64,000 bases of DNA from Lachnospiraceae bacterium AC2029 (GTDB lineage: Bacteria; Bacillota; Clostridia; Lachnospirales; Lachnospiraceae). Positions 1 through 64,000 of the stretch are shown here, piece after piece. Under the pieces are notes generated by a model. The model saw nothing but the letters and a program-made list of their open reading frames with translations. It did no database searches and was not told where the DNA came from. The translations under genes were made by a program, and so were the position numbers. The stretch lies in contig JNLK01000001.1 in the NCBI GenBank assembly GCA_000703065.1, positions 620,001-684,000 on the forward strand. Reading direction: 5' to 3'. Every line of letters begins with the position of its first letter. Positions within the stretch are counted from its first letter, which is position 1.

Positions 1-72
1 CCCGTTAAGGGCACTATGGTTTCTTTAGAATATCACATAGTGCCCCCGGTTTCAATTCTCGATTAGTAATGG
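1..72. repeat. 72-bp direct repeat, copy 1, with hairpin
   Basis: This stretch recurs at 11593-11664 in the same orientation with a single difference. It contains a perfect 10-bp inverted repeat, GGGCACTATG (9-18) and CATAGTGCCC (36-45), around a 17-base loop. Its right end covers the stop codon and last codons of the coiled-coil gene at 63-578. It may therefore be the 3' end and terminator of the mobilisation operon, although neither strand has a clear T-run after the stem. An element-end or recombination site is the alternative. Confidence 0.85.
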
Positions 73-578
73 TTGGAATCGATCTCTTCCTTCAATCTGG
101 CATTTTCAGCCAAGACCTCGTTCACTTGTTTTCTTGTGAGAATACCGCATTCGTTCCTCAGATCGTCGTTCTCTCGCAATGCGTTTAGATACATCGTCTC
201 GAGCTGCCGCGTCTCGTGTTTCTGCATCGACATCTCTTCGGTCAGCCTGGCTATCTGCGATTGCATAATCTGTTTTTCGGACTGCAAGTTCTGTTCCTGC
301 TCTGCCAGCATCTGCTTGAGCTTTGAATTCTGCCAGGAAAGAGTCGAATTTAGCTGCTTCATCTCTTGCAGTTCTTCGTCCTTGTCCTGAAGATCTCGTC
401 TTGCCTGATCCCGCTCCGCTGTCAGCTCCTGAATGCTCCGCAGAATTGAGGGTTGCTCTGATGGCTGCGATGAAGAGTTCAGCGATACATTTAAGGAGAA
501 GCTCGGCTTGTCCTGCGTAGAAATCTTCGAAGGATCCCTCTGCTCTGTTGTAAGTTCCAATCGTTCGTTCAAATTCAT
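63..578 (-). CDS. coiled-coil protein overlapping the relaxase gene
   Basis: A 171-residue protein of unknown function. Residues about 45-168 are rich in Glu, Gln, Leu and Arg with heptad-like spacing, predicting a long coiled coil; the first 45 residues are Ser/Gln/Pro-rich and probably disordered. A strong GGGAGG sits 7-8 bases before the ATG. It shares 473 bases with the relaxase C-terminus in another frame. The coiled-coil reading looks like real protein, while the relaxase reading across the same bases is Ala/Arg/Asp-rich. RSF1010 mobB nested inside mobA is a known precedent for such an arrangement. A role as relaxosome accessory protein is inferred from position only. Confidence 0.65.
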   Translation of the reverse strand: MNLNERLELTTEQRDPSKISTQDKPSFSLNVSLNSSSQPSEQPSILRSIQELTAERDQARRDLQDKDEELQEMKQLNSTLSWQNSKLKQMLAEQEQNLQSEKQIMQSQIARLTEEMSMQKHETRQLETMYLNALRENDDLRNECGILTRKQVNEVLAENARLKEEIDSNHY

Positions 579-1371
579 AGATCAATCCTCCCAAATCAAT
601 GTTAAATGTGAATGCTCGGGCAAGGTTGGCTTGACGGACAGTCTTACCTGCGGCATTCCGCAATATGATCTGTGTCCTTTTCTCGTTCCAGCTGACAAGC
701 CAGCCCCGGTGTTCCATTTTCACAAAGAAGTCATCAGCACCGGTGCACTCCGGGACAGTTTCTACGATTGCCTTCGCGCAGTCGATCATGTAGCTCTCCC
801 GATCCATGTTGGTGAGTACCTGGTATTTGTCCTTGCTCCACGCCCGGATCTCTCCGGGCTCAATCTCAGTTCCGTCAAAATGCTTTCCCTTTTCAGTCAC
901 GGGGAGCGCCCGATCCCGGCAAAGCTTGTTCGTGAAGTCCTTCTGTCGCTGAAGGTCTTTCTTCGTCTGATGAAGCTTGTGTCCGTCCACAAAGGAAACC
1001 GTATTCGTCACAATGTGTATATGAAGGTGATCCTTATCCTGATGGACTGCGATCAGGCTCTGGAAATCGGAGAAGAACTCCTGGCAAAAGTCCTGACCGA
1101 TCTCCAGACATTCCCTCTCGGTCACATAATCCTCCGGATGGAAGCTGATGACATTGTGAGCACACATTCGCCCAGAGTCCTTGTTCCAAAGTTGCTTCTC
1201 ATCAATGAACGCCTGCGTTACATTTTCCGTATTGATCACATCGTAGTTAAACGGTCCCTGAACCATCACATAACCGTCCTGCACCTTCTCGTCCTTGAGA
1301 ACATATCGGATGAGGTTTCTCATGGCTGAGTGTGTTTTTGCCGGGTTGTTAATGGCCTTATTGATTGCCAT
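106..1371 (-). CDS. MobA/VirD2-type relaxase
   Basis: Mobilisation nuclease expected to nick oriT and stay covalently bound to the transferred strand. The N-terminal 290 residues read as a relaxase domain: an early Tyr in the segment NLIRYVLKDEK and the metal-binding signature HLHIHIVTN (HxHxxxN) near residue 125. The last 120 residues, after the segment DLGGLIYEFERTI, become low-complexity and overlap the coiled-coil ORF, so the functional protein may depend mainly on the first 300 residues. AGGAG lies 11 bases before the ATG. It sits 44 bases downstream of the MobC-like gene. No coupling protein or type IV secretion genes are present, so transfer would need a helper element. Confidence 0.85.
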   Translation of the reverse strand: MAINKAINNPAKTHSAMRNLIRYVLKDEKVQDGYVMVQGPFNYDVINTENVTQAFIDEKQLWNKDSGRMCAHNVISFHPEDYVTERECLEIGQDFCQEFFSDFQSLIAVHQDKDHLHIHIVTNTVSFVDGHKLHQTKKDLQRQKDFTNKLCRDRALPVTEKGKHFDGTEIEPGEIRAWSKDKYQVLTNMDRESYMIDCAKAIVETVPECTGADDFFVKMEHRGWLVSWNEKRTQIILRNAAGKTVRQANLARAFTFNIDLGGLIYEFERTIGTYNRAEGSFEDFYAGQAELLLKCIAELFIAAIRATLNSAEHSGADSGAGSGKTRSSGQGRRTARDEAAKFDSFLAEFKAQADAGRAGTELAVRKTDYAIADSQADRRDVDAETRDAAARDDVSKRIARERRSEERMRYSHKKTSERGLG

Positions 1372-1415
1372 ATCTCTTCACTCTCCTTTCTGAAGTCTTC
1401 GATCTGACAGCTGAT

Positions 1416-1718
1416 TTAGTAAAGTTGCCACTCTGTCGGCAGAACTCCGGTTGTGTTCGCCCATCTTGCCAGCTGGTTAATGTTATTTGCCATTCCCTTG
1501 ATCTGGCGGAGCAGATCCGCATATCCCAGATTGAGGTCCTTCATTTCCCGAAGACCATCCTCGGAAAGGTTCACAGTCTGCTGAACCGCATTCATCAGAA
1601 ATGCCTGCTGGGTAAGACCGGTTTCCTTCAGTTTATCTGTAAATGCTTTGTACTCCACTTCATTCATTCGGAATGTCACGGACTTGTTTCTTCTTCTATT
1701 TGCTTCTTTATTCTTCAT
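1416..1718 (-). CDS. MobC-like relaxosome accessory protein
   Basis: About 100 residues. The N-terminus is basic (RRRNKSVTFRMNEVEY) and looks like a ribbon-helix-helix DNA-binding segment; the C-terminus contains NNINQLARWANTTG, typical of MobC proteins, which bind oriT and help the relaxase. Two ATG codons are possible, ending at 1730 and 1718. I chose 1718 because the AAAGG abuts the first ATG and is usable only for the second. Its 5' end reaches the oriT-like region, and a remnant of this gene start is repeated at about 4968-5030. Confidence 0.75.
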   Translation of the reverse strand: MKNKEANRRRNKSVTFRMNEVEYKAFTDKLKETGLTQQAFLMNAVQQTVNLSEDGLREMKDLNLGYADLLRQIKGMANNINQLARWANTTGVLPTEWQLY

Positions 1719-1740
1719 GGTTGATACCATCCTTTCTTCG

Positions 1741-1810
1741 TTTTGGTAAGTAAGTATATCGGGGGTCCAAGGGGCCTCCCTTGGCAAGTCCGGGCGGTGC
1801 CCGGGTAAAG
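1741..1810. other. oriT-like region with hairpin
   Basis: Directly upstream of the MobC-like gene lies a perfect 7-bp inverted repeat, CCAAGGG (1767-1773) and CCCTTGG (1778-1784), preceded by TAAGTAAGTATATCGGGG. A hairpin beside a conserved short sequence next to mob genes is typical of relaxase nick regions. The same segment is kept at 5051-5110 in the second module copy, although the genes between were lost. The nick position cannot be read from sequence alone. Confidence 0.6.
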
Positions 1811-2157
1811 TGGTTTACCACTTTGCGAAACTTGCCTTTCTTTCCGGGGAAGAATTCACAGCCCTTCAGAAGTCTGCCGATCCCGTTCGCTCCCGGATTC
1901 CGGTCAGGCCTTGCATCCCCGGGAGGTGGGGTTACTTTCCAAAAAAAGGATACCCTTTGGCGGTGAGTTACTCGCCACTCCGGAGCACGCCGAACCGTCC
2001 TGAAGGATGATCCACTCGTTTCGGCGTGAGCACAACAATAAGGGATGATCCTCCCCACGGAGGTACCCATCCCTGCCCGTTCTGCAGTTATCGTCCTGCG
2101 TCTTAATTTCATGCTTTCCTCCTCTTCCGAGGAGGAATCGTAGTTCTACCCTTTTTT
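1811..2157. other. conserved non-coding mobilisation region
   Basis: About 350 bases upstream of the mob operon with no convincing gene; ORFs here read like composition artefacts. It contains the repeated word GGATGATCC and a perfect 9-bp hairpin with loop TTCC, TTCCTCCTC (2116-2124) and GAGGAGGAA (2129-2137). Most of it is repeated at 5110-5318, but that copy lacks about 134 bases (roughly 1811-1943). Confidence 0.5.
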
Positions 2158-2280
2158 CTACCTTTTTGGCTTAAAATAGGAATAACCGATAGAATAATCG
2201 ATATGAAATGAACTTAATGTACGAATTATCACGGTTTGTACGGTGTGCCGGGCTCTGCCGTTTTCTCCCAATCCTTCGGG

Positions 2281-2318
2281 ACGCAGAGGTCGCAGGTTCA
2301 AATCCTGTCGCGCCGACA
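2281..2318 (+). other. tRNA 3'-end fragment
   Basis: A T-arm-like sequence, GCAGGTTCAAATCCTGT, followed by an acceptor-like stretch, but no anticodon arm, D-arm or matching 5' acceptor strand upstream. Related pieces lie at about 2484-2513 and 9085-9120, and an inverted, diverged copy at about 2372-2403. Such 3' fragments are typically left when elements integrate into tRNA genes. I read it as an attachment-site remnant, not a functional tRNA. Confidence 0.55.
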
Positions 2319-2371
2319 CGAAAAAAGCAGGTATCACATGAAAATGTGATACCTGCTTTTTTCGTGTCGGC
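2312..2371. repeat. 28-bp perfect palindrome with GAAA loop
   Basis: Arms 2312-2339 and 2344-2371 are exact reverse complements separated by GAAA. The inner part (GCAGGTATCACAT and its complement, flanked by runs of A and T) has the form of a bidirectional rho-independent terminator. The outer part and the flanks continue imperfectly into the tRNA-like T-arm sequence on both sides, so the whole looks like an inverted duplication of a tRNA 3' end plus its terminator. Confidence 0.9.
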
Positions 2372-2483
2372 ATATCATATCTTGGTCCTGCGACCTCATT
2401 GCGTCCTGAGCACCCGCGTTCGGGCGCAGAGGGGGCTGCAGCCCGGTGGGCTGCGTTTAGCCCCGACCGAGCCGGCAGGCGAG

Positions 2484-2513
2484 ACCGCAGGTTCAAATCC
2501 GTCAATTCTCCCT
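2484..2513 (+). other. second tRNA 3'-end fragment
   Basis: CCGCAGGTTCAAATCCG followed by an ATTCTCC acceptor-like end and a short T-run. The 60 bases upstream are GC-rich and do not fold into a tRNA body I can recognise. Interpreted as another integration scar. Confidence 0.45.
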
Positions 2514-2525
2514 TTTTCTATCTAA

Positions 2526-2603
2526 CAGGAACTATTGAAGACACTGACCGATTACGGCATGAACTTCGATGTGAATTATTATGAGATTGAGCATTCTAAT
2601 TAA
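2526..2603 (+). pseudogene. 3' remnant of an unidentified gene
   Basis: The last 25 codons of an otherwise missing gene. The reading QELLKTLTDYG...EIEHSN looks like ordinary coding sequence, ends in TAA and is followed 13 bases later by a strong terminator. A stop codon (TAA at 2523) lies immediately upstream in frame. The parent gene cannot be identified from this fragment. Confidence 0.35.
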
Positions 2604-2615
2604 ACAATGTAACAT

Positions 2616-2644
2616 AAAAGGTGGCAGGGTTTGCCACCTTTTTT
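2616..2644 (+). terminator. rho-independent terminator
   Basis: Stem AAAGGTGGCA (2617-2626) and TGCCACCTTT (2632-2641) with a five-base loop and a run of T. It follows the gene remnant on the plus strand and could also end the minus-strand lipoprotein gene at 2690. Confidence 0.8.
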
Positions 2645-2689
2645 AACAATTCACTAATACTTTATTACTATCAAACTTCCCGTTTATGT

Positions 2690-4156
2690 TCATTTGGTGT
2701 TGTAATTGATCACAACCGTTCTTCCATCTACGGCATTTTGAATGATATTCCCTATCCCCATCCAACCATTGTTGTAGCAGCTGATCCACCCGCTCCATGC
2801 CGGAAGCAAATAGAACTCATTTTCCTTGTCTGAATCAGGGACCAGATAATAACCAAAACTTATCTGCTCAATTTTAAGCTGATTACCTGTGACCTTGGAC
2901 ATATCCAATTCCTGGCTGACATTTTCCTGAAGACAGGCCATGGAACTCTCAAAGGAAAGAAGACGTGTCCGATCCGTCAGACATTCTTCAAAGTCATAGT
3001 AGATTTTTGCTGAACCTGCGATAACGCCGTGATCTGTCACATAAAAAGATCCTTCATTTTTGGTGAATACACCATTTTGTGTGAGCACAATATAACTCTG
3101 TCCGGAAAGGTCTTCAGAAATACAGCTGAGATATCCGTTAAGAACATAATCGTCAGAACGGTCGCTCCTTGCATCACCAGAACGGTAGAACAAAAGCTCA
3201 AACGGCTGGTCATCTTTTTCTGCCGCCTGATACAATCCAGCTTTTTCGCTGGCTATTACTTTTGGATAGAGCATATCTGATGGTTGTTTCAGGTAAAGCT
3301 GATTGGTAAGGAAACTACTCAATACAGACTCAATTTCCTCATTACTTGCCTGGTAATGATTCTCCAGCTCTGCAGCCAACTTATTAAAATCATGTCCAAG
3401 AGTCAAATCATACCCGGGCCCGATATCCATCTGTGAAACCAATCCCACTCTTTCACAGGAAAACATGTCGATGGCATCTCCCCATTTCTTCGGTCCAAAA
3501 GCAATCTTTTTACTCTTTTCCCCTGAAAACCAGACAATTGACAGTTGGTAATCCAAATTATGGTATTTCCCTTCCCAGGTGTGAAGGAAGCAAGTTTCCT
3601 CATCAACCCATGCCGGGAATGATAGTTTTACCTCCCCCGGCTCATCATTTCCCCCATTCTCGTAAAAGTACTCTTCACATAGGTCATAGGCCATACGAGC
3701 GTCGTTCAGTCCAATTTCCCGGCGCACCTCCGATGCCGTATCTCCAAAGAATTTCTGAACGATTTCTTTTTCATGAATTCGATCCTCTGTGATTGCATGT
3801 ACGCGCCAGACGGGGAGTGTTTCTGAATCGTTCAATTCATAATCCGCAGATATTTTTGCCGGCATCTGCCCGATAGAAAAATCCTTTTCATAAGTAAGCT
3901 GCGTACCACCCAGCTGCTCGGAGATCTTTCTCCAATCACCGGATGAAATGTCAGAGGTGTCACCAGTATCCTCTTCAATTTCGGTTTTTTCTTCCGTTCT
4001 TGCGGAAGAACCCGAAGTATTCTCCCCGGTATCCGATGTTGTTCCATAATCAGTAACGGTCTCTGCCTGCTTACCGCATCCCGATAGTGAAAAACCCATG
4101 CATAATGATAATGCGATCCATTTTCTGATCCATTTATAATCTTTCCTGCGTAACAT
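2690..4156 (-). CDS. large lipoprotein, paralogue 1
   Basis: About 488 residues. A basic N-terminus, hydrophobic stretch and lipobox LSGC indicate export and lipid anchoring, followed by an acidic Ser/Thr/Glu linker to about residue 70. The remainder is a globular domain I do not recognise; an uncharacterised Clostridia lipoprotein family such as DUF6034 would be the first to test. It shares the start of the mature part (LSGCGKQAETVTDY) and parts of its body with the lipoprotein at 9668-11023. The start at 4156 is chosen over the ATG at 4162 because GGGAGG is 7 bases before it. The nearby sigma/anti-sigma genes could control it, but this is inference. Confidence 0.75.
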   Translation of the reverse strand: MLRRKDYKWIRKWIALSLCMGFSLSGCGKQAETVTDYGTTSDTGENTSGSSARTEEKTEIEEDTGDTSDISSGDWRKISEQLGGTQLTYEKDFSIGQMPAKISADYELNDSETLPVWRVHAITEDRIHEKEIVQKFFGDTASEVRREIGLNDARMAYDLCEEYFYENGGNDEPGEVKLSFPAWVDEETCFLHTWEGKYHNLDYQLSIVWFSGEKSKKIAFGPKKWGDAIDMFSCERVGLVSQMDIGPGYDLTLGHDFNKLAAELENHYQASNEEIESVLSSFLTNQLYLKQPSDMLYPKVIASEKAGLYQAAEKDDQPFELLFYRSGDARSDRSDDYVLNGYLSCISEDLSGQSYIVLTQNGVFTKNEGSFYVTDHGVIAGSAKIYYDFEECLTDRTRLLSFESSMACLQENVSQELDMSKVTGNQLKIEQISFGYYLVPDSDKENEFYLLPAWSGWISCYNNGWMGIGNIIQNAVDGRTVVINYNTK

Positions 4157-4257
4157 AAACATTCCTCCCGATGTAATGAAAAATCAAGCCTGCTATGATA
4201 CCTTAATTCTGAAATAGCCTTTCCTGCCTATGGAGTCTTAATTCCACCCCACCACAG

Positions 4258-4293
4258 TACACTATATTCTATAAATGTATCAGAAATGTATCC
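4258..4293 (-). promoter_or_regulatory. conserved upstream region of lipoprotein 1
   Basis: About 36 bases nearly identical to 11070-11105, which lies upstream of the paralogous lipoprotein gene. On the minus strand it contains a direct repeat, GATACATT twice separated by TCT, followed by AT-rich TATAGAATATAG. Shared position and sequence point to a common promoter or operator. Confidence 0.5.
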
Positions 4294-4298
4294 CAAAC

Positions 4299-4338
4299 AA
4301 AAAAAGGGTGAAGTAAGGTTTTATACTCACTTCACTCC
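4299..4338 (-). terminator. terminator after truncated DUF3800 gene
   Basis: On the minus strand a GGAGTGAAGTGAG-type arm (4326-4338) pairs with CTTACTTCACCC (4306-4317), followed by seven T. The stem overlaps the stop codon of the truncated DUF3800 gene, so transcription would stop right at the truncation point. Confidence 0.75.
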
Positions 4339-4622
4339 ATAATCCCACATTTCTTTGCAAAGAAATACAGTTTTGTAAAAATAGCTCGCCGTTCATTCGG
4401 AGTGAGCCCTTCATACGGAGCTTCTCTTCGGATCAAAGGTTCTGTATGTACCGCACCATGCGGGCATCCCGTTTCCAGAAGTGCCCTGTCAAGCTTTTGG
4501 AGTTCATCGTTTATATCACAAGTCTGATCATGGAGAACAAGTGTGACAATGTAGTATGTCTTTCCCTTATCATTTAACCCCAGATCCCCGGATTCATCAA
4601 CAAATATACTTAATTTGCTCAA
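4332..4622 (-). pseudogene. DUF3800 protein, N-terminal fragment
   Basis: Ninety-six residues beginning SKLSIFVDESGDLG, the characteristic N-terminus of DUF3800 proteins, a family with an RNase H-like metal-binding pattern often found near mobile elements. Family members are usually well over 200 residues, so about the last 60% is missing. The ORF ends in a terminator hairpin with no continuation in another frame. The start is TTG, with AAAGGA about 7 bases upstream. A multi-hairpin RNA candidate lies just upstream on the same strand. It might still be expressed but is probably inactive. Confidence 0.75.
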
Positions 4623-4664
4623 TAGTGTTCCTTTCCACCTTTAAGTTAAACAGATAAAACAAAT

Positions 4665-4797
4665 GGCGGGGAGTCTCCCCGCCGATTAGGTAGGACCTGG
4701 GTCTTACGACCAGCCCACAGTTGCATTGCTGCAACCTCTAAATGTAATTTAGCATACCAGCCCCCTGAATGCAATCCTTTTTTCGATTATCAGGGGA
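4665..4797 (-). ncRNA. candidate structured RNA upstream of DUF3800
   Basis: On the minus strand, five consecutive helices occur within about 130 bases: CCCCTGA/TCAGGGG (4762-4796), CTAAAT/ATTTAG (4738-4752), GTTGCA/TGCAAC with a GCAA tetraloop (4720-4735), CTGGTC/GACCCAG with a GTAA tetraloop (4697-4713), and a 9-bp GGCGGGGAG/CTCCCCGCC hairpin (4665-4683). Two of the loops are GNRA. The RNA would end about 43 bases before the DUF3800 start codon. Comparative genomics has reported several RNA motifs upstream of DUF3800 genes (the DUF3800 motif series), and this fits that context; which motif it matches cannot be settled by eye. Confidence 0.6.
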
Positions 4798-4860
4798 CTG
4801 TTCACCATTTTTACATTTTCTTAAATAAGATACGGACACCCTGCGTAAAAAACTGCCGTC

Positions 4861-5318
4861 TAATACCAGTTACGGTCGATTTCTTCTTTCAATCTGGCAT
4901 TTTCAGCCAAGACCTCGTTCACTTGTTTTCTTGTGAGAATACCGCATTCGTTCCTCAGATCGTCGTTCATTCATTCGGAATGTCACGGACTTGTTTCTTC
5001 TTCTGGTTGCCGTTTTATTTTTCATGGTTGATACCATCCTTTCTTCGTTTTGGTAAGTAAGTATATCGGGGTTCCAAGGGGCCTCCCTTGGCAAGTCCGG
5101 GCGGCGCCCGCGGTAAAGGATACCCTTTGGCGGTGAGTTACTCGCCGCTCCGCAACACACCGAACCGCCCTGAAGGATGATCCACTCGTTTCGGCGTGAG
5201 CACAACAATAAGGGATGATCCTCCCCACGGAGGTACCCATCCCTGCCCGTTCTGCAGTTATCGTCCTGCGTCTTAATTTCATGCTTTCCTCCTCTTCCGA
5301 GGAGGAATCGTAGTTCTA
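4861..5318. repeat. internally deleted copy of the mobilisation module
   Basis: Three blocks match the intact module in order: 4861-4967 to the coiled-coil gene 3' end (about 64-172), 4968-5110 to the MobC-like gene start and oriT hairpin (about 1660-1810), and 5111-5318 to about 1944-2145. The relaxase, most of the MobC gene and about 134 bases of the non-coding region are deleted. The oriT-like hairpin is kept (5074-5091), as is the 9-bp hairpin near 5286-5307. No functional protein remains, but the oriT could act in trans with the intact module. Confidence 0.85.
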
Positions 5319-5475
5319 ATGCTTTTTCTATTTGCGCAAATTCCCATAGACTTCTTCACTACGCGAAGCATTAATCAAGTAAAAATCACGTTTTTTGTCA
5401 CTTTTTTTATTTTTTTTCGTCTTATACTATGAAAAGGCCAATCCGGATGGTACTTCAGAGGAAAGGAGGTGCATC

Positions 5476-6048
5476 ATGTCCGGGAACAGGAAATTCATAG
5501 ATTTTATAGAAGCTTGTTTTCGATTATATGAACAGAAAATGTATGGCGTAGCCTGGCACATCCTGCAGGATGAATCCATGGCGGAGGATGCCGTACAGGA
5601 CGCATTTCTTCGTCTGATAAAAAGAAAAATCACTTTTGAGGACCCTGAATCAGAGGAATGCAAACGATATATCCTGACGGTAATTCGAAACACATCCATC
5701 GATATGTACAGAGAAAGACAAAAGAATCAGGAGATGCTTTTCCTGACGGACAGTATTGAGGATCTTGAAGCGGAAGCCGAGGATTCAGCGATGGTTCCCA
5801 GGCCAGATATTACCGCCTACATCCGACAGTTACCGAAAAAATACAGAAACGTGGTTATCTGTATTGCCGAAGAGGAATTATCAGTCCGTGAAACCGCTGT
5901 CCGACTGGGGATATCCGAAGCAACTGTCCGGAAACAATATGAAAGGGCCAAGAAACGTCTCAAGGCCATGTTGGTAAAGAAACAGAGCGGAAAGAGCATC
6001 AACGATAAGGAGGAACAGTATGAGAGACATAGAACAGAACTTATATGA
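5476..6048 (+). CDS. ECF-type RNA polymerase sigma factor
   Basis: 190 residues. Region 2 lies near residues 8-65 (EQKMYGVAWHILQD...AEDAVQDAFLRL) and region 4 near residues 120-175, with the helix-turn-helix SVRETAVRLGISEATVRKQY. No other sigma regions are present, as in ECF factors. The start at 5476 is chosen because AAAGGAGGT lies 6 bases upstream; the reading frame stays open further 5'. The downstream gene overlaps it by 29 bases and encodes a single-pass membrane protein, the usual sigma/anti-sigma arrangement. The A/T-rich upstream region with CGTCTTATA could hold an autoregulated promoter (inference). Confidence 0.9.
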   Translation: MSGNRKFIDFIEACFRLYEQKMYGVAWHILQDESMAEDAVQDAFLRLIKRKITFEDPESEECKRYILTVIRNTSIDMYRERQKNQEMLFLTDSIEDLEAEAEDSAMVPRPDITAYIRQLPKKYRNVVICIAEEELSVRETAVRLGISEATVRKQYERAKKRLKAMLVKKQSGKSINDKEEQYERHRTELI

Positions 6049-6949
6049 AATCACACTGGATCAATTTGATGAAATGGATCCGCAGCATACATTTTCCAAA
6101 GATTACATGAAAAAGAAACAGCGGATGCTAAAGACACTGCGTTCAGGAAGAAGTATAACTCCATATCCAGCAGCACGACGGGTAGCAGCCTCTCTTCTGA
6201 TCGCGGGGATTGCCGTTCCTGCAACAATATATGCTGCGACAAGCATTTATCATGTAAACTTTGAAAAGAACGCAGAGACTCCGGAAAGAATGGATGTAGT
6301 GCTGACGAAAGAGGGTGCAAAGTCTACTGAGTTACAGGAGCCCTCAACAGAGTGGTGGCAGAGATCGGATTCAACGATCGCGCAGGATGATCCTGAGCCA
6401 CATGAGATCCGCCAGGTGATATCAAAAATGATTCAGGAGAAAAACGGGGAACGGATATTTGTTCCGATGATCGAAACCACCATAATTCAAAATGGTAAGG
6501 AGACCATAACAGAGGAGCCCGTTTCTGCCGATGACAATGTATGTTATATAGAATTGGATAATCTGCCGGATGATGTAGCATATAGTATAGACATTGGAAA
6601 ATATGTGAGTTCCAAAGGATCGGATAGGGGTATCTCTCCGTATCTTGTGAAACTTGAGAGCAGAGATGCAATGGAATTCTCATATGAAGGAATTCAGGAT
6701 TCCAAAGAAATGGAAATAAATGGTCATAAAGCCTACATTCTTTCCAAGGGAACAGATCTGGCATATAGCAGAGAAGTCGGAATCCTATTCGAAGAAGAGG
6801 ATCTGATGATCGGCATGTTTGTTGGCAGGGGTTTTTCCGAGGAAGAATTGACGCAGATATTGAAAGGCGCCAGAATAGTCAGATATACCGAAGGAGACAG
6901 AAATTACAAACCCACCGGGTACGGAAATTGGATAGTCGAACAGAGATAG
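6020..6949 (+). CDS. probable membrane anti-sigma factor (DUF4367-like)
   Basis: 309 residues. The first 50 are cytoplasmic and charged, residues about 53-75 form one transmembrane helix (VAASLLIAGIAVPATIYAAT), and the rest is extracytoplasmic. The C-terminal 90 residues (GHKAYILSKG...GMFVGRGFSEEELTQILKG) resemble the DUF4367 module seen in Firmicutes sigma-linked proteins. The ATG has AAGGAGG 6 bases upstream and lies inside the sigma gene (29-base overlap), implying translational coupling. Likely job: hold the sigma factor at the membrane until a signal is sensed outside. The signal is unknown; the two lipoproteins in this island are plausible partners or targets. Confidence 0.75.
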   Translation: MRDIEQNLYEITLDQFDEMDPQHTFSKDYMKKKQRMLKTLRSGRSITPYPAARRVAASLLIAGIAVPATIYAATSIYHVNFEKNAETPERMDVVLTKEGAKSTELQEPSTEWWQRSDSTIAQDDPEPHEIRQVISKMIQEKNGERIFVPMIETTIIQNGKETITEEPVSADDNVCYIELDNLPDDVAYSIDIGKYVSSKGSDRGISPYLVKLESRDAMEFSYEGIQDSKEMEINGHKAYILSKGTDLAYSREVGILFEEEDLMIGMFVGRGFSEEELTQILKGARIVRYTEGDRNYKPTGYGNWIVEQR

Positions 6950-6974
6950 TCAGAAGAACCGTATATTTAATAAT

Positions 6975-7010
6975 AGGAGGAGTGTTGACCAACACTCCTC
7001 CTCGCTTTTT
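6975..7010 (+). terminator. rho-independent terminator
   Basis: Twelve-bp perfect stem (6975-6986 with 6991-7002), loop GACC, then CGCTTTTT. It ends the sigma/anti-sigma operon. Confidence 0.92.
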
Positions 7011-7134
7011 CAATTCCTAATACCAATCCGAATCGTCTTCTACCTTCTGCATCTGTACAAACTCATCACAGCTCATTCCCTCTTGATTTCTTGCGGGAGG
7101 CGTTTCTAAGCGCATCAATGAGCAACGCGGATGA

Positions 7135-7554
7135 TCATGCACGAAGTTTTGCGATAAGCGCTTCCTGCAGGGTTTGAGAAAAGTTGATATTTCTTTCCTG
7201 CGCTGCGACATTAAGCCACGCCGGAATGGTGAGCGTTTTGCGAACAGATTTTTCAAAATGCTCTTTGGCGTATTCAGCGACATCTACAGAAACCATGTTT
7301 ACGAATGCGCCTTTCGTATCGGCATCAAGCTCCTTAGCAACGTATTCCAATGACACGTCGCTCATTGCAGAAGCCGGTGGTGCTTGATCACCGTTATTCT
7401 TAAGAGTATATAGGTAACCAGCCAAACAGTCTACAGCCATATTCATGGCTTCGGTTTCGGTGTTACCATTCGTTGCCAGCCAGTTCAGATCTGGAAATAC
7501 GACAGAGTATCCGGTTTCATCTTTGAAAAAACATGCAGGGTATATCGACAACAT
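7135..7554 (-). CDS. hicB: HicB-family antitoxin
   Basis: 139 residues. The N-terminal half (YPACFFKDETGYSVVFPDL, then GNTETEAMNMAVDCLAGYL) is the partly degraded RNase H-like HicB fold that binds the HicA toxin. The C-terminal part (TLTIPAWLNVAAQERNINFS) looks like a DNA-binding ribbon-helix-helix, consistent with autoregulation. AGAGGAGG is 7 bases before the ATG. It lies 26 bases downstream of hicA in the usual toxin-first order. Type II systems like this stabilise mobile islands, which fits the location. Confidence 0.88.
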   Translation of the reverse strand: MLSIYPACFFKDETGYSVVFPDLNWLATNGNTETEAMNMAVDCLAGYLYTLKNNGDQAPPASAMSDVSLEYVAKELDADTKGAFVNMVSVDVAEYAKEHFEKSVRKTLTIPAWLNVAAQERNINFSQTLQEALIAKLRA

Positions 7555-7580
7555 ATGAGAGCCTCCTCTCTGCAGCAGAA

Positions 7581-7772
7581 CTATTTGTCAAGTCCCGCTT
7601 GCTTTCTAATAGATTTCTCTACGATCTTACTCAATTCCTTGCTGTGAAAAGGAATTGTAACCTTTCCGGGTTTGGCCGGATGGACATAGTGCCGGTGAGA
7701 TCCTTCCTGGCTTTTGAATACCCATCCGTCATCAAGGATTTCTTTTTCCATTTCTCTCGGCCTTTTAGGCAT
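7581..7772 (-). CDS. hicA: HicA-family mRNA interferase toxin
   Basis: 63 residues with the dsRBD-like HicA fold: MPKRPREMEKEILDDGW, the catalytic-His segment GSHRHYVHP, then GKVTIPFHSKELSK. HicA cleaves mRNA when free of HicB. The start at 7772 is chosen over the upstream ATG (7790) because AGAGGAAA lies 7 bases before it and the length matches the family. It is first in an operon with hicB. Confidence 0.9.
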   Translation of the reverse strand: MPKRPREMEKEILDDGWVFKSQEGSHRHYVHPAKPGKVTIPFHSKELSKIVEKSIRKQAGLDK

Positions 7773-7884
7773 AGTGTTTTCCTCTTTCATTTACAATATA
7801 CGACGAGACACGTACTATGTCAATACGCATAAAAACCATACGTACAGATAATTAGATTTTATCTTTCAAGACGAATGCGGCAAA

Positions 7885-8526
7885 TTATCGGGTCTGTTTT
7901 ATACTGTTCCATTCTTTCAACAACACATACCTACCTTCCCTGTCCTTCACCTTTGTCAGATAGGCCCCAACGCCAAAATATTCTTTCACATAATCCTGCA
8001 GATAGCTGTACTTCCACCAATCGTTCACCGTCGAATCAGATATATAACTAATCCTGATGACATGCGGTTTGATATGGCGCACACTCATGATGGCGATAGG
8101 AAAATGATTTCGCTCCACACAAGTCTGCAACGCGGTCCTTATTTCTTCTTCCATCCGTTGACGTTCATCCAACTCATCCTTCGCTTTCTTTTTCAGTTCC
8201 TTCCGTATTCTGCTTTTGCTGTATTGTTCATATGCGGTTGCTTCGATCATCTGCGGAAGATTTGCTTCCATTTCCGGAGAAGCATTTAAAACCGTGATCA
8301 GTTTTTCTCCGGTAAAAATGTAAAGCTTTCCGGCATAATATCTCATGTTATTTGCTGTTCGATATCGAAGGTATTCCCTGTTCATCCATTCACTGAGTTC
8401 GCCCTTTGCGTCCTCATGTTTGATCCCCTCTCGCAGAACCTTTAGCACGAACCGGTCAGCAATTCCTTTTGTGACACCGGTTCTCTCATGCATTCGCCTT
8501 TTTGCATGTCTTGTAATGACGGCCAA
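7885..8526 (-). CDS. hypothetical protein
   Basis: 213 residues, not recognised. It begins AVITRHAKRRMHERTGV, a His/Arg pattern reminiscent of small nuclease-like DUF4258 domains, followed by a charged segment (RKELKKKAKDELDERQRMEEEI) likely to be helical. The TTG start at 8526 is preferred because GGAGG is about 9 bases upstream; the ATG at 8559 has no such site. It follows an RHH-type gene by 19 bases, so the two probably form one operon, a layout common in mobile-element cargo. Confidence 0.55.
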   Translation of the reverse strand: MAVITRHAKRRMHERTGVTKGIADRFVLKVLREGIKHEDAKGELSEWMNREYLRYRTANNMRYYAGKLYIFTGEKLITVLNASPEMEANLPQMIEATAYEQYSKSRIRKELKKKAKDELDERQRMEEEIRTALQTCVERNHFPIAIMSVRHIKPHVIRISYISDSTVNDWWKYSYLQDYVKEYFGVGAYLTKVKDREGRYVLLKEWNSIKQTR

Positions 8527-8545
8527 CCGGTTCACCCTCCTCCCT

Positions 8546-8986
8546 CTATACAGAAGCATTGGTCGATGCTGCTAATTCATCAATCCTCTCATGAGAATAC
8601 ATCGGAGCAATCTTCATAATCTGATCCACGGTGTATCCTGCGACGATCATATTCTTTATTATCTCATCCTGTGCGTCTTTTCGAATATCGATACCACCAT
8701 CATCCGTTTTCCTGTTTTTTCTCTGCTCTTTCTTTCGGATATTCAGATACACTTCATTATAACCACAGAGCCTTTTATATTGCTCTTCCCTTATCTGATC
8801 GTCCTCTATCATCTCACATGTTGCCCGGAGCACAAACTCCTGCATGGTTTCCCCGGATCGGAGCAGATACTCCATAATTGTCTGCTTCGTGCCCTTTGGA
8901 GCGCGTATTCGTATTTCGTCCGTGCCGGCAATATATTTCTGATATGCTCGTTTCTGTGCTTCAGATACACTTTTATTATTATTCAT
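8546..8986 (-). CDS. ribbon-helix-helix-type hypothetical protein
   Basis: 146 residues. Residues about 5-60 (SEAQKRAYQKYIAGTDEIRIRAPKGTKQTIMEYLLRSG) resemble an Arc-like ribbon-helix-helix DNA-binding domain; the rest is charged and helical. The ATG at 8986 has GAGGG 7 bases upstream; the longer reading from 9022 has no ribosome binding site. It probably regulates its own operon with the downstream gene at 7885. No toxin or recombinase domain is visible. Confidence 0.6.
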   Translation of the reverse strand: MNNNKSVSEAQKRAYQKYIAGTDEIRIRAPKGTKQTIMEYLLRSGETMQEFVLRATCEMIEDDQIREEQYKRLCGYNEVYLNIRKKEQRKNRKTDDGGIDIRKDAQDEIIKNMIVAGYTVDQIMKIAPMYSHERIDELAASTNASV

Positions 8987-9084
8987 AAAAAAGCCCTCAT
9001 AAACTACATAAATATCAATCATATTCTACTATTAATCTACACCCCACAGCATCTATTGTCAATAGATAATCTGACCAAGTGACA

Positions 9085-9120
9085 ACGCAATCCGCAGGTT
9101 CAAATCCTGTCGGCATATCA
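9085..9120 (+). other. tRNA 3'-end fragment
   Basis: CCGCAGGTTCAAATCCTGT followed by CGGCATATCA. The last bases also occur next to the palindrome at 2366-2376. There is no tRNA body upstream. Together with the fragments at 2281 and 2484 it suggests repeated insertion at tRNA genes. Confidence 0.5.
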
Positions 9121-9185
9121 AAACACCATTAATTGCTCCATTGACCTTCCATAGTGCTCAGACTATAATTTAGATAACACTCTAA

Positions 9186-9233
9186 AGTAAAAAGTTGCGA
9201 CAGTGTCGCAACAATTTGAAAGGATGAAGAATG
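9186..9233 (+). repeat. short hairpin-bearing leader repeat, copy 1
   Basis: Contains GCGACAGTGTCGC (inverted repeat GCGACA/TGTCGC) followed by GAAAGGATGAAGA. About 80% identical to 11731-11776. Both copies sit immediately before a 5'-truncated gene, so they may be the retained leader of one gene family or a recombination joint. Confidence 0.5.
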
Positions 9234-9237
9234 GCTG

Positions 9238-9627
9238 ATGGGTTCTGATTTTGCATTTCTGGCAAGGCAGAAGCATTTCATTCTGGACGGCAAAGACTAT
9301 TTCATGGATCTTCTGTTCTACCACCGTGCCCTTCGCCGCCTTGTACTGGTAGAATTAAAGCTTGGTGAATTTGAGCCGGAACATAAAGGACAAGTTGAAC
9401 TATACCTGCGCTGGCTAAAGAAACATGAAATGCAGGATGGTGAAAACGATCCTATAGCACTGATCCTCTGCGCGGAGAAATCACAGGAAACCGTAGAACT
9501 GATGGAACTCGATCAGGGCAGCATTCATGTTGCCCAATACCTGACGAAGATGCCACCGAAACACCTTTTGGAGGAAAAACTTGCTATCGCTATAGCTAAC
9601 GCAAAAAAGCAGTTAGAACAAAGATAG
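9238..9627 (+). pseudogene. YhcG/DUF1016-type nuclease, C-terminal fragment
   Basis: 129 residues matching the C-terminal PDDEXK nuclease domain of YhcG (DUF1016) proteins: FAFLARQKHF, DYFMDLLFYHRALRRLVLVELK (the Asp and Glu-x-Lys catalytic pattern), GEFEPEHKGQVELYLRWL. Full-length proteins are about 330-380 residues; the N-terminal DNA-binding part is missing and a stop codon lies in frame at 9217. AAAGGATG upstream belongs to a leader repeat also present at 11731. Probably a deletion remnant, though an isolated nuclease domain could still be made from the ATG at 9238. Confidence 0.75.
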
Positions 9628-9667
9628 TTTTGTAGAATTCAGGGAACAAGCCTTACATTGGTAATAA

Positions 9668-11023
9668 TCAATTAAAATAATAAATATCTATCAAGCTTCC
9701 GTCCACAATGTTCAGGTAGATAATTCCCGCTCCGCCGTTGCTTTCGGCCCAGAATTGCCAAGCGGGTACGAAAACCGCTTCATCTGGTGAATTAGGAGAA
9801 TCAACTGCACAGAAGACCAGATTGGCACTGGTGATCCGAAGGCTGCTTCCCCTGATTTTTGAGACATCGAAATGATCCTGGATGGCTCCTTTCAATTCAC
9901 CCATCAGATCATCGAATGAAAGAAATGCGACAACCTGAGGGAGTTCTTCGACCATTTCATAAGACATCATCAGTTCTCCGCCGATCACACCATGATCAGT
10001 CACCAGTACAGTAGCAAGGTTGTTCTTATATGCTGGATTATCCTCATCCCCGACGCCGTAGTGAGCCCAGTTGCTCTGTACCAAATACCCGTCCAAAATA
10101 ACTTTTGATGGATCATTGGTACCTCCCTGCATCTCGGTAGGAGGACAGATTGCAACCTGTGTATTCCACGGTTCTCCGCTATTATCGGTAAATGTGATGC
10201 CTGAATCCTCCACCGGAAGCGGTGAAAGAAGTTTCTCTTTCGTAAATTGTCTTGCAGTATCCTTCAGAGCATCTTCCCCCGACTTCGTCTGATTCGGCTG
10301 TTTTAACACTTCACCCCATATCCCGTCTTCGCGTGATGATGATAATGAAAGCATTTCCGTACATTCAGGCTGATTTAGCAAATCTCCGGGATTCTTGGGG
10401 TAAAATATGATCTGTTTTTGCATAAGATCATCCCGATATGCAATCAGCAAGCGATATGTTACACCCTCAAAATCCCCTTCATAGGTATGCCAGAAAAAAT
10501 CTTCTCCATCTTGCCAGGTAGGAAAGACTTCTGTGGTTTCTTCTGGAAAGCATCTTTGCCAGAGTTCCTCATATGCTGCAGCAATCCGGCAATTCAGATG
10601 TCCGATCCGACCGGGTGCTATTTCATCATTTCCTACTGAATCATCTACCTTCTTTGCAGTGTCCCCAAAAAGATTCTTTACCACTTCATCCTCATAAATT
10701 CGGTCTCTTGTAATCTTTGCCACCTTGTATGTGCGTAGCAGGTCGGTATCCCGTGAAACAGATGTTATGGATAACTCAATCTGTTTACCGGAAAGAGAAA
10801 ATGTATCCTCGTAGATCGGATCGCCATCCTCTTGGACATCAGGAAGCACGCCTGTTTTTTTTTCCACAGAAGTGGATGTATTAGTCGTTTCACCTGGTTC
10901 TGTTGTATTTCTATAATCTGTGACCGTTTCTGCCTGTTTTCCGCATCCTGACAGAGAGACACCGAAAGCAAAAGCAATTGTAATCAGTTTTTTGTTCCAT
11001 TTTCGTTTGTGCTTTTTTACCAT
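9668..11023 (-). CDS. large lipoprotein, paralogue 2
   Basis: 451 residues. Signal peptide with lipobox SLSGC, then the same GKQAETVTDY start as the paralogue at 2690, followed by a shorter Thr/Glu linker and a related globular domain with repeated agreement (TRDRIYEDEVVKNLFGDTA versus TEDRIHEKEIVQKFFGDTA). GAGGAGGG is 8 bases before the ATG. Function unknown. The pair brackets the sigma/anti-sigma operon and both copies share a conserved upstream region, so they may be its regulon (inference). Confidence 0.78.
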   Translation of the reverse strand: MVKKHKRKWNKKLITIAFAFGVSLSGCGKQAETVTDYRNTTEPGETTNTSTSVEKKTGVLPDVQEDGDPIYEDTFSLSGKQIELSITSVSRDTDLLRTYKVAKITRDRIYEDEVVKNLFGDTAKKVDDSVGNDEIAPGRIGHLNCRIAAAYEELWQRCFPEETTEVFPTWQDGEDFFWHTYEGDFEGVTYRLLIAYRDDLMQKQIIFYPKNPGDLLNQPECTEMLSLSSSREDGIWGEVLKQPNQTKSGEDALKDTARQFTKEKLLSPLPVEDSGITFTDNSGEPWNTQVAICPPTEMQGGTNDPSKVILDGYLVQSNWAHYGVGDEDNPAYKNNLATVLVTDHGVIGGELMMSYEMVEELPQVVAFLSFDDLMGELKGAIQDHFDVSKIRGSSLRITSANLVFCAVDSPNSPDEAVFVPAWQFWAESNGGAGIIYLNIVDGSLIDIYYFN

Positions 11024-11069
11024 AAGTGATTCCCTCCTCTTTGATAATGTATATCCTTCTCACTCATGC

Positions 11070-11105
11070 TACACTATATTCCATGAATGTATCAGAAATG
11101 TATCC
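11070..11105 (-). promoter_or_regulatory. conserved upstream region of lipoprotein 2
   Basis: Nearly identical to 4258-4293. On the minus strand it has the GATACATT direct repeat and an A/T-rich block about 50-80 bases before the start codon at 11023. Confidence 0.5.
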
Positions 11106-11200
11106 AAATCCAAAAAAGCGGCAGCATATCGCAACTTTTTAAATAGAGAGCATTATCCCGCTACGCTGAAACAGGTCATTCGATAGATGCAGAGAACGAA

Positions 11201-11491
11201 TTGGAATCTGAGGAGCCAATAGGTATTGTTATAACATCAAATAAGGATATTCCTTTTATACATTCGATAGTATCAAAATACATAGATATCAGCGCTGAAG
11301 CATTAAAAGAGATTATTGAAGCTGAAGACGTAATCCTGGAATGTGAGCCTGGAGATTTTGATACACTAGATAAGCTGATCAGATGTTTTGAAGAATTAAG
11401 AATAGCAGATTGTTCCCCTTCACTCAATTATCTTGATGAAGGCGCCACCCAAAAACTATATGAAATGTTAATTGAAATCGCTAATCAATAG
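11201..11491 (+). CDS. small acidic hypothetical protein, possibly 5'-truncated
   Basis: About 96 residues from a TTG at 11201, acidic, no membrane segment, unrecognised. The frame stays open back to 11147 (reading ALSRYAETGHSIDAENE), looks protein-like there and lacks a good ribosome binding site, so the gene may have lost its true 5' end. A terminator follows 11 bases after the stop, as for a real gene. Confidence 0.45.
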   Translation: MESEEPIGIVITSNKDIPFIHSIVSKYIDISAEALKEIIEAEDVILECEPGDFDTLDKLIRCFEELRIADCSPSLNYLDEGATQKLYEMLIEIANQ

Positions 11492-11502
11492 AATAATGAC
11501 TT

Positions 11503-11541
11503 GAAGCAGTCAACCTTATCAGGCCGGCTGCTTCTTTTTTT
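11503..11541 (+). terminator. rho-independent terminator
   Basis: GAAGCAG (11503-11509) pairs with CTGCTTC (11528-11534), followed by seven T. Confidence 0.85.
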
Positions 11542-11592
11542 GCACAATGGCTTTGTTCTGCAACCAGACACGGCGCACGTCCCCCCAGTTAC

Positions 11593-11664
11593 CCCGTTAA
11601 GGGCACTATGGTTTCTTTAGAATATCACATAGTGCCCCGGGTTTCAATTCTCGATTAGTAATGG
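11593..11664. repeat. 72-bp direct repeat, copy 2
   Basis: Matches 1-72 at 71 of 72 positions, including the GGGCACTATG hairpin and the last codons of the coiled-coil gene. Nothing else of the mobilisation module follows, so this is the scar of a third copy or of an element end. The two copies bound about 11.6 kb of accessory DNA. Confidence 0.9.
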
Positions 11665-11730
11665 ACACAGTCAAGTAATCGTTCCACATTGACCTCCCCT
11701 GTTCCGCGGACTATAATGAAAAAGCACATA

Positions 11731-11776
11731 AAAAGCGGCGACACTGCCGCAATAATTCGAAAGGATGAAAAGATGT
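11731..11776 (+). repeat. short hairpin-bearing leader repeat, copy 2
   Basis: Resembles 9186-9233: GCGGC/GCCGC inverted repeat around GACACT, then CGAAAGGATGAAAAG. It precedes the truncated adenosine deaminase gene. Confidence 0.5.
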
Positions 11777-11783
11777 CTGGGGA

Positions 11784-12431
11784 CTGGGAGCATTCTTCCA
11801 CGGAAATATCGAAGAACTTGTGAACGCTTTTGAATCAGCACATCAGGAAATAGCCCCTGAGATTGAACTCCGGCTCCAGATTGGACTTTCTCGACACTGT
11901 GAGATAGCATATTTAGAAGATTGTCTCTCTCATTTCTGGGGATGCAAGGCATTTTATTCCATTGACCTTTATGGTGATGAGCTGGCACAACCTATAGAGA
12001 ATTTCAAGTTGATTTATCGCCGGGCAAAATCGGAAGGTCTCAGACTGAAAGCACATGTTGGCGAATGGGGAACCGCCGACGATGTACGCCACGCAGTGGA
12101 GTGCCTTGAACTGGATGAAGTACAGCATGGAATTGCTGCCGTAGAGGACCCTTCAGTGATCCGATTTCTGACAGATAATCATATTCGGCTGAATATCACT
12201 CCTTCCAGCAATTATCTTTTGGGAAGAGTTGCAGATTTAAAGAACCATCCTATCGCCAGGCTTTACCGCAGCGGTGTGGATGTGACGATCAATTCTGATG
12301 ATGTTCTGATTTTCGACTCGGATGTTTCAAAAGAGTATATGAGACTGTATCGCAGCGGGTGTCTGAATCCTGAAGAACTGGATAATATTCGAAGAAATGG
12401 ACTGAAGGACATTAATTCCCTGGGGAGGTAA
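11784..12431 (+). pseudogene. adenosine deaminase-like protein, C-terminal part
   Basis: About 205-215 residues of an ADA-type metal hydrolase: HVGEWG (His and the catalytic Glu), QHGIAA and NSDD, the last supplying catalytic and metal-binding Asp. The N-terminal third with the HxH metal ligands is missing, and a stop codon lies in frame at 11766. The only in-frame start candidates are internal (GTG at 11820). It should be inactive as a deaminase. The joint lies just after a leader repeat shared with the truncated nuclease gene. It ends 4 bases before the Nudix gene start, so the two were probably one purine-salvage operon. Confidence 0.8.
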
Positions 12432-12435
12432 AGTA

Positions 12436-12891
12436 ATGACCGGATATATGGCTGAAATGAGGAAACTGGTTGGTCACAGGACCATCATCCAATGCGCGGC
12501 AAGCATCATCTGTGTCGATGACAAAGGACGCGCACTGCTGGGCAAGCGGTCCGACAATCACAAATGGGGTTACTCCGGTGGTGCCGTCGAAATCGACGAG
12601 CGGGTGGAAGACTGTGCCAAAAGGGAATTATTCGAGGAAATGGGTCTTATTGCGGAGGAACTCACATTTTTCTGTGTGAATTCCGGACCGGAGGCGCATT
12701 ATATCTATCCTAATGGCGATGAGGTGTCCAATTTCGAGATTGTGTACCTATGTCGAAAATGGCACGGTGAACCAAAAACTGCCGATGGAGAGATGGAAGA
12801 ACTTCGTTTCTTCACAAGGGAAGAGATTGACCTTGACGAGATATCTCCGCCCATTCGTCCGGTTTTAAGAAAGTACATTGATATGCAATAG
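12436..12891 (+). CDS. Nudix hydrolase
   Basis: 151 residues with a complete Nudix box near residues 55-78 (GAVEIDE then RELFEEMGL, fitting Gx5Ex7REUxEExGU), so Mg-dependent cleavage of a nucleoside-diphosphate-linked compound is expected. The order HKWGYSGGAVE upstream is typical. The substrate cannot be told. GGGAGG is 7 bases before the ATG and overlaps the end of the deaminase remnant, indicating coupled translation before the deaminase was broken. Confidence 0.92.
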   Translation: MTGYMAEMRKLVGHRTIIQCAASIICVDDKGRALLGKRSDNHKWGYSGGAVEIDERVEDCAKRELFEEMGLIAEELTFFCVNSGPEAHYIYPNGDEVSNFEIVYLCRKWHGEPKTADGEMEELRFFTREEIDLDEISPPIRPVLRKYIDMQ

Positions 12892-12928
12892 AGTCATAAA
12901 AAACTGTTTCCTTTTTGTCAGACGCAAA

Positions 12929-12961
12929 GGGGCTACCGCACCAGTCTAGTGCGACAGCCCC
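12929..12961. terminator. hairpin between convergent genes
   Basis: GGGGCT (12929-12934) with AGCCCC, and inner CGCAC with GTGCG. No T-run. The following bases contain CCGTCCCCGTGTCAC, related to the GGGACGG-type repeats elsewhere in the window. It may end both the Nudix and the solute-binding protein transcripts. Confidence 0.5.
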
Positions 12962-12998
12962 GTGTCACCAGCCGTCCCCGTGTCACTTCATGTCTGTT

Positions 12999-14294
12999 CT
13001 ATTGGGTAAATGTACCGTATGCGGCAACTGCCTCATCAATGGTCATCTCGCCGGTCCCAACCTTGTAAACCGCCTGCCTTAACTGAATGACCGCGTCATC
13101 CGTCAGGCCGATCTCCTCCGGTGACAGGATACGGGATGCCGGAACTGCCTCAAATGCAGCGTACATGCTGTTAAAGGACAGGTCCCTGGTCGGCGACATA
13201 AGCCCCTTCTTCTGCGCCATCCGGTTCAGCTCCTCCGACGTGACCAGGAAACGCATGAACTCATTGGCCATGTCCAGGTTCTTGCTGTCCTTGTTGACCG
13301 AAAACTGCAGATTCGGCATGTCAAGGAAATTGGCGCCTTCATCCGACATGGGAACCGGAACAAAGGTGTATTTAAACGGAGAAGCGATAAACGCCTCGGA
13401 ACGACTCTCCCGTTTCTCGGTTCCGGAAACAGTATCTCCGGAGGCCATCATCATGGGGACATCGCCTTCGAAAAACCGCATGATCACTGCATCATAGTTG
13501 TTTTCGATGGCTGCGCAGGCATCAATGTCCACGCACCCATCCTTCAGGAACTGATCGATCTTCTCCAGGGACGGCCTAATATATGTGCCGGCCGAGGGAT
13601 CAAGCGAATTCAGCTTTCCCACGGCCTCCTTATCCTGTGCCACCGTACCGCAGAAGTAAGGATACATGGTCAAAGTATACAGGGATGTGGTCTCCTTCTG
13701 GGTAAAACCCATCACCGGACTCTTATAGCCCTTATCCCGAAATGCAGCGCACACCTTCACCAGCTCCTGATACGTTGTCGGGACACTCAGTCCCTCCTTT
13801 TCAAACAGGCTGTTGTTCACCAGCATGCCGTAAGTATTGGAGAATACCGGAACCATGGGGAGTTTACCATCGTCCGTCTTCAGGATGATATTGCTGCGGA
13901 TGCAGTTCAGGTCAAGACCCAGCGCAGGATCCGACAGATCCTCCGCATGATCTATGGAAGCCTTGTATTGCTCCCGTCCGTACATCCAGGAATAATTGAC
14001 ATAGATGTCAGGAGCATCATTGCCGTTCAGAACCGTCCCGATCATATTGTTATAGTCATCTATCTTCGTGAACATCAGTTTCACGTTGGGATAATAGCTG
14101 TTGAAAAGGTCAAATTCCGCCTCCAGCGCCTCAAAGTTATCGTAACCGCCGGCAACGGTGATGCTGCAGCTGACGGATGTATCCAGAGACGGCTTAAAGC
14201 CCTTCTCTTCCGTTGTTGCCTGCTTCTCTCCCCCGCATGCGGTCAGTCCCAGAAGCATCAGTACTGTTAATAGCAAACATAATTTCTTTTTCAT
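12999..14294 (-). CDS. extracellular solute-binding lipoprotein
   Basis: 431 residues. Signal peptide and lipobox (LLGLTACGG), then a family 1 (sugar-type) binding fold: YDNFEALEAEFDLFNSYYPNVKL, NDAPDIYVNYSW, NTYGMLVNNSLFEKEGL, DMANEFMRFLVTSEE. There are no ABC permease or ATPase genes nearby. Its ATG overlaps the stop of the hybrid histidine kinase gene (ATGA), so the two are translationally coupled. The likely role is ligand capture for the sensor rather than, or as well as, transport. Confidence 0.9.
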   Translation of the reverse strand: MKKKLCLLLTVLMLLGLTACGGEKQATTEEKGFKPSLDTSVSCSITVAGGYDNFEALEAEFDLFNSYYPNVKLMFTKIDDYNNMIGTVLNGNDAPDIYVNYSWMYGREQYKASIDHAEDLSDPALGLDLNCIRSNIILKTDDGKLPMVPVFSNTYGMLVNNSLFEKEGLSVPTTYQELVKVCAAFRDKGYKSPVMGFTQKETTSLYTLTMYPYFCGTVAQDKEAVGKLNSLDPSAGTYIRPSLEKIDQFLKDGCVDIDACAAIENNYDAVIMRFFEGDVPMMMASGDTVSGTEKRESRSEAFIASPFKYTFVPVPMSDEGANFLDMPNLQFSVNKDSKNLDMANEFMRFLVTSEELNRMAQKKGLMSPTRDLSFNSMYAAFEAVPASRILSPEEIGLTDDAVIQLRQAVYKVGTGEMTIDEAVAAYGTFTQ

Positions 14295-16846
14295 GATCGT
14301 TCCCTTCCTTCCCGGATCCTTCGTATCTCCTTAATGACCAGTTTTATATCTACAGGCTTGGCAATATGGCCGTTCATTCCGGCATTCAGACACTCCGTGA
14401 TATTTTCGGAGAATGCATCTGCCGTCATTGCAACGATCGGAATGGAGGCCGCTCCGGGATTCTCCAGACTCCGGATTGCCCTGGTTGCGTCAAGGCCGTT
14501 CATTTCCGGCATCTGAACATCCATGAAGATCAGTTCATACCTGCCGGCATCCGCTGCATTTATCATATCCACACAAACCCGTCCGTTTTCCGCACGGTCA
14601 GCAGTCATACCGAACATGGTAAGCATGGCGGAAATGATCTCCCAGTTGATATCATTATCCTCGGCTACAAGGAAATGCAGTCCCTGCAGATCGGAATAAT
14701 CGTCCTCCGGCTCTACGGATCTATGTTCCTTTCCGATAAGATCGTTGATCTTATCATAGAGCGTGGATCGGAAAAGCGGCTTGCAGACAAAACCGTTTGC
14801 CCCTGCCTCTTTTGCCTTATCCTCAATGTCAGACCAGTCATATGCGGATATCAGTAAGATCGGAGTGTCTGCTTTGATCTCCGAACGGATCCGCCGGATG
14901 GTTTCTATGCCGTCCGTTTCAGGCATTCTCCAGTCGATAATGATAACACCGTAATCCCGCCCGGACAGATGCCTGTGTTCGATCATTCCCAGGGCCTCCG
15001 GCCCGCTTCGTGCCTGCTCTGTCGACGCGCCAAGGGACTCAAGGGAATCCACCGCCGTCTGCAGCATGACCTCATCGTCATCCACGATCAGAACATCAAC
15101 AGGATCAAGCTGCATCTCTTCTCTCTGCCTGTCTGCCACAGGGATATCCAGCGTGACCGTGAAGGTTGTCCCCTTGCCCTGCTCACTCTGACAATCGATC
15201 GTTCCCCCCATCAGATCCACCATCTGCTTCGTAATGGCCAGGCCCAGGCCTGTTCCCTGTATGCTGTTGACTCGACTGTCTATCTGCCTGGAGAAAGGCT
15301 GATACATGGTCTCCATATATTCTGCGCTCATGCCGATGCCCGTATCCGCCACGACGTAGATCAGTCTTACACATCCGGGCGCTTCACTGCTCTCCTCCCG
15401 CATTTCCACGTTGACCCGTCCGCCGGGTTCTGTGTATTTGATGGCGTTGGACAGGATATTGATATAGATCTGGTTCAGACGAAGCTGATCCGTATACAGA
15501 TATTCCTTTTCCATCCGGTTGATATGGAAACTGAATTCCAGATTCTTTTCCTTGATCATCGGGTGGGAGATATTGACCAGATTCTCCACCGTTTCCACTA
15601 TGGAAAATGTCAGGGGACTCAGCTTCAGTTTTCCGCTCTCCACCTTCGATATATCCAGGATGTCATTGATCAGTGTGAGCAGATGATTACTGGCAAGATT
15701 GATCTTCCGAAGGCTTTCCCCGGTTGATTGCGGATCTCCCAGATTCTTCTCGGCTATGGTTGTAAGACCTATGATAGCATTCATGGGAGTCCGGATATCG
15801 TGGGACATGGTGGAAAGGAAATCGGTCTTGGCCTTATTTGCGGATTCGGCTTCCCTGGCCGTAGCCTGGAGGCGTTTGTTCAGAACAAGCATAAAGCACA
15901 TATCACAGATGAACAGGATCAGCAGACCGGCAGAAACGATTCCGATCAGCAGCCAGTTTTCCTTATCCACCTGAAGATCCTCCGCCGGCACGAAACCCAG
16001 AAGCGTCCACCCTGCAGTAACGGTTACCGGAGTAAAGGCAAGTATACATTCCCGTCCGTGGGAATCAAGCATGGAAACGGAGCCCGTGGATGAAGTGATC
16101 TTTTCGAATAATTGCTGCCATGATTCGGGATCCGTTGGATTATAGGATTTATAGAACTCAAAAAAGCTGGAATTTTTAAAGCTGTATCCCCTCAGGATAT
16201 AATCACCGTCGGAATCGATCATGGACAGTTCGGCGTTCACAAGCTCCGTCTGCGGAAAAACCCATTTCTGTTCAAGCTCCGAGATGGGGATCACCCGAAG
16301 CAGGACTGCTTTCCCGGAGGTCCCGCTTTCCGGATCATACAGCGTCACCATGTTGCAGAAAGCCAGGGACTGCTCACCGTTCACCGGATTGGTGTAAGCG
16401 CGTGTGATGTTGATGGACTTCCCGATCTCAGCTATCCAGTCCGTGTTATTCAGGAGATTCACCCGTTCATAGGAAACAGCATATTCATCGTCCGTTCCCT
16501 GTTTCGGGCGTGTGGAGAGACCCGTGAGGGTATCAAGGGAGATCAGATGTGCAGACGTATTCGTAAGCACATGGGAGGCACGAATATACGCAACAGCCTC
16601 TTCCATGGTCATGTTATTGTTGTTGATATAACGCGCCCATACGTCGCAGATCCTCTGCTCACCCTCCAGATAGTTATCCGTCACCCGCTCCATGGTGATG
16701 GTTGTATTCTCAAAATTCTCGATCTGCCTCTGGTAAGAATCGCGGCTTACAAATCCGGAGTAATTAACAACAAAGCCCAATATGGCCGCCATAAGGATCA
16801 CGTTGAGAACAATTATAAAGATCTTTTTCATGTTCTGATTTCCCAT
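14291..16846 (-). CDS. hybrid sensor histidine kinase with two receiver domains
   Basis: 851 residues. Order: transmembrane helix about 7-27; extracytoplasmic sensor about 30-295 (Cache-like, inferred); second helix about 297-320; HisKA with phospho-acceptor His near 347 (STMSHDIRTPMNAI); HATPase with GTGLGLAI; first receiver with Asp near 636 (IIIDWRMPE); second receiver with Asp near 775 (FMDVQMPE). No DNA-binding output domain or separate regulator is adjacent. GAAAGGCGG precedes the ATG. Coupling to the downstream binding lipoprotein suggests that liganded lipoprotein contacts the sensor domain. Confidence 0.93.
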   Translation of the reverse strand: MGNQNMKKIFIIVLNVILMAAILGFVVNYSGFVSRDSYQRQIENFENTTITMERVTDNYLEGEQRICDVWARYINNNNMTMEEAVAYIRASHVLTNTSAHLISLDTLTGLSTRPKQGTDDEYAVSYERVNLLNNTDWIAEIGKSINITRAYTNPVNGEQSLAFCNMVTLYDPESGTSGKAVLLRVIPISELEQKWVFPQTELVNAELSMIDSDGDYILRGYSFKNSSFFEFYKSYNPTDPESWQQLFEKITSSTGSVSMLDSHGRECILAFTPVTVTAGWTLLGFVPAEDLQVDKENWLLIGIVSAGLLILFICDMCFMLVLNKRLQATAREAESANKAKTDFLSTMSHDIRTPMNAIIGLTTIAEKNLGDPQSTGESLRKINLASNHLLTLINDILDISKVESGKLKLSPLTFSIVETVENLVNISHPMIKEKNLEFSFHINRMEKEYLYTDQLRLNQIYINILSNAIKYTEPGGRVNVEMREESSEAPGCVRLIYVVADTGIGMSAEYMETMYQPFSRQIDSRVNSIQGTGLGLAITKQMVDLMGGTIDCQSEQGKGTTFTVTLDIPVADRQREEMQLDPVDVLIVDDDEVMLQTAVDSLESLGASTEQARSGPEALGMIEHRHLSGRDYGVIIIDWRMPETDGIETIRRIRSEIKADTPILLISAYDWSDIEDKAKEAGANGFVCKPLFRSTLYDKINDLIGKEHRSVEPEDDYSDLQGLHFLVAEDNDINWEIISAMLTMFGMTADRAENGRVCVDMINAADAGRYELIFMDVQMPEMNGLDATRAIRSLENPGAASIPIVAMTADAFSENITECLNAGMNGHIAKPVDIKLVIKEIRRIREGRERS

Positions 16847-16995
16847 AACCGCCTTTCATTCCCTTCACCCTGCCTGTAAATGACATCGTACCCTTATTTC
16901 ATGGGGCATAGTTCAGACAGTAACATTATACCATAGATCCGATGAAATATCAGTTCCATATTGGTACGATCTACGATTTTCGGGTATTTTTGCAT

Positions 16996-17030
16996 AGACA
17001 AAGCCAGGGGCTATGCCCCTGACTTTGTCT
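16996..17030 (-). terminator. hairpin after hdeD-like gene
   Basis: AGACAAAG and CAGGGGC pair with GCCCCTG and CTTTGTCT with one mismatch. The T-run is weak on both strands. It probably ends the HdeD-like transcript 26 bases after its stop. Confidence 0.6.
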
Positions 17031-17056
17031 ACAGTTTTAAACCGATTTGAACCGCT

Positions 17057-17596
17057 TTATGCAGCAGCGGCGATCATGTTTGCTCCGACGATAATGACGT
17101 TCAGTCCGAAATGAATTCCCAGGGCAACGATCAATCCGGTCGGGTCCATGAAGCTGAGTATACCGCAGATCACCAGAAGAATCCCGGCAATCATTAAAAG
17201 CAGCCAATGTCTGCCAAGGAGTTCCGCAACCTGTGCGTCCTTTGTCTTGCGCAGCTTGTTCGCCAGAAAGATACGGATGATACCGATCACAACCAGCCAG
17301 ATCGCAACTAGATAAATGATCGCTATATCCACCAGCAGCTGAAGCGCAGCGCTTCCGATCAGAACGATACCGAAGACCAGTGAAGCGATGGCGCCTACCA
17401 GCGCCCAGCCATCGGACAACCCTTTTTTCTTTCGTTCGTTCCAGAAGATAAGGCCGCCGATCGCGTCAAAGATCATCGTGAACCCGATCACATAACCCAG
17501 AGTCAGGTACGTGATCGCAGGATTGAAAAGGCAGTAAAATCCCGCAATGATCATAAAAAAACCCAGTATAATAGTTATCACTCTGCTTGCTCTCAT
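17057..17596 (-). CDS. HdeD/DUF308-family membrane protein
   Basis: 179 residues with six hydrophobic segments in three pairs, each of the form ...GIVLIG... or ...GFYCLFNP, as in DUF308/HdeD proteins, which are linked to acid resistance in enterobacteria but uncharacterised in Clostridia. The start at 17596 is chosen because GGAGG lies 8 bases upstream; the longer reading from 17611 would include the ribosome binding site itself. Single-gene unit. Confidence 0.85.
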   Translation of the reverse strand: MRASRVITIILGFFMIIAGFYCLFNPAITYLTLGYVIGFTMIFDAIGGLIFWNERKKKGLSDGWALVGAIASLVFGIVLIGSAALQLLVDIAIIYLVAIWLVVIGIIRIFLANKLRKTKDAQVAELLGRHWLLLMIAGILLVICGILSFMDPTGLIVALGIHFGLNVIIVGANMIAAAA

Positions 17597-17858
17597 ATAG
17601 TTTACCTCCATCAGGTGTTCTTTTTTTATTATATCATAAACTATCCGTTAGCGGGACTTTTATTTTCACACCTTATCGCCGGCACCGATCCGGAATTCAT
17701 CCTTCGGAACATCCGAATTTCTATAATATCTTCGAACTTCTTCTACAAAAAGCCCCAAAAAACTGTTATAATTTCCTTATAGGCATACGACCTTAATTGA
17801 CCGGAAAATAAGGAGCAACGAAGTCATCATCAAAAAATCTGTATCGAGGTATTCGTCT

Positions 17859-20798
17859 ATGAAAAAAAAGAACCGGAAATGGCGGGCCGCCTGCTTTGCA
17901 GTCGGTTCCCTGCTGATGAGCGGGATGATCGTCGGACATGCGATCCCCGCATATGCAGAAAATGTCCCTGAAGGTACATCCTACCCGGAAAGCTTTGATC
18001 TTCGTCGTGTGGATACGGACGGAGACGGAACTCCGGACAGATGCTATGTCACATCCGTGAAAAACCAGCGTCCCTTCGGTACCTGTTGGGGCTTTGCCGC
18101 AACCGCTGCCTCCGAGATCAGTATCCTTGGGTCTCTTCTTGCGGACGACCCGGATGCTTATAAGACGCTGGATCTCTCCGAGAAGCAGCTTGCTTATTTT
18201 TCAAACTCCCATATCGACGACCCTTCCGATCCGCAGAATGGGGAAGGCATCTATATCAGTGATGCAAAAACTTCCGCCGATTATTATCGGGGCGGAAATT
18301 CCTTCCTGGCTACCAATATCTATTCCAAAGGGATCGGACCGGTTTCGGAAAGCCGGGACGCAGCCTTTATCTATCGGGGGAAAAACGGAAATACCGCACA
18401 GCAGTATTTCGACGGTGCCTACCAGGATTCGTCTTACAGCCTGAAGGATGACTGGTCCATCGATCCTGACCTTAAGTATGAGCAGGACTATATCCTGAAA
18501 AGCAGCTATGTCCTTCCCTCTCCCTCCGGACGCGATGATTTTGGGCAGTACCAATATAATGAAATCGCCACAAATCTGATCAAAGAACAGCTTCTTCTGA
18601 AACATGGTGTAAGCATCGGTTTTTATGCGGTTTCCTGGCATCCCGATCAGGATCCGGACGAAGAGCAGAACGTGCTGAATACAGACACCTGGGCACATTT
18701 TGTTCCCTCCACCCAGGACGCCATGAATCATGCCGTCTGTATCGTCGGTTGGGATGATCATTACCCGAAGGAGAATTTTCTCTCCACACCGGAAGGCGAC
18801 GGTGCCTGGCTCGTAAAGAACAGCTGGGGGGCCGGAACGGAAACCTTCCCCAACCGCGGGACCGGTGACTGGGGACTTCTGGAGGGGCAGGACTCCGGAC
18901 CGGATTATACGCCAACCTCCGACATTCACACCGGATATTTCTGGCTGTCCTATTATGATCGAAGCATCACCACTGTGGAAGCACTGGAGTTCGATGTTTT
19001 TAAGGGGACACGGAATTACAGTCTTGACGAGTACGACTATATGCCGGCTTCCACAAGCACCTCCTCAACCCATCAGGAGCTCGTAAAATCCGCAAATATC
19101 TTCACTGCAAAGGGCAGCGAAGAGATAAACGCGGTCTCCTGCATGACAGAACAGCAGAACACAAAGGTTACCTATGAAGTCTATCTCATGCGGGATGATG
19201 CGGTTTCACCCGAAGACGGACTTCTTATGGCCAAGGTGGAAGAGACCTATCCCTACGGCGGATTTCATAAGACCACACTGGATACACCGATCCTTGTACA
19301 GCGTGGGCAGCGCTATTCCGTGATCATCACGATAGCTTTACCGGACGGCGGCTACGAAGTGGACTTCAATGCCGGCCAGGGCAAAGGCAGCGTCGTGAAC
19401 CTTCTGGAAGGAAGTTATTCCGTAGCAGTCGTCAACCCCGGAGAAAGCATGTTCTACAAGGACGGAACCTGGTATGATCTCTCGGAAAAGGAAACGGTAG
19501 ATCTTGCGGCAGGATCCAAAAAGGAATTATTTAACCAGGGAATTTACGCCATTGATAATTTCCCGATCAAGGGCTTCGGTGAGCTCAAGCCGGGCAATAT
19601 GGCTATGCGTCTGGTCGGAGATCGGACCTTCTATCCTGTGGACGGAGAGAATTCCGGTCCGGTCCGGTTGGAATTTGATGGTAACGGAGGGTATCCCCTG
19701 GGGAATCCCGCTATCGAATGGCGCCTTACCGAAGGAAGTGAAAAGATAGTATCCATGACGTTAAATGCCCAGAAGACCAAGGCCTCCTTCAAGGCCTTAA
19801 ACGTAGGCCGGGCGGATGTGATCGTAACGGTCCAGGGCGTCGGAACGGAATTTTTCTCGATCAACGTCAATCCCATCAACCTGATAACCGTGCTCCCGCT
19901 CATTCCCAACGGCGCCGTAACGTATGACGGAAAAGCACAGGAACCCCCGCTCTACGTAGTCGCTACGAACGGTATTCCCGCCATCGCCGGAGAGAATTAT
20001 ACACTGGACTTTTCTGATAATGTAAAATGCGGAGCTGCCCGTATCTCTGTCGTCGGGATCGAACCGTTCCAGGGAGAACAGACGAGTTATTTTGCGATCA
20101 CTCCTGCCAAAGCTGCGATCAAAAGAGCTTCCGGCGAAGGAACAAATGCAGTCATCATCGCTAAGGATCAGGCGGCAAGCGGAATCACCGCCTACCAGGC
20201 AGAATACCGAAAGAAGGGGGAGGAAGACTGGAAGGAGCTGAAATCTTCCGCATCCAGCAGCACCATATCCATCGGAGGCCTGGAACCCGAAACCACCTAC
20301 GAAGTACGGATCGCGGGATATGTAGATCTCCCGGAGGAAGCAGTTGGTGCTTATTTAAAACCCTTCTATATCGGTGAATACAGTGACACGATCGAAGTCA
20401 CTACCGGCAAGGCCTATGCAAATGAATGGGTAAACGGCAAGTGGTACGGAAAGGATGGTTCCCGGACCTACGCCCCCGTCGGGAAGTGGAAGCATAACAG
20501 CAAAGGCTGGTGGTACGCGGATACCGCCGGATGGTATCCGAAGAACTGCTGGCAGAAGATCGACGGCGTGTGGTACTATTTCCATGCCAACGGATATGCG
20601 GCTCAAAACGAATTCGTAAAGGGCTGGTGGCTGGGCGCAAATTGTGCCTGCACCTACAGCTACCGCAGTACATGGCACAAAAACAGCAAAGGCTGGTGGT
20701 ACGGCGATCCTTCCGGCTGGTATGCAAAGAAAAAGACCTATACCATTGACGGCAAGGCCTACCATTTTGATGCAAAGGGCTATTGTACAAACCCGTAA
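17859..20798 (+). CDS. secreted papain-family (C1) protease with cell-wall-binding repeats
   Basis: 979 residues. Signal peptide ends near AYA (residue about 32). The C1 domain shows catalytic Cys near 75 (NQRPFGTCWGFAA), His near 290 (AMNHAVCIVGWDD) and Asn near 320 (LVKNSWG). Next come beta-rich modules, including one starting YDGKAQEPP and a fibronectin III-like segment (EPETTYEVRIAGY). The last 130 residues hold Trp/Tyr/Gly-rich wall-binding repeats (KGWWY, WYYF) like those of the protein at 41788. GAGG precedes the ATG. A surface protease acting on host, dietary or bacterial proteins is expected. Confidence 0.9.
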   Translation: MKKKNRKWRAACFAVGSLLMSGMIVGHAIPAYAENVPEGTSYPESFDLRRVDTDGDGTPDRCYVTSVKNQRPFGTCWGFAATAASEISILGSLLADDPDAYKTLDLSEKQLAYFSNSHIDDPSDPQNGEGIYISDAKTSADYYRGGNSFLATNIYSKGIGPVSESRDAAFIYRGKNGNTAQQYFDGAYQDSSYSLKDDWSIDPDLKYEQDYILKSSYVLPSPSGRDDFGQYQYNEIATNLIKEQLLLKHGVSIGFYAVSWHPDQDPDEEQNVLNTDTWAHFVPSTQDAMNHAVCIVGWDDHYPKENFLSTPEGDGAWLVKNSWGAGTETFPNRGTGDWGLLEGQDSGPDYTPTSDIHTGYFWLSYYDRSITTVEALEFDVFKGTRNYSLDEYDYMPASTSTSSTHQELVKSANIFTAKGSEEINAVSCMTEQQNTKVTYEVYLMRDDAVSPEDGLLMAKVEETYPYGGFHKTTLDTPILVQRGQRYSVIITIALPDGGYEVDFNAGQGKGSVVNLLEGSYSVAVVNPGESMFYKDGTWYDLSEKETVDLAAGSKKELFNQGIYAIDNFPIKGFGELKPGNMAMRLVGDRTFYPVDGENSGPVRLEFDGNGGYPLGNPAIEWRLTEGSEKIVSMTLNAQKTKASFKALNVGRADVIVTVQGVGTEFFSINVNPINLITVLPLIPNGAVTYDGKAQEPPLYVVATNGIPAIAGENYTLDFSDNVKCGAARISVVGIEPFQGEQTSYFAITPAKAAIKRASGEGTNAVIIAKDQAASGITAYQAEYRKKGEEDWKELKSSASSSTISIGGLEPETTYEVRIAGYVDLPEEAVGAYLKPFYIGEYSDTIEVTTGKAYANEWVNGKWYGKDGSRTYAPVGKWKHNSKGWWYADTAGWYPKNCWQKIDGVWYYFHANGYAAQNEFVKGWWLGANCACTYSYRSTWHKNSKGWWYGDPSGWYAKKKTYTIDGKAYHFDAKGYCTNP

Positions 20799-20837
20799 CG
20801 TAAACCACATATCATCCTAAGCAGAAGCAAAGGATCT

Positions 20838-20881
20838 AAAAAGCGTCAGACACCTTACAACAAGGTGACCTGACGCTTTTT
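20838..20881. terminator. bidirectional terminator
   Basis: AAAAAGCGTCAG (20838-20849) pairs with CTGACGCTTTTT (20870-20881), with an inner CACCTT/AAGGTG stem. It separates the convergent protease and phosphatase genes. Confidence 0.9.
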
Positions 20882-20909
20882 CTTTCCCGCCCCGGATCCG
20901 GGATCTAGC

Positions 20910-21527
20910 TCAACCTAACACGATCCCATATTGTTCCGAAAGATCCCGAATCAGCATGTCATACCCGGTAAAATGTATCGCTTCCATTCCGAGCTTCTTT
21001 GCCGCCTCCACATTTCTCGGATTGTCATCGATGAAAATGCACTCCGACAGCTCCAGTCCGAACCTTGTGGTCAGCAGCCGGAAGATCGCCGGATCCGGCT
21101 TCGCCAGCTTCTCCAATGCGGAAATGATGTACCCGTCCGCCTCAGGCAGGAAGCGGAATTTCGGCCAGTGCGTCTCGGAAAGCTCCTTGGGATAATTTGA
21201 AAGAATGTAGGCGCCGTAGCCTGCCGCCTTCACCGCCCGGATCAGCGGAGCCGAATACTCCTGCTCTCTCACCAGATCCTCGGTATTCTTCCAGAAGATT
21301 TCCACCTCTTTGCTGTACTGAGGCATTTTCCCGGAATAATGCTCTATCGCATCCTTCTCCGAACGCAGCCCCAGATCCATCTCATGCCAGAACTCCGTCA
21401 GGATCATATGCTCCGACAGATACTCCACGGCCTCCTCGCTGAACCCCAGGTCTCTCATGTGATCGCGGTAACGGAAATCTATCAGCACGTCACCCACGTC
21501 AAATACAAAATTTTTGATCTTGCTCAT
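20910..21527 (-). CDS. HAD-superfamily phosphatase (YihX-like)
   Basis: 205 residues. Motif I is FDVGDVLIDF (the FDxGNV type seen in YihX sugar phosphatases), motif II LSNYP, motif III Lys in KLAKPDP, motif IV FIDDNPRN. The cap is helical, inserted after motif I (subfamily IA). Substrate is probably a sugar phosphate, which would suit its position 18 bases after a beta-galactosidase. Start at 21527 with GGAG 5 bases upstream. Last gene of the long minus-strand run. Confidence 0.87.
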   Translation of the reverse strand: MSKIKNFVFDVGDVLIDFRYRDHMRDLGFSEEAVEYLSEHMILTEFWHEMDLGLRSEKDAIEHYSGKMPQYSKEVEIFWKNTEDLVREQEYSAPLIRAVKAAGYGAYILSNYPKELSETHWPKFRFLPEADGYIISALEKLAKPDPAIFRLLTTRFGLELSECIFIDDNPRNVEAAKKLGMEAIHFTGYDMLIRDLSEQYGIVLG

Positions 21528-21545
21528 CACTTCTCCATTTCTACT

Positions 21546-24845
<3,300 letters not shown>

Positions 24846-24869
24846 TCAGAACATTTCCGTATTCCCGTC

Positions 24870-26213
24870 CTACCGACGGTTTGATTTTCTCCATATCTTA
24901 CGCTCTTCCGCTTCCCGGATCAGTTCATCCCGGAAGTCAGGATGCGCGATCCCGATCAGCAGCTCCGCCCGCTCCCAGGTGGACATTCCCTCCAGGTTCA
25001 CCACCCCGTATTCCGTGGCGATGAAGTACACCTCACTCCGCGGAGATGTGATGATATCTCCGTCAAACTGCGGACGGATCCTGGAATGCATCGTCCCGTC
25101 CTCCCTGTCATGGTAGGTGGATTTCATGCAGATAAATGCCTTGCCGCCCCGGGATGCCGACGCGCCGAACAGAAAGTCCAGCTGACCTCCGGTACCGCTG
25201 ATCTGGCGGGCTCCCGCACTCTCGGCAGCCACCTGACCATAGAGGTCCACCGCCACACAGCTGTTGATGGATACCATGTTGTCAATCTGCGCTATGGTAA
25301 AGGGCCGGTTCACGTACTCCATGGGATACGCCGCCACGCCCGGATTGTCATCCAGCCAGTCATACAGCTCCGATGACCCTACGGCACATCCGAACACGCC
25401 CTTTCCGCGGTCGATGCTCTTTCTCTTATTCGTAAGCTTTCCGGAATTATGCAGGGTCAGAAATGCGTCCGTGCAAAGCTCGGTATGCATGCCCAGATCC
25501 CGGACGTCCGACTCCGCGATGATCTCACCCACCGCATTCGGGATGCTTCCGATACCCAACTGCAGCGTTGCTCCGTCCACAATGTAGGGGATGATATGCG
25601 ATGCGATCTGCCGGTCCGTCTCCTTCGTCCGGATGGGCAGCAGATTGGTAAAGGGCTCGTGATCCCCTTCCACGATATAATCCACCTCGGAGATATGGAT
25701 GCACTCGTCATTTCCGCCGTGGATCCTGGGCAGATGCCGGTTCACCTCCACGATAACGATATCCGCCTTCCGGCAAATGGGTCCTGCCACGCCGGTATTG
25801 ACCGAGAAGTTGAAATACCCGTGCTTGTCCATGGGACTGACGGAAAGCATGACCACATTTACGTCTATAAAGAATTCATAGTATGCCGCATTGTTATGGA
25901 ATACCATGGGAATGTAATAACACATTCCCTTGTCACAGAGCTTCCGCTCATAGGAGGAACAGTGCCAGCTGTGGTAGACAAAATGCTCCTGTTGCGGATC
26001 GCACTCCACCACCTCGATGGGTCCGTCGATCAGATTGCCTCGGATTTTCACATCCTTCAGCTCATCCCTGCGCTTCGCAAGCGCCCGGTCCAGCAGCACC
26101 GGCTTTCCCAGCGTACTGGTGTAATCCACCCAGAACCCGTCCTTGATCACGGATACCGCCTCCTCCGGCGAACACAGCTTCTGTTGATATTCTCCCCAAT
26201 AATCCTTCAACAT
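24870..26213 (-). CDS. acyl-CoA:acetate CoA-transferase family protein
   Basis: 447 residues of the acetyl-CoA hydrolase/transferase superfamily that includes butyryl-CoA:acetate and 4-hydroxybutyrate CoA-transferases. Visible signatures are PMDKHGYFNFS, LQLGIGSIPNAVG, the likely catalytic Glu in GMHTELCTDAF, SGTGGQLDFLFGA and EYGVVNLEGMSTWERAE. It would move CoA between acetate and a short-chain acyl-CoA in the cytoplasm, the last step of butyrate or propionate formation. The acyl specificity cannot be fixed by eye. GGGGG precedes the ATG. It lies between mntP and lacZ, probably as part of the same transcript. Confidence 0.88.
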   Translation of the reverse strand: MLKDYWGEYQQKLCSPEEAVSVIKDGFWVDYTSTLGKPVLLDRALAKRRDELKDVKIRGNLIDGPIEVVECDPQQEHFVYHSWHCSSYERKLCDKGMCYYIPMVFHNNAAYYEFFIDVNVVMLSVSPMDKHGYFNFSVNTGVAGPICRKADIVIVEVNRHLPRIHGGNDECIHISEVDYIVEGDHEPFTNLLPIRTKETDRQIASHIIPYIVDGATLQLGIGSIPNAVGEIIAESDVRDLGMHTELCTDAFLTLHNSGKLTNKRKSIDRGKGVFGCAVGSSELYDWLDDNPGVAAYPMEYVNRPFTIAQIDNMVSINSCVAVDLYGQVAAESAGARQISGTGGQLDFLFGASASRGGKAFICMKSTYHDREDGTMHSRIRPQFDGDIITSPRSEVYFIATEYGVVNLEGMSTWERAELLIGIAHPDFRDELIREAEERKIWRKSNRR

Positions 26214-26265
26214 ATGCTACCCCCGTATTTCCTTCTTCACCAAGCTTACTCAGCCACATTTCCGG

Positions 26266-26853
26266 TCACTCGAAAAAGCTCTTCAGCAGGATCTCCAGTC
26301 CAATCCCGATCAGGATACAGCCTCCCAGGATGGAGGCCTTCCTGTTGATCTTCGTTCCGATTTTCACACCCAGCACGAGGCCGAGTCTGCAGATCACATA
26401 GGTCACGACGCCGATGAGTACTGACGCGATCACCGCCATCCATACTCCGTAATCCGCGATGGTGAAGCCCACGGACAGCGCGTCGATGGAGGTTGCGATC
26501 CCCTGGATGAACAGCGTCCGGCGGTTCAGCCGGAACTCTTCCTCTTCGTCCTCGTCCTTCTTCAGGATCGCCTCCAGAATCATCTTTCCGCCGATAAAGA
26601 GAAGCAGGAAAAATGCGACCCATGGGATGAAGGGCTCCGCCTTCTGAAACAGTACCAGAAAGAAATGTACCGCTACCCATCCCAACAGTGGCATAGCTGT
26701 CTGAAAGGCCGCAAAGACACCCGCGATCCCGCGTTTCTTCCGAACACTCATCTTCGGCTCATGGAATCCATTCACCACGGATACCGAAAATGCGTCCATG
26801 GCAAGCCCGACTCCCAGCAGAAGCGAGTTCCCGATAAATAATAAAGTTTCCAT
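26266..26853 (-). CDS. mntP: manganese efflux pump MntP
   Basis: 195 residues with six transmembrane helices. Two matching halves carry the metal-site motifs GLAMDAFSVSVVNG and GIATSIDALSVGFTIADY, characteristic of MntP. A cytoplasmic acidic loop (DEDEEEE) separates them. It exports Mn(II). AAGGGAG is close to the ATG. I looked for a yybP-ykoY manganese riboswitch in the 102 bases upstream and did not see its conserved bases. Confidence 0.93.
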   Translation of the reverse strand: METLLFIGNSLLLGVGLAMDAFSVSVVNGFHEPKMSVRKKRGIAGVFAAFQTAMPLLGWVAVHFFLVLFQKAEPFIPWVAFFLLLFIGGKMILEAILKKDEDEEEEFRLNRRTLFIQGIATSIDALSVGFTIADYGVWMAVIASVLIGVVTYVICRLGLVLGVKIGTKINRKASILGGCILIGIGLEILLKSFFE

Positions 26854-26955
26854 GTTACTCCCTTACAGTTACTTCCTCAGCCATTGCCGATCCTACAACG
26901 GCTGCGTTTGATATAAATCCGCACCGCGCTCTGCGGTACGATATGGTCTCACCGG

Positions 26956-28056
26956 TTATTCCTCCGGCCGGTATTCGTTCTCATAATCCTCCCAGTAGCT
27001 TCCGATCCGCTCCTGGTCAAGGCCTTCTCCGATGGCGATCACCACCGGCTGTCCCACCGGACTTCTTCTGACCTCCACCTTCTCAGGCGTTGCGTTGATC
27101 TCCGTCCACTCTCCGTCTTCGTCCGGTACGAAGCCCTTGATCCTGGAAAGCTTTCCGCAGTCCCCGTCCGAGAAGATCCTTCTCAGAAGCTCCGCGATGT
27201 CCCCTTCCGGAAGCTTCACGTGAAAGAAGAACACAGACCGGAAATCTCCCTCTTCCAGTACCTGTCTCTTCACGTAGGAGTAGTCTCTGCTTCCCGCCTT
27301 CACCAGCCGGTCCCAGTCCGCTTCCGAAAGTCCGCCTTCCGTCTTTCGCAGGATATCGGATTCCGAAAGCACTCTCCGGCATCCGATCTCAGACAGACAT
27401 TCATTCAGATACTCCGTGACATGATGCACGTCCTCCTCCGTCAGCTGCTCCGCCTTGCTGTAGACCACGCAGCCTGCCTTCGTCAGTTCCTCCGCCAGGA
27501 TGTACCGTGCATCCGGCGAAAGACTGCCCGCAGTCTCTGTGCCGCCGCCTGCTTCCGCGCTGCTGCCTGCTTCTGCGCCGCTGTCTGCCACATCCGCGCC
27601 ATCTGCTGCCCCTGTGCCTCTGCCTGACGCATCCGCGCCACTGTCTGCGGTCCGCAGCTGTCGCTGAATGGCATCTGCGTCCACCACCGTGACCACATTT
27701 CCCAGGGATAGCATCCGGTCCAGCGGCTCCTCATAAAGAAGATCCAGAAATTCATCCACGTCAAATACGCCGGAGGGTTCCACGATCACCCGGTCATACC
27801 GGTCGATCCCCATGGCGATCAGCTTCGTTTTCAGCCGTCGCCGGTGGCAGTCCGGATCTCCGCCGATGACCATTTCCATGCGGCACTGCTCCGACAGTTC
27901 TCTGTGGAGAAGCATCAGGTCCACATTGATGGCTCCGTAGTCATTTTCAATGATCCCGATTCGCTCGCCTCTCCGGATCAGTTCTCTGGCATAGTCCAGA
28001 ATATATGTGGTTTTGCCGGCTCCGAGAAAGCCCGTCACCAGATCCACCTTCGTCAT
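26956..28056 (-). CDS. CobW/P47K-family GTPase with low-complexity insert
   Basis: 366 residues. Walker A GFLGAGKTT at 8-16, IIENDYGAINVD, then EPSGVFDVDEFLDLL and the C-terminal CobW_C-type domain ending before SYWEDYENEYRPEE. COG0523 proteins are GTP-dependent metallochaperones. The canonical GCxCC metal motif is absent; GGDPDCHRRRLKTKL stands in its place with one Cys and one His. An Ala/Gly/Asp/Glu-rich insert of about 40 residues (DNA 27531-27655) splits the domain after VVDADAIQ. AAGAGG precedes the ATG; the longer reading from 28209 overlaps the upstream gene and is rejected. Neighbour to mntP, so a metal role is plausible. Confidence 0.85.
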   Translation of the reverse strand: MTKVDLVTGFLGAGKTTYILDYARELIRRGERIGIIENDYGAINVDLMLLHRELSEQCRMEMVIGGDPDCHRRRLKTKLIAMGIDRYDRVIVEPSGVFDVDEFLDLLYEEPLDRMLSLGNVVTVVDADAIQRQLRTADSGADASGRGTGAADGADVADSGAEAGSSAEAGGGTETAGSLSPDARYILAEELTKAGCVVYSKAEQLTEEDVHHVTEYLNECLSEIGCRRVLSESDILRKTEGGLSEADWDRLVKAGSRDYSYVKRQVLEEGDFRSVFFFHVKLPEGDIAELLRRIFSDGDCGKLSRIKGFVPDEDGEWTEINATPEKVEVRRSPVGQPVVIAIGEGLDQERIGSYWEDYENEYRPEE

Positions 28057-28075
28057 GCTTGTCCTCTTTTCATTA

Positions 28076-29053
28076 TCAGGTAAGTGCGATGATCCCCACG
28101 CCCAGTCCTCGTCTGCCATGGGCTCTCCGATGGGAGAAGAAAAGGCCCGGATACTCAAGCGTCGAAAGACCAGTGCAGAAAATGTTCTCTTCCCGAACTC
28201 CCGCGCCAATCAGTATTTCCCGGTTCAGGCGCCAGAGATCCAGGTACCAGTGAGCCTCCTGTTCCGAGGGACGGAGGATATCCTCCTGCTTCACCGGATG
28301 CTTCCCGGCCTCTTCGGCAACCGTATCGTCCACCTCATAGCCTTCCGGTCCTGCAGACGGCCCGATCATCACCCGGATATCTGCGGGATCGGATCCGTAG
28401 ACCTCCGACATTTTCCGGACGGTTACTGCTGCGATCCCCGCCACGGCTCCGCGCCAGCCGGCATGGGCTGATCCGACAACATTCCGGACCGGATCCGCGT
28501 AAAGGATCGGAACACAGTCCGCCGCAAATACCACCAGAGGAAGCCCCGGGACATTCGTGATCTGGGCATCATATCCCAACTTCTCCCTGACACGCAGAAC
28601 GCCTTCTCCCGCGTCCGCTTCCTCTACGACCAGCACCTCCGTTTTATGCACCTGGTCCAGCCCGGAGATCCTCCGCCAGTCCACACCCAGCGCCTCGCTG
28701 AGTCTCCTGTAATTCTCGAATACCTTGTCGTCTTCATCTCCGCGACGGATCGCCAGATTCATGGATTCATAGATTCCTTCACTGACGCCGCCCAGCCTTG
28801 TGGAGAAGCCCGCCCGGATCCCCGGAAGCCGGAAACCCTCCATGGAAATGACCGGCGTCTCACCGGTGGTGTCCAGTGTCACTCCGGGATGCTGCGAGAC
28901 CACGGCCTTCAGTTCCTCCAGAGTTCCCAGGGCCGGGATCCCGTCCATGGCGCCCTCCGCCGGGTTCCCATCTATGGCCCCCTCCGCGTGGATCCCATTC
29001 ACGGAAGCCTCCGCCGGACTACTGTTATGCAGTTGTCTGCCACTGTCCTGCAT
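28076..29053 (-). CDS. pgeF: PgeF/YfiH-family protein (laccase domain)
   Basis: 325 residues. The C-terminal 260 form the YfiH fold: FAADCVPILYADP, GSAHAGWRGAVAGI and IGPSAGPEGYEV supply the Cys and His ligands typical of the family. Members were called polyphenol oxidases and are now linked to adenosine cleavage and peptidoglycan-precursor editing. The N-terminus carries a repetitive stretch, roughly EGAxDGxPA repeated (DNA 28925-29020), absent from most homologues. AAAGGA lies about 6 bases before the ATG. It is 19 bases upstream of the CobW gene. Confidence 0.87.
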   Translation of the reverse strand: MQDSGRQLHNSSPAEASVNGIHAEGAIDGNPAEGAMDGIPALGTLEELKAVVSQHPGVTLDTTGETPVISMEGFRLPGIRAGFSTRLGGVSEGIYESMNLAIRRGDEDDKVFENYRRLSEALGVDWRRISGLDQVHKTEVLVVEEADAGEGVLRVREKLGYDAQITNVPGLPLVVFAADCVPILYADPVRNVVGSAHAGWRGAVAGIAAVTVRKMSEVYGSDPADIRVMIGPSAGPEGYEVDDTVAEEAGKHPVKQEDILRPSEQEAHWYLDLWRLNREILIGAGVREENIFCTGLSTLEYPGLFFSHRRAHGRRGLGVGIIALT

Positions 29054-29089
29054 CCTTTATCCTTTACTCTATCTTCTATCGTTCCTCTG

Positions 29090-30433
29090 TCATCTCAGAA
29101 TATCCGTCATTCCTTCCGTATCTCCGCTTCCTTCAGACACACCGTCATACAGTCCCTGCCGGCTTTGCTGATCCTGCTGACCCTGCTGGCTATATACATT
29201 CACCTGCTTGCCAAATATACTTACCTGCTGACCCTGCTGCCCCTGCCGGCCGTATACATTTGTCTGCTGGCCATATCCGGCAGTCTTCTGTGTCTGCTGA
29301 CCATAAACATTTGTCTGCTGACCATACCCGGCAGTCTTCTGTGTCTGCTGACCATAAACATTTGTCTGCTGGCCATACCCGGCGGTCTGCTGCCCCTGCT
29401 GGCCGTATCCGTTCGTCTGCCGGCCCTGCTGCCCATAAACATTTGTCTGCTGACCATATCCGGCGGTCTGCTGCCCCTGCCGGCCGTATCCGTTCGTCTG
29501 CTGGCCCTGCTGCCCATAAACGTTTGTCTGCTGACCATACCCGGCGGTCTGCTGCCCCTGCTGGCCATACGGATTTACCTTCTGCACATATCCGCCGTAC
29601 TGCTGCTGCAGATACGCCGGCTGGTACGGAGTTCCGTGACCGGCCGCCTGCTGCATATAATACGGAGTCTGATACGCCTGATAGAAAGGCACCCGATACA
29701 CGGGCTGCTGATAGGTTCTGTAGATCGGCGTATCATTTTTCGAAGCCGCATGGATCTGAACCAACACCGCAACATCCATGGCGAGCACAAATGCAATGAA
29801 AATGACGGTCATTGCCTGACTCTCCATCATCGCACAGAAATCATAGAAACCGTGAAGCAACGTTGCCACGGTCCAGCCAAGCCACAGATTCCGGGTCTTT
29901 CTTCCCTTGTTTCCGGCCACTTCATAGAATTTCGCAAGTCCGTAGAAATATCCCATGTATACGCCAAAGGACGCATGCGCCGGAATCGCAGTTAACGCAC
30001 GGAACATCCCTGTACCCGGCCCGAACCTGAACACATAAATGATGTTCTCCACCAGCGCAAAGCCCAAAGAAACTGCGACAGAATATACGATTCCGTCAAA
30101 GGTATAGTTAAATTCCCTGTGCTTCCAGGTTGATATTTTGAGTCCGAGATACTTTCCCGTCTCTTCCACTACAGCCACACCGATAAAGGCCGTAAATGCC
30201 ACTCTCACCCATTCAGTTGTCCGCATCATATTTTCGCTGATGAAGGACAGCGTCCCCCATTCCAGAAGCAGACTGAATCCCGTGGAAAGCGCTCCGAAGA
30301 ACACACACTTCAATATAAGTCCGATCGGCTCCTTCTCCGTTTTGTCCCTCGTATAAATGAAGATCATGAGCGCTATAGGCGGAAGCGCCGCGATCAGCGC
30401 CAGAACCCAGCTTGGATTGCCCATTCTCGGCAT
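29090..30433 (-). CDS. PrsW-family intramembrane protease with Tyr/Gly/Gln-rich repeat tail
   Basis: 447 residues. The first 235 are polytopic with PrsW motifs: [10 protein letters not shown] (EExxK), [13 protein letters not shown] and LLHGFYDF. Such proteases cleave membrane substrates; B. subtilis PrsW acts on anti-sigma RsiW. From about residue 270 the protein becomes almost entirely Tyr, Gly, Gln, Asn and Thr, built from repeats of [12 protein letters not shown] and GYGQQGQQT[AN] (units of 17 and 10 residues; 51 and 30 bases in DNA, 29230-29580). Composition is like low-complexity prion-like tails. It would face the cytoplasm or exterior depending on helix count. AAGGAGG is 8 bases before the ATG. 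Confidence 0.88.
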
Positions 30434-30448
30434 AGTTTTCTCCTCCTT

Positions 30449-31438
30449 TTATACCCGGATATCCAGATACTCCGTCTCTCCGGAAATGACTGCGTCAGGG
30501 CCGCCGGCCGGAAGGAACACCGTATCTCCCTTGCACACTGGCAGGCTCTCCCCGCCTGCGTCAAGCTGTCCGCTGCCATCGATAAAAAGCAGCACGCGGA
30601 AGCTGTCATCAATTTTCGTCAAATGGGTTTCCCTCCACACTTTACAGCGTTCCACCGTAAAGTACCTGCAGGATTTCAGAAGCTCACTTTCGCAGCCCTC
30701 CTGCCGACGGACCACACGCTCCATCGATCCGTCTTCGGCGCCAACCTGCTTTGCGGCAGAACGATTCATCACGCGAAGGGCCTGTTCCACATGGAGCGGT
30801 CTTTTCTTCCCGTCCGCACCCACGCGGTTATAGTCATACAGACGATAGGTGATATTGCTGCTCTCCTGTACCTCAGCCACCAGGGCGCCCGCTCCGATGG
30901 CATGCACCGTTCCGGATGCGATATAGAAGAGATCTCCCGGCCGGATCGGAACATAGTTCAGCAGTTCCTCGATGCTTCCGTCCTCCGCTGCCGCCCGGAC
31001 CTCCTCCTCCGTCACATCCCGTCGGAAACCGTGGACCAGCTTTGCATCCGGCGTTGCCTGAAGCACGTACCACATTTCCGTCTTTCCGAGACTGTTCTCG
31101 TATTTCAGGGCATAGTCGTCATCCGGATGCACCTGTACGGACAGGTCCTTCGCCGCATCGATCAGCTTTACCAGGATCGGCAGCTCCGCCTTCCCGCCGG
31201 TCAGCTCCAGCGACCTTGCTCCCAGAGCTTCCGGGTGCTCCTTCAGAAAATGCGCCAGTGTCCGTCCGTCATACGCCCCGCCGACGATCACACTCGGTCC
31301 GTCCGGATGAGTGGAACATTCCCAGGTTTCCGCCAGGGGCTCCACTTCAAACTTCTTTCCATATTCTTCTTTCAGTCGGTTCCCGCCCCAGAGATAATCC
31401 TTTGGAGCCGGGGACAGTTTCAACGGCATGCGTTCCAT
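30449..31438 (-). CDS. manA: mannose-6-phosphate isomerase
   Basis: 329 residues, class I type. Zn ligands appear in QVHPDD, in GKTEMWYVL (Glu) and in SGTVHAIGAG; the C-terminal cupin carries DRLYDYNRV-like YDYNRVGADGK. It interconverts mannose-6-phosphate and fructose-6-phosphate. Length is normal for the short Firmicutes form. GGAGG lies 11 bases before the ATG. It sits 29 bases after the copper ATPase gene and 15 before prsW in one run. Confidence 0.93.
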   Translation of the reverse strand: MERMPLKLSPAPKDYLWGGNRLKEEYGKKFEVEPLAETWECSTHPDGPSVIVGGAYDGRTLAHFLKEHPEALGARSLELTGGKAELPILVKLIDAAKDLSVQVHPDDDYALKYENSLGKTEMWYVLQATPDAKLVHGFRRDVTEEEVRAAAEDGSIEELLNYVPIRPGDLFYIASGTVHAIGAGALVAEVQESSNITYRLYDYNRVGADGKKRPLHVEQALRVMNRSAAKQVGAEDGSMERVVRRQEGCESELLKSCRYFTVERCKVWRETHLTKIDDSFRVLLFIDGSGQLDAGGESLPVCKGDTVFLPAGGPDAVISGETEYLDIRV

Positions 31439-31467
31439 TTACGCCTGATCCTCCATTTGTTTCTATT

Positions 31468-31677
31468 CTATGCGATTCCGCAGTATTCGAAATCCTTTGC
31501 TTCCACTGCAGCCCGTACCGCTGCCTCATCCACCTCTCCGGATACCGTCAGAACAGCGGTTCCACTGTCATGGCTGACTACCGCTTCCTCTACAAAATCC
31601 AAAGCCTCCAGCGCCTTCTTCACGGTTGCCTCACAGTGGCCGCACATCATTCCCCTGATCGATACTGTCTTTGTCAT
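31468..31677 (-). CDS. possible in-frame internal product: CopZ-like chaperone
   Basis: The last 69 codons of the copper ATPase gene start with ATG (31677) preceded by AAGGAG and AAGGA at good spacing inside the coding sequence. The segment is one complete HMA domain with GMMCGHC. Separate translation would give a free copper chaperone from the same mRNA. E. coli copA makes a CopZ-like product by frameshifting, so a second product from an ATPase gene has precedent. This start is a prediction. Confidence 0.4.
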   Translation of the reverse strand: MTKTVSIRGMMCGHCEATVKKALEALDFVEEAVVSHDSGTAVLTVSGEVDEAAVRAAVEAKDFEYCGIA

Positions 31678-34164
31678 ATTTGTCCTTCTCTCCTTTTCTT
31701 CGTTATATACTTCGATTGCCTTCGTCACTTCCTCTTCGATCGTTTTCTTCCTTCGCGCAGGTCTGTCCTTTCCGGGATCCTTCGGCTTCAGAAGATTCAG
31801 CCGCAGGGCGTTCATGCACACCGTAAAGCTGGACAGACTCATGGCAGCCGCGCCGATCATGGGGTTCAGCTTCCATGGAAAGAGCCCTGCCGCAAGGGGA
31901 ATACAGAGCATATTATAGAAAAATGCCCAGAACAGATTCTGATGAATGTTCCGCAGAGTCCCGCGGCTCAGCCGGATGGCTGCCGCCACATCCGAAAGAC
32001 TGCTGTTCATCAGAACGATATCCGCGCTGTCGATGGCCACATCCGTTCCGGCGCCGATGGCGATCCCGGTATCCGCACGGGTCAGGGCCGGAGCATCGTT
32101 GATCCCGTCTCCCACCATGGCCACTCTGCCACAGGACTGCAGAGCACGTACCACTGCTTCCTTTCCGTCCGGAAGGACTCCTGCCACCACATGACGGACT
32201 CCTGCTTCCTCCGCTATGGCCTTCGCTGTCCGCTCGTTGTCTCCGGTCAGCATGACGACTTCCGTTCCCAGCTTCTGCAGCTGACGGACCGCATCCTTCG
32301 AGTCGGTCCGAAGGGTATCCGCCACGGCTATGATACCGATCAACCTGCCATCCTCTGCAAAATAAAGGGGCGTCTTTCCCATGACCGAAAGGGCATCTCC
32401 CCGTTCCTTCCATTCCGGATCCAGGATCCCTTCGCCGGTCAGAAAGCTTCCGCTTCCGCCCAGGAGCCTGTGTCCTGCCAGAGAGGCCGTCACTCCGTTC
32501 CCCGGAAGAGCCCGGAAATCTGTAATCTCCACTCTCTCATTCCCGGCATTTCCCGCAGTCCCCGCAGTTGATGCATCCATTGCTTTTCCTGCGGTTCCCG
32601 GATCTCCTGCTTTTCCTGCAGCTCCCACACTCATCGCATCCACTTCAGTGTTCTCGTTCGCCGCACTTCCCACAGCTCCGGCAGCAGCCGCTCTCGCAAC
32701 CACCGCCCTGGCCAGCGGATGTTCACTCCGCGACTCCAGCAGCCCGGCCTTACGCAGGAGTTCTTCCTCGGTGCAGCCCTCCGCCGGAAGGATGTCCGTC
32801 ACGGAAGGGGTTCCCTCCGTAAGCGTTCCGGTCTTGTCCAGAACCACGATATCCACCTTCCCGGCCTGCTCCAGGGCTTCGCCGGTCTTAAAGAGGATCC
32901 CGTTCTTCGCACCGACCCCATTTCCCACCATGATGGCAACGGGTGTCGCCAGTCCCAGCGCACAGGGACAGGAGATCACCAGCACGGAAATGCCCCGCGC
33001 AAGGGCAAAGGTCGCACTCTCTCCTGCGATCAGCCACCCCACGATCACAACCAGCGCGATAGCGATCACCACCGGAACGAAGACTCCGGACACCCGGTCT
33101 GCGATCCGGGCGATAGGCGCTTTGGTTGCCGCCGCGTCCGAAACCATCCGGATGACCTGACTGAGGGTGGTATCCTCCCCCACCCGGGTCGCGCTGCACT
33201 GCAGATACCCGGATCGGTTAAAGGTCCCGGCACTGACCCGATCCCCGACTCCTTTATCCACAGGCACCGACTCTCCGGTCAGCGCCGATTCATCCAACGC
33301 ACTCTCCCCGTCCGTGATGACACCGTCCACGGGGACCGCTTCTCCGGGACGCACTGCAAATGCGTCTCCGACCCGAACCTCCTCGATGGCAACTTCCACT
33401 TTCTTTCCGTCACGGATCAGAGTGGCCGTCTTCGGAGCAAGCCGCATAAGACTGCGGAGCGCATTTGTCGTTCTCCCCTTGGAGAGAGACTCCAGCAGCT
33501 TACCCACCGTGATCAGCGCCGGTATCATGGCTGCGGATTCAAAGTAGAGGGAATTATGATATAGCTCCATGATTTCCGCATCCGGAGCACCATTTGCCAG
33601 CAGGTCGCCGATCCGGATCAGGATCACGACGCTCCAGGCAAATGAGACCGTAGACCCCAGCGCCACCAGTGTATCCATGTTCGGAGTTCCGTGAAGGAGT
33701 GAACGGAATCCGCCGGTAAAGAACTGGCCGTTGATGATCATTACAATGGCTGCAAGAAGCAGCTGGATCACCGCCAGGCCTGCCACATTTCCTTCGATCC
33801 AAGAAGGAAGCGGCAGTCCCAGCATATGATGTCCCATGGTGATATACATGAGCACCACCAGAACGATGACCGATGCGATGAGGCGCTTCTTCCGCTTCGG
33901 AAGCTCCGAATCCTGCAGCTGGGCTTCACTGAAGGTTTCTCCGCCACCCGCTCTCTCCGGAGCCGCACCGCGGAGCGCCGCCCCGTATCCGGCCTTTGTG
34001 ACCGCTTCAATCACCGCCCGCGGATCTGCGGTTCCTTCCACACCCATGGAATTCGTAAGGAGGCTCACGGAACAGACGGTCACGCCCGGCACGCCGGACA
34101 CCGCCTTCTCCACGCGGTTCTGACATGCCGCGCAACTCATTCCTGTGACTGTATACTGCTCCAT
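31468..34164 (-). CDS. copA: copper-exporting P1B-type ATPase with N- and C-terminal HMA domains
   Basis: 898 residues. N-terminal HMA domain (TGMSCAAC), eight-helix core, actuator TGES, CPC in SCPCALGLA near 400, phosphorylation site DKTGTLTEG near 443, SEHPLA in the nucleotide domain, GDGINDAPAL hinge. A second HMA domain (RGMMCGHC) is fused at the C-terminus beyond a charged linker. An Ala/Gly-rich insert (AGKAGDPGTAGKA...; DNA about 32520-32680) interrupts the nucleotide domain just after SEHPLARAVVARAAAAG. It exports Cu(I) from the cytoplasm. No CopY-type regulator is adjacent. Confidence 0.93.
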   Translation of the reverse strand: MEQYTVTGMSCAACQNRVEKAVSGVPGVTVCSVSLLTNSMGVEGTADPRAVIEAVTKAGYGAALRGAAPERAGGGETFSEAQLQDSELPKRKKRLIASVIVLVVLMYITMGHHMLGLPLPSWIEGNVAGLAVIQLLLAAIVMIINGQFFTGGFRSLLHGTPNMDTLVALGSTVSFAWSVVILIRIGDLLANGAPDAEIMELYHNSLYFESAAMIPALITVGKLLESLSKGRTTNALRSLMRLAPKTATLIRDGKKVEVAIEEVRVGDAFAVRPGEAVPVDGVITDGESALDESALTGESVPVDKGVGDRVSAGTFNRSGYLQCSATRVGEDTTLSQVIRMVSDAAATKAPIARIADRVSGVFVPVVIAIALVVIVGWLIAGESATFALARGISVLVISCPCALGLATPVAIMVGNGVGAKNGILFKTGEALEQAGKVDIVVLDKTGTLTEGTPSVTDILPAEGCTEEELLRKAGLLESRSEHPLARAVVARAAAAGAVGSAANENTEVDAMSVGAAGKAGDPGTAGKAMDASTAGTAGNAGNERVEITDFRALPGNGVTASLAGHRLLGGSGSFLTGEGILDPEWKERGDALSVMGKTPLYFAEDGRLIGIIAVADTLRTDSKDAVRQLQKLGTEVVMLTGDNERTAKAIAEEAGVRHVVAGVLPDGKEAVVRALQSCGRVAMVGDGINDAPALTRADTGIAIGAGTDVAIDSADIVLMNSSLSDVAAAIRLSRGTLRNIHQNLFWAFFYNMLCIPLAAGLFPWKLNPMIGAAAMSLSSFTVCMNALRLNLLKPKDPGKDRPARRKKTIEEEVTKAIEVYNEEKERRTNMTKTVSIRGMMCGHCEATVKKALEALDFVEEAVVSHDSGTAVLTVSGEVDEAAVRAAVEAKDFEYCGIA

Positions 34165-34212
34165 ATGGGTATGACCATAGCAAAGAAGGGAACAGCCAGG
34201 CTGCCACTTGGC

Positions 34213-36483
34213 CTACTTGTCCCCTTTCCCGCTTTTATCCTTTTCTTTGTTCTTTTTATCTGAAGATCTATCCTTGTTCTTTTTATCCTCAGCCTTCTTC
34301 TCCGCGGCCTTCTTCTCTGCGGCCTTCTTCTCCGCGGCCTTCTTCTCCGCGGCCTTCTTCTCCGCAGCTTTCTTCTCCACAGCCTTCTTCTCAGCCTGTT
34401 TTTTAGCAGCCTTTTTCTCTGCCCTTGCCGCTTCCATTCTGGCCGCTTCCGCTTCTGCCTTTGCCGCCTTGGCCTTTGCCTCCGCTTCTGCCTTTAAAGC
34501 TTCCATCTTCGCCACTTCCGCCATGGCCGCTTCCACTTCCGCTCTTGCGGCTTCCGCCTCTGCCTTTGCTGTTTCTGCCTTTTCGATCTCCGCTATTGCT
34601 TCTGCTTCCGCCTTCTCGATCTCTGCCTTTGCTTCCGCTTCCGCCTTCTCGAATGCCGCCTGTGCTTCCTCTTCCTTTGCCTTAGCGATCACTTCCGGTA
34701 CCCGGTTTTCGATGACCGGATCGATATATTTCTCCTGATAGAATTTCTTCAGTGCGAGGTACTCCACGCTTACGGGATCCAGAACATCTCCGTGCATTTC
34801 ATCGAAGGTCTGGTCCGAACCGGTTCTCTTTACCACATGACGTGCGATATTTGCCGAATGATCTGCAATGCTGTCAAAGCTGTTCACCAGATCATAGAGG
34901 ACCACGCCGCCGTTGACTCCGCAGTCACCCTCCTGCAGACGCTCCACATGTCGGGACTGGATCAGTTCCCGGAGCTCCACGACCACCTCAGAAAGGGGAT
35001 CCACGCGGAAGGCCAGATTCTCCTTATCTTCATCAAAGGCCTCGAAGGCCATATTGATCGCATCTGAAGCCGCCGCGGAGATCACGGTGATCTCCGCCTG
35101 ACCGGCAGGTGAAAATGTCACCTTCAGATCCTGTCTGTCCTGGGCTGCATAAGCGATCCGGACACAGCAGTCTCCGATCCGCTCGTAGTCGGAAATGCAG
35201 TTCAGCACCTCCGTCATCAGCAGCTTATTGTCCGGCGTCAGCCGTTCAGGGGCGATCCGGAGCACGTAGTCCGTCATGACCGTCTCACAGCGGTCGATAA
35301 AGCTTTCATTGTCCTTGATCTGATTCAGCAGCTTCGTATCGAACTTCTCCAGAAGCGCCATGGACAGCTGGTAATTCTCCCTGATCTTCTCACCCATTTT
35401 CTGCATCAGGCGCTTGCACTGAACCAGTGCGATACCCGGTGTCTTCAGAAGCATGTCGTCCAGGCGCCGGATGTCCTCGTCGCCTACCAGCTCATCCTTG
35501 TCTCTCAGGATCTTTCCTGTCAGCGCCGCCATTTTATTGGAGAGCGGCAACAGGAGCACACTGATGATCAGGTTGAATGCCAGGTGCAGATTTGCGATGT
35601 CTCCGCGGTTCACCGGATTTGAAAAGCTTGAGATCCCCACCGTGTAGTAGATCCCGTAGATCACCAGCGAGATCAGGACCGCTCCGATGATATTGAACAG
35701 CAGATAACTGAGTGCCACTCGCTTCGCCTTCTTGTTGGCGCCGATGCCACCCAGGATAATGGTCATACATTTTCCGAGATTCTGTCCGATGATAATGGGA
35801 ATAGCCGTAGCGAAGGTTACGCTTCCGGTGGCCGAGAGCGCCTGCAGAATACCCACGGATGCACTGGAGCTCTGGATGATGGCCGTAATGACAAGACCGG
35901 TCAGGATACCTACCAGAGGATTCTCAAAGGATGTAAAGAAGCTCCGGAATTCCTCCGATTCCTTCAGTGGAGCAAATACTGCCTCCATCATGGTCATACC
36001 ATAGAACAGAGTTCCCAGTCCCACCAGGATCCCGGCGATATCCTTCACCTTCTGCTTCTTCACGAAAAAATACAATACTGCGCCGATGGCAACCAGCATG
36101 GGCGCGAAGGCCGAAGGCTTCAGAAGACGGAGCACGATATTTCCGGAGGAAAGGTCTCCCAGACGGAGGATCTGTGCCGTCATGGTACTTCCGACATTTG
36201 CACCGAATACGACAGGGATCGCCTGTCCAAGCTTCATGATTCCCGCATTTACGAAGCCGATCAGCATAATCGTTGTGGCGGCAGAGCTCTGAATAATAGC
36301 CGTTACAATACAACCAAGGCCCCAGCCTTTGATAGCGCCGACGCCTTTTCGCTTACTTGTTGTCAATGTTTCCAGAATTCTCCCCAGTCCCGAGCCTGCC
36401 AGCTTCTCCAGACAGGAGCCCATAAGGCTCATTCCGAAAAGGAACAGACCCACGCCACCAAAGAGTTCAAGTGCCGCTTCCAT
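34213..36483 (-). CDS. Na/phosphate cotransporter (NptA/YjbB type) with PhoU-like domain and AAEKK tail
   Basis: 756 residues. Two repeated transport halves carry QSSAATTIMLIGF and QSSSASVGILQAL (the QSSS motifs of the PF02690 family), then a PhoU-like helical domain from about 350 to 560. The last 170 residues are Ala/Glu/Lys-rich: first irregular EAEAKAEIEKAE helices, then about six exact AAEKK units encoded by 15-bp DNA repeats (34297-34395), ending in a Lys/Asp-rich tail. Phosphate import or export is expected. ATG at 36483 with AAGGA 8 bases upstream; the ATG at 36504 is less well placed. Confidence 0.88.
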   Translation of the reverse strand: MEAALELFGGVGLFLFGMSLMGSCLEKLAGSGLGRILETLTTSKRKGVGAIKGWGLGCIVTAIIQSSAATTIMLIGFVNAGIMKLGQAIPVVFGANVGSTMTAQILRLGDLSSGNIVLRLLKPSAFAPMLVAIGAVLYFFVKKQKVKDIAGILVGLGTLFYGMTMMEAVFAPLKESEEFRSFFTSFENPLVGILTGLVITAIIQSSSASVGILQALSATGSVTFATAIPIIIGQNLGKCMTIILGGIGANKKAKRVALSYLLFNIIGAVLISLVIYGIYYTVGISSFSNPVNRGDIANLHLAFNLIISVLLLPLSNKMAALTGKILRDKDELVGDEDIRRLDDMLLKTPGIALVQCKRLMQKMGEKIRENYQLSMALLEKFDTKLLNQIKDNESFIDRCETVMTDYVLRIAPERLTPDNKLLMTEVLNCISDYERIGDCCVRIAYAAQDRQDLKVTFSPAGQAEITVISAAASDAINMAFEAFDEDKENLAFRVDPLSEVVVELRELIQSRHVERLQEGDCGVNGGVVLYDLVNSFDSIADHSANIARHVVKRTGSDQTFDEMHGDVLDPVSVEYLALKKFYQEKYIDPVIENRVPEVIAKAKEEEAQAAFEKAEAEAKAEIEKAEAEAIAEIEKAETAKAEAEAARAEVEAAMAEVAKMEALKAEAEAKAKAAKAEAEAARMEAARAEKKAAKKQAEKKAVEKKAAEKKAAEKKAAEKKAAEKKAAEKKAEDKKNKDRSSDKKNKEKDKSGKGDK

Positions 36484-36589
36484 ATGTTGCTTCCTTACCT
36501 GCAAGTAAAAATGACTACCATAAGTATAAAGGAAATCCGGTGAAAAAACAACCGGTAGATTTCTAAATTAGAAGAAATCAGCAGAAACA

Positions 36590-36617
36590 AAGCCCGCCGG
36601 GATATTCCCAACGGGCC
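36590..36617 (-). terminator. terminator after hypothetical gene
   Basis: On the minus strand GCCCG and GGGA pair with TCCC and CGGGC, followed by TTTGTTTC. It lies just after the gene at 36625 and separates it from the long operon below. Confidence 0.75.
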
Positions 36618-36624
36618 GTGAAAC

Positions 36625-37581
36625 CTATGTATACATGATGCAGCCGTAGCCTGTCACCTTCTCATCCCGGAATCTTCCGCCCATCCGCGCAAAGCGGTCA
36701 TACATGCGGAATTCCTTCTGCTCCGGAGAAAGATCCTGACTCATGATCAGATCCCGCCGTGTCTTCAGCGCAAACTCGCCGTCAACGGCCTTGACCCTTA
36801 TGGTCACATCCTTTCCCGACTCTCCCACTTCACCGCCAAAATCGGTGGTCGCGATCTGGATCGGCTCCACACTGACTTCCATTCCTCCGGCTGTAGTGGA
36901 TACAGCACAGAGATCATCCTGCTCGACGTCATTTCCGTATGACGCAAAGAGGATCCGGCGTCCGTTGGAAAGAACGAAGAATCCGTAAATGGAACGCATG
37001 ACCGACGGGCCCTTTTCGGCGCTGCCACGGAGTACGGCCGTCTGACCGAGTCTCCGGTCAAAGAATCCGCCGTGGTTCTGGAACCGTCTGATATAGAACG
37101 CCTGTCCGGTCACCTCACAGTAATTATTTCCGATAAATGCCGTTCCTTCCGTGGTACAGTAAGGATAACTGTATCCCTCGATCCGGTTGTTCAGATTGGA
37201 TTTGCCCAGACTCTGGAACTGCGCCTTATGTCCGTCATTTTCCACCAGGAAGTCCAAAGTGACGGATTCGTACTTGATGAAGACCTTCAGACCGTAAATG
37301 GTCTCATTGATCTCCACATCGTCCGCACGGATCATCAGCTTTTCATTTTCCACACGGATCTTGTCGGAATTGTAGAAATAACGCGTTTCGGAGAATTCCC
37401 GCATGGTGTCATCCAGAAGTCCGAAATACACCTGAAGGTTCTCTCCGGAAGATCTGGAACCAAATGACGTTACCCGGAGAACATAATTCATATTATGTCC
37501 CAGCACGGTAAATTCACCCAATAACAGAATGGAATCCTCGAAATAATTCTTTCGAATCGCAATGTCGACGTCTCTGCTCAT
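36625..37581 (-). CDS. conserved-looking hypothetical protein
   Basis: 318 residues, no signal peptide or membrane helix, not recognised with confidence. Predicted mainly beta from alternating hydrophobic stretches; segments such as EGYSYPYCTTEG, VTGQAFYIRRFQNHGGFFDRRLG and GFFVLSNGRRILFASYG weakly recall lipocalin-like AttH/CrtC proteins. Start at 37581, because GGGGTG lies about 6 bases before that ATG; a GTG at 37590 is the alternative. Single-gene unit with its own terminator. Confidence 0.65.
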   Translation of the reverse strand: MSRDVDIAIRKNYFEDSILLLGEFTVLGHNMNYVLRVTSFGSRSSGENLQVYFGLLDDTMREFSETRYFYNSDKIRVENEKLMIRADDVEINETIYGLKVFIKYESVTLDFLVENDGHKAQFQSLGKSNLNNRIEGYSYPYCTTEGTAFIGNNYCEVTGQAFYIRRFQNHGGFFDRRLGQTAVLRGSAEKGPSVMRSIYGFFVLSNGRRILFASYGNDVEQDDLCAVSTTAGGMEVSVEPIQIATTDFGGEVGESGKDVTIRVKAVDGEFALKTRRDLIMSQDLSPEQKEFRMYDRFARMGGRFRDEKVTGYGCIMYT

Positions 37582-37716
37582 GTTGCTCACCCCAAAAAAC
37601 CTATAGTATCCCCCAACTAAAGACTATACCACGAATTCCCATATTATGACAACCCCGAATCTGGAGTATCATATCAAGAATAGTTAATTTTATACAATTT
37701 TGCTTTATTTTATTAA

Positions 37717-38433
37717 CTAACTGACATTGTGAACTACGCCCACGGATACATATTGATTAACAAGTGCATGCATATCCGTTCCTTCTTCGCATTCCCGGTT
37801 CGGCCTGCCATCGATGCCGACCAGCACTCCGCCCTGCTCCAACGGTCCCAACATTTTATATCCGTCCCGGTAGAACATACTGTGCGACACCTTGCAGTCG
37901 CGAAGAACACCCTTGCATTCGGACAGGGGACAGCTCGGAAAATTTACATTATGGATCTCACCATATCCCAGCGGCGTATTCATCAACTCCTCAAGCAGGA
38001 TCGGGAGATAATGTTCCGTGACCTCGTGACAGTCATTGATCCCTTCCGAAAATGCGATGGCATGGCATTCCTGAAATGCCCCCTCGAAGGCCGCTCCGCA
38101 GGTTCCCGAGTACTGGATATCGGTTGCCGAATTATAGCCGTGGTTGATCCCCGCCAGAACTGCCAGGGGTTTCTCCTTCATCAGATAATGGATGCCCACA
38201 CGGACACAGTCCCCCGGCATACCGCTGCAGGTGTAGGCGGTGACGCCCTCCACCGGATAATCATACGGGTAGATCTCCAGGTTGTGATGGATGGCAATGG
38301 AGTGGGAGCATGCGCTCCGCTGGCTGTCGGGTGCAACCACCCAGACCTCTCCGTATTTCTGCGCAGCCTTCACCAGGCGGAGCAGGCCGTCCGCCGCGAT
38401 ACCGTCGTCATTCGTGATCAGAATCTTGTTCAT
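37717..38433 (-). CDS. surE: 5'-nucleotidase SurE
   Basis: 238 residues. ILITNDDGIAADGL holds the paired Asp metal ligands; APDSQRSACSHSI and SGMPGDCVRVGIHYL are the other SurE signatures, plus GINHGYNSATDIQYSGTCGAA. It dephosphorylates nucleoside 5'- or 3'-monophosphates with a divalent metal. The start at 38433 has AAGGAG 5 bases before it; the longer reading to 38538 has none. Isolated gene. Confidence 0.95.
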   Translation of the reverse strand: MNKILITNDDGIAADGLLRLVKAAQKYGEVWVVAPDSQRSACSHSIAIHHNLEIYPYDYPVEGVTAYTCSGMPGDCVRVGIHYLMKEKPLAVLAGINHGYNSATDIQYSGTCGAAFEGAFQECHAIAFSEGINDCHEVTEHYLPILLEELMNTPLGYGEIHNVNFPSCPLSECKGVLRDCKVSHSMFYRDGYKMLGPLEQGGVLVGIDGRPNRECEEGTDMHALVNQYVSVGVVHNVS

Positions 38434-38821
38434 TTGTTCTCCTTCCGGGGGCCATTTGCGGCACCCGTCATTTGCGTTTTGGAGGGCCTCTTTTGCCCCT
38501 GCCACCATATTATAACAAGTCGCGGGCGGAGTGTTCAAGCCTTTGCATGGCAGACCTCAGCCAGTAAATCATTTGCACACTCGCGTCCCGCAAATTGTCC
38601 TCAGCGCTTCGGCCTGGCCACAGACGTCCATTCCTTTAAAGCGCCTCGTCGAATGGTCGAATCGGAGCATATCATTCACCATCGACGCGTAGTATCAAGG
38701 CCATGCTACAGGGGCCATCGATCTTTCTGCTGTACGTGGCACATTTCACACATACACACACGAAAGAACCCCGCCATGGCGTGCGGGGTTCTCGTACAGG
38801 AGGAATCTTTGATTCTTTGTC
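38434..38821. other. intergenic region with cysK terminator
   Basis: About 390 bases without a gene. The last part (38763-38792) is the cysK terminator described separately. The rest contains no ORF or repeat I can support. Confidence 0.5.
38763..38792 (-). terminator. terminator of metY-cysK unit
   Basis: On the minus strand AGAACCCCGC (38783-38792) pairs with GCGGGGTTCT (38765-38774), followed by TTCG. It lies about 30 bases after the cysK stop. Confidence 0.82.
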
Positions 38822-39754
38822 TTACTCTGTGAAGAGTGCTGTGGAGTAGTAACGGTCTCCACTGTCCGGAAGGAGGGCAACGATCACCTTTCCTTCATTT
38901 TCGGGACGCTTTGCCAGCTGGATCGCTCCGAAGAGTGCTGCTCCGGAGGAGATACCTACGGAGATGCCTTCCTTCTTGGCCAGCAGCTTTGCGGTTGCAA
39001 ATGCGTCGTCATTGGATGCCTTGAATACTTCGTCGAAGACCTTGGTGTTCAGAACATCCGGCACAAAGCCTGCGCCGATTCCCTGGATCTTGTGTGCACC
39101 GGCTCTTCCTTCAGAAAGTACCGGAGAATCTTCGGGCTCCAGGGCCACTACCTTGATGTTCGGGTTCTGCTCCTTCAGATACTCGCCGGTTCCGGTTACG
39201 GTTCCGCCGGTACCAACGCCTGCGATAAAGAGATCAACCTTACCGTCTGTATCCTTCCAGATCTCCGGACCTGTGGTTGCCTTATGGATCGCCGGGTTCG
39301 CCGGATTTACGAACTGTCCCGGGATGAAGCTGTTCGGGATCTCATTTGACAGCTCTTCTGCCTTTGCGATAGCACCCTTCATTCCCTTTGCGCCTTCGGT
39401 CAGAACCAGCTCTGCACCATATGCCTTCAGGATGTTACGACGCTCAACGCTCATGGTCTCGGGCATGGTCAGGATGATCCGATAGCCCTTTGCAGCGGCA
39501 ATGGCTGCAAGACCGATACCGGTATTTCCGGATGTGGGCTCGATGATAACGGAGCCTTCCTTCAGGAGTCCCTTCTCCTCTGCATCCTCGATCATGGCCT
39601 TTGCGATACGGTCCTTAACGCTTCCTGCCGGATTGAAATACTCCAGCTTCACCAGAATGGTAGCTTTAAGGTCCAGTTCCTTTTCAATATTTACTACCTC
39701 AACGAGAGGTGTATTTCCGATCAGTCCGAGTGTTCCTTTATAAATATTTGCCAT
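38822..39754 (-). CDS. cysK: cysteine synthase (O-acetylserine sulfhydrylase)
   Basis: 310 residues of PLP fold type II. PLP Lys in [11 protein letters not shown], substrate loop [11 protein letters not shown], phosphate-binding [16 protein letters not shown]-terminal SSGAALFGA and LLPDSGDRY. It makes cysteine from O-acetylserine and sulfide in the cytoplasm. AGAAGGA is 8 bases upstream. It follows metY by 148 bases with no clear terminator between, so it is probably expressed from the metY promoter and under its leader control. Confidence 0.95.
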
Positions 39755-39902
39755 TGTATTATCCTTCTTTCTGATTATTCTATATATCCTATTGCTTTTT
39801 TCATGAGCCTATACTCCGGACCATGCCTGCCGGCTCACCTGTCTTTCGGTTCAGGACGCTGCTACAACTATACACCCGTCCGCATATCACCGTCAAATGT
39901 TC

Positions 39903-41186
39903 CTACTGTACAGCGTCAAATCCCTTCTGAAGATCCGCAAGGATATCATCGATGTGCTCTGTACCGATGGAGAGACGGATGGTTCCCTGTGTGATGCCCT
40001 GATCCAGAAGCTCCTCATCACTCAGCTGGGAATGTGTTGTGGATGCCGGATGGATCACCAGGCTCTTCACATCTGCCACATTTGCCAGAAGAGAGAAAAT
40101 GCTGAGGTTATCGATAAACTTCCATGCTGCTTCCTTACCGCCCTTGATCTCGAAGGTGAAGATGGAGCCTCCGCCGTTCGGGAAATACTTCTCATACAGT
40201 GCGTGATCCGGATGATCCGGAAGGGACGGATGATTTACCTTAGCAACCTGCGGATGCTTGGACAGGAAGTCAACCACCTTCTTCGTGTTCTCTGCATGAC
40301 GCTCCAGTCGGAGGGACAGAGTCTCAACGCCCTGAAGAAGCAGGAATGCGTTGAACGGGGAAATGGTTGCGCCCGTATCGCGAAGCAGGATCGCACGGAT
40401 GTAGGTTACAAATGCTGCCGGTCCTACAACATCGTAGAAGGATACGCCGTGGTAGCTGGGATTCGGTGCTGCGATGTTGGGGTATTTTCCGCTTGCGCTC
40501 CAGTCGAACTTGCCGGACTCTACGATGATACCGCCGAGGGTGGTTCCGTGACCGCCGATGAACTTGGTTGCGGAATGAACCACGATATCTGCGCCATGCT
40601 CGATGGGGCGGATCAGATACGGAGTACCGAATGTGTTATCAACTACTACAGGAAGGCCGTGCTTGTGTGCGATCTCAGCGATGGCGTCGATATCCGGGAT
40701 GTCGCTGTTCGGATTGCCGAGTGTCTCAAGATAGATGGCTCTTGTGTTCTCCTTGATAGCACCCTCAACCTCTGCCAGGTTGTGTGCATCCACAAATGTA
40801 GTCTCAATACCGTACTGCGGCAATGTGTGTGCCAGCAGGTTGTAGCTTCCGCCGTAGATGGTCTTCTGTGCTACGATGTGGCCGCCGTTTGCTGCCAGTG
40901 CTTCAATGGTGTAGGTGATGGCTGCTGCTCCGGAAGCAAGTGCCAGTGCTGCGGAACCGCCCTCCAGTGCTGCCAGTCTCTTCTCCAGCACATCCTGTGT
41001 GGAGTTGGTCAGTCTTCCGTAGATGTTACCTGCATCTGCAAGACCGAAGCGGTCTGCTGCATGCTGGCTGTTGCGGAATACATAAGAGGTGGTCTGGTAG
41101 ATCGGTACTGCTCTGGAATCTGTAGCCGGATCCGGCTGCTCCTGTCCTACGTGTAACTGAAGTGTTTCAAATCTGTAATCGCTCAT
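39903..41186 (-). CDS. metY: O-acetylhomoserine sulfhydrylase (MetY type)
   Basis: 427 residues of the Cys/Met metabolism PLP family. PLP Lys in [18 protein letters not shown]-terminal [38 protein letters not shown]. It makes homocysteine from O-acetylhomoserine and sulfide, or recycles sulfur. The start at 41186 has AAGGAG 9 bases before it; the longer frame to 41312 is leader RNA. It is preceded by a 370-base leader with promoter, dyad, Cys/Met-rich leader ORF and a hairpin pair, described separately. Confidence 0.93.
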
Positions 41187-41322
41187 TTTTATATTCTCCT
41201 TTTTTCTGTTCGTTTTTATTTTCGATTTATATTCTTTTATTTTTCGTTTTTGTTTCTGACCTTCATTATCAGAACGCCGGTCAGGGAATCCTGTCAGGCT
41301 CCTTCGCTCCACTCAGGCAGGC

Positions 41323-41358
41323 ATATAAAATGCCCGGGGCAGCGATGACTCCCGGGCA
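41323..41358 (-). terminator. metY leader terminator-type hairpin
   Basis: On the minus strand GCCCGGG (41351-41357) pairs with CCCGGGC (41332-41338), followed by ATTTTATAT. The U-run is short. The 5' arm can instead pair perfectly over 10 bases with CTCCCGGGCA (minus strand, 41445-41454) inside the leader ORF, giving two exclusive structures. Confidence 0.65.
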
Positions 41359-41384
41359 AATGGCTTTCTGAATCAGACAGTCGG

Positions 41385-41504
41385 TCAGTCTTCTATCTTC
41401 ATGAGGCGGCGACATCGGCAATCGAACGCCCCAGCCATACTAAATGCCCGGGAGACATACATTCGACAACACATCATGGAATAATAATAACGCTTCTCAG
41501 TCAT
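41385..41504 (-). CDS. Cys/Met-rich leader peptide of metY
   Basis: 39 codons. AAAGGAGG stands 9 bases before the ATG, one of the strongest sites here. The peptide has a Tyr triplet at 6-8, Met at 1, 10, 11, 15, 23 and 35, and Cys at 12, 13, 29 and 31. The anti-terminator arm begins at codon 17, a few codons beyond the Cys-Cys pair. The stop lies 26 bases before the terminator hairpin. This is the arrangement of a ribosome-stalling attenuator responding to charged Cys-tRNA (or Met-tRNA). It resembles the leader at 56415-56525. Confidence 0.7.
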   Translation of the reverse strand: MTEKRYYYSMMCCRMYVSRAFSMAGAFDCRCRRLMKIED

Positions 41505-41560
41505 GGCGTTCCGCCTCCTTTCATCTTACTCTCGTTCCGGGTTTCCCTTGGAACAATGTC

Positions 41561-41594
41561 ATATTACCACCTTTTACCTACTATGTCAATAGGT
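41561..41594 (-). promoter_or_regulatory. metY promoter with overlapping Rrf2-type operator
   Basis: Minus strand: -35 TTGACA (41584-41589), 17-base spacer, -10 TAATAT (41561-41566). The dyad ACCTA...TAGGT (41576-41594; core CCTACTATGTCAATAGG on the plus strand) covers the -35. A nearly identical dyad overlaps the promoter of the transporter operon at 56607-56623, next to an Rrf2 regulator gene. Repression by that regulator under sulfur sufficiency is inferred. Confidence 0.75.
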
Positions 41595-41670
41595 TTTTAA
41601 AACTTTTTTATTCGCATATTTTCAGATGCGCTGATACCGGTGGTTGCCGATAAAAACGAACACGATCGAC

Positions 41671-41769
41671 CAAGGTCGGTTCCGGCAATCCGGGGACAGG
41701 TCTGATCAGGGAGGGACAGGTGCAATACAGGGACGGTTCTGATCGAATCAGAACCGTCCCCGAATTGCA
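41671..41769. repeat. GGGACGG-type interspersed repeat
   Basis: Contains AAGGTCGGTTCCGGCAATC, GGGGACAGGTCTGATC and a 14-bp hairpin GGGACGGTTCTGAT (41730-41743) with ATCAGAACCGTCCC (41747-41760). Related units lie at 43697-43828. They flank the leucine-rich-repeat gene on both sides. Confidence 0.8.
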
Positions 41770-41787
41770 CTTTGTACGGACCCGGTA

Positions 41788-43533
41788 TTACGGATTCAGG
41801 CAAACTCCGTCTGCACTGAACCGATAGGTTTTACCCCCTATCTTTCTTGTCCCTGTTACAATGTATCCTTTCTCGTCGAAATAATACCACTTGCTGTCAA
41901 TCTTTTGCCAGCATTTCTTTGCGTACCAGCCCTTATTATCGCCGTACCACCAGCCCTTGCTGTCCTTCTTCCAGGATGCTTTTCCAGCATAGGTACAGGA
42001 GCCATCCTTGTTCAGCCAGTAGCCCTGGCACCACTCATTTGCGGCCATGACTCCATTTGACTTAAAGAAATACCATTTTCCGAGCTTCTTCCAGCCCTTC
42101 TGCTTTACTCCCTTGACATAGTAGAACCAGCTGCCGGATTCCTTGAGCCAGCCATTCTTGACCAGCTTCGGAACAACCTTCTGCTTCTTGATCACAGCTC
42201 CGCAGACCGAGCAATGACTTCCTTCCGTAAGTCCTGTCTTCGTATATGTAGCCGCTACTGCCGCATCCTTTACAGCAGTGTGAACATGTATGGCGGTTAT
42301 CATTAAATCCCTATCTGCGACAATACTCAGTTCCTTGGAGCCCTCTTCCTTTCCATAGCAATCAACCCTATATCCATCATAGTCATCAACTTTGATGGGG
42401 GCCTCCTTCACAAGTCCGACCATATCATAGCTGGCAGAAAGATCCAGTTCCGTCAGATTATTGCCGTAGCATTCTATTCTCTGAAGTGCCGTTGCTCCTG
42501 TCAGGTCCAGCGACGCAATCGCATTCTTGTAAATATATAAATCTGTCATTTTCGGCTTCTTTCCCAGTTTCAGTGTGCCAATTTTACAATCCCAACAGCT
42601 AAGACCGTCAAGCTCTGTATTCTTTTCAAGATCCAGCTCTTCAAGCTTTGTGGTATCACATATCAGTCCCTTCAACTTCGTAGCCTTGCTGAGATCCAGC
42701 GATGTAATGTTCGTAGAGGAGCAATTCAGTTCTTCAACAGCCTTATTCACGATCAGTTCGGTAAGCGATACGTTACTCTGGCACTGCACATCCTTCAACG
42801 CTGTATTCTGACTGAAATCCAGCTTCGTCAGCTGATTACCGGAGCATACCAGCCATGTCAGCTTGGAGAGCTGGCTGATATCCAACCCGGTCAGATGGTT
42901 GCTGCCGCATTCAAGACTCTTTAATGCATTCGCGCCATTTACCTTGAGTGACGTCAGTTTATTATGCGAAACCCCGAGATGTTCCAACTTTGTAAGCGCA
43001 CTTACATCCAGAGTCTCCAGTTCATTTCCGGAACAGTCAAGCTGCTGCAGATCCTTGTTTGCACTGACCGTCAACGTTTTAATCTGGTTATGCTCACAGT
43101 TCAGATCCTGCAGCTTCGTAAGACTGCTCACATCCAGGCTTTCCAAACAGTTATCGTTGCACCAAAGGAAGACCAGATCCTTATTCTTGCTGAGATCCAG
43201 AGATTTGATCTCATTATCGCCGCAGCTCAGCCGTTGCAGTTTCGTAAAATACTGAATTCCATCGAGTTTCTTGACCACATTTTCCGAATCCCATCCACCA
43301 CTCTGGAACCCGCTGACATTCATTACCGTTACCGCATCCAGTTCCGCACGGCTTAACGACTCGCTTCCGTCCTTGTCAAACTGTGCCACATACGACCGGA
43401 ATATCTCATCCGGAAATGTGGTACTGTCCAATGGCACATCCGTTCCCGCTGCATTTACTCCCGTTGAAAACGTCGCACTCAGACCAAACGCCATCAGACC
43501 GACTGCAGCACACACCTTCCATTTCTGTCTCAT
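41788..43533 (-). CDS. secreted leucine-rich-repeat protein with wall-binding repeats (paralogue 1)
   Basis: 581 residues. Signal peptide ending near GVNAAG; an EF-hand-like loop near residues 45-56 (DKDGSESLSRAE); leucine-rich repeats of about 21-23 residues (LSCGDNEIKSLDLSKN..., LECGSNHLTGLDISQLSKL) to about 370; a spacer with a CxxC-like pair (HCSVCGA); then Trp/Tyr/Gly wall-binding repeats at the C-terminus. Likely a surface adhesin or binding protein. AAGGAGG is 8 bases before the ATG at 43533; the ATG at 43557 is less likely. Paralogues at 57245 and 59403 share the N-terminal layout. Confidence 0.85.
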   Translation of the reverse strand: MRQKWKVCAAVGLMAFGLSATFSTGVNAAGTDVPLDSTTFPDEIFRSYVAQFDKDGSESLSRAELDAVTVMNVSGFQSGGWDSENVVKKLDGIQYFTKLQRLSCGDNEIKSLDLSKNKDLVFLWCNDNCLESLDVSSLTKLQDLNCEHNQIKTLTVSANKDLQQLDCSGNELETLDVSALTKLEHLGVSHNKLTSLKVNGANALKSLECGSNHLTGLDISQLSKLTWLVCSGNQLTKLDFSQNTALKDVQCQSNVSLTELIVNKAVEELNCSSTNITSLDLSKATKLKGLICDTTKLEELDLEKNTELDGLSCWDCKIGTLKLGKKPKMTDLYIYKNAIASLDLTGATALQRIECYGNNLTELDLSASYDMVGLVKEAPIKVDDYDGYRVDCYGKEEGSKELSIVADRDLMITAIHVHTAVKDAAVAATYTKTGLTEGSHCSVCGAVIKKQKVVPKLVKNGWLKESGSWFYYVKGVKQKGWKKLGKWYFFKSNGVMAANEWCQGYWLNKDGSCTYAGKASWKKDSKGWWYGDNKGWYAKKCWQKIDSKWYYFDEKGYIVTGTRKIGGKTYRFSADGVCLNP

Positions 43534-43696
43534 TGCAAAACCCTCCTTATTCCGCACGAATTATAGTCCCGTATGAATCAACCAAACACAACAACGCATC
43601 CCCCTCCACAGGGAGGGAACTGTGCTGTTTTTTTGATTGACACACCACTGTAGAGATTCTACCACTTTCGTTTTGTATCCGCAATTCCCGGATTGC

Positions 43697-43828
43697 CAAG
43701 GTCGGTTCCGTCAATCCGGGGACAGGTCTGATCGACCAGGGACGGTTCTGATTAAACCAGAACCGTCCCCGAATTGCAGGGGACAGGTCGGTTCCGGCAA
43801 TCCGGGGACAGGTCTGATCAGGGAGGGA
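43697..43828. repeat. GGGACGG-type interspersed repeats, interrupted by the IS
   Basis: Two partial units with AAGGTCGGTTCC, GGGGACAGGTCTGATC and a GGGACGGTTCTG/CAGAACCGTCCC hairpin, matching 41671-41769. The IS element begins right after GATCAGGGAGGGA, so it appears to have inserted into a repeat unit. Confidence 0.75.
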
Positions 43829-43849
43829 GGGGCTGTAAAAAAACAGCTA

Positions 43850-43902
43850 AAAAATCAGGGCGGAACCACCGCAAGGGATGGTTCCACCCTGATTTTTTCT
43901 TG
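43850..43902. terminator. strong hairpin inside left IS end
   Basis: AAAAAATCAGGG and GGAACCA pair with TGGTTCC and CCTGATTTTTT. Bidirectional; it would shield the IS from outside transcription or end the transposase mRNA. Confidence 0.8.
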
Positions 43903-43952
43903 AACTATCGTTCGAGCTTATATAATTATCATTTGAGCGAACCTTAACAAAG

Positions 43953-43977
43953 CCTGCTATTCAACAGGCTGTTTTTT
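43953..43977 (+). terminator. short hairpin with T-run
   Basis: GCCTG and CAGGC around a short A/T-rich loop, followed by TGTTTTTT, just beyond the transposase stop codon. Confidence 0.6.
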
Positions 43978-43996
43978 GATTATCTCAGTGAGTTCA

Positions 43997-45580
43997 TTAT
44001 GCTACTAATATTCCCCGGCACTTCTTGTTGTGATATTTATATAGATTGAAACCACATGATATTAGCGTTAGTTCTAATTTTACAGCGTCTTGCCCTCTCC
44101 TGAACAGGCGTTTATATGATCTGTCCCATTTTATTATTCCAAATGCACCTTCTGCCTGTATGCTTCGGTTCATGCATAACAATGCGCCATGTATGGATTC
44201 CAGATTATTTATTACTTCCTGGTGAATAGAGGTTAACTCTTGATTCATCCTAATCGTTCTATTTCCAGAAGTCCTTTTACAACATTCGGATTTATACGGA
44301 CAGCCTTCACAATCTTCACACTCGTATATTTCTTCCGTTCGGCCGTATTTGTTTCCTTTGATATGTCTATTATATTTGAAAATGAATTTCTTTTCATTTG
44401 GGCAGATCAGATTTCCTGTATCATCTGTTTTAAAATTTACTGCTCTGTATGGATCATTGTGATATTTACCATCTTGGGTTTCCTTTTCGAACATGGTGAA
44501 TTTCATAAATTTTTCCATTCCATGCTCTTCACAATAAAGATAATTATTGTATGAACCATATCCGGCATCCGCAACCGGGTATTTAGGATAACGCCCGTAT
44601 GTAGCATTATATTTCTCCATTAGCGGAACAAAACACTCCATGTCTGATGCATACGGCTTGACATCGACAGCAGCTATATATTCATCACAAATAGCTGCCT
44701 GAAGGTTATATGCAGGTAGCAGCTGATCATTTCCCATATAATCACGTTTAATTCGCATAAATGTTGCATCATGATCAGTTTTTGAATAACTGTTTCTGTG
44801 ATCTCCGCATATTTCTATTTGGTTTGCGTAGGCCTTAAGTCTGTTTTTGTACTCTTCGAGTTTTTGATACCGACGTTGTTCCGGACTTTTATGATGCCCT
44901 CGTCCACAGACAAAATGTGCCGGCTGAATACCGGTTGCTTTTTGATACTGAATCAATATATTTTCAAGATAATCAATCGCATAAGCTTCCCGCTTTTCGA
45001 TTTTTATTCCTTGAAAAGAAAGTGTTTCGTTTATTTCATCAATGAGAACAGATACTTTCTCAAATACCTTATCACGGTTCTTGGTACAGGATTTCTTCCA
45101 GACCCATGTATAGCGCTTCGCATTCGCCTCTATTTTTGTCCCATCAATGTATGTATGATCCAGATCAACCTTTTCAACATCAAAAATATATCGATTGATG
45201 TCGATAAAAATCTGCTCAACAGAAGTGGTTAATTCATTACGGATAATATTGCCGAATGTCGCAAAGGACGGCGCCTTCATACCGTCGAGAAGATACATGA
45301 ACCTGATGTCAGTATGACAGAGTTTTTCGATATCTCTCAAAGAACTGATTCCGTGTTCCATAAAGGCGAAGAGTATCACCTTGAGCAGTTTCTGGACATC
45401 ACATTTGGGACGACCTGTTTTGTAGCCTTTCTCTACAAAATATTTTGATAGGTCAATGTGATCCATCACCTCACAGAAGGTGTATACGGGGTCAGAAATG
45501 TTGATTAACTTTTCGATTTCTAATGGTAATTTTAGCTGACGTGGTGTATAATTACCATCGGTATTATTATTTAGTCGCAT
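43997..45580 (-). CDS. IS1182-family transposase
   Basis: 527 residues. N-terminal DUF772-type segment (GYKTGRPKCDVQKLLKVILFAFM), DDE core starting with DHTYIDGTKIEAN and continuing VADAGYGSYNNYLYCEEHG, a Cys cluster (CEDCEGCPYKSECC) and the closing QAEGAFGIIKWDRSYKRLFRRG. Length and order match IS1182 transposases, and no frameshift or stop interrupts it, so the element may be active. The 5' end is followed upstream by a hairpin at about 45596-45631. Confidence 0.93.
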   Translation of the reverse strand: MRLNNNTDGNYTPRQLKLPLEIEKLINISDPVYTFCEVMDHIDLSKYFVEKGYKTGRPKCDVQKLLKVILFAFMEHGISSLRDIEKLCHTDIRFMYLLDGMKAPSFATFGNIIRNELTTSVEQIFIDINRYIFDVEKVDLDHTYIDGTKIEANAKRYTWVWKKSCTKNRDKVFEKVSVLIDEINETLSFQGIKIEKREAYAIDYLENILIQYQKATGIQPAHFVCGRGHHKSPEQRRYQKLEEYKNRLKAYANQIEICGDHRNSYSKTDHDATFMRIKRDYMGNDQLLPAYNLQAAICDEYIAAVDVKPYASDMECFVPLMEKYNATYGRYPKYPVADAGYGSYNNYLYCEEHGMEKFMKFTMFEKETQDGKYHNDPYRAVNFKTDDTGNLICPNEKKFIFKYNRHIKGNKYGRTEEIYECEDCEGCPYKSECCKRTSGNRTIRMNQELTSIHQEVINNLESIHGALLCMNRSIQAEGAFGIIKWDRSYKRLFRRGQDAVKLELTLISCGFNLYKYHNKKCRGILVA

Positions 45581-45595
45581 AATTAATTATACCAA

Positions 45596-45632
45596 AAAAT
45601 CGCCTAGACCTCACGGCCTAAGCGATTTTTTT
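45596..45632. terminator. hairpin inside right IS end
   Basis: AAAAATCGC pairs with GCGATTTTT with additional inner pairing (CTAG/CTAA region). It separates the IS from the 3D-domain gene. Confidence 0.7.
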
Positions 45633-45689
45633 TGCTTCTTTTCAGGGGAGTTTTTTTACATCCCCTATTGCGCTTTATGTTAACTATGT

Positions 45690-46460
45690 TTACCAGCAGG
45701 TATATACATCGATCGTTCCGTAGGAACATCCGGTATCGTATACCTTTGCGGGTCCGAGTGATGTCATCAGTGTGGAGTACACTCTCATGAAACTCTGGTT
45801 TGATGCAACGCAGATATAACCGTCCTTATCGCGGATCGTTCCGTCCTCTGCGATGTGCTTGCCCGGAATCTTCACGGCCGTTGCCTGACCGCAGCCTTCC
45901 TTCGTGGAATACCAGGTCTCGCGGTGTCCGTTATAGCGGATGCTTCCGTTGGACCGAGTGAGATGTCCGTTGGCTGCTTCATAGGGCTTCGAGTACATCA
46001 GTCGGATTCCTTTATAATACTCGCCTGTCGCATCCTTTGCGATCTCTCTTTCTGCAGCTTCCTTCTCAGCTTCTTCCTTGGCTCTCGCATCGGCAAGTGC
46101 CTTTGCTCTTACCTGGATCCGCTTGGAAACCTGTGCCTTGCGGAGCGCGATCCTCTCGGCCTTTTCTTCCTCAAGTCTTGCCTGCTCCGTCAGTTCGTCT
46201 TTCCTCTGTTCTACGATGTCATAGGTGGGGATCTGCTCTGTTACAAGTGACACGCCTGCTGTCTTGGTGTCCTTCTCTTCCATAAGGCAGTTCACAAATG
46301 CTTCTGCATATTTTTCCTGATCTGCGGAAGATACAACCTCTTCGATGGACACCTGAATGCCGGTCTCCTGCTCTGCACTTTTGGCCTCCGCTAAATCGAG
46401 CGGATCACACTGACTGCAGACCGCGATAAGACCCAATGCCATAAGCGGCAGCTTCTTCAT
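45690..46460 (-). CDS. exported coiled-coil protein with 3D-type C-terminal domain
   Basis: 256 residues. Hydrophobic N-terminus for export (a Cys near residue 19 is not in a clear lipobox), an Ala/Glu/Lys/Arg-rich coiled coil about 75-150, then a C-terminal domain with the Asp-rich pattern IAEDGTIRDKDGYICVASN and KVYDTGCSYGTIDVYTCW, as in 3D (double-psi barrel) domains of wall hydrolases and Rpf-like proteins. Two Cys pairs may form disulfides. Wall remodelling is plausible. ATG at 46460 is 9 bases after AAAGG; ATG at 46466 is also possible. It has its own promoter. Confidence 0.75.
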   Translation of the reverse strand: MKKLPLMALGLIAVCSQCDPLDLAEAKSAEQETGIQVSIEEVVSSADQEKYAEAFVNCLMEEKDTKTAGVSLVTEQIPTYDIVEQRKDELTEQARLEEEKAERIALRKAQVSKRIQVRAKALADARAKEEAEKEAAEREIAKDATGEYYKGIRLMYSKPYEAANGHLTRSNGSIRYNGHRETWYSTKEGCGQATAVKIPGKHIAEDGTIRDKDGYICVASNQSFMRVYSTLMTSLGPAKVYDTGCSYGTIDVYTCW

Positions 46461-46516
46461 AGCCATAATCCTTTGTTTTCTCCTCTTTTTTTTCGTATTT
46501 CATAGAGTTCTGCGAG

Positions 46517-46545
46517 ATTATAGCAATGTCGTAACAATTTTGCAA
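46517..46545 (-). promoter_or_regulatory. promoter of the 3D-domain gene
   Basis: Minus strand: TTGCAA (46540-46545), 17-base spacer, TATAAT (46517-46522). The -10 is a perfect consensus and lies about 55 bases before the start codon. Confidence 0.75.
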
Positions 46546-46626
46546 CACTTTTGTATGAAATTTGTAGGAATTACATAATTATTCTGTATTATTTGGAAAG
46601 AATTAACACTTTTGACTATGAATTTA

Positions 46627-48033
46627 CTAAGAATTTGCGAGAATTACTTCTCTCAGCGCTCTTCCGGATTCCAGCTTTTTCAGCATTTCCAGGGCCGGAT
46701 TCGTCCTTCTTTCGGCCCGTTCAAAGAGCGGTTCCAGGAAATGTTCCTCTCCGTGTCCCCGTTCCACAAGTCCGTCCTCGGCCAGCTCCAGAACCTTCCT
46801 GATCAGGTTGTAGGCCGCATCATCGAATCGGGTCGTATGGTTCTTCCGCACAAAGATCTCCCTCAGTTCTCCCACGCTGTACCCCTGCTGGTACAGATCA
46901 ACTTCATGAGCCAGGAGTCCCGACAGCTTCGGAAGCTTCTTCAGCAATCCCGCATGGAACGCCGCAACGCTCATCACATCCTGCACCGGCTGCTCGCAAA
47001 CGGACCGGAATTCCACCGTTCCCCGGAATGTCAGATCGTTGAACTTGAAGGACCGGAGAAACGCCAGGTCCGAAAGCTGCGGTTCGAAGGACGCAAACCG
47101 GTACCGCCCCTCCTCCGGATCAAAATACTCTCCCCGGACCACCTTGCCGCGAAAATATTCATCCAGCGGAACCGGCGGAAAATTGATGTACTTCCCGTCC
47201 CGCTCCAGACAGTACAGACTCTCGGAGCAAATGTACCGCACGATCTCATCCACGCTATGCAGGCGCTTGTCATACTCGTCTACATTGTGCGGGTTCAGCC
47301 CGTGAAGGCTGTGCTTCCACAGATAGTCCCGGCTGGCCAGGAACCGGTGGTGCTCATCCGCATCGAAGGCGGAGTTTGCAAAAAGCAGCGCCTTTAACGG
47401 CTCCAGCCGATTGAAGGTGTTCAGGATCTCCACCACATTGTCCCGCTCCACATCCACCTGCACCTGAGACGCACAGCTGAACAGTCCGAAATGCGGATAA
47501 TCATGAAAATGTATTCGATTCCCATACTGCTGATATGACTCCAGATGATGCAGCAGCATCCGGTATCTTCCATTGTGAATGGGCTCCACCCGGTTCACAG
47601 GGTAGCCCGGATTGATCCCCATCCCGGTCAGGGTGTGGTTCTCCGACAGCAGTATCTCCTGTACGTACGCGTAATATTTCAAGAAGCGCTCCTGCAACGC
47701 ACAGATACTATCCTCGATCCCGAAGGAAAACTCCATGGTATTATAACTGCAGTCAAAGGAAATGGTGTCGCCCGTCTTCGGATCCTCCGCCAGGTAGATC
47801 TCTTCATCCTCGTCTCTGGACACCTCCGAAAAACCGAACCGAAGCACAAAGCTCTCGGCCAGCCGGTGAACCACATCAAAATCAACCGGTTGTGTCACCT
47901 CGGAAAGTCCGATCCCGTTCAGGTTCACGATCGGATACTCCAGTTCAACTCCAACAACCGGCTTTGCTTTTCTTTCTGTCGGGCGGATATACTTCTGACA
48001 GAGCGCCTCGATCAGTTCATTTTCAGTGATCAT
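46627..48033 (-). CDS. GCS2-family glutamate-cysteine ligase-like enzyme A
   Basis: 468 residues with the GCS2-type carboxylate-amine ligase pattern: GVELEYPIVNL (substrate/metal Glu), DCSYNTMEFSFG, then FSCASQVQVDV and a late Arg-rich GTVEFRSVCEQP. Such enzymes join an amino group to the gamma-carboxyl of glutamate or a similar acid using ATP. GGAGGG lies 7 bases before the ATG. It follows the class II amidotransferase by 75 bases. A second divergent GCS2-type enzyme sits on the other side of that gene, so the pair may act in sequence. No glutathione synthetase gene is nearby. Confidence 0.82.
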   Translation of the reverse strand: MITENELIEALCQKYIRPTERKAKPVVGVELEYPIVNLNGIGLSEVTQPVDFDVVHRLAESFVLRFGFSEVSRDEDEEIYLAEDPKTGDTISFDCSYNTMEFSFGIEDSICALQERFLKYYAYVQEILLSENHTLTGMGINPGYPVNRVEPIHNGRYRMLLHHLESYQQYGNRIHFHDYPHFGLFSCASQVQVDVERDNVVEILNTFNRLEPLKALLFANSAFDADEHHRFLASRDYLWKHSLHGLNPHNVDEYDKRLHSVDEIVRYICSESLYCLERDGKYINFPPVPLDEYFRGKVVRGEYFDPEEGRYRFASFEPQLSDLAFLRSFKFNDLTFRGTVEFRSVCEQPVQDVMSVAAFHAGLLKKLPKLSGLLAHEVDLYQQGYSVGELREIFVRKNHTTRFDDAAYNLIRKVLELAEDGLVERGHGEEHFLEPLFERAERRTNPALEMLKKLESGRALREVILANS

Positions 48034-48108
48034 ATGGTATTCCCTCCAAAAATACGATTTCCCGTGTGATCATCTGTTCCGCCATCCGTCTCCGGTGGCA
48101 TTTCCGAC

Positions 48109-48882
48109 TTACAGTCCCGAGTAACTCAGATAGAGCAGCCGCAGCTGTTCCTCATTTTCCACATAGGTTCCATTATGCTTCTCTCCAGTATAGATTCGGT
48201 ATCCGTCCTTATAGATCAGCATCTGATTCTGCGGCACCTCGTTCCAGTTCCCCGTCCCCAGCGGCCGTGTGGAGAAAAATACGGCGTCATTCTCCTCCCG
48301 GATATAAAGAGTCCCGGGCGCATTTTTATGAACATACAGATACTCGCCGTCACTGAAGACGAGATTCAGCTTGTTGCCCGGAGAGAGATGCACCACAACC
48401 TCCTCCGCAACCCGGAAGCGTTCATTTACGTCAAATGAGTTCAGCTCATCCTCCAGGTTCTCGTTGATCTGATCCACCAGGTAAAGCAGGACGCGCTCAC
48501 TGTCGGTGGTTCCCTTCTGCCGGTGGAGATACGGACTCAGGACACCGGACTCGAAAATGGTCCCGTTATGCATCAGTGTCCAGACACGTCCGGACACATC
48601 CCGTGTTACAAAAGGATGCGTATTCCTGTACTCCACGTCACCGATGGTTGCCTTCCGGATGTGTGCCATCACGGTCGTCACTTCAAAGCCCGCCGCCAGA
48701 CGATTCTTCAGATAGGCGCTGTCAGATGCCCGTACCGGTTCCCGTTCCACGTTCTGGAACCCATTTTCAAAGACAGCGATTCCCCATCCGTTGGAGTGCT
48801 CCCGACTGTGTGAGAAGAATTCCTTCAACAGTCCCGTCACCGGTGTCTTATTTTTTGCGCTTACCGCGAAAAGCTCACACAT
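48109..48882 (-). CDS. class II glutamine amidotransferase (EgtC/YafJ type)
   Basis: 257 residues. The mature N-terminus would be Cys2 (MCELFAVSAK), the Ntn nucleophile; HSNGWGIAVFENG, AHIRKATIGDVEYRNTHPF and LMHNGTIFES are the glutaminase-domain signatures. No synthase domain is fused. In ergothioneine clusters the similar EgtC removes a gamma-glutamyl group after an EgtA ligase has added glutamate to cysteine; here two EgtA-like genes flank it, but EgtB and EgtD are absent. GGAGGGG is 6-8 bases upstream of the ATG. Confidence 0.85.
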   Translation of the reverse strand: MCELFAVSAKNKTPVTGLLKEFFSHSREHSNGWGIAVFENGFQNVEREPVRASDSAYLKNRLAAGFEVTTVMAHIRKATIGDVEYRNTHPFVTRDVSGRVWTLMHNGTIFESGVLSPYLHRQKGTTDSERVLLYLVDQINENLEDELNSFDVNERFRVAEEVVVHLSPGNKLNLVFSDGEYLYVHKNAPGTLYIREENDAVFFSTRPLGTGNWNEVPQNQMLIYKDGYRIYTGEKHNGTYVENEEQLRLLYLSYSGL

Positions 48883-48991
48883 GTTCCGCCCCTCCTATTA
48901 TCATTTCCTGTTGCTTCCCCGTGTACCTGTCCATGCTCCTGTCCATACACAGAGATTCCCATGTTCATACTCAGCCGTTCATCGCTTACGT

Positions 48992-50296
48992 TCATCCCAC
49001 GGATCGTTCCTTCAGATCTGTCAACACTTCCTTCCTGCCGTCCGGGAGCGCCTTCCGGGCTCCGCCCTTCGGTTCCTTCCCGTCTCCTGCCTGCAGTTCC
49101 TTCAGGTAGACCTTCTCGTCCTCCGGCAGCACCGTTTCCGCCAGACGGATCATGTCCTTGATCCAGGCCCGCACCCTTTTTCCGGCGTAGATGACAGCCT
49201 CCTCTCCCTGGATCTCGGTCCGGAACACTGCCTCCTCCACATCGATCAGATGTCCGGAGAGCAGCTTCTCCAGCTGTTTCAGATTCTCTTCATAATAGAA
49301 GAGTCCCTTCAGCAGCGCCGCATATCCCAGGGCCTTCCGGATCGGGACGCTGTCCGCAACTCTTACCTCCAGATATCGCTTCAACCGGATATGATGAAAG
49401 AACATGGAAAGCAAATGTTCCACCACCGCTTTCTGCCGTTCCGGTTCTTCCGACAGTTCCGACAGCCGAAGGATCTCCGGGAGCTTCTTCTCCCCTGCCC
49501 AGGTGGTTTCCCCTGCATCCGTCAGCACCACCAGGGGCCGGCTGAGCAGCAGGTCCGCATAGGCGTCATAACCGAACTTTCCCTGGAAGGCTCCGGGGAA
49601 GAAGCCTGTCCGGTCCGGATCCAGGTCTTCCCAGATCTGTGTACGGAGCAAATGTTTTCCCTTTCTTTCAGCAACCCGGCTGTCCGGATAGGATTTGTTC
49701 TCCATCAGCTGCATCAGGACCGGCGACAGGATCGTAAGAAGCCTGAGCTTCCGTACCATATCCTCCTCCGACGCATAATCCAGGGAGATCTGCGTCGATG
49801 CGGACGCCCGCATCATGTAGGATCCGTATCGTCCGGAGGTCCGGAAATACCGGTCCATGAAATAATAACGGTTCTTTGGGATCAGCGGAAGCTCCGTCGG
49901 ATGGATCCGTCCTGCTTCCACTCCGGGATGAAGGCCTCTCGTCACGAGCGTGTATCCGATGCTCCCCAGGACCGGATCCCATACGGAACGGAAGCCCTGA
50001 TAGATTTCTTCAACCTTCGCCAGGGATTCAAATGGAGCAATGCTGACCTCAAGCTGACAGGCGGGCTCCACGCTGATCGTATGATCTCCCGCATCGTATC
50101 CCACCACATGGCCTTCCGCATAGACCAGCTCAGCCCCGAGCTTCTCCGCGATTCTCCGGATCAGATCAGAGAGGACATCAAATTCGATCCCTTCATCCAT
50201 CTCATTTAACACAAAATGTTCCAGTTCCAGACCGACTCTCTGCCGGTCCGTCTCCCCGGCCCGAATATATTTTGTAACAACCGCTCTGTCCTGCAT
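48992..50296 (-). CDS. GCS2-family glutamate-cysteine ligase-like enzyme B
   Basis: 434 residues. VGLELEHFVLNE, HTISVEPACQLEVSIAPFESL and RASASTQISLDY are the EgtA/GshA (GCS2) signatures; KRYLEVRVADSVPIR matches the Arg loop. Closer to proteobacterial/plant-type and EgtA ligases than enzyme A is. The ribosome binding site is weak (GGGG close to the ATG). It begins 84 bases after the ABC ATPase gene, so it is probably transcribed with the sulfur amino acid transporters, which supports a sulfur-containing substrate. Confidence 0.83.
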   Translation of the reverse strand: MQDRAVVTKYIRAGETDRQRVGLELEHFVLNEMDEGIEFDVLSDLIRRIAEKLGAELVYAEGHVVGYDAGDHTISVEPACQLEVSIAPFESLAKVEEIYQGFRSVWDPVLGSIGYTLVTRGLHPGVEAGRIHPTELPLIPKNRYYFMDRYFRTSGRYGSYMMRASASTQISLDYASEEDMVRKLRLLTILSPVLMQLMENKSYPDSRVAERKGKHLLRTQIWEDLDPDRTGFFPGAFQGKFGYDAYADLLLSRPLVVLTDAGETTWAGEKKLPEILRLSELSEEPERQKAVVEHLLSMFFHHIRLKRYLEVRVADSVPIRKALGYAALLKGLFYYEENLKQLEKLLSGHLIDVEEAVFRTEIQGEEAVIYAGKRVRAWIKDMIRLAETVLPEDEKVYLKELQAGDGKEPKGGARKALPDGRKEVLTDLKERSVG

Positions 50297-50380
50297 ACGC
50301 CCCGCACTATCCCTTCTTCATTTCCGCTGTTCTTTCCTACCTTCACATTCCCCGCAATGCCTCGCCTGCACAAATGCTGC

Positions 50381-51430
50381 TCACCCCGTCTTCCGGACAT
50401 TCTTCTGCACCTTCTCGTAGGAGAAGCTGCTGAGGAACTGTCTCGCCCGTTCTGTCCTCGGTGCGCGGAAGAAGCTGTTGCCGCCTGCCTCCTCCACGAT
50501 CCCTCCCTGATCCAGGAAGATCACTCTGTCCGCGATGGCACGGGCAAATGCCATCTCATGCGTTACGATCACCATGGTCCGTCCCTGCTCCGCCAGCCGG
50601 AGGAGCACCTCCAGCACCTCGCGGATCATTTCCGGATCCAGCGCTGCCGTGACTTCATCGAACAGCAGCACCTCCGGGTGCATGGCCAGAGCCCGGACGA
50701 TGGCGACACGCTGCCGCTGTCCGCCCGAAAGCTGTCTCGGATATGCATCCGCCTTGTCCTCCAGAGCTACCTGCTTCAGGAGTGCCAGGGCTTCCTCGCG
50801 AACCTTCTTCTTGTCCCGCTTCTGCACCTTGAGGGGTGCCAGCATGATATTCTGGAGGATCGTCTTATGTGGAAAGAGTTCATAACTCTGGAACACCATT
50901 CCCACCTTCTGCCGGATGGCTGCCAGTTGCTTTTCCTGACCGTTCCTTCTTCTTCCTCTGCCCTGCGCATAGCTTCCGCTGTCCTGTGCGCCGCTTCGCT
51001 TCCCATGCGCATCGCTTCCGCTGTCCTGTGCGCCGCTTCGCTTCCCCCGTGCGTTGCTTCCGCTATCCTGCGGATTGCTTCCTCTGCCCTGCGCGTCGCT
51101 TCCGCTGTCCTGCGCGCCGCTTCGCTTCCCCGGCGCATCGCTTCCTCTGTCCTGCGCGCCGCTTCCTCTGTCCTGTCCGCTCCGTCCGCTTCTCCTGCCC
51201 GGCTTGTCACCTTCGGCCGCATTAATCACTTCCCCCCGGAAGCTCACCTGTCCGCTCTGGATCGTCTCCAGCCCGTTCAGGCAGCGGAGCAGTGTGCTCT
51301 TGCCGCAGCCCGAGGGCCCCAGGATCACAACCACCTCCCCCTCCCGGACGGAGAGAGAGACATCCTTCAGGATCACATTTTCACCATATGCCTTTTTCAG
51401 ATTCTCCACACGGATCAGTTTCTCACTCAT
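50381..51430 (-). CDS. polar amino acid ABC transporter ATPase with heptapeptide-repeat insert
   Basis: 349 residues; typical family members have about 245. Walker A GPSGCGKSTLLRCLNGLE at the usual place, then about 100 extra residues made of seven-residue repeats of the form GSDAQGR / RSGAQDS (21-bp units, DNA about 50950-51220), then the normal Q-loop IRQKVGMVFQSYELFPH, signature LSGGQRQRVAI and Walker B VLLFDEVTAALD. The core is otherwise intact. Its ATG overlaps the stop of the upstream permease (ATGA). It powers the two polar amino acid permeases just upstream; cystine is the likely substrate from context. Confidence 0.9.
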   Translation of the reverse strand: MSEKLIRVENLKKAYGENVILKDVSLSVREGEVVVILGPSGCGKSTLLRCLNGLETIQSGQVSFRGEVINAAEGDKPGRRSGRSGQDRGSGAQDRGSDAPGKRSGAQDSGSDAQGRGSNPQDSGSNARGKRSGAQDSGSDAHGKRSGAQDSGSYAQGRGRRRNGQEKQLAAIRQKVGMVFQSYELFPHKTILQNIMLAPLKVQKRDKKKVREEALALLKQVALEDKADAYPRQLSGGQRQRVAIVRALAMHPEVLLFDEVTAALDPEMIREVLEVLLRLAEQGRTMVIVTHEMAFARAIADRVIFLDQGGIVEEAGGNSFFRAPRTERARQFLSSFSYEKVQKNVRKTG

Positions 51431-52107
51431 GCTACAGCCCATTTCCTTTCCAGGTGTTTTGCCAGTCTGCCGATGGGCCAGCAGGCTGCGAAATACAGCA
51501 GAAATACCACTGCATATACACCAAATGCCGCATTCGGAGATGCGGTACGATTTGCTTCAATGATCTGCTGCCCCACCTTCAGGACCTCCACCACGCCGAT
51601 CATCATCACCAGGCTGGTGGTCTTGATCATTCGCGTGATCAGATTGATGGACAGCGGGATCAGCCGCCGCAGTGTCTGAGGGATCACTACGGAAATGTAG
51701 GTCTGCCCCTTTGTCAGTCCCAGGGCCCAGGCACTTTCATACTGATGCTTCGGGATGCTGATCAGAGCGCCCCGTACCAGGTCACCCATTTCCGCCGTAC
51801 CCCAGAAGCTGAAGACGATGATGGCCGCCACCTCCGCATCCAGGTCCCACCCGAAGATCCGGGTCGATCCGAAGAATACGATGAAGAGCAAGACCATTTG
51901 CGGCATGATCCGGACGATCTCCAGATACAACCTTGTGAAGATCCGGATCGCCGGATGCTTCTTCGTCATCAGGATCCCGATCAGGATCCCGAAGGGCAGG
52001 CTGATCAGGACTGCGATCAGACTGATCCGAAGGGAGACCCACAGGCCTTCCAGAAGGCGGATCCCGTTGGTTCCCTTGAAGAGAACATCAATCCCCAAAT
52101 CCTGCAT
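51427..52107 (-). CDS. polar amino acid ABC permease 2
   Basis: 226 residues, five or so transmembrane helices, HisM/GlnP type: LLEGLWVSLRISLIAVLISLP at the start and the EAA loop ESAWALGLTKGQTYISVVIPQTLRRLIP. It overlaps permease 1 by 20 bases and the ATPase by 4. The two permeases probably form a heterodimer. Confidence 0.92.
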   Translation of the reverse strand: MQDLGIDVLFKGTNGIRLLEGLWVSLRISLIAVLISLPFGILIGILMTKKHPAIRIFTRLYLEIVRIMPQMVLLFIVFFGSTRIFGWDLDAEVAAIIVFSFWGTAEMGDLVRGALISIPKHQYESAWALGLTKGQTYISVVIPQTLRRLIPLSINLITRMIKTTSLVMMIGVVEVLKVGQQIIEANRTASPNAAFGVYAVVFLLYFAACWPIGRLAKHLERKWAVA

Positions 52108-52747
52108 GTCGCACCCTCCTTTCCATCCGGCTTCCCAGGATCGATACCGGAAGCAGGATGATCAGATAGAAGATCACCAGCAGCACCAGGCTCTCCGTGG
52201 TCTTGTAGTAAAGTCCGATCAGATCCTTCGCGGTAAACATCAGGTCCATCAGGCTGATGGCCGAAAATACGCTGGTCTCCTTCAGGAGGAAGATCACATT
52301 TGCCGTGAAGCCCGGAATACTGACGGATACTGCCTGGGGAAGGATCACATACCTGAGAGCCTGCCAGCGGGTCATTCCCAGCGACAGTGCACTCTCCGTC
52401 TGGATCTTCTCCACGGTATCCAGTCCGCTTCGCAGTGTCTCCGCCATGTAGGCCCCGCCCAGAAGTCCCAGGCCCAGGATCCCGCAGAGCTCCGCACCCA
52501 GCTGAATCCCAAGCTTCGGAAGTCCGAAGTAGAGAAAGAACAGCTGCACCAGAAGCGGCGTATTCCGAAAGAGTTCGATATAGCCTCCGGCGATCACGCG
52601 CAGCACCGGGATCTTCAGATACCGGATCAGTGCGGTGACGGATCCGATCAGGAACGCCAGGAGGATTCCCAGCCATCCGATCCAGAACGTCAGCCAGAGC
52701 GCCTTTTCAAAGAGCGGCAGATAGGATTGTATTACTTCCCAGTTCAT
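52088..52747 (-). CDS. polar amino acid ABC permease 1
   Basis: 219 residues of the HisM/GlnP family: FEKALWLTFWIGWLGILLAFLIG, FRNTPLLVQLFFLYFGLP, and EAA loop TESALSLGMTRWQALRYVILPQAV. The start at 52747 overlaps the metI-type stop codon (ATGA), indicating translational coupling between two ABC systems of different families in one operon. Confidence 0.92.
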   Translation of the reverse strand: MNWEVIQSYLPLFEKALWLTFWIGWLGILLAFLIGSVTALIRYLKIPVLRVIAGGYIELFRNTPLLVQLFFLYFGLPKLGIQLGAELCGILGLGLLGGAYMAETLRSGLDTVEKIQTESALSLGMTRWQALRYVILPQAVSVSIPGFTANVIFLLKETSVFSAISLMDLMFTAKDLIGLYYKTTESLVLLVIFYLIILLPVSILGSRMERRVRHAGFGD

Positions 52748-53406
52748 GTTGTTCGCCGATCTACCTTTCTTGACAGAAGCATTCCCAACCATTGCAGAAG
52801 CTGCATCAGCAGTACCAGCACCGCAACCGTGATCAGCATGATCTGGGTCTCATAACGATAGTACCCGTAGCGGATCGCGATATCTCCCAGTCCGCCTCCG
52901 CCGACCACCCCGGCCATAGCTGAGTATCCGAGAATGGTACCCAGCGCAATCGTAACACCAACCAGGAGGGATGTTCTGGCTTCGGCGATCAGCACTTTGC
53001 GGACAATGGTAAATGGGCTCGCCCCGAGACTGACTGCTGCTTCGATGACTCCATGATCCACTTCCTTCAGCGAGTTCTCCACCATACGGGCGATAAGGGG
53101 TGCCGCGGCAAGCGTCAGGGGAACGATAGTCGCCGTCGTTCCGTAGCTCTTACCGACCACCAGCCTCGTAAAGGGCTGGATCAGGATCAGCAAGATCAGG
53201 AAGGGAACGCTTCTTGTAATATTGATGATCAGATCCAGCGCCCGATATAGGATCGGCCGCGGACTGATTCCGTCCTTACCTGTGATCGTCAGAAGGACAC
53301 CCAGCGGAAGTCCGATCAGATAGCCCAGGGCTGTGGAAATGAGCACCATTCCCAGAGTATCTGCGGTTCCCTCCAGCAGCATGGGCCAGATATCAGACCA
53401 CTGCAT
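52744..53406 (-). CDS. metI: methionine-type ABC permease (MetI)
   Basis: 220 residues, five predicted helices. ITRSVPFLILLILIQPFTR and the EAA loop EAAVSLGASPFTIVRKVLIAEA are typical of MetI; GVVGGGGLGDIAIRYGYYR follows. It overlaps metN by 14 bases. With MetN and the NlpA half of the fused binding protein it makes a methionine-uptake system. Confidence 0.93.
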   Translation of the reverse strand: MQWSDIWPMLLEGTADTLGMVLISTALGYLIGLPLGVLLTITGKDGISPRPILYRALDLIINITRSVPFLILLILIQPFTRLVVGKSYGTTATIVPLTLAAAPLIARMVENSLKEVDHGVIEAAVSLGASPFTIVRKVLIAEARTSLLVGVTIALGTILGYSAMAGVVGGGGLGDIAIRYGYYRYETQIMLITVAVLVLLMQLLQWLGMLLSRKVDRRTT

Positions 53407-54190
53407 ACAGTCCCTCCTCTCCGACGATCTCTTCTTCCAGCTGCTCGGACTCCTCCAGAAGCAGAAGTCTCTTTGCAGCCTTTGACTGCGGGTTACGAAA
53501 TACTTCCTTTACCGGTCCGGTCTCCGCCACCGCTCCGTGGTGCAGGACCGTTACCCGGTCACAGATCTCCGTGATGACACGCATTTCATGGGTGATGATC
53601 ACGATGGAGATCCCATACTCACGATTTACCCTCTTCAGCAGCTCCAGGATCGTCCGTGTGGTCTTCGGATCCAGGGCACTGGTCGCCTCGTCACACAGGA
53701 TGATCCGCGGGTGAGATGCCAGGGCTCTTGCGATGGCCACTCTCTGCCGCTGCCCTCCGGACAACTGGGCGGGATAAGCCTTCGCCTTTCCCTCCAGTCC
53801 CACCGTCCGAAGAAATTCATATGCCTGCTGCCGCGCCTCCTTCTTCCGAAGGCCGGCGATCTCCAGAGGAAAGCAGACATTGTCCAGAACAGTTCTCTGC
53901 ATCAGCAGATTGAAATGCTGAAAGATCATCGCTATGTTCTGCCGCTCTTTCCGAAGCTCCGTACCGGACAGGGTGAGGAGATCCTTCCCCTCCACCCGGA
54001 TCTGTCCGGATTCCGGCTGCTCCAGCAGGTTGATGCAACGAACCAGCGTGCTCTTTCCCGCACCGGACAGCCCGATCACGCCGTAGATCTCGCCTTCCTC
54101 CACGGATAGGCTTACATCCTTCAGGGCCTGTACCTGACCGCTCTTTCCGGTATACGTTTTCGTTACCTGTTCCAACTCAATGACTGCCAT
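53393..54190 (-). CDS. metN: methionine-type ABC ATPase (MetN, short form)
   Basis: 265 residues. Walker A GLSGAGKSTLVRCINLLE, Q-loop FQHFNLLMQRTVLDNV, signature LSGGQRQRVAIARAL, Walker B ILCDEATSALDP. E. coli MetN is about 343 residues with a C-terminal regulatory methionine-binding (NIL) domain; this protein stops after the ATPase core plus a short acidic tail, so trans-inhibition by methionine is probably absent. AAGGAGG precedes the ATG. Confidence 0.92.
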   Translation of the reverse strand: MAVIELEQVTKTYTGKSGQVQALKDVSLSVEEGEIYGVIGLSGAGKSTLVRCINLLEQPESGQIRVEGKDLLTLSGTELRKERQNIAMIFQHFNLLMQRTVLDNVCFPLEIAGLRKKEARQQAYEFLRTVGLEGKAKAYPAQLSGGQRQRVAIARALASHPRIILCDEATSALDPKTTRTILELLKRVNREYGISIVIITHEMRVITEICDRVTVLHHGAVAETGPVKEVFRNPQSKAAKRLLLLEESEQLEEEIVGEEGLYAVV

Positions 54191-54285
54191 ACTATCCTCC
54201 TTGCCAGGCTGAAGAGGGATGAAGAAAATGTGGCAAGTACCGTAACCTCCTTCATCACCTCATTCCTCAGGATGACATATTTCCT

Positions 54286-54387
54286 ATCCATCACCCGGAT
54301 GTCATTTCTTCCCATCCGTCGCACGGATGTCATTCTGTCCCATCCATCGCTCGGATGTCATTCTGTCCCATCCGTTTCACGGATGTT
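54286..54387. repeat. 28-bp tandem repeats with internal dyads
   Basis: Three full units (54286-54313, 54314-54341, 54342-54369) and a partial fourth (54370-54387). Each holds CATCCG and CGGATG separated by a few bases and ends CATTCTGTCCC or similar. They fill most of the 201-base gap between the fused binding-protein gene and metN on the same mRNA, where serial hairpins could protect or tune the upstream message. Confidence 0.88.
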
Positions 54388-54391
54388 AGTG

Positions 54392-56125
54392 TTAGTTAAA
54401 AGGGATCACCGCACCATCATAGGTATCTACGATGAACTGACGGATCTCCTCAGACTCCAATGCCTTTACAAGGGCCTGTGTCTTCTCGCTGTTTTCCTGT
54501 CCGGCCTTAACGCCGATGATATTTACGTAGGTCTTTGCTGCCTCGGAATCGGACTTCTCGTATGCTACGGCGTCCTTTCCTACGGAGAGACCTGCCTCAA
54601 GTGCGTAGTTTCCGTTCAGTACCACAAATGCCACTTCGTCTTTTACTCTGGATACCTGGGCTGCTTCCAGCTCCTGGATCTTCAGGTTCTTCGGGTTGTC
54701 CTGGATATCCAGAACGGTTGCTGTGAGGCCTGCACCTTCCTTCAGTTTGATCAGGCCGTTGTCTTGTAATAACAGGAGAGCTCTTGCTTCATTGGTTGTA
54801 TCGTTCGGTACAGCGATGGTATCGCCGTCTTCGAGCTGATCCAGAGTTGCCTTGGTTCCCGGATAGATTCCGAAGGGCTCATAGTGGATGCCTGCTGCAG
54901 ATACGATATTGGTTCCGTTTTCCTTGTTGAAATCATCGAGATAAGGTACATGCTGGAAATAATTTGCGTCGATCTCGCCACTCTCTACTACCAGGTTCGG
55001 CTGTACATAATCCTCAAACTCAGTAACCTTCAGTTCCCAGCCTTCCTTTGCCAGGATGTCCTTTGCCTTTGCAAGGATCTCTGCGTGAGGCGTCGGGGAT
55101 GCTGCTACGGTGATGGTTCCCTTGGACTCTGCCGGCTGTGCCTCTGTGGTGTCTGCCGGTGCTGCGTCATTCTTTGCGTCCGGTACCACGCCGCCCTCGA
55201 TCACCAGGGTGTCCTCGAATTCCTTGCCGTAGGTGTCGATAAGTGTTGCTTCGTAATCAGCATGGAAGAACTTCTCATTACCCAGTGCCTTGATCTCATC
55301 GTTGAGCCAGTTCAGCAGCGTCTCATTTCCCTTGGATACTGCCGGTGCGATGGTGTCCGCACTGCCCAGAGAATCGATGCCTACGGTGTAGCCCTTGTTC
55401 TCCTTTGCAAATGCGATGACCTCGGTGTTGTCATTTGCCCACGCAACGCCTGTTCCGTTTTCAAATGCGCTCTTTGCTGCGGCATAGGTGTCAAACTTCT
55501 GAAGCTTGATGTCGGAATTGTTCTTCTCCAGATAGGTCTCTGCCGTGGTTCCGGAGATAACGATGATCTGGTCCTCTGCCTTGACCTCGCCGAGATCCTT
55601 GATGACTCTCTCGTCATGAGATACAACGCCGAGTGCCACATTCATGTACGGAAGTGCGAAATCAACCTCCTCTGCACGTTCAGGAGTTACCGTGAAATTC
55701 GCAAGTACGATATCTACCTTTCCGGTCTTCAGATACTCGATCCGGCTTGCTGCCTCTGTGGATACGTAATTGATCTTGACTCCCAGATCCTTGCCGAGAC
55801 GCTCTGCCAGGTATACGTCGTAGCCCTGATAGGTTCCGTTCTCGTCCACATATCCGAAGGGGGACTTGTCGGAGAAGACTCCGATATTAATTGTACCGGA
55901 CTCCTTGATCTCATCCAGTGTACGGTAGATTGCCTTGGTTTCCTGCGTATTTCCCGCATCTGCCGTTCTCTCGGCTGCGGTTGTGCCGTCATTGGATCCG
56001 CAAGCCGTAAGCAGGCTGAGGGATGTGACCGCTGTCAGACCGAAGCCGACCAGCTTCTTCAGTAAATGTTTTCTGTTCTTCTTTTTTATTTCCTTATTCT
56101 CTGTATCCTTAATAAACTTTCTCAT
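54392..56125 (-). CDS. fused dual substrate-binding lipoprotein (family 3 + NlpA/MetQ)
   Basis: 577 residues. A basic N-terminus and lipobox LLTAC with Cys at 42. Residues about 65-315 form a family 3 amino acid-binding domain (INIGVFSDKSPFGYVDENG, YLKTGKVDIVLANFTVTPERAE). After an Asp/Ala/Pro linker, residues about 335-577 form an NlpA/MetQ domain (VAASPTPHAEILAKAKDIL, DANYFQHVPYLDDFN, AVPNDTTNEARALLLL). These two folds normally are separate proteins for different ABC families; the operon encodes exactly those two transporters. AAAGG precedes the ATG at 56125 by 8 bases. First structural gene after the leader. Confidence 0.93.
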   Translation of the reverse strand: MRKFIKDTENKEIKKKNRKHLLKKLVGFGLTAVTSLSLLTACGSNDGTTAAERTADAGNTQETKAIYRTLDEIKESGTINIGVFSDKSPFGYVDENGTYQGYDVYLAERLGKDLGVKINYVSTEAASRIEYLKTGKVDIVLANFTVTPERAEEVDFALPYMNVALGVVSHDERVIKDLGEVKAEDQIIVISGTTAETYLEKNNSDIKLQKFDTYAAAKSAFENGTGVAWANDNTEVIAFAKENKGYTVGIDSLGSADTIAPAVSKGNETLLNWLNDEIKALGNEKFFHADYEATLIDTYGKEFEDTLVIEGGVVPDAKNDAAPADTTEAQPAESKGTITVAASPTPHAEILAKAKDILAKEGWELKVTEFEDYVQPNLVVESGEIDANYFQHVPYLDDFNKENGTNIVSAAGIHYEPFGIYPGTKATLDQLEDGDTIAVPNDTTNEARALLLLQDNGLIKLKEGAGLTATVLDIQDNPKNLKIQELEAAQVSRVKDEVAFVVLNGNYALEAGLSVGKDAVAYEKSDSEAAKTYVNIIGVKAGQENSEKTQALVKALESEEIRQFIVDTYDGAVIPFN

Positions 56126-56148
56126 GATGGTTTCCTTTCTATTTACGT

Positions 56149-56301
56149 TCAGGGCTTTCGCCTGTGTCTTTTTCTTGATCTTTCCTTTACTGCTTCGTTC
56201 CATGCCTCCCGGAAAGCAACCCAGTTCGCATTTCCCGCTTCCTCTCTGTAACAACATCGCCGCTCCAGCGGCATTCGCATCGAATATCTTCTATTATTCA
56301 T
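56149..56301 (-). CDS. second small ORF in the transporter leader
   Basis: 50 codons. AAAGGAG lies 9 bases before the ATG. The start (MNNRRYSMRMPLERRCC) again has Met and a Cys-Cys pair; the rest is basic. It lies between the attenuator terminator and the binding-protein start, ending 23 bases before it. It may be a second leader peptide or a translational coupler; coding is uncertain. Confidence 0.4.
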   Translation of the reverse strand: MNNRRYSMRMPLERRCCYREEAGNANWVAFREAWNEAVKERSRKRHRRKP

Positions 56302-56344
56302 GCTGTGTTTCTCCTTTCTCACATTCGCGTCATTGGAATTTTGG

Positions 56345-56382
56345 AAAAAAAATACCGGAGTTCTCATGATCAAGAACCCCGG
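56345..56382 (-). terminator. attenuator terminator of the transporter operon
   Basis: On the minus strand a 10-bp stem, CCGGGGTTCT (56373-56382) with AGAACTCCGG (56355-56364), loop TGATCATG, then TATTTTTTTT. This is a canonical terminator within the leader, about 220 bases before the first structural gene. Its 5' arm can instead pair over 11 bases (two G-U) with CAGGAATCCCG in the leader ORF (56458-56468). Confidence 0.88.
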
Positions 56383-56414
56383 AACATTTGCCGAGACATC
56401 ATTTTCAGAAGGCG

Positions 56415-56525
56415 TCAGGCACGACGAAGCGCCGCATCACCACTGTCTCGACCATATCGGGATTCCTGCAGTATGCAACCACACATCATCATACACATAC
56501 ATGTTGTATAGACTCTGTTCTTCAT
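56415..56525 (-). CDS. Cys/Met-rich leader peptide of the transporter operon
   Basis: 36 codons; GGGAG lies 8 bases before the ATG. Residues 8-17 read TCMCMMMCGC: Cys at 9, 11, 15 and 17, Met at 10, 12, 13 and 14. The anti-terminator arm starts at codon 20, directly after the Cys/Met cluster, and the stop lies 32 bases before the terminator. A ribosome stalled for Cys-tRNA or Met-tRNA would leave the arm free and prevent termination; free passage would cover it. Same plan as the metY leader. Confidence 0.75.
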   Translation of the reverse strand: MKNRVYTTCMCMMMCGCILQESRYGRDSGDAALRRA

Positions 56526-56590
56526 CGATCTTTCTCCCTTTCCGGCCCTCTGTCCTGTGACGTGAGCACTGTTCTTCTTTACAGTTCGTC

Positions 56591-56623
56591 ATTCTACACC
56601 CATTTGCCTACTGTGTCAATAGG
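56591..56623 (-). promoter_or_regulatory. transporter operon promoter with Rrf2-type operator
   Basis: Minus strand: TTGACA (56614-56619), 17-base spacer, TAGAAT (56591-56596). The plus-strand dyad CCTACTGTGTCAATAGG (56607-56623) overlaps the -35 and differs from the metY dyad at one base. Confidence 0.78.
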
Positions 56624-56657
56624 TTTTTTATTTTTTTTTCTTGAATTACCTATTCGC

Positions 56658-56673
56658 CCTATGGTAAAGTAGG
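56658..56673 (+). promoter_or_regulatory. probable autoregulatory operator of the Rrf2 gene
   Basis: CCTATGGTAAAGTAGG keeps the CCTA...TAGG arms of the two operators above and lies about 30 bases before the Rrf2 start, overlapping the likely -10 region. This suggests autorepression. Confidence 0.55.
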
Positions 56674-56701
56674 TAAAAAGAAGAAAAAGGGGGATACGGA
56701 A

Positions 56702-57097
56702 ATGATTTCAACCAGAGGAAGATATGCGCTCCGGGTCATGCTTGACCTGGCAGAGCAGAACAGCGACAGTTATATACCCTTAAAGGATATCGCCGAGCGG
56801 CAGGGCATTTCCAAGAAGTATCTGGAGATCATTGTGAAGGAACTGGTCAACGGCGGTCTCCTGACCGGAGCCAGCGGCAAGGGCGGCGGCTACAAGCTGT
56901 GCCGGAAGCCGAAGCAGTACAAGGTCGGTGAGATCCTGGAGCTGATGGAGGGAACCCTCTCCTCCGTTGCCTGCCTGGAGGACCCGGACTACGAGTGCCC
57001 CCGCAGGGACGCATGCCAGACCCTTCCCATGTGGACCGAGTTCGACCAGATGGTCCACGACTTCTTCTACTCCCGCACGCTGAAGGATCTGATGTGA
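56702..57097 (+). CDS. Rrf2-family regulator (CymR/IscR-like)
   Basis: 131 residues. N-terminal winged helix (GRYALRVMLDLAEQ, PLKDIAERQGISKKYLEIIVKELVNGGLL), then GGGYKLCRKPKQYKVGEILELMEG. Three Cys follow as C-x7-C-x5-C in ACLEDPDYECPRRDACQ, the region that holds the [2Fe-2S] ligands in IscR; B. subtilis CymR lacks such a trio. GGGGG precedes the ATG. It is divergent from the sulfur amino acid transporter operon, whose promoter carries the same dyad found at metY, so it is the probable regulator of sulfur uptake. Confidence 0.9.
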   Translation: MISTRGRYALRVMLDLAEQNSDSYIPLKDIAERQGISKKYLEIIVKELVNGGLLTGASGKGGGYKLCRKPKQYKVGEILELMEGTLSSVACLEDPDYECPRRDACQTLPMWTEFDQMVHDFFYSRTLKDLM

Positions 57098-57103
57098 CAG
57101 AGG

Positions 57104-57235
57104 GACGGGTTCACTGACATGTGACAAAAGGGACATGTACACTGTCATACAAATGAAAGGGACAGGCACGTTGTCATGAATCCTGCATGACATTGTACCT
57201 GTCCTTTTATCACATGTCCCTAAGTCACATATTCT
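57104..57235. repeat. palindromic GGGACGG-family repeat
   Basis: A long imperfect palindrome: outer arms CATGTGAC...GGGACATGT and ACATGTCCC...GTCACAT, inner arms AAAGGGACAGG...TTGTCATG and CATGACATTGTACCTGTCC with TTTTAT after. It probably ends both convergent genes. GTGACAAAGGGACGGG-type words also occur at about 61450-61470. Confidence 0.75.
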
Positions 57236-57244
57236 GCAATACGA

Positions 57245-59299
57245 TCAGACGATTTCCGCAGTCTGCGCAACAACCCTGCCTTTTGCATCAAATTCATACT
57301 GCACTCCGTCAATGGTCAGTGTGCAGTTCACAGCCATAACTCCGTTCTTCTGGAAATAATACCGATTTCCTTTCACCGTCAGCCAGCCGAAATGCATCGT
57401 TCCGTCCTTGTCAAAGTAATAGGTCTTGCTTCCGGACTTCACAACGCCTGTCTGCATTACGCCCTTCTTGTTGAAGTAATAATACTTTCCGCTGATCTTC
57501 TTCAGCCCGGTCACCATGATACCGTTCGTACCAAAATAGAACCACTTTCCGTCTAAGGTCAGCCAGCCGGTCTGCATGGCTCCGTTCTTCTCAGGATTAA
57601 AATAGTACACACCGTCAGATGTTTTGATCACGCCTGTCTGCAGCGCTCCCTTGCCGTTAAAATAATAATTCTTCTTGCCGACCGTCACAATGCCCGTCTG
57701 CATTGCACCGGTCTCGGGATCGAAATAGTAGATCTTTCCGCCGCGTTTCAGAACACCTGTCCGCATAACACCATTCGCATCGAAGAAATAAATCTCATTG
57801 TCGATGGTCTGCACACCGGTCAGATATTCTCCGTTCTCACCGACATAATACTTCTTGCCTTCAATCTCCTGCCAGCCGGCCTGGATTTTCTCTGTGATCA
57901 GTTTTGTGTTCAAATCATATTGAAGATTAGGATTATAATCATAACCATAATAGTAATAATTCTTTCCTGTTTCCTCATCATAGAGAACTGCCTGATCATA
58001 ATATTCTATTACACTCCCTATAATCCGGGTGCCACACACATCCAACTCTGTCAATTGGTTATCATAACAACGCAACCATAGAAGTGCTTCAAATCCGCTC
58101 ACATTGAGTTCCGTCAACCGGTTATTATGGCAATCTAAATCAAATAAAGATTCACATCCGTTCATGTTCAGTTCAGTCAATTGGTTGGAAGAGCAGTAGA
58201 TCGTATCAAGCGATGTACAGCTGCTCACATCCAGTTCTGTCAACTGATTGCCCGAGCAATAGATCGATTCAAGTAATGCGCAGCCGCTCACATTCAATTC
58301 CGTCAATTGATTATTATAACAAAACAAGTTTGTCAGCGACTCACATCCGCTCACATCCAGTTCCGTCAATTTGTTGTAATCGCATTCGAGATTTGTCAGC
58401 GACGCGCATCCGCTCACATCCAATTCTGTCAAGTCGTCAGCATAACAAGTCAGATCTGTCAACGAATCACATCCGCTCACATCCAGTTCCGTCAATTGAT
58501 TGCTATGACAATCTATATTAACAAGTGGTGTACATCCGCTTACATTCAGTTCCGTCATCTGGTTGCTAAAGCATTCCAACGACTGAAGGTATTTACATTT
58601 GCCCAGATCCAGACTCGTCAAATAATTGTTATCACACTTCAAACTCTCAAGTGATATACATAGTTTCAGGTCCAGTCCCGTCAATTGGTTGTGATCGCAC
58701 TTCAAACTCTTAAGTGATTCACATATAGCCAAATTTAATACCTTCAACTTATTGGAACTACAATTCAGTTCTATCAACGATACACAGTTACTCAGATTCA
58801 AGTACGTCAATTGACCGGATTCACAATCCAAAGATGTAAGCGATACACAATTGCACGCTGCCAATTTTTCCACTGAACAATCATCGAGGTATACTTCAGT
58901 CAGGCTAAGATGGTTACTTAAATCCAGGACTTCCATACTGCTATGTTTAAACCTAAAAACCTTAAGTTCGGTATTCTTACTTAGATTCAGTTGGGGTTGG
59001 GAGTAGTTAGAGATTTCCAATGTGTTAAGTTTTTCAAATAACTCTATCCCCTGCAGCGAATCAACATTAGTTGCGTCTAAATTAATCTCTGTAACCGCAT
59101 CCAACTCCGCCTGAGACAGACTTCCATTCTTATCCTTATCACAGTTATCCTTAACATAGCTTCGAAATTCTTCATCCGGGAAATTGTATCTCGTGATGGC
59201 AAGCTCGATTTCCTCTGCATTTACGTTCACCGGCATGGCAAATGTCAGCCCGCCGGCCAGTATCGCTGCTGCAACCCCTAATTTCCAACCAATTCTCAT
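57245..59299 (-). CDS. secreted leucine-rich-repeat protein with choline/glucan-binding-type repeats (paralogue 2)
   Basis: 684 residues. Signal peptide ending near VNAEE; EF-hand-like loop DKDKNGSLSQAE near residue 50; about fifteen leucine-rich repeats of the form LTELDVSGCxSLTNLxCxxNQ; then about nine CW_binding_1-type repeats (GKIYYFDPETGAMQTG, GKYYYFNKKGVMQTG) at the C-terminus. The many Cys in the repeats are at consensus positions. Likely a wall-attached surface protein. GGAGG stands 11 bases before the ATG at 59299. Tandem duplicate of the next gene. Confidence 0.87.
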   Translation of the reverse strand: MRIGWKLGVAAAILAGGLTFAMPVNVNAEEIELAITRYNFPDEEFRSYVKDNCDKDKNGSLSQAELDAVTEINLDATNVDSLQGIELFEKLNTLEISNYSQPQLNLSKNTELKVFRFKHSSMEVLDLSNHLSLTEVYLDDCSVEKLAACNCVSLTSLDCESGQLTYLNLSNCVSLIELNCSSNKLKVLNLAICESLKSLKCDHNQLTGLDLKLCISLESLKCDNNYLTSLDLGKCKYLQSLECFSNQMTELNVSGCTPLVNIDCHSNQLTELDVSGCDSLTDLTCYADDLTELDVSGCASLTNLECDYNKLTELDVSGCESLTNLFCYNNQLTELNVSGCALLESIYCSGNQLTELDVSSCTSLDTIYCSSNQLTELNMNGCESLFDLDCHNNRLTELNVSGFEALLWLRCYDNQLTELDVCGTRIIGSVIEYYDQAVLYDEETGKNYYYYGYDYNPNLQYDLNTKLITEKIQAGWQEIEGKKYYVGENGEYLTGVQTIDNEIYFFDANGVMRTGVLKRGGKIYYFDPETGAMQTGIVTVGKKNYYFNGKGALQTGVIKTSDGVYYFNPEKNGAMQTGWLTLDGKWFYFGTNGIMVTGLKKISGKYYYFNKKGVMQTGVVKSGSKTYYFDKDGTMHFGWLTVKGNRYYFQKNGVMAVNCTLTIDGVQYEFDAKGRVVAQTAEIV

Positions 59300-59402
59300 T
59301 TTTCGTGTAACCTCCTCTTTCCAAAAATAGACCCTATACAAGAATATAGCATAGCCCAAGAACAACACGCAACTGAATCATTCTTATGATATACGCGAGC
59401 TG

Positions 59403-61391
59403 TTAATTGATCACAGTAGCAACACCACTCGCTGCAAACTGATACTCCACTCCGTCTATGGTCAATGTACAGCTCACAGCCATAACTCCGTTCTTCTGGA
59501 AATAATACCTCTTTCCCTTCACCGTCAGCCAGCCGAAATGCATCGTTCCATCCTTGTCGAAATAGTAGGTCTTACTTCCGGACTTCACAACGCCCGTCTG
59601 CATAACGCCCTTCTTGTTGAAGTAATAATACTTTCCGCTGATCTTCTTCAGCCCGGTCATCATGATGCCGTCCGAACCAAAATAGAACCACTTTCCTTCT
59701 AAGGACAGCCAGCCGGTCTGCATCGCCCCTTTCTTCTCAGGGTTAAAATAGTACACACCGTCTGATGTTCTTATCACACCCGTCTGCAGAACTCCTTTGC
59801 TGTTGAAATAAAACTTCTTCTTACCAATCGTCACGATGCCCGTCTGCATTGCCCCGGTCTCGGGATCGAAATAGTAGATCTTTCCACCGCGTTTCAGAAC
59901 TCCTGTCTGCATAACGCCGTTCTTATCGAAGAAATATATCTCATCGTCGATCTTCTGCACGCCGGTCAGATATTCTCCGTCTTCACCGACATAGTATTTC
60001 TTACCGTCAATCTCCTGCCAGCCAGATTGTATTATTTCTGTAATCAGCTTTGTATTTACGTCATAGGAAAGATCCGGTGCTTCCTCGTCACCACCGTAAT
60101 AATAATACGTCTCTCCTGTATCAGGATCTGTGAGGCTTCCTCTGAGACAGTCATCTATCAATATCAGGATTGCCTTGTTGTATCCCACATCCAGTTCCGA
60201 CAATTGATTGAAATGACACCATAACACCGCAAGTGACGGAACACCTGACAGATCCAGTTCGGTCAGTTGGTTGTCATGACAATACAAGGTATCAAACGAA
60301 TCACCCCCACCCAAATCCAGTTGTTTCAATTGGTTGAAGGAGCAATCCACTTCTCGAAGCGATCCAGGGCTGCTCACATCCAGTTCCGTCAATTGGTTGG
60401 AAGAACAATTCAGAACCTCCAGAAAAAAGCAATCATGCACATCCAGTTCCGTCAATTGGTTGGAAGAACAGTCAAACGTCCGAAGTTCCCGGCAACTGCG
60501 CAAATCCAGACCCGTCAATTGGTTGGAAGAACAATCCAATGTCAGAAGGATATAACAGTCTTGTAAATTCAGTTGCCTCAATTGATTTTTATAGCAATAC
60601 ATTTCCTCCAGTTTTGTTGGACACAAAACCAAATTCCACAACCAGTTGTCATAGCACCTCAAAGATTTAAGTTCTTCGCATGTACTCAGATCCAGGTCCG
60701 TCAATCGGTTGGATGAACAATTCAGAACCTCAAGCAATCTGCAGTCATTCACTTTCAGTTCCGTCAATTCATTGGAAGAACAATTCAACTGCTCAAGCAT
60801 TTCACATGAACTCACATCCAGTTGACTCAGTTCGTTGGATTGGCATTCAAAAGTAATAAGAGTTGTACATCCTCTCACATCTATATAGTTTATTTCGTTG
60901 GAAGGGCAATACAGATTTTGAAGTGAGTCAAATCCGGACAACTCCAATCGCGTCAGTTGGTTGGAAGAGCAATTTAACTGTTCAAGTGCTCTGCATCCAC
61001 TCACATCCAGGTCAAGCAACCGGTTGGACTGGCAGAACAGAAAACGAAGTGATGTACATTCACTCACGTCCAAATACTGCAACTCGTTGGACTGGCAATA
61101 CAGGCTTTGCAGATTCTCAAAGTACCCTACACCCTTCAATGTTGAAATATCCATACCGGACACATCTATTGATGTAACCGCATCCCTTTCCTGCCGAGAC
61201 AGACTTCCATTCTCATCCGTATCATAAAGGCGCCTGATATACTCCTGAAAAAATATATCCGGAAAATTATCTTCCGAGATGGCAATCTCCGTCCCTGCCG
61301 CATCCACATCAGTCGGAACGGCAAATGCCATCCCGCCGGCCAAAACTGCCGCAGCGATCCCTAATTTCCAAAAACGTCTCACCTTTCGCAT
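59403..61391 (-). CDS. secreted leucine-rich-repeat protein with choline/glucan-binding-type repeats (paralogue 3)
   Basis: 662 residues with the same order as the gene at 57245: signal peptide, EF-hand-like loop DTDENGSLSRQE near residue 55, leucine-rich repeats (LYCQSNELQYLDVSECTSL, LNCSSNQLTELDVHDC), nine CW_binding_1 repeats nearly identical to those of its neighbour. AAGGAGGAGG is close to the ATG. The wall-binding modules are far more similar than the leucine-rich parts, suggesting the ligand-binding part diverges faster or that the ends are homogenised by gene conversion. Confidence 0.87.
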   Translation of the reverse strand: MRKVRRFWKLGIAAAVLAGGMAFAVPTDVDAAGTEIAISEDNFPDIFFQEYIRRLYDTDENGSLSRQERDAVTSIDVSGMDISTLKGVGYFENLQSLYCQSNELQYLDVSECTSLRFLFCQSNRLLDLDVSGCRALEQLNCSSNQLTRLELSGFDSLQNLYCPSNEINYIDVRGCTTLITFECQSNELSQLDVSSCEMLEQLNCSSNELTELKVNDCRLLEVLNCSSNRLTDLDLSTCEELKSLRCYDNWLWNLVLCPTKLEEMYCYKNQLRQLNLQDCYILLTLDCSSNQLTGLDLRSCRELRTFDCSSNQLTELDVHDCFFLEVLNCSSNQLTELDVSSPGSLREVDCSFNQLKQLDLGGGDSFDTLYCHDNQLTELDLSGVPSLAVLWCHFNQLSELDVGYNKAILILIDDCLRGSLTDPDTGETYYYYGGDEEAPDLSYDVNTKLITEIIQSGWQEIDGKKYYVGEDGEYLTGVQKIDDEIYFFDKNGVMQTGVLKRGGKIYYFDPETGAMQTGIVTIGKKKFYFNSKGVLQTGVIRTSDGVYYFNPEKKGAMQTGWLSLEGKWFYFGSDGIMMTGLKKISGKYYYFNKKGVMQTGVVKSGSKTYYFDKDGTMHFGWLTVKGKRYYFQKNGVMAVSCTLTIDGVEYQFAASGVATVIN

Positions 61392-61467
61392 TGCCTCCTC
61401 CTTCTCAAAATAAACCCTATACAGACTATCATAGACAGCATGATAGTGAACCCGTCCCTTTGTCACA

Positions 61468-62142
61468 TCACAGCTTGCTGATCAGATTCCGCAGCATGGA
61501 GAATGCTACCTCGGCGCTGTGGACTACATTTGCCCAGTAGTCTCCGCCGTCTCCTTCAAATGTATCGCTGATGCACTTAACAGAGAGACACCGCACCTTG
61601 TTGTGGAGGCAGATTCTTGCGATGGCTGCGATCTCCATATCACAGATCTGGCAACCGAGAGCAGCCAGTTTTTCTTTATCCGAACGTTCCTCGATGAACC
61701 GGTCTCCGCTGGCTATAACAACCTCACGAAGCTCGGGCATCTCAGCCAGCGCTGCCTTACGAAGTCCTTCGTCCAACGGGATGTACTCATCCGGGTACTC
61801 CGCGTACTGATGCTTCTTCACCGGATCGATGGGTGATACATCATAACCATAGGGACATGCCTTCTCAACCAGGAAGAGGTCCTTCACCTTTAATCCGGGA
61901 ACAAGGGCACCCACCACGCCGAAGTTCAGGACGAGCTCAACTCCGGTATGGAGGATCAGAAGCTGGGTTGCCGCCGCAGCGTCGATCAGCCCGTAACCGG
62001 TCATGGTGGCATAAACCTCATGACCGGACATGTTGGTCCGGTAGATGGTTTTCCCGCATACCTGCTCTTCTTCCAACTCGGCACCGCTCTCAAGAAATGC
62101 CTTCAACTCTGACTCTATTGCGATAATAATTCCAATCTTCAT
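61468..62142 (-). CDS. 5'-methylthioadenosine/S-adenosylhomocysteine nucleosidase-type protein
   Basis: 224 residues with the purine nucleoside phosphorylase fold: IIIAIESELKAFLE at the start, VLNFGVVGALVPGLKVKDLFLV, ASGDRFIEE and DMEIAAIARICLHNKV (catalytic Asp/Glu region). It would hydrolyse methylthioadenosine or S-adenosylhomocysteine, recycling sulfur and methyl carriers. AAGGAG is 10 bases before the ATG. It follows from its own upstream region rather than from the surface-protein genes. Confidence 0.87.
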   Translation of the reverse strand: MKIGIIIAIESELKAFLESGAELEEEQVCGKTIYRTNMSGHEVYATMTGYGLIDAAAATQLLILHTGVELVLNFGVVGALVPGLKVKDLFLVEKACPYGYDVSPIDPVKKHQYAEYPDEYIPLDEGLRKAALAEMPELREVVIASGDRFIEERSDKEKLAALGCQICDMEIAAIARICLHNKVRCLSVKCISDTFEGDGGDYWANVVHSAEVAFSMLRNLISKL

Positions 62143-62285
62143 ATCTGACTCTTCTCCTTCTCATAAATTCAGACAACAGATCCGGTACCATTTCAGGCAC
62201 CGAATACGTTGTACACCGCAAGAAACATAATCATTCTACCACATATCCGAATTGAGGTATAGTTGCGAAATACAGAAATACACAG

Positions 62286-62321
62286 AAAAACACCGGATCC
62301 ATATTTCTACAGATCCGGTGT
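62286..62321 (-). terminator. terminator after GGGtGRT gene
   Basis: On the minus strand ACACCGGATC (62312-62321) pairs with GATCCGGTGT (62290-62299), followed by TTTTC. Confidence 0.88.
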
Positions 62322-62402
62322 CGCATCTCGCCTTCGTGACATTAACCGAACATGCTGTATGTCCGTCCGGCTCATTGCCCTCGGCTATAATATTCAGTTC
62401 TC

Positions 62403-63422
62403 TTAGAACTTGCCGGCCTTTGCAGCCTCTTCGATGGATACGGCAGTGGAAACTGTCATACCAACCATCGGGTTGTTACCTGCACCGATCAGACCCATCA
62501 TCTCAACATGAGCCGGAACGGAGGAGGAACCTGCGAACTGAGCATCGCTGTGCATACGGCCCATGGTATCTGTCATACCGTAGGAAGCCGGACCTGCAGC
62601 CATGTTATCCGGGTGAAGTGTACGTCCTGTACCACCGCCGGAAGCTACGGAGAAGTACTTCTTACCTGCCTCTACGCGCTCCTTCTTGTAGGTACCTGCA
62701 ACCGGATGCTGGAAACGTGTCGGGTTGGTGGAGTTACCTGTGATGGAAACGTCAACGTTCTCCTTCCACATGATGGCAACACCTTCCTGTACGTCGTTTG
62801 CGCCGTAGCAGTTAACCTTTGCACGCGGAGACTCCGGATCCTTGGAGTAGCACTTGCGGAATACTTCCTCTACCTCGCCTGTGAAGTAGTTATACTTTGT
62901 CTCAACATAAGTGAATCCGTTAATTCTGGAAATGATCTGAGCTGCGTCCTTACCAAGACCGTTCAGGATAACGCGAAGCGGCTTCTGACGAACCTTGTTT
63001 GCCTTCTCTGCGATACCGATAGCGCCCTCAGCTGCTGCGAAGGACTCATGTCCTGCCAGGAATGCGAAGCACTCTGTATCCTCTTCCAGAAGCATCTTAC
63101 CCAGGTTACCATGTCCCAAACCTACCTTACGACGGTCTGCTACGGAACCGGGGATGCAGAATGCCTGAAGTCCGATACCGATAGCTGCTGCTGCGTCTGC
63201 TGCTCTTCTGCAGCCCTTCTTGATCGCAATGGCTGCACCAACGGTGTATGCCCACTTGGCGTTCTCGAAGCAAATGGGCTGAATGCCCTCGATCAGGTGA
63301 TATACATCGATACCTGCTGCATCGCAGATCTCTTTACACTCTTCAACGGATGAAATCCCATACTCCTTTAATGCTGCAAGGATCTGGGGCTCTCTTCTCT
63401 CATAAGATTCAAATAATGCCAT
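62403..63422 (-). CDS. GGGtGRT protein
   Basis: 339 residues containing the namesake segment VASGGGTGRTLHPDN and other conserved stretches (FCIPGSVADRRKVGLGHGNLG, FLAGHESFAAAEGAIGIAEKAN, YGANDVQEGVAIMW). Members of this family have no established biochemical function and regularly sit next to an iron-sulfur scaffold-like gene, as here (18 bases apart). The start at 63422 is chosen because GAGG is 8 bases before it; the ATG at 63428 is too close to the site. Soluble, no signal peptide. Confidence 0.9.
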   Translation of the reverse strand: MALFESYERREPQILAALKEYGISSVEECKEICDAAGIDVYHLIEGIQPICFENAKWAYTVGAAIAIKKGCRRAADAAAAIGIGLQAFCIPGSVADRRKVGLGHGNLGKMLLEEDTECFAFLAGHESFAAAEGAIGIAEKANKVRQKPLRVILNGLGKDAAQIISRINGFTYVETKYNYFTGEVEEVFRKCYSKDPESPRAKVNCYGANDVQEGVAIMWKENVDVSITGNSTNPTRFQHPVAGTYKKERVEAGKKYFSVASGGGTGRTLHPDNMAAGPASYGMTDTMGRMHSDAQFAGSSSVPAHVEMMGLIGAGNNPMVGMTVSTAVSIEEAAKAGKF

Positions 63423-63440
63423 TTTCATATCCTCGCTTTC

Positions 63441-64000
63441 TTATTCTTTTCTGGGATCGATCAGACGTACAGCGTCAGCTACACGTCCGTACTGTCCGGA
63501 TGCCTTCTCTACAGCTGTCTTCGGATCATCGCCTGCCTTGATGAAGTCCATCATCTTGCCGAAGTTGATGTACTTGTAACCGATGATCTCATCGTTCTCG
63601 TCCAGAGCTACATGTGTGATGTAACCATCTGTCAGCTCCAGATAACGCGGTCCCTTATCCAGTGTACCGTATGTGGTACCAACCATGGAACGTGCGCCCT
63701 TACCGAGGTCCTCAAGACCGGCACCGATCTGAAGTCCGTCCTCGGAGAAAGCACTCTGGGTTCTACCGTAAACGATCTGCAGGAACAGCTCACGCATAGC
63801 TGTGTTGATAGCGTCACATACAAGGTCTGTATTCAGAGCCTCCAGAACTGTAAGTCCCGGAAGGATCTCAGCAGCCATAGCTGCAGAATGTGTCATACCG
63901 GAGCATCCGATGGTCTCTACAAGAGCCTCCTGGATGATGCCGTCCTTAACATTCAGGGACAGCTTGCAGCAACCCTGCTGAGGTGCACACCAGCCGATAC
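63441..64000 (-). CDS. iron-sulfur cluster assembly scaffold-like protein (5' end outside window)
   Basis: The visible 186 codons run off the right edge; the true start lies beyond 64000. Reading from the edge gives IGWCAPQQGCCKLSLNVKD, then ETIGCSGMTHSAAMAAEIL, with a NifU/IscU-like Cys pattern (WCAPQQGC and IGCSG). Pairs with the downstream GGGtGRT gene in one transcript. Fe-S scaffold or carrier function is inferred from family resemblance. Confidence 0.82.
   Translation of the reverse strand, partial: IGWCAPQQGCCKLSLNVKDGIIQEALVETIGCSGMTHSAAMAAEILPGLTVLEALNTDLVCDAINTAMRELFLQIVYGRTQSAFSEDGLQIGAGLEDLGKGARSMVGTTYGTLDKGPRYLELTDGYITHVALDENDEIIGYKYINFGKMMDFIKAGDDPKTAVEKASGQYGRVADAVRLIDPRKE

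Follow-up and report, generated by a model that had tools for sequence, protein, structure and literature searches.

A presumed operon for the uptake of cystine and methionine lies on the minus strand of the window, the name used here for the whole 64,000-nucleotide stretch of Lachnospiraceae bacterium AC2029 DNA that was analysed. Its first gene (54392..56125) encodes a lipoprotein in which a cystine-type SBP_bac_3 domain is fused to an NlpA/MetQ domain. Both the family-3 amino acid binding domain and the NlpA/MetQ domain scored above Pfam cutoffs, and the cystine- and MetQ-specific NCBIfam models matched below their own cutoffs. Downstream are metN-like, metI-like and two cystine-type permease genes (51427..54190, minus strand), the metI-like gene scoring above the cutoff of the MetI model. 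An earlier note on this DNA had described an operon with both kinds of transporter, and MetQ/MetN/MetI-type genes are indeed joined here to cystine-type genes. Judged by strand and spacing, the genes that follow (46627..51442, minus strand), which encode a TcyN-like ATPase, two glutamate-cysteine-ligase-like proteins and an EgtC-like amidotransferase, probably share the operon.

Several features of the neighborhood deserve mention in their own right. The TcyN-like ATPase (50381-51442, minus strand) carries a long low-complexity insert of Ser/Gly/Arg/Asp-rich repeats and is matched by ABC family models in two stretches. The two ligase-like genes and the EgtC-like gene (46627-50296, minus strand) stand within the presumed uptake operon; the second ligase-like protein had no Pfam match, and at 15 sites in relatives such ligase genes directly follow the promoter palindrome described below. 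Do the ligase-like and EgtC-like genes constitute a thiol pathway? A second small ORF of 50 amino acids, beginning MNNRRYSMRMPLERRCC... (56149..56301, minus strand), lies between the leader's terminator and the lipoprotein gene and is conserved, with the motif RMPx[GEA][RH]RC and a counterpart at 11 of 11 group-A leader loci (grouping given below); it may be either a conserved small protein or a second RNA element. Three predicted secreted proteins (57245-61466 and 41788-43557, minus strand), judged by eye to contain leucine-rich and C-terminal cell-wall-binding-type repeats, are encoded near both operons headed by leaders of the kind described here. A regulator of the Rrf2 family (CymR/IscR-like; 56702..57097, plus strand) is transcribed divergently.

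The leader itself (the 56-kb leader) and its promoter occupy 56624-56345 on the minus strand, and all positions given for them refer to that strand. The sigma-70-type promoter (56591..56619), read from the sequence, has TTGACA at 56619-56614, a 17-nt spacer and TAGAAT at 56596-56591, and its −35 box is contained in the palindrome ACCTATTGACACAGTAGG (56607..56624; genome 676607-676624), a likely Rrf2 operator. A Shine-Dalgarno (SD) sequence, AAGGGAGA (56533..56540), also read from the sequence, precedes a 36-codon ORF, MKNRVYTTCMCMMMCGCILQESRYGRDSGDAALRRA (56415..56525), in which TCMCMMMCGC forms residues 8-17. The Cys/Met codon run CMCMMMCGC (codons 9-17; 56475..56501) provides the presumed sensing codons. 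From codon 20 onward, the segment CAGGAAUCCCG (R2; 56458..56468) can pair with CGGGGUUCUUG (R3; 56371..56381) to form an 11-bp alternative helix with two G-U pairs, the presumed antiterminator. The R3 segment is common to this helix and to an intrinsic terminator (56345..56382) that lies 32 nt past the leader stop and consists of an 11-bp hairpin, CCGGGGTTCTT..GAGAACTCCGG (56382-56355), followed by the U-rich tract TATTTTTTTT. The earlier note had claimed the promoter hexamers, the ORF and its codon run, the arm from codon 20, a canonical terminator 32 bases after the stop and the 11-bp pairing; on re-reading, each was found in place, the ORF to the base and the arm at 56468-56458.

Between R2 and R3, a central stem-loop, CGAGACA..UGUCUCG (56383..56457), was predicted in both states in constrained folds. 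Calculated alone, the terminator hairpin had an energy of −17.1 kcal/mol and the antiterminator helix −14.1. Best folds with each helix forced were at −45.0 (terminator) and −43.9 (antiterminator), so that the two states are close in energy. The entire 267-nt leader folded moderately better than shuffled sequences (z −1.74). Coincidence, which the earlier note had also considered unlikely, is hard to reconcile with the composition of the ORF, whose Cys+Met density was the highest among 935 short ORFs of the window, at 8 of 10 residues compared with 5 of 10 in the next; Cys and Met codons account for 128 of 4449 codons (2.9%) across 14 window genes. A search of the own genome with the leader peptide returned the peptide itself and one other match (E 0.23).

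A companion leader with the same plan, which the earlier note had named as the first such attenuator, is present on the minus strand before a metY-like gene for a PLP enzyme of Cys/Met metabolism and cysK, and its elements bear that note out. It comprises the ORF MTEKRYYYSMMCCRMYVSRAFSMAGAFDCRCRRLMKIED (41385..41504), an antiterminator 5′ arm, CUCCCGGGCA (41445..41454), a second short helix from AUGGCU (41438-41433), an intrinsic terminator (41325..41357) and, inside the ORF, an anti-SD segment, CGCCGCCUC (41403..41411), that pairs with the SD region at 41519-41505 (p 0.010). Its promoter carries a copy of the palindrome, ACCTATTGACATAGTAGG (41577..41594). The companion belongs to group B of the leaders collected in this work, and the leader at 56525-56415 belongs to group A.

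The alternative pairing is compensated in relatives. In group B, the antiterminator comprises two helices with 16 pairs in all; across 29 leaders, 93.1% of the pairs were standard, compared with 27-49% in slid controls. Double changes occurred at 6 pairs, in 13 cells, against a shuffled mean of 3.2; UA to AU and CG to UA were each seen in three leaders, and these particular changes may share one origin. For 41 of 42 leaders, the pairing of R2 with the downstream region was better than in shuffled controls (p ≤ 0.05), with p < 0.005 for the 56-kb leader. Two poly-Cys leaders of unrelated sequence follow the same plan (p 0.025 and 0.09, the latter for L112). When own R2-R3 combinations were ranked against crossed ones, the best 5% held 9 of 92 leaders, and 11 of 91 in a repeat, where ∼4.5 would be expected; the strong conservation of R2 makes this a weak test. 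Among eight region pairs tested, R2 with R3 and the SD region with the leader tail alone stood out. A candidate "1:2 protector" pairing of the Cys-codon region with the 3′ part of the leader was rejected: it was good in some metY leaders but showed no covariation over the set, the best 5% holding 5 of 91 leaders against 4.5 expected and the best 20% holding 25 against 18.2.

The distance from the Cys codons to the arm is nearly fixed. In group B, the last Cys codon lies 11 nt from the first column of the arm in 23 of 29 leaders, 8 nt in 5 and 14 nt in 1. In group A, the UCCCG core lies 11 nt past the last Cys codon in 11 of 11 leaders, the helix itself beginning some nucleotides earlier. Taken together, 34 of the 40 leaders in groups A and B have the 11-nt spacing; the two poly-Cys leaders have no such spacing anchor. 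These counts refer to promoter-selected leaders, the contig set having been left out because its query imposed the spacing. In the 56-kb leader, R2 starts 12 nt after codon C15 and 6 nt after codon C17. A ribosome covers ∼9-10 nt beyond its A-site codon. A stall at C9-C15 would be expected to leave the whole arm free, and one at C17 to cover part of it, because the arm begins only 6 nt after that codon. As a separate observation, all 20 promoter-selected group-B leaders that bear a Cys-Arg-Met motif use CGA for its Arg, a codon that makes up 5.3% of the Arg codons in 14 window genes; the preference may reflect either a slow codon or an RNA constraint.

The leader accompanies the fused binding-protein gene in relatives. 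A search of 61 genomes of the genus with the lipoprotein gave matches in 54, of which 18 extended over the full fused length. Upstream regions were inspected for these 18 and for three genomes with the first domain alone, the other partial matches being mostly the MetQ domain alone. Each of the 18 full-length orthologs is preceded, at no more than ∼500 nt, by a leader that has a Cys/Met run and SD ≥ 4, and the three with only the first domain also have such a leader (SD 3 in one). Homologous operons lacking a Cys/Met-rich ORF, which the earlier note had named as evidence against its reading, were therefore found in 0 of 18 cases.

A second set of leaders was chosen by the palindrome, which (with ≤1 mismatch) occurs at 85 sites in 42 of the 61 genomes, the reversed-pattern control giving 0. 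The 85 entries represent 84 distinct sites, L006 being a truncated duplicate of the window's own site; one G067 site was merged with an identical 56-nt stretch of G020. Six entries are too short to judge, among them L031 and L109, which show the start of a leader. A leader (SD ≥ 4, Cys/Met ≥ 3 of 9) is present in 42 of the 85. Terminators in these 42 were placed automatically in 36 (L085 re-placed by hand) and by hand in 6. Leaders were found at 15 of 15 sites before binding-protein genes, 16 of 24 before metY, 5 of 7 before MetB/MccB-like genes, 1 of 1 each before MetB/MetC-like and metN genes, and 4 of 4 before an uncharacterised gene family. One of the two MetB/MccB-like sites counted as leaderless (L102) carries a CCCC ORF that the SD filter rejected. 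The palindrome stands without a leader before gshA-like genes (0 of 15 with leader), cysK (0 of 2), rrf2 (0 of 8) and two others. The genes downstream of leaders are mostly sulfur amino acid genes, and the leader is not obligatory in this regulon, as 8 of 24 palindrome sites before metY do without one.

Beyond the genus, a leader-core search of GTDB contigs yielded at least 116 stretches; among the matches listed were 80 loci with 81 sites, of which 67 passed as having SD ≥ 4, an ORF of ≤70 amino acids and a downstream arm. No more than 220 nt ahead of the leader start, 67 of the 81 sites listed carry CCTANTGAC, a pattern that lay outside the query; the reversed control gave 0. Three listed matches with non-Firmicutes titles (Ruegeria, Pseudomonas, Bacteroidales) had neither arm nor palindrome. 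Passing loci among the matches listed included some from Lachnospiraceae, Ruminococcaceae, Saccharofermentans, Blautia, Acetatifactor, Phascolarctobacterium and Anaerovibrio lipolyticus DSM 3074; Phascolarctobacterium and Anaerovibrio are Negativicutes, and in the A. lipolyticus isolate the complete leader was read. A covariance model, R1, matched 87 of 392 genomes of the order at E ≤ 0.1, 32 of its matches there reaching E < 1e-5. At E ≤ 1e-4, the model matched 14 of 391 genomes of the class and 5 of 398 of the phylum, the own genome included. Only group-B leaders went into R1, and the window's own group-A leader scores weakly with it (E 0.006), so that these counts are minimum figures with little to tell about group A. 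They indicate an element that is frequent in certain families and, in most, is either missing or escaped detection. Six weak R1 matches were fetched (L146-L151, E 9.5e-6 to 8e-4), and L147 and L150 have a Cys leader, the other four none. Inspection by eye of 14 strong matches (E ≤ 5e-10) missed by the automatic filter revealed a Cys-codon leader in all 14. One of these, L269, has a leader that reads ..ICCRMR and then stops before the antiterminator arm, which may represent a natural variant, decay or a sequencing error.

The earlier note had proposed that one leader could read both amino acids. This proposal was borne out only in part. Cys codons occur in the run of 137 of 137 distinct leaders (amino acid counts cover 137 of 139), although their presence in every leader is partly by construction since the set was selected for Cys/Met-rich ORFs. 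Met content varied with the downstream gene in this selected set. The mean numbers of Cys/Met codons were 2.11/2.36 before metY, 3.70/3.17 before cystine-type binding-protein genes (fused genes included), 2.20/2.80 before the NlpA/MetQ type, 3.89/1.67 before MetB/MccB-like genes and 2.00/5.25 before metN, where Met is highest (n=4, one leader having 3 and 3). Three of the leaders before metN (L143, L144 and L150), with 6 Met and 1-3 Cys in the run, are candidates for a mainly Met-reading version.

That the element senses Cys only, its Met codons serving RNA or coding needs or being neutral filler, is nonetheless an alternative to be weighed, and is considered unlikely but far from negligible. 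It would account for the presence of Cys in all 137 runs and for the leaders with CCCC or CCCCCC, which precede MetB/MccB-like genes and another gene family. Synonymous variation among the Cys codons of the runs (275 TGT and 86 TGC, compared with 15 TGT and 24 TGC in 14 window genes) also indicates that what is maintained is the amino acid and not a particular codon, a question that cannot be put for Met. Arguing for a role of Met are the excess of Met over Cys before metN in those four leaders and the higher Met content before MetQ-type (2.80) than before MetB/MccB-like genes (1.67), small numbers in which kinship is ignored. Sensing of Cys thus appears firmer than that of Met.

Regulation at the level of initiation is suggested by the palindrome, which is probably the operator of a CymR/IscR-like Rrf2 repressor. 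It is assigned to Rrf2 mainly because sites stand directly before rrf2 genes, at 8 sites in relatives. The divergently encoded protein scored above the Rrf2 superfamily cutoff (120.3 against 73.3) but below that of the CymR equivalog model NF047409 of NCBIfam (91 against 195 bits), and the IscR equivalog cutoff was likewise missed. Rrf2-type control of Cys metabolism genes is exemplified by the CymR regulon, which the present case resembles in this respect, the difference being that the protein here misses the CymR equivalog cutoff. Zero-mismatch copies of CCTATTGACANAGTAGG occur in the genome at the two leader promoters and nowhere else. Looser patterns were not enriched in the own genome, with 19 matches against 77 for the reversed control at ≤3 mismatches, and 6 against 149 for ACCTA-N9-TAGG; only the exact copies at both leader promoters therefore carry weight.

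Initiation control by the Rrf2 repressor alone, the leader being a relic, could draw on the position of the palindrome over the −35 box and on the gshA-like (15 sites), cysK (2) and rrf2 (8) genes that have the palindrome and no leader. Compensatory changes and a maintained codon-to-arm spacing would not be expected of a relic, however, and this explanation is very improbable. Rrf2 control and attenuation can coexist as two layers.

Still less probable is a functional Cys-rich small protein with a metal or redox role, to which the terminator would be incidental. Its C-terminal peptide is conserved (LQESR.GRDSGDAA; SRA..MAG), but SRA..MAG is encoded by nucleotides of the antiterminator arm that change along with their pairing partners. 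The N-terminus is variable, the order and number of C and M differ between leaders, and the two poly-Cys leaders keep the plan with unrelated sequence. Sensing by a T-box, a SAM riboswitch or another ligand-binding RNA, usual as the first two are at Firmicutes Cys and Met genes, is the least credible alternative, given that none of the 4227 families of Rfam 15 matched the 56-kb leader at the gathering threshold and none, T-boxes and SAM riboswitches included, matched at E ≤ 1 in six loci, both window leaders among them. The sole Rfam match in the window was a DUF3800-XI RNA (4668-4717, minus strand, 56.6 bits).

The element thus very probably senses charged tRNA-Cys by ribosome-mediated transcription attenuation, the Met codons being a probable second input. 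As in attenuators of the trp/his type, an SD-preceded ORF past the promoter has a codon run matching the genes, an intrinsic terminator precedes those genes, an antiterminator that excludes the terminator shows covariation, and its arm lies just downstream of the regulatory codons. The ORF, the terminator, the compensated pairing, the nearly fixed spacing and the operon context can all be read directly from the DNA of this locus and its relatives. Covariation, terminators and spacing fit attenuation of this kind, as the earlier note had proposed. Counting against it are the small energy gap between the two folds, the modest z of the whole leader, the partial covering of the arm expected from a stall at C17, the leaderless palindrome sites before metY, the early stop in L269 and the p of 0.09 for L112.

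The sequence of events would be as follows. RNA polymerase would start at the promoter whose −35 box lies inside the probable Rrf2 operator and transcribe the leader ORF. With ample Cys-tRNA and Met-tRNA, the ribosome would pass codons 9-17 and cover the arm from codon 20, the terminator at 56382-56345 would form, and transcription would end before the transporter genes. When Cys (or Met) is short, the ribosome is predicted to stall in the run, and the arm left free ahead of it could pair with the left half of the terminator, permitting read-through into the cystine/methionine uptake operon. Stalling in the run, termination in vivo and the sensing of Met beside Cys are the predicted steps of this scheme.

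A further helix, found in related leaders, involves the ribosome-binding site (RBS). In 43 of 96 leaders tested (out of 109), the 15 nt that precede the leader ORF pair with its 3′ coding part at p ≤ 0.05, in 23 of them at p ≤ 0.01; the sequences vary widely and the pairing is kept. Ranked against crossed combinations in 92 of 106 leaders, near-duplicates removed, the own pairing fell in the best 5% in 16 (4.6 expected) and in the best 20% in 46 (18.4 expected), and a repeat gave 16 and 46 of 91. Control pairings gave 2 and 1 of 92 in the best 5% and 25 and 11 in the best 20%, against the same expectations. The helix is present in the companion metY leader, as noted above, and at p ≤ 0.05 in 4 of 11 group-A leaders. 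It was not detected in the 56-kb leader (p 0.94) or in either poly-Cys leader (p 0.93 and 0.42), and since it was not found in the former it forms no part of the explanation offered for that leader. Where present, it may keep additional ribosomes from loading on the leader after its 3′ part has been transcribed. The putative Rrf2 operator and this helix are additions to what the earlier note contained.

A more tentative proposal, plausible but somewhat short of an even chance, is that Clostridia and Negativicutes share a family in which one Rrf2 operator-promoter leads into a mixed Cys/Met attenuator whose RBS is closed by the 3′ coding segment of the leader. One pioneer ribosome, in step with RNA polymerase, would then read the codons once, later ribosomes being blocked, and around the stalled ribosome the RBS lock and the antiterminator would together make up a pseudoknot. 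Each copy of the leader would be tuned to its own operon by its proportion of Cys to Met codons.

Leader-peptide attenuation has precedents, and the branched-chain leader of Listeria reportedly operates in this way. Nearest in codon content is the uORFC-8-2 motif, a cysS leader of Rhodobacterales (Alphaproteobacteria) that, as far as the available description goes, likewise has a short ORF with tandem Cys codons, a 3′ intrinsic terminator and proposed Cys-tRNA attenuation (PMC8632094). Compared by that description, it differs in preceding cysS only and in having two Cys codons, with no Met codons or Rrf2 operator mentioned there (PMC8632094). The 56-kb leader, by contrast, precedes a transporter operon, and its named relatives by leader sequence are mostly Clostridia. 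Mycobacteria and their relatives have Cys-codon runs in a short ORF before cys genes (PMC1262725, PMC13236596); according to the accessible portions of these reports, the polycysteine leaders there have no conserved terminator hairpin (PMC1262725) and act by translation attenuation (PMC13236596, citing Canestrari 2020), whereas the present leaders, alike in their Cys runs, have an intrinsic terminator and a conserved antiterminator. Within the Firmicutes, His leader-peptide attenuators with tandem histidine codons, terminator and antiterminator are outlined for Bacilli, Eubacteriales and Erysipelotrichales, in small sets of species (PMC9413887, PMC2965389), and the excerpts on Staphylococcus aureus and Listeria describe attenuators of the same leader-peptide kind with branched-chain amino acid codons and no Cys/Met (PMC5794164, PMC5864092).

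As Cys-codon, His and branched-chain leader attenuators have already been described, the mechanism is of a known kind. Among the matches listed in the literature searches, which covered titles, the starts of abstracts and few subscription papers, no Firmicutes Cys or Cys/Met leader attenuator was described. The family, its two-amino-acid code and the RBS helix did not turn up in the literature searched; together with the connection to a probable Rrf2 operator, they may be what is new here.

Sulfur amino acid genes of Firmicutes are usually described as controlled by T-boxes, SAM riboswitches and CymR. For annotation, the gain lies in elements for which no Rfam 15 family fits, either at the two window leaders or at four other loci tried. 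The leaders would also offer a testable case of one leader that reads two amino acids, and the RBS helix would, if it functions, introduce a new regulatory part into an old mechanism. With the attenuators described here, many rumen and gut Clostridia and some Negativicutes, organisms whose sulfur metabolism matters for the gut, would have a further layer of Cys/Met control that is read through codons.
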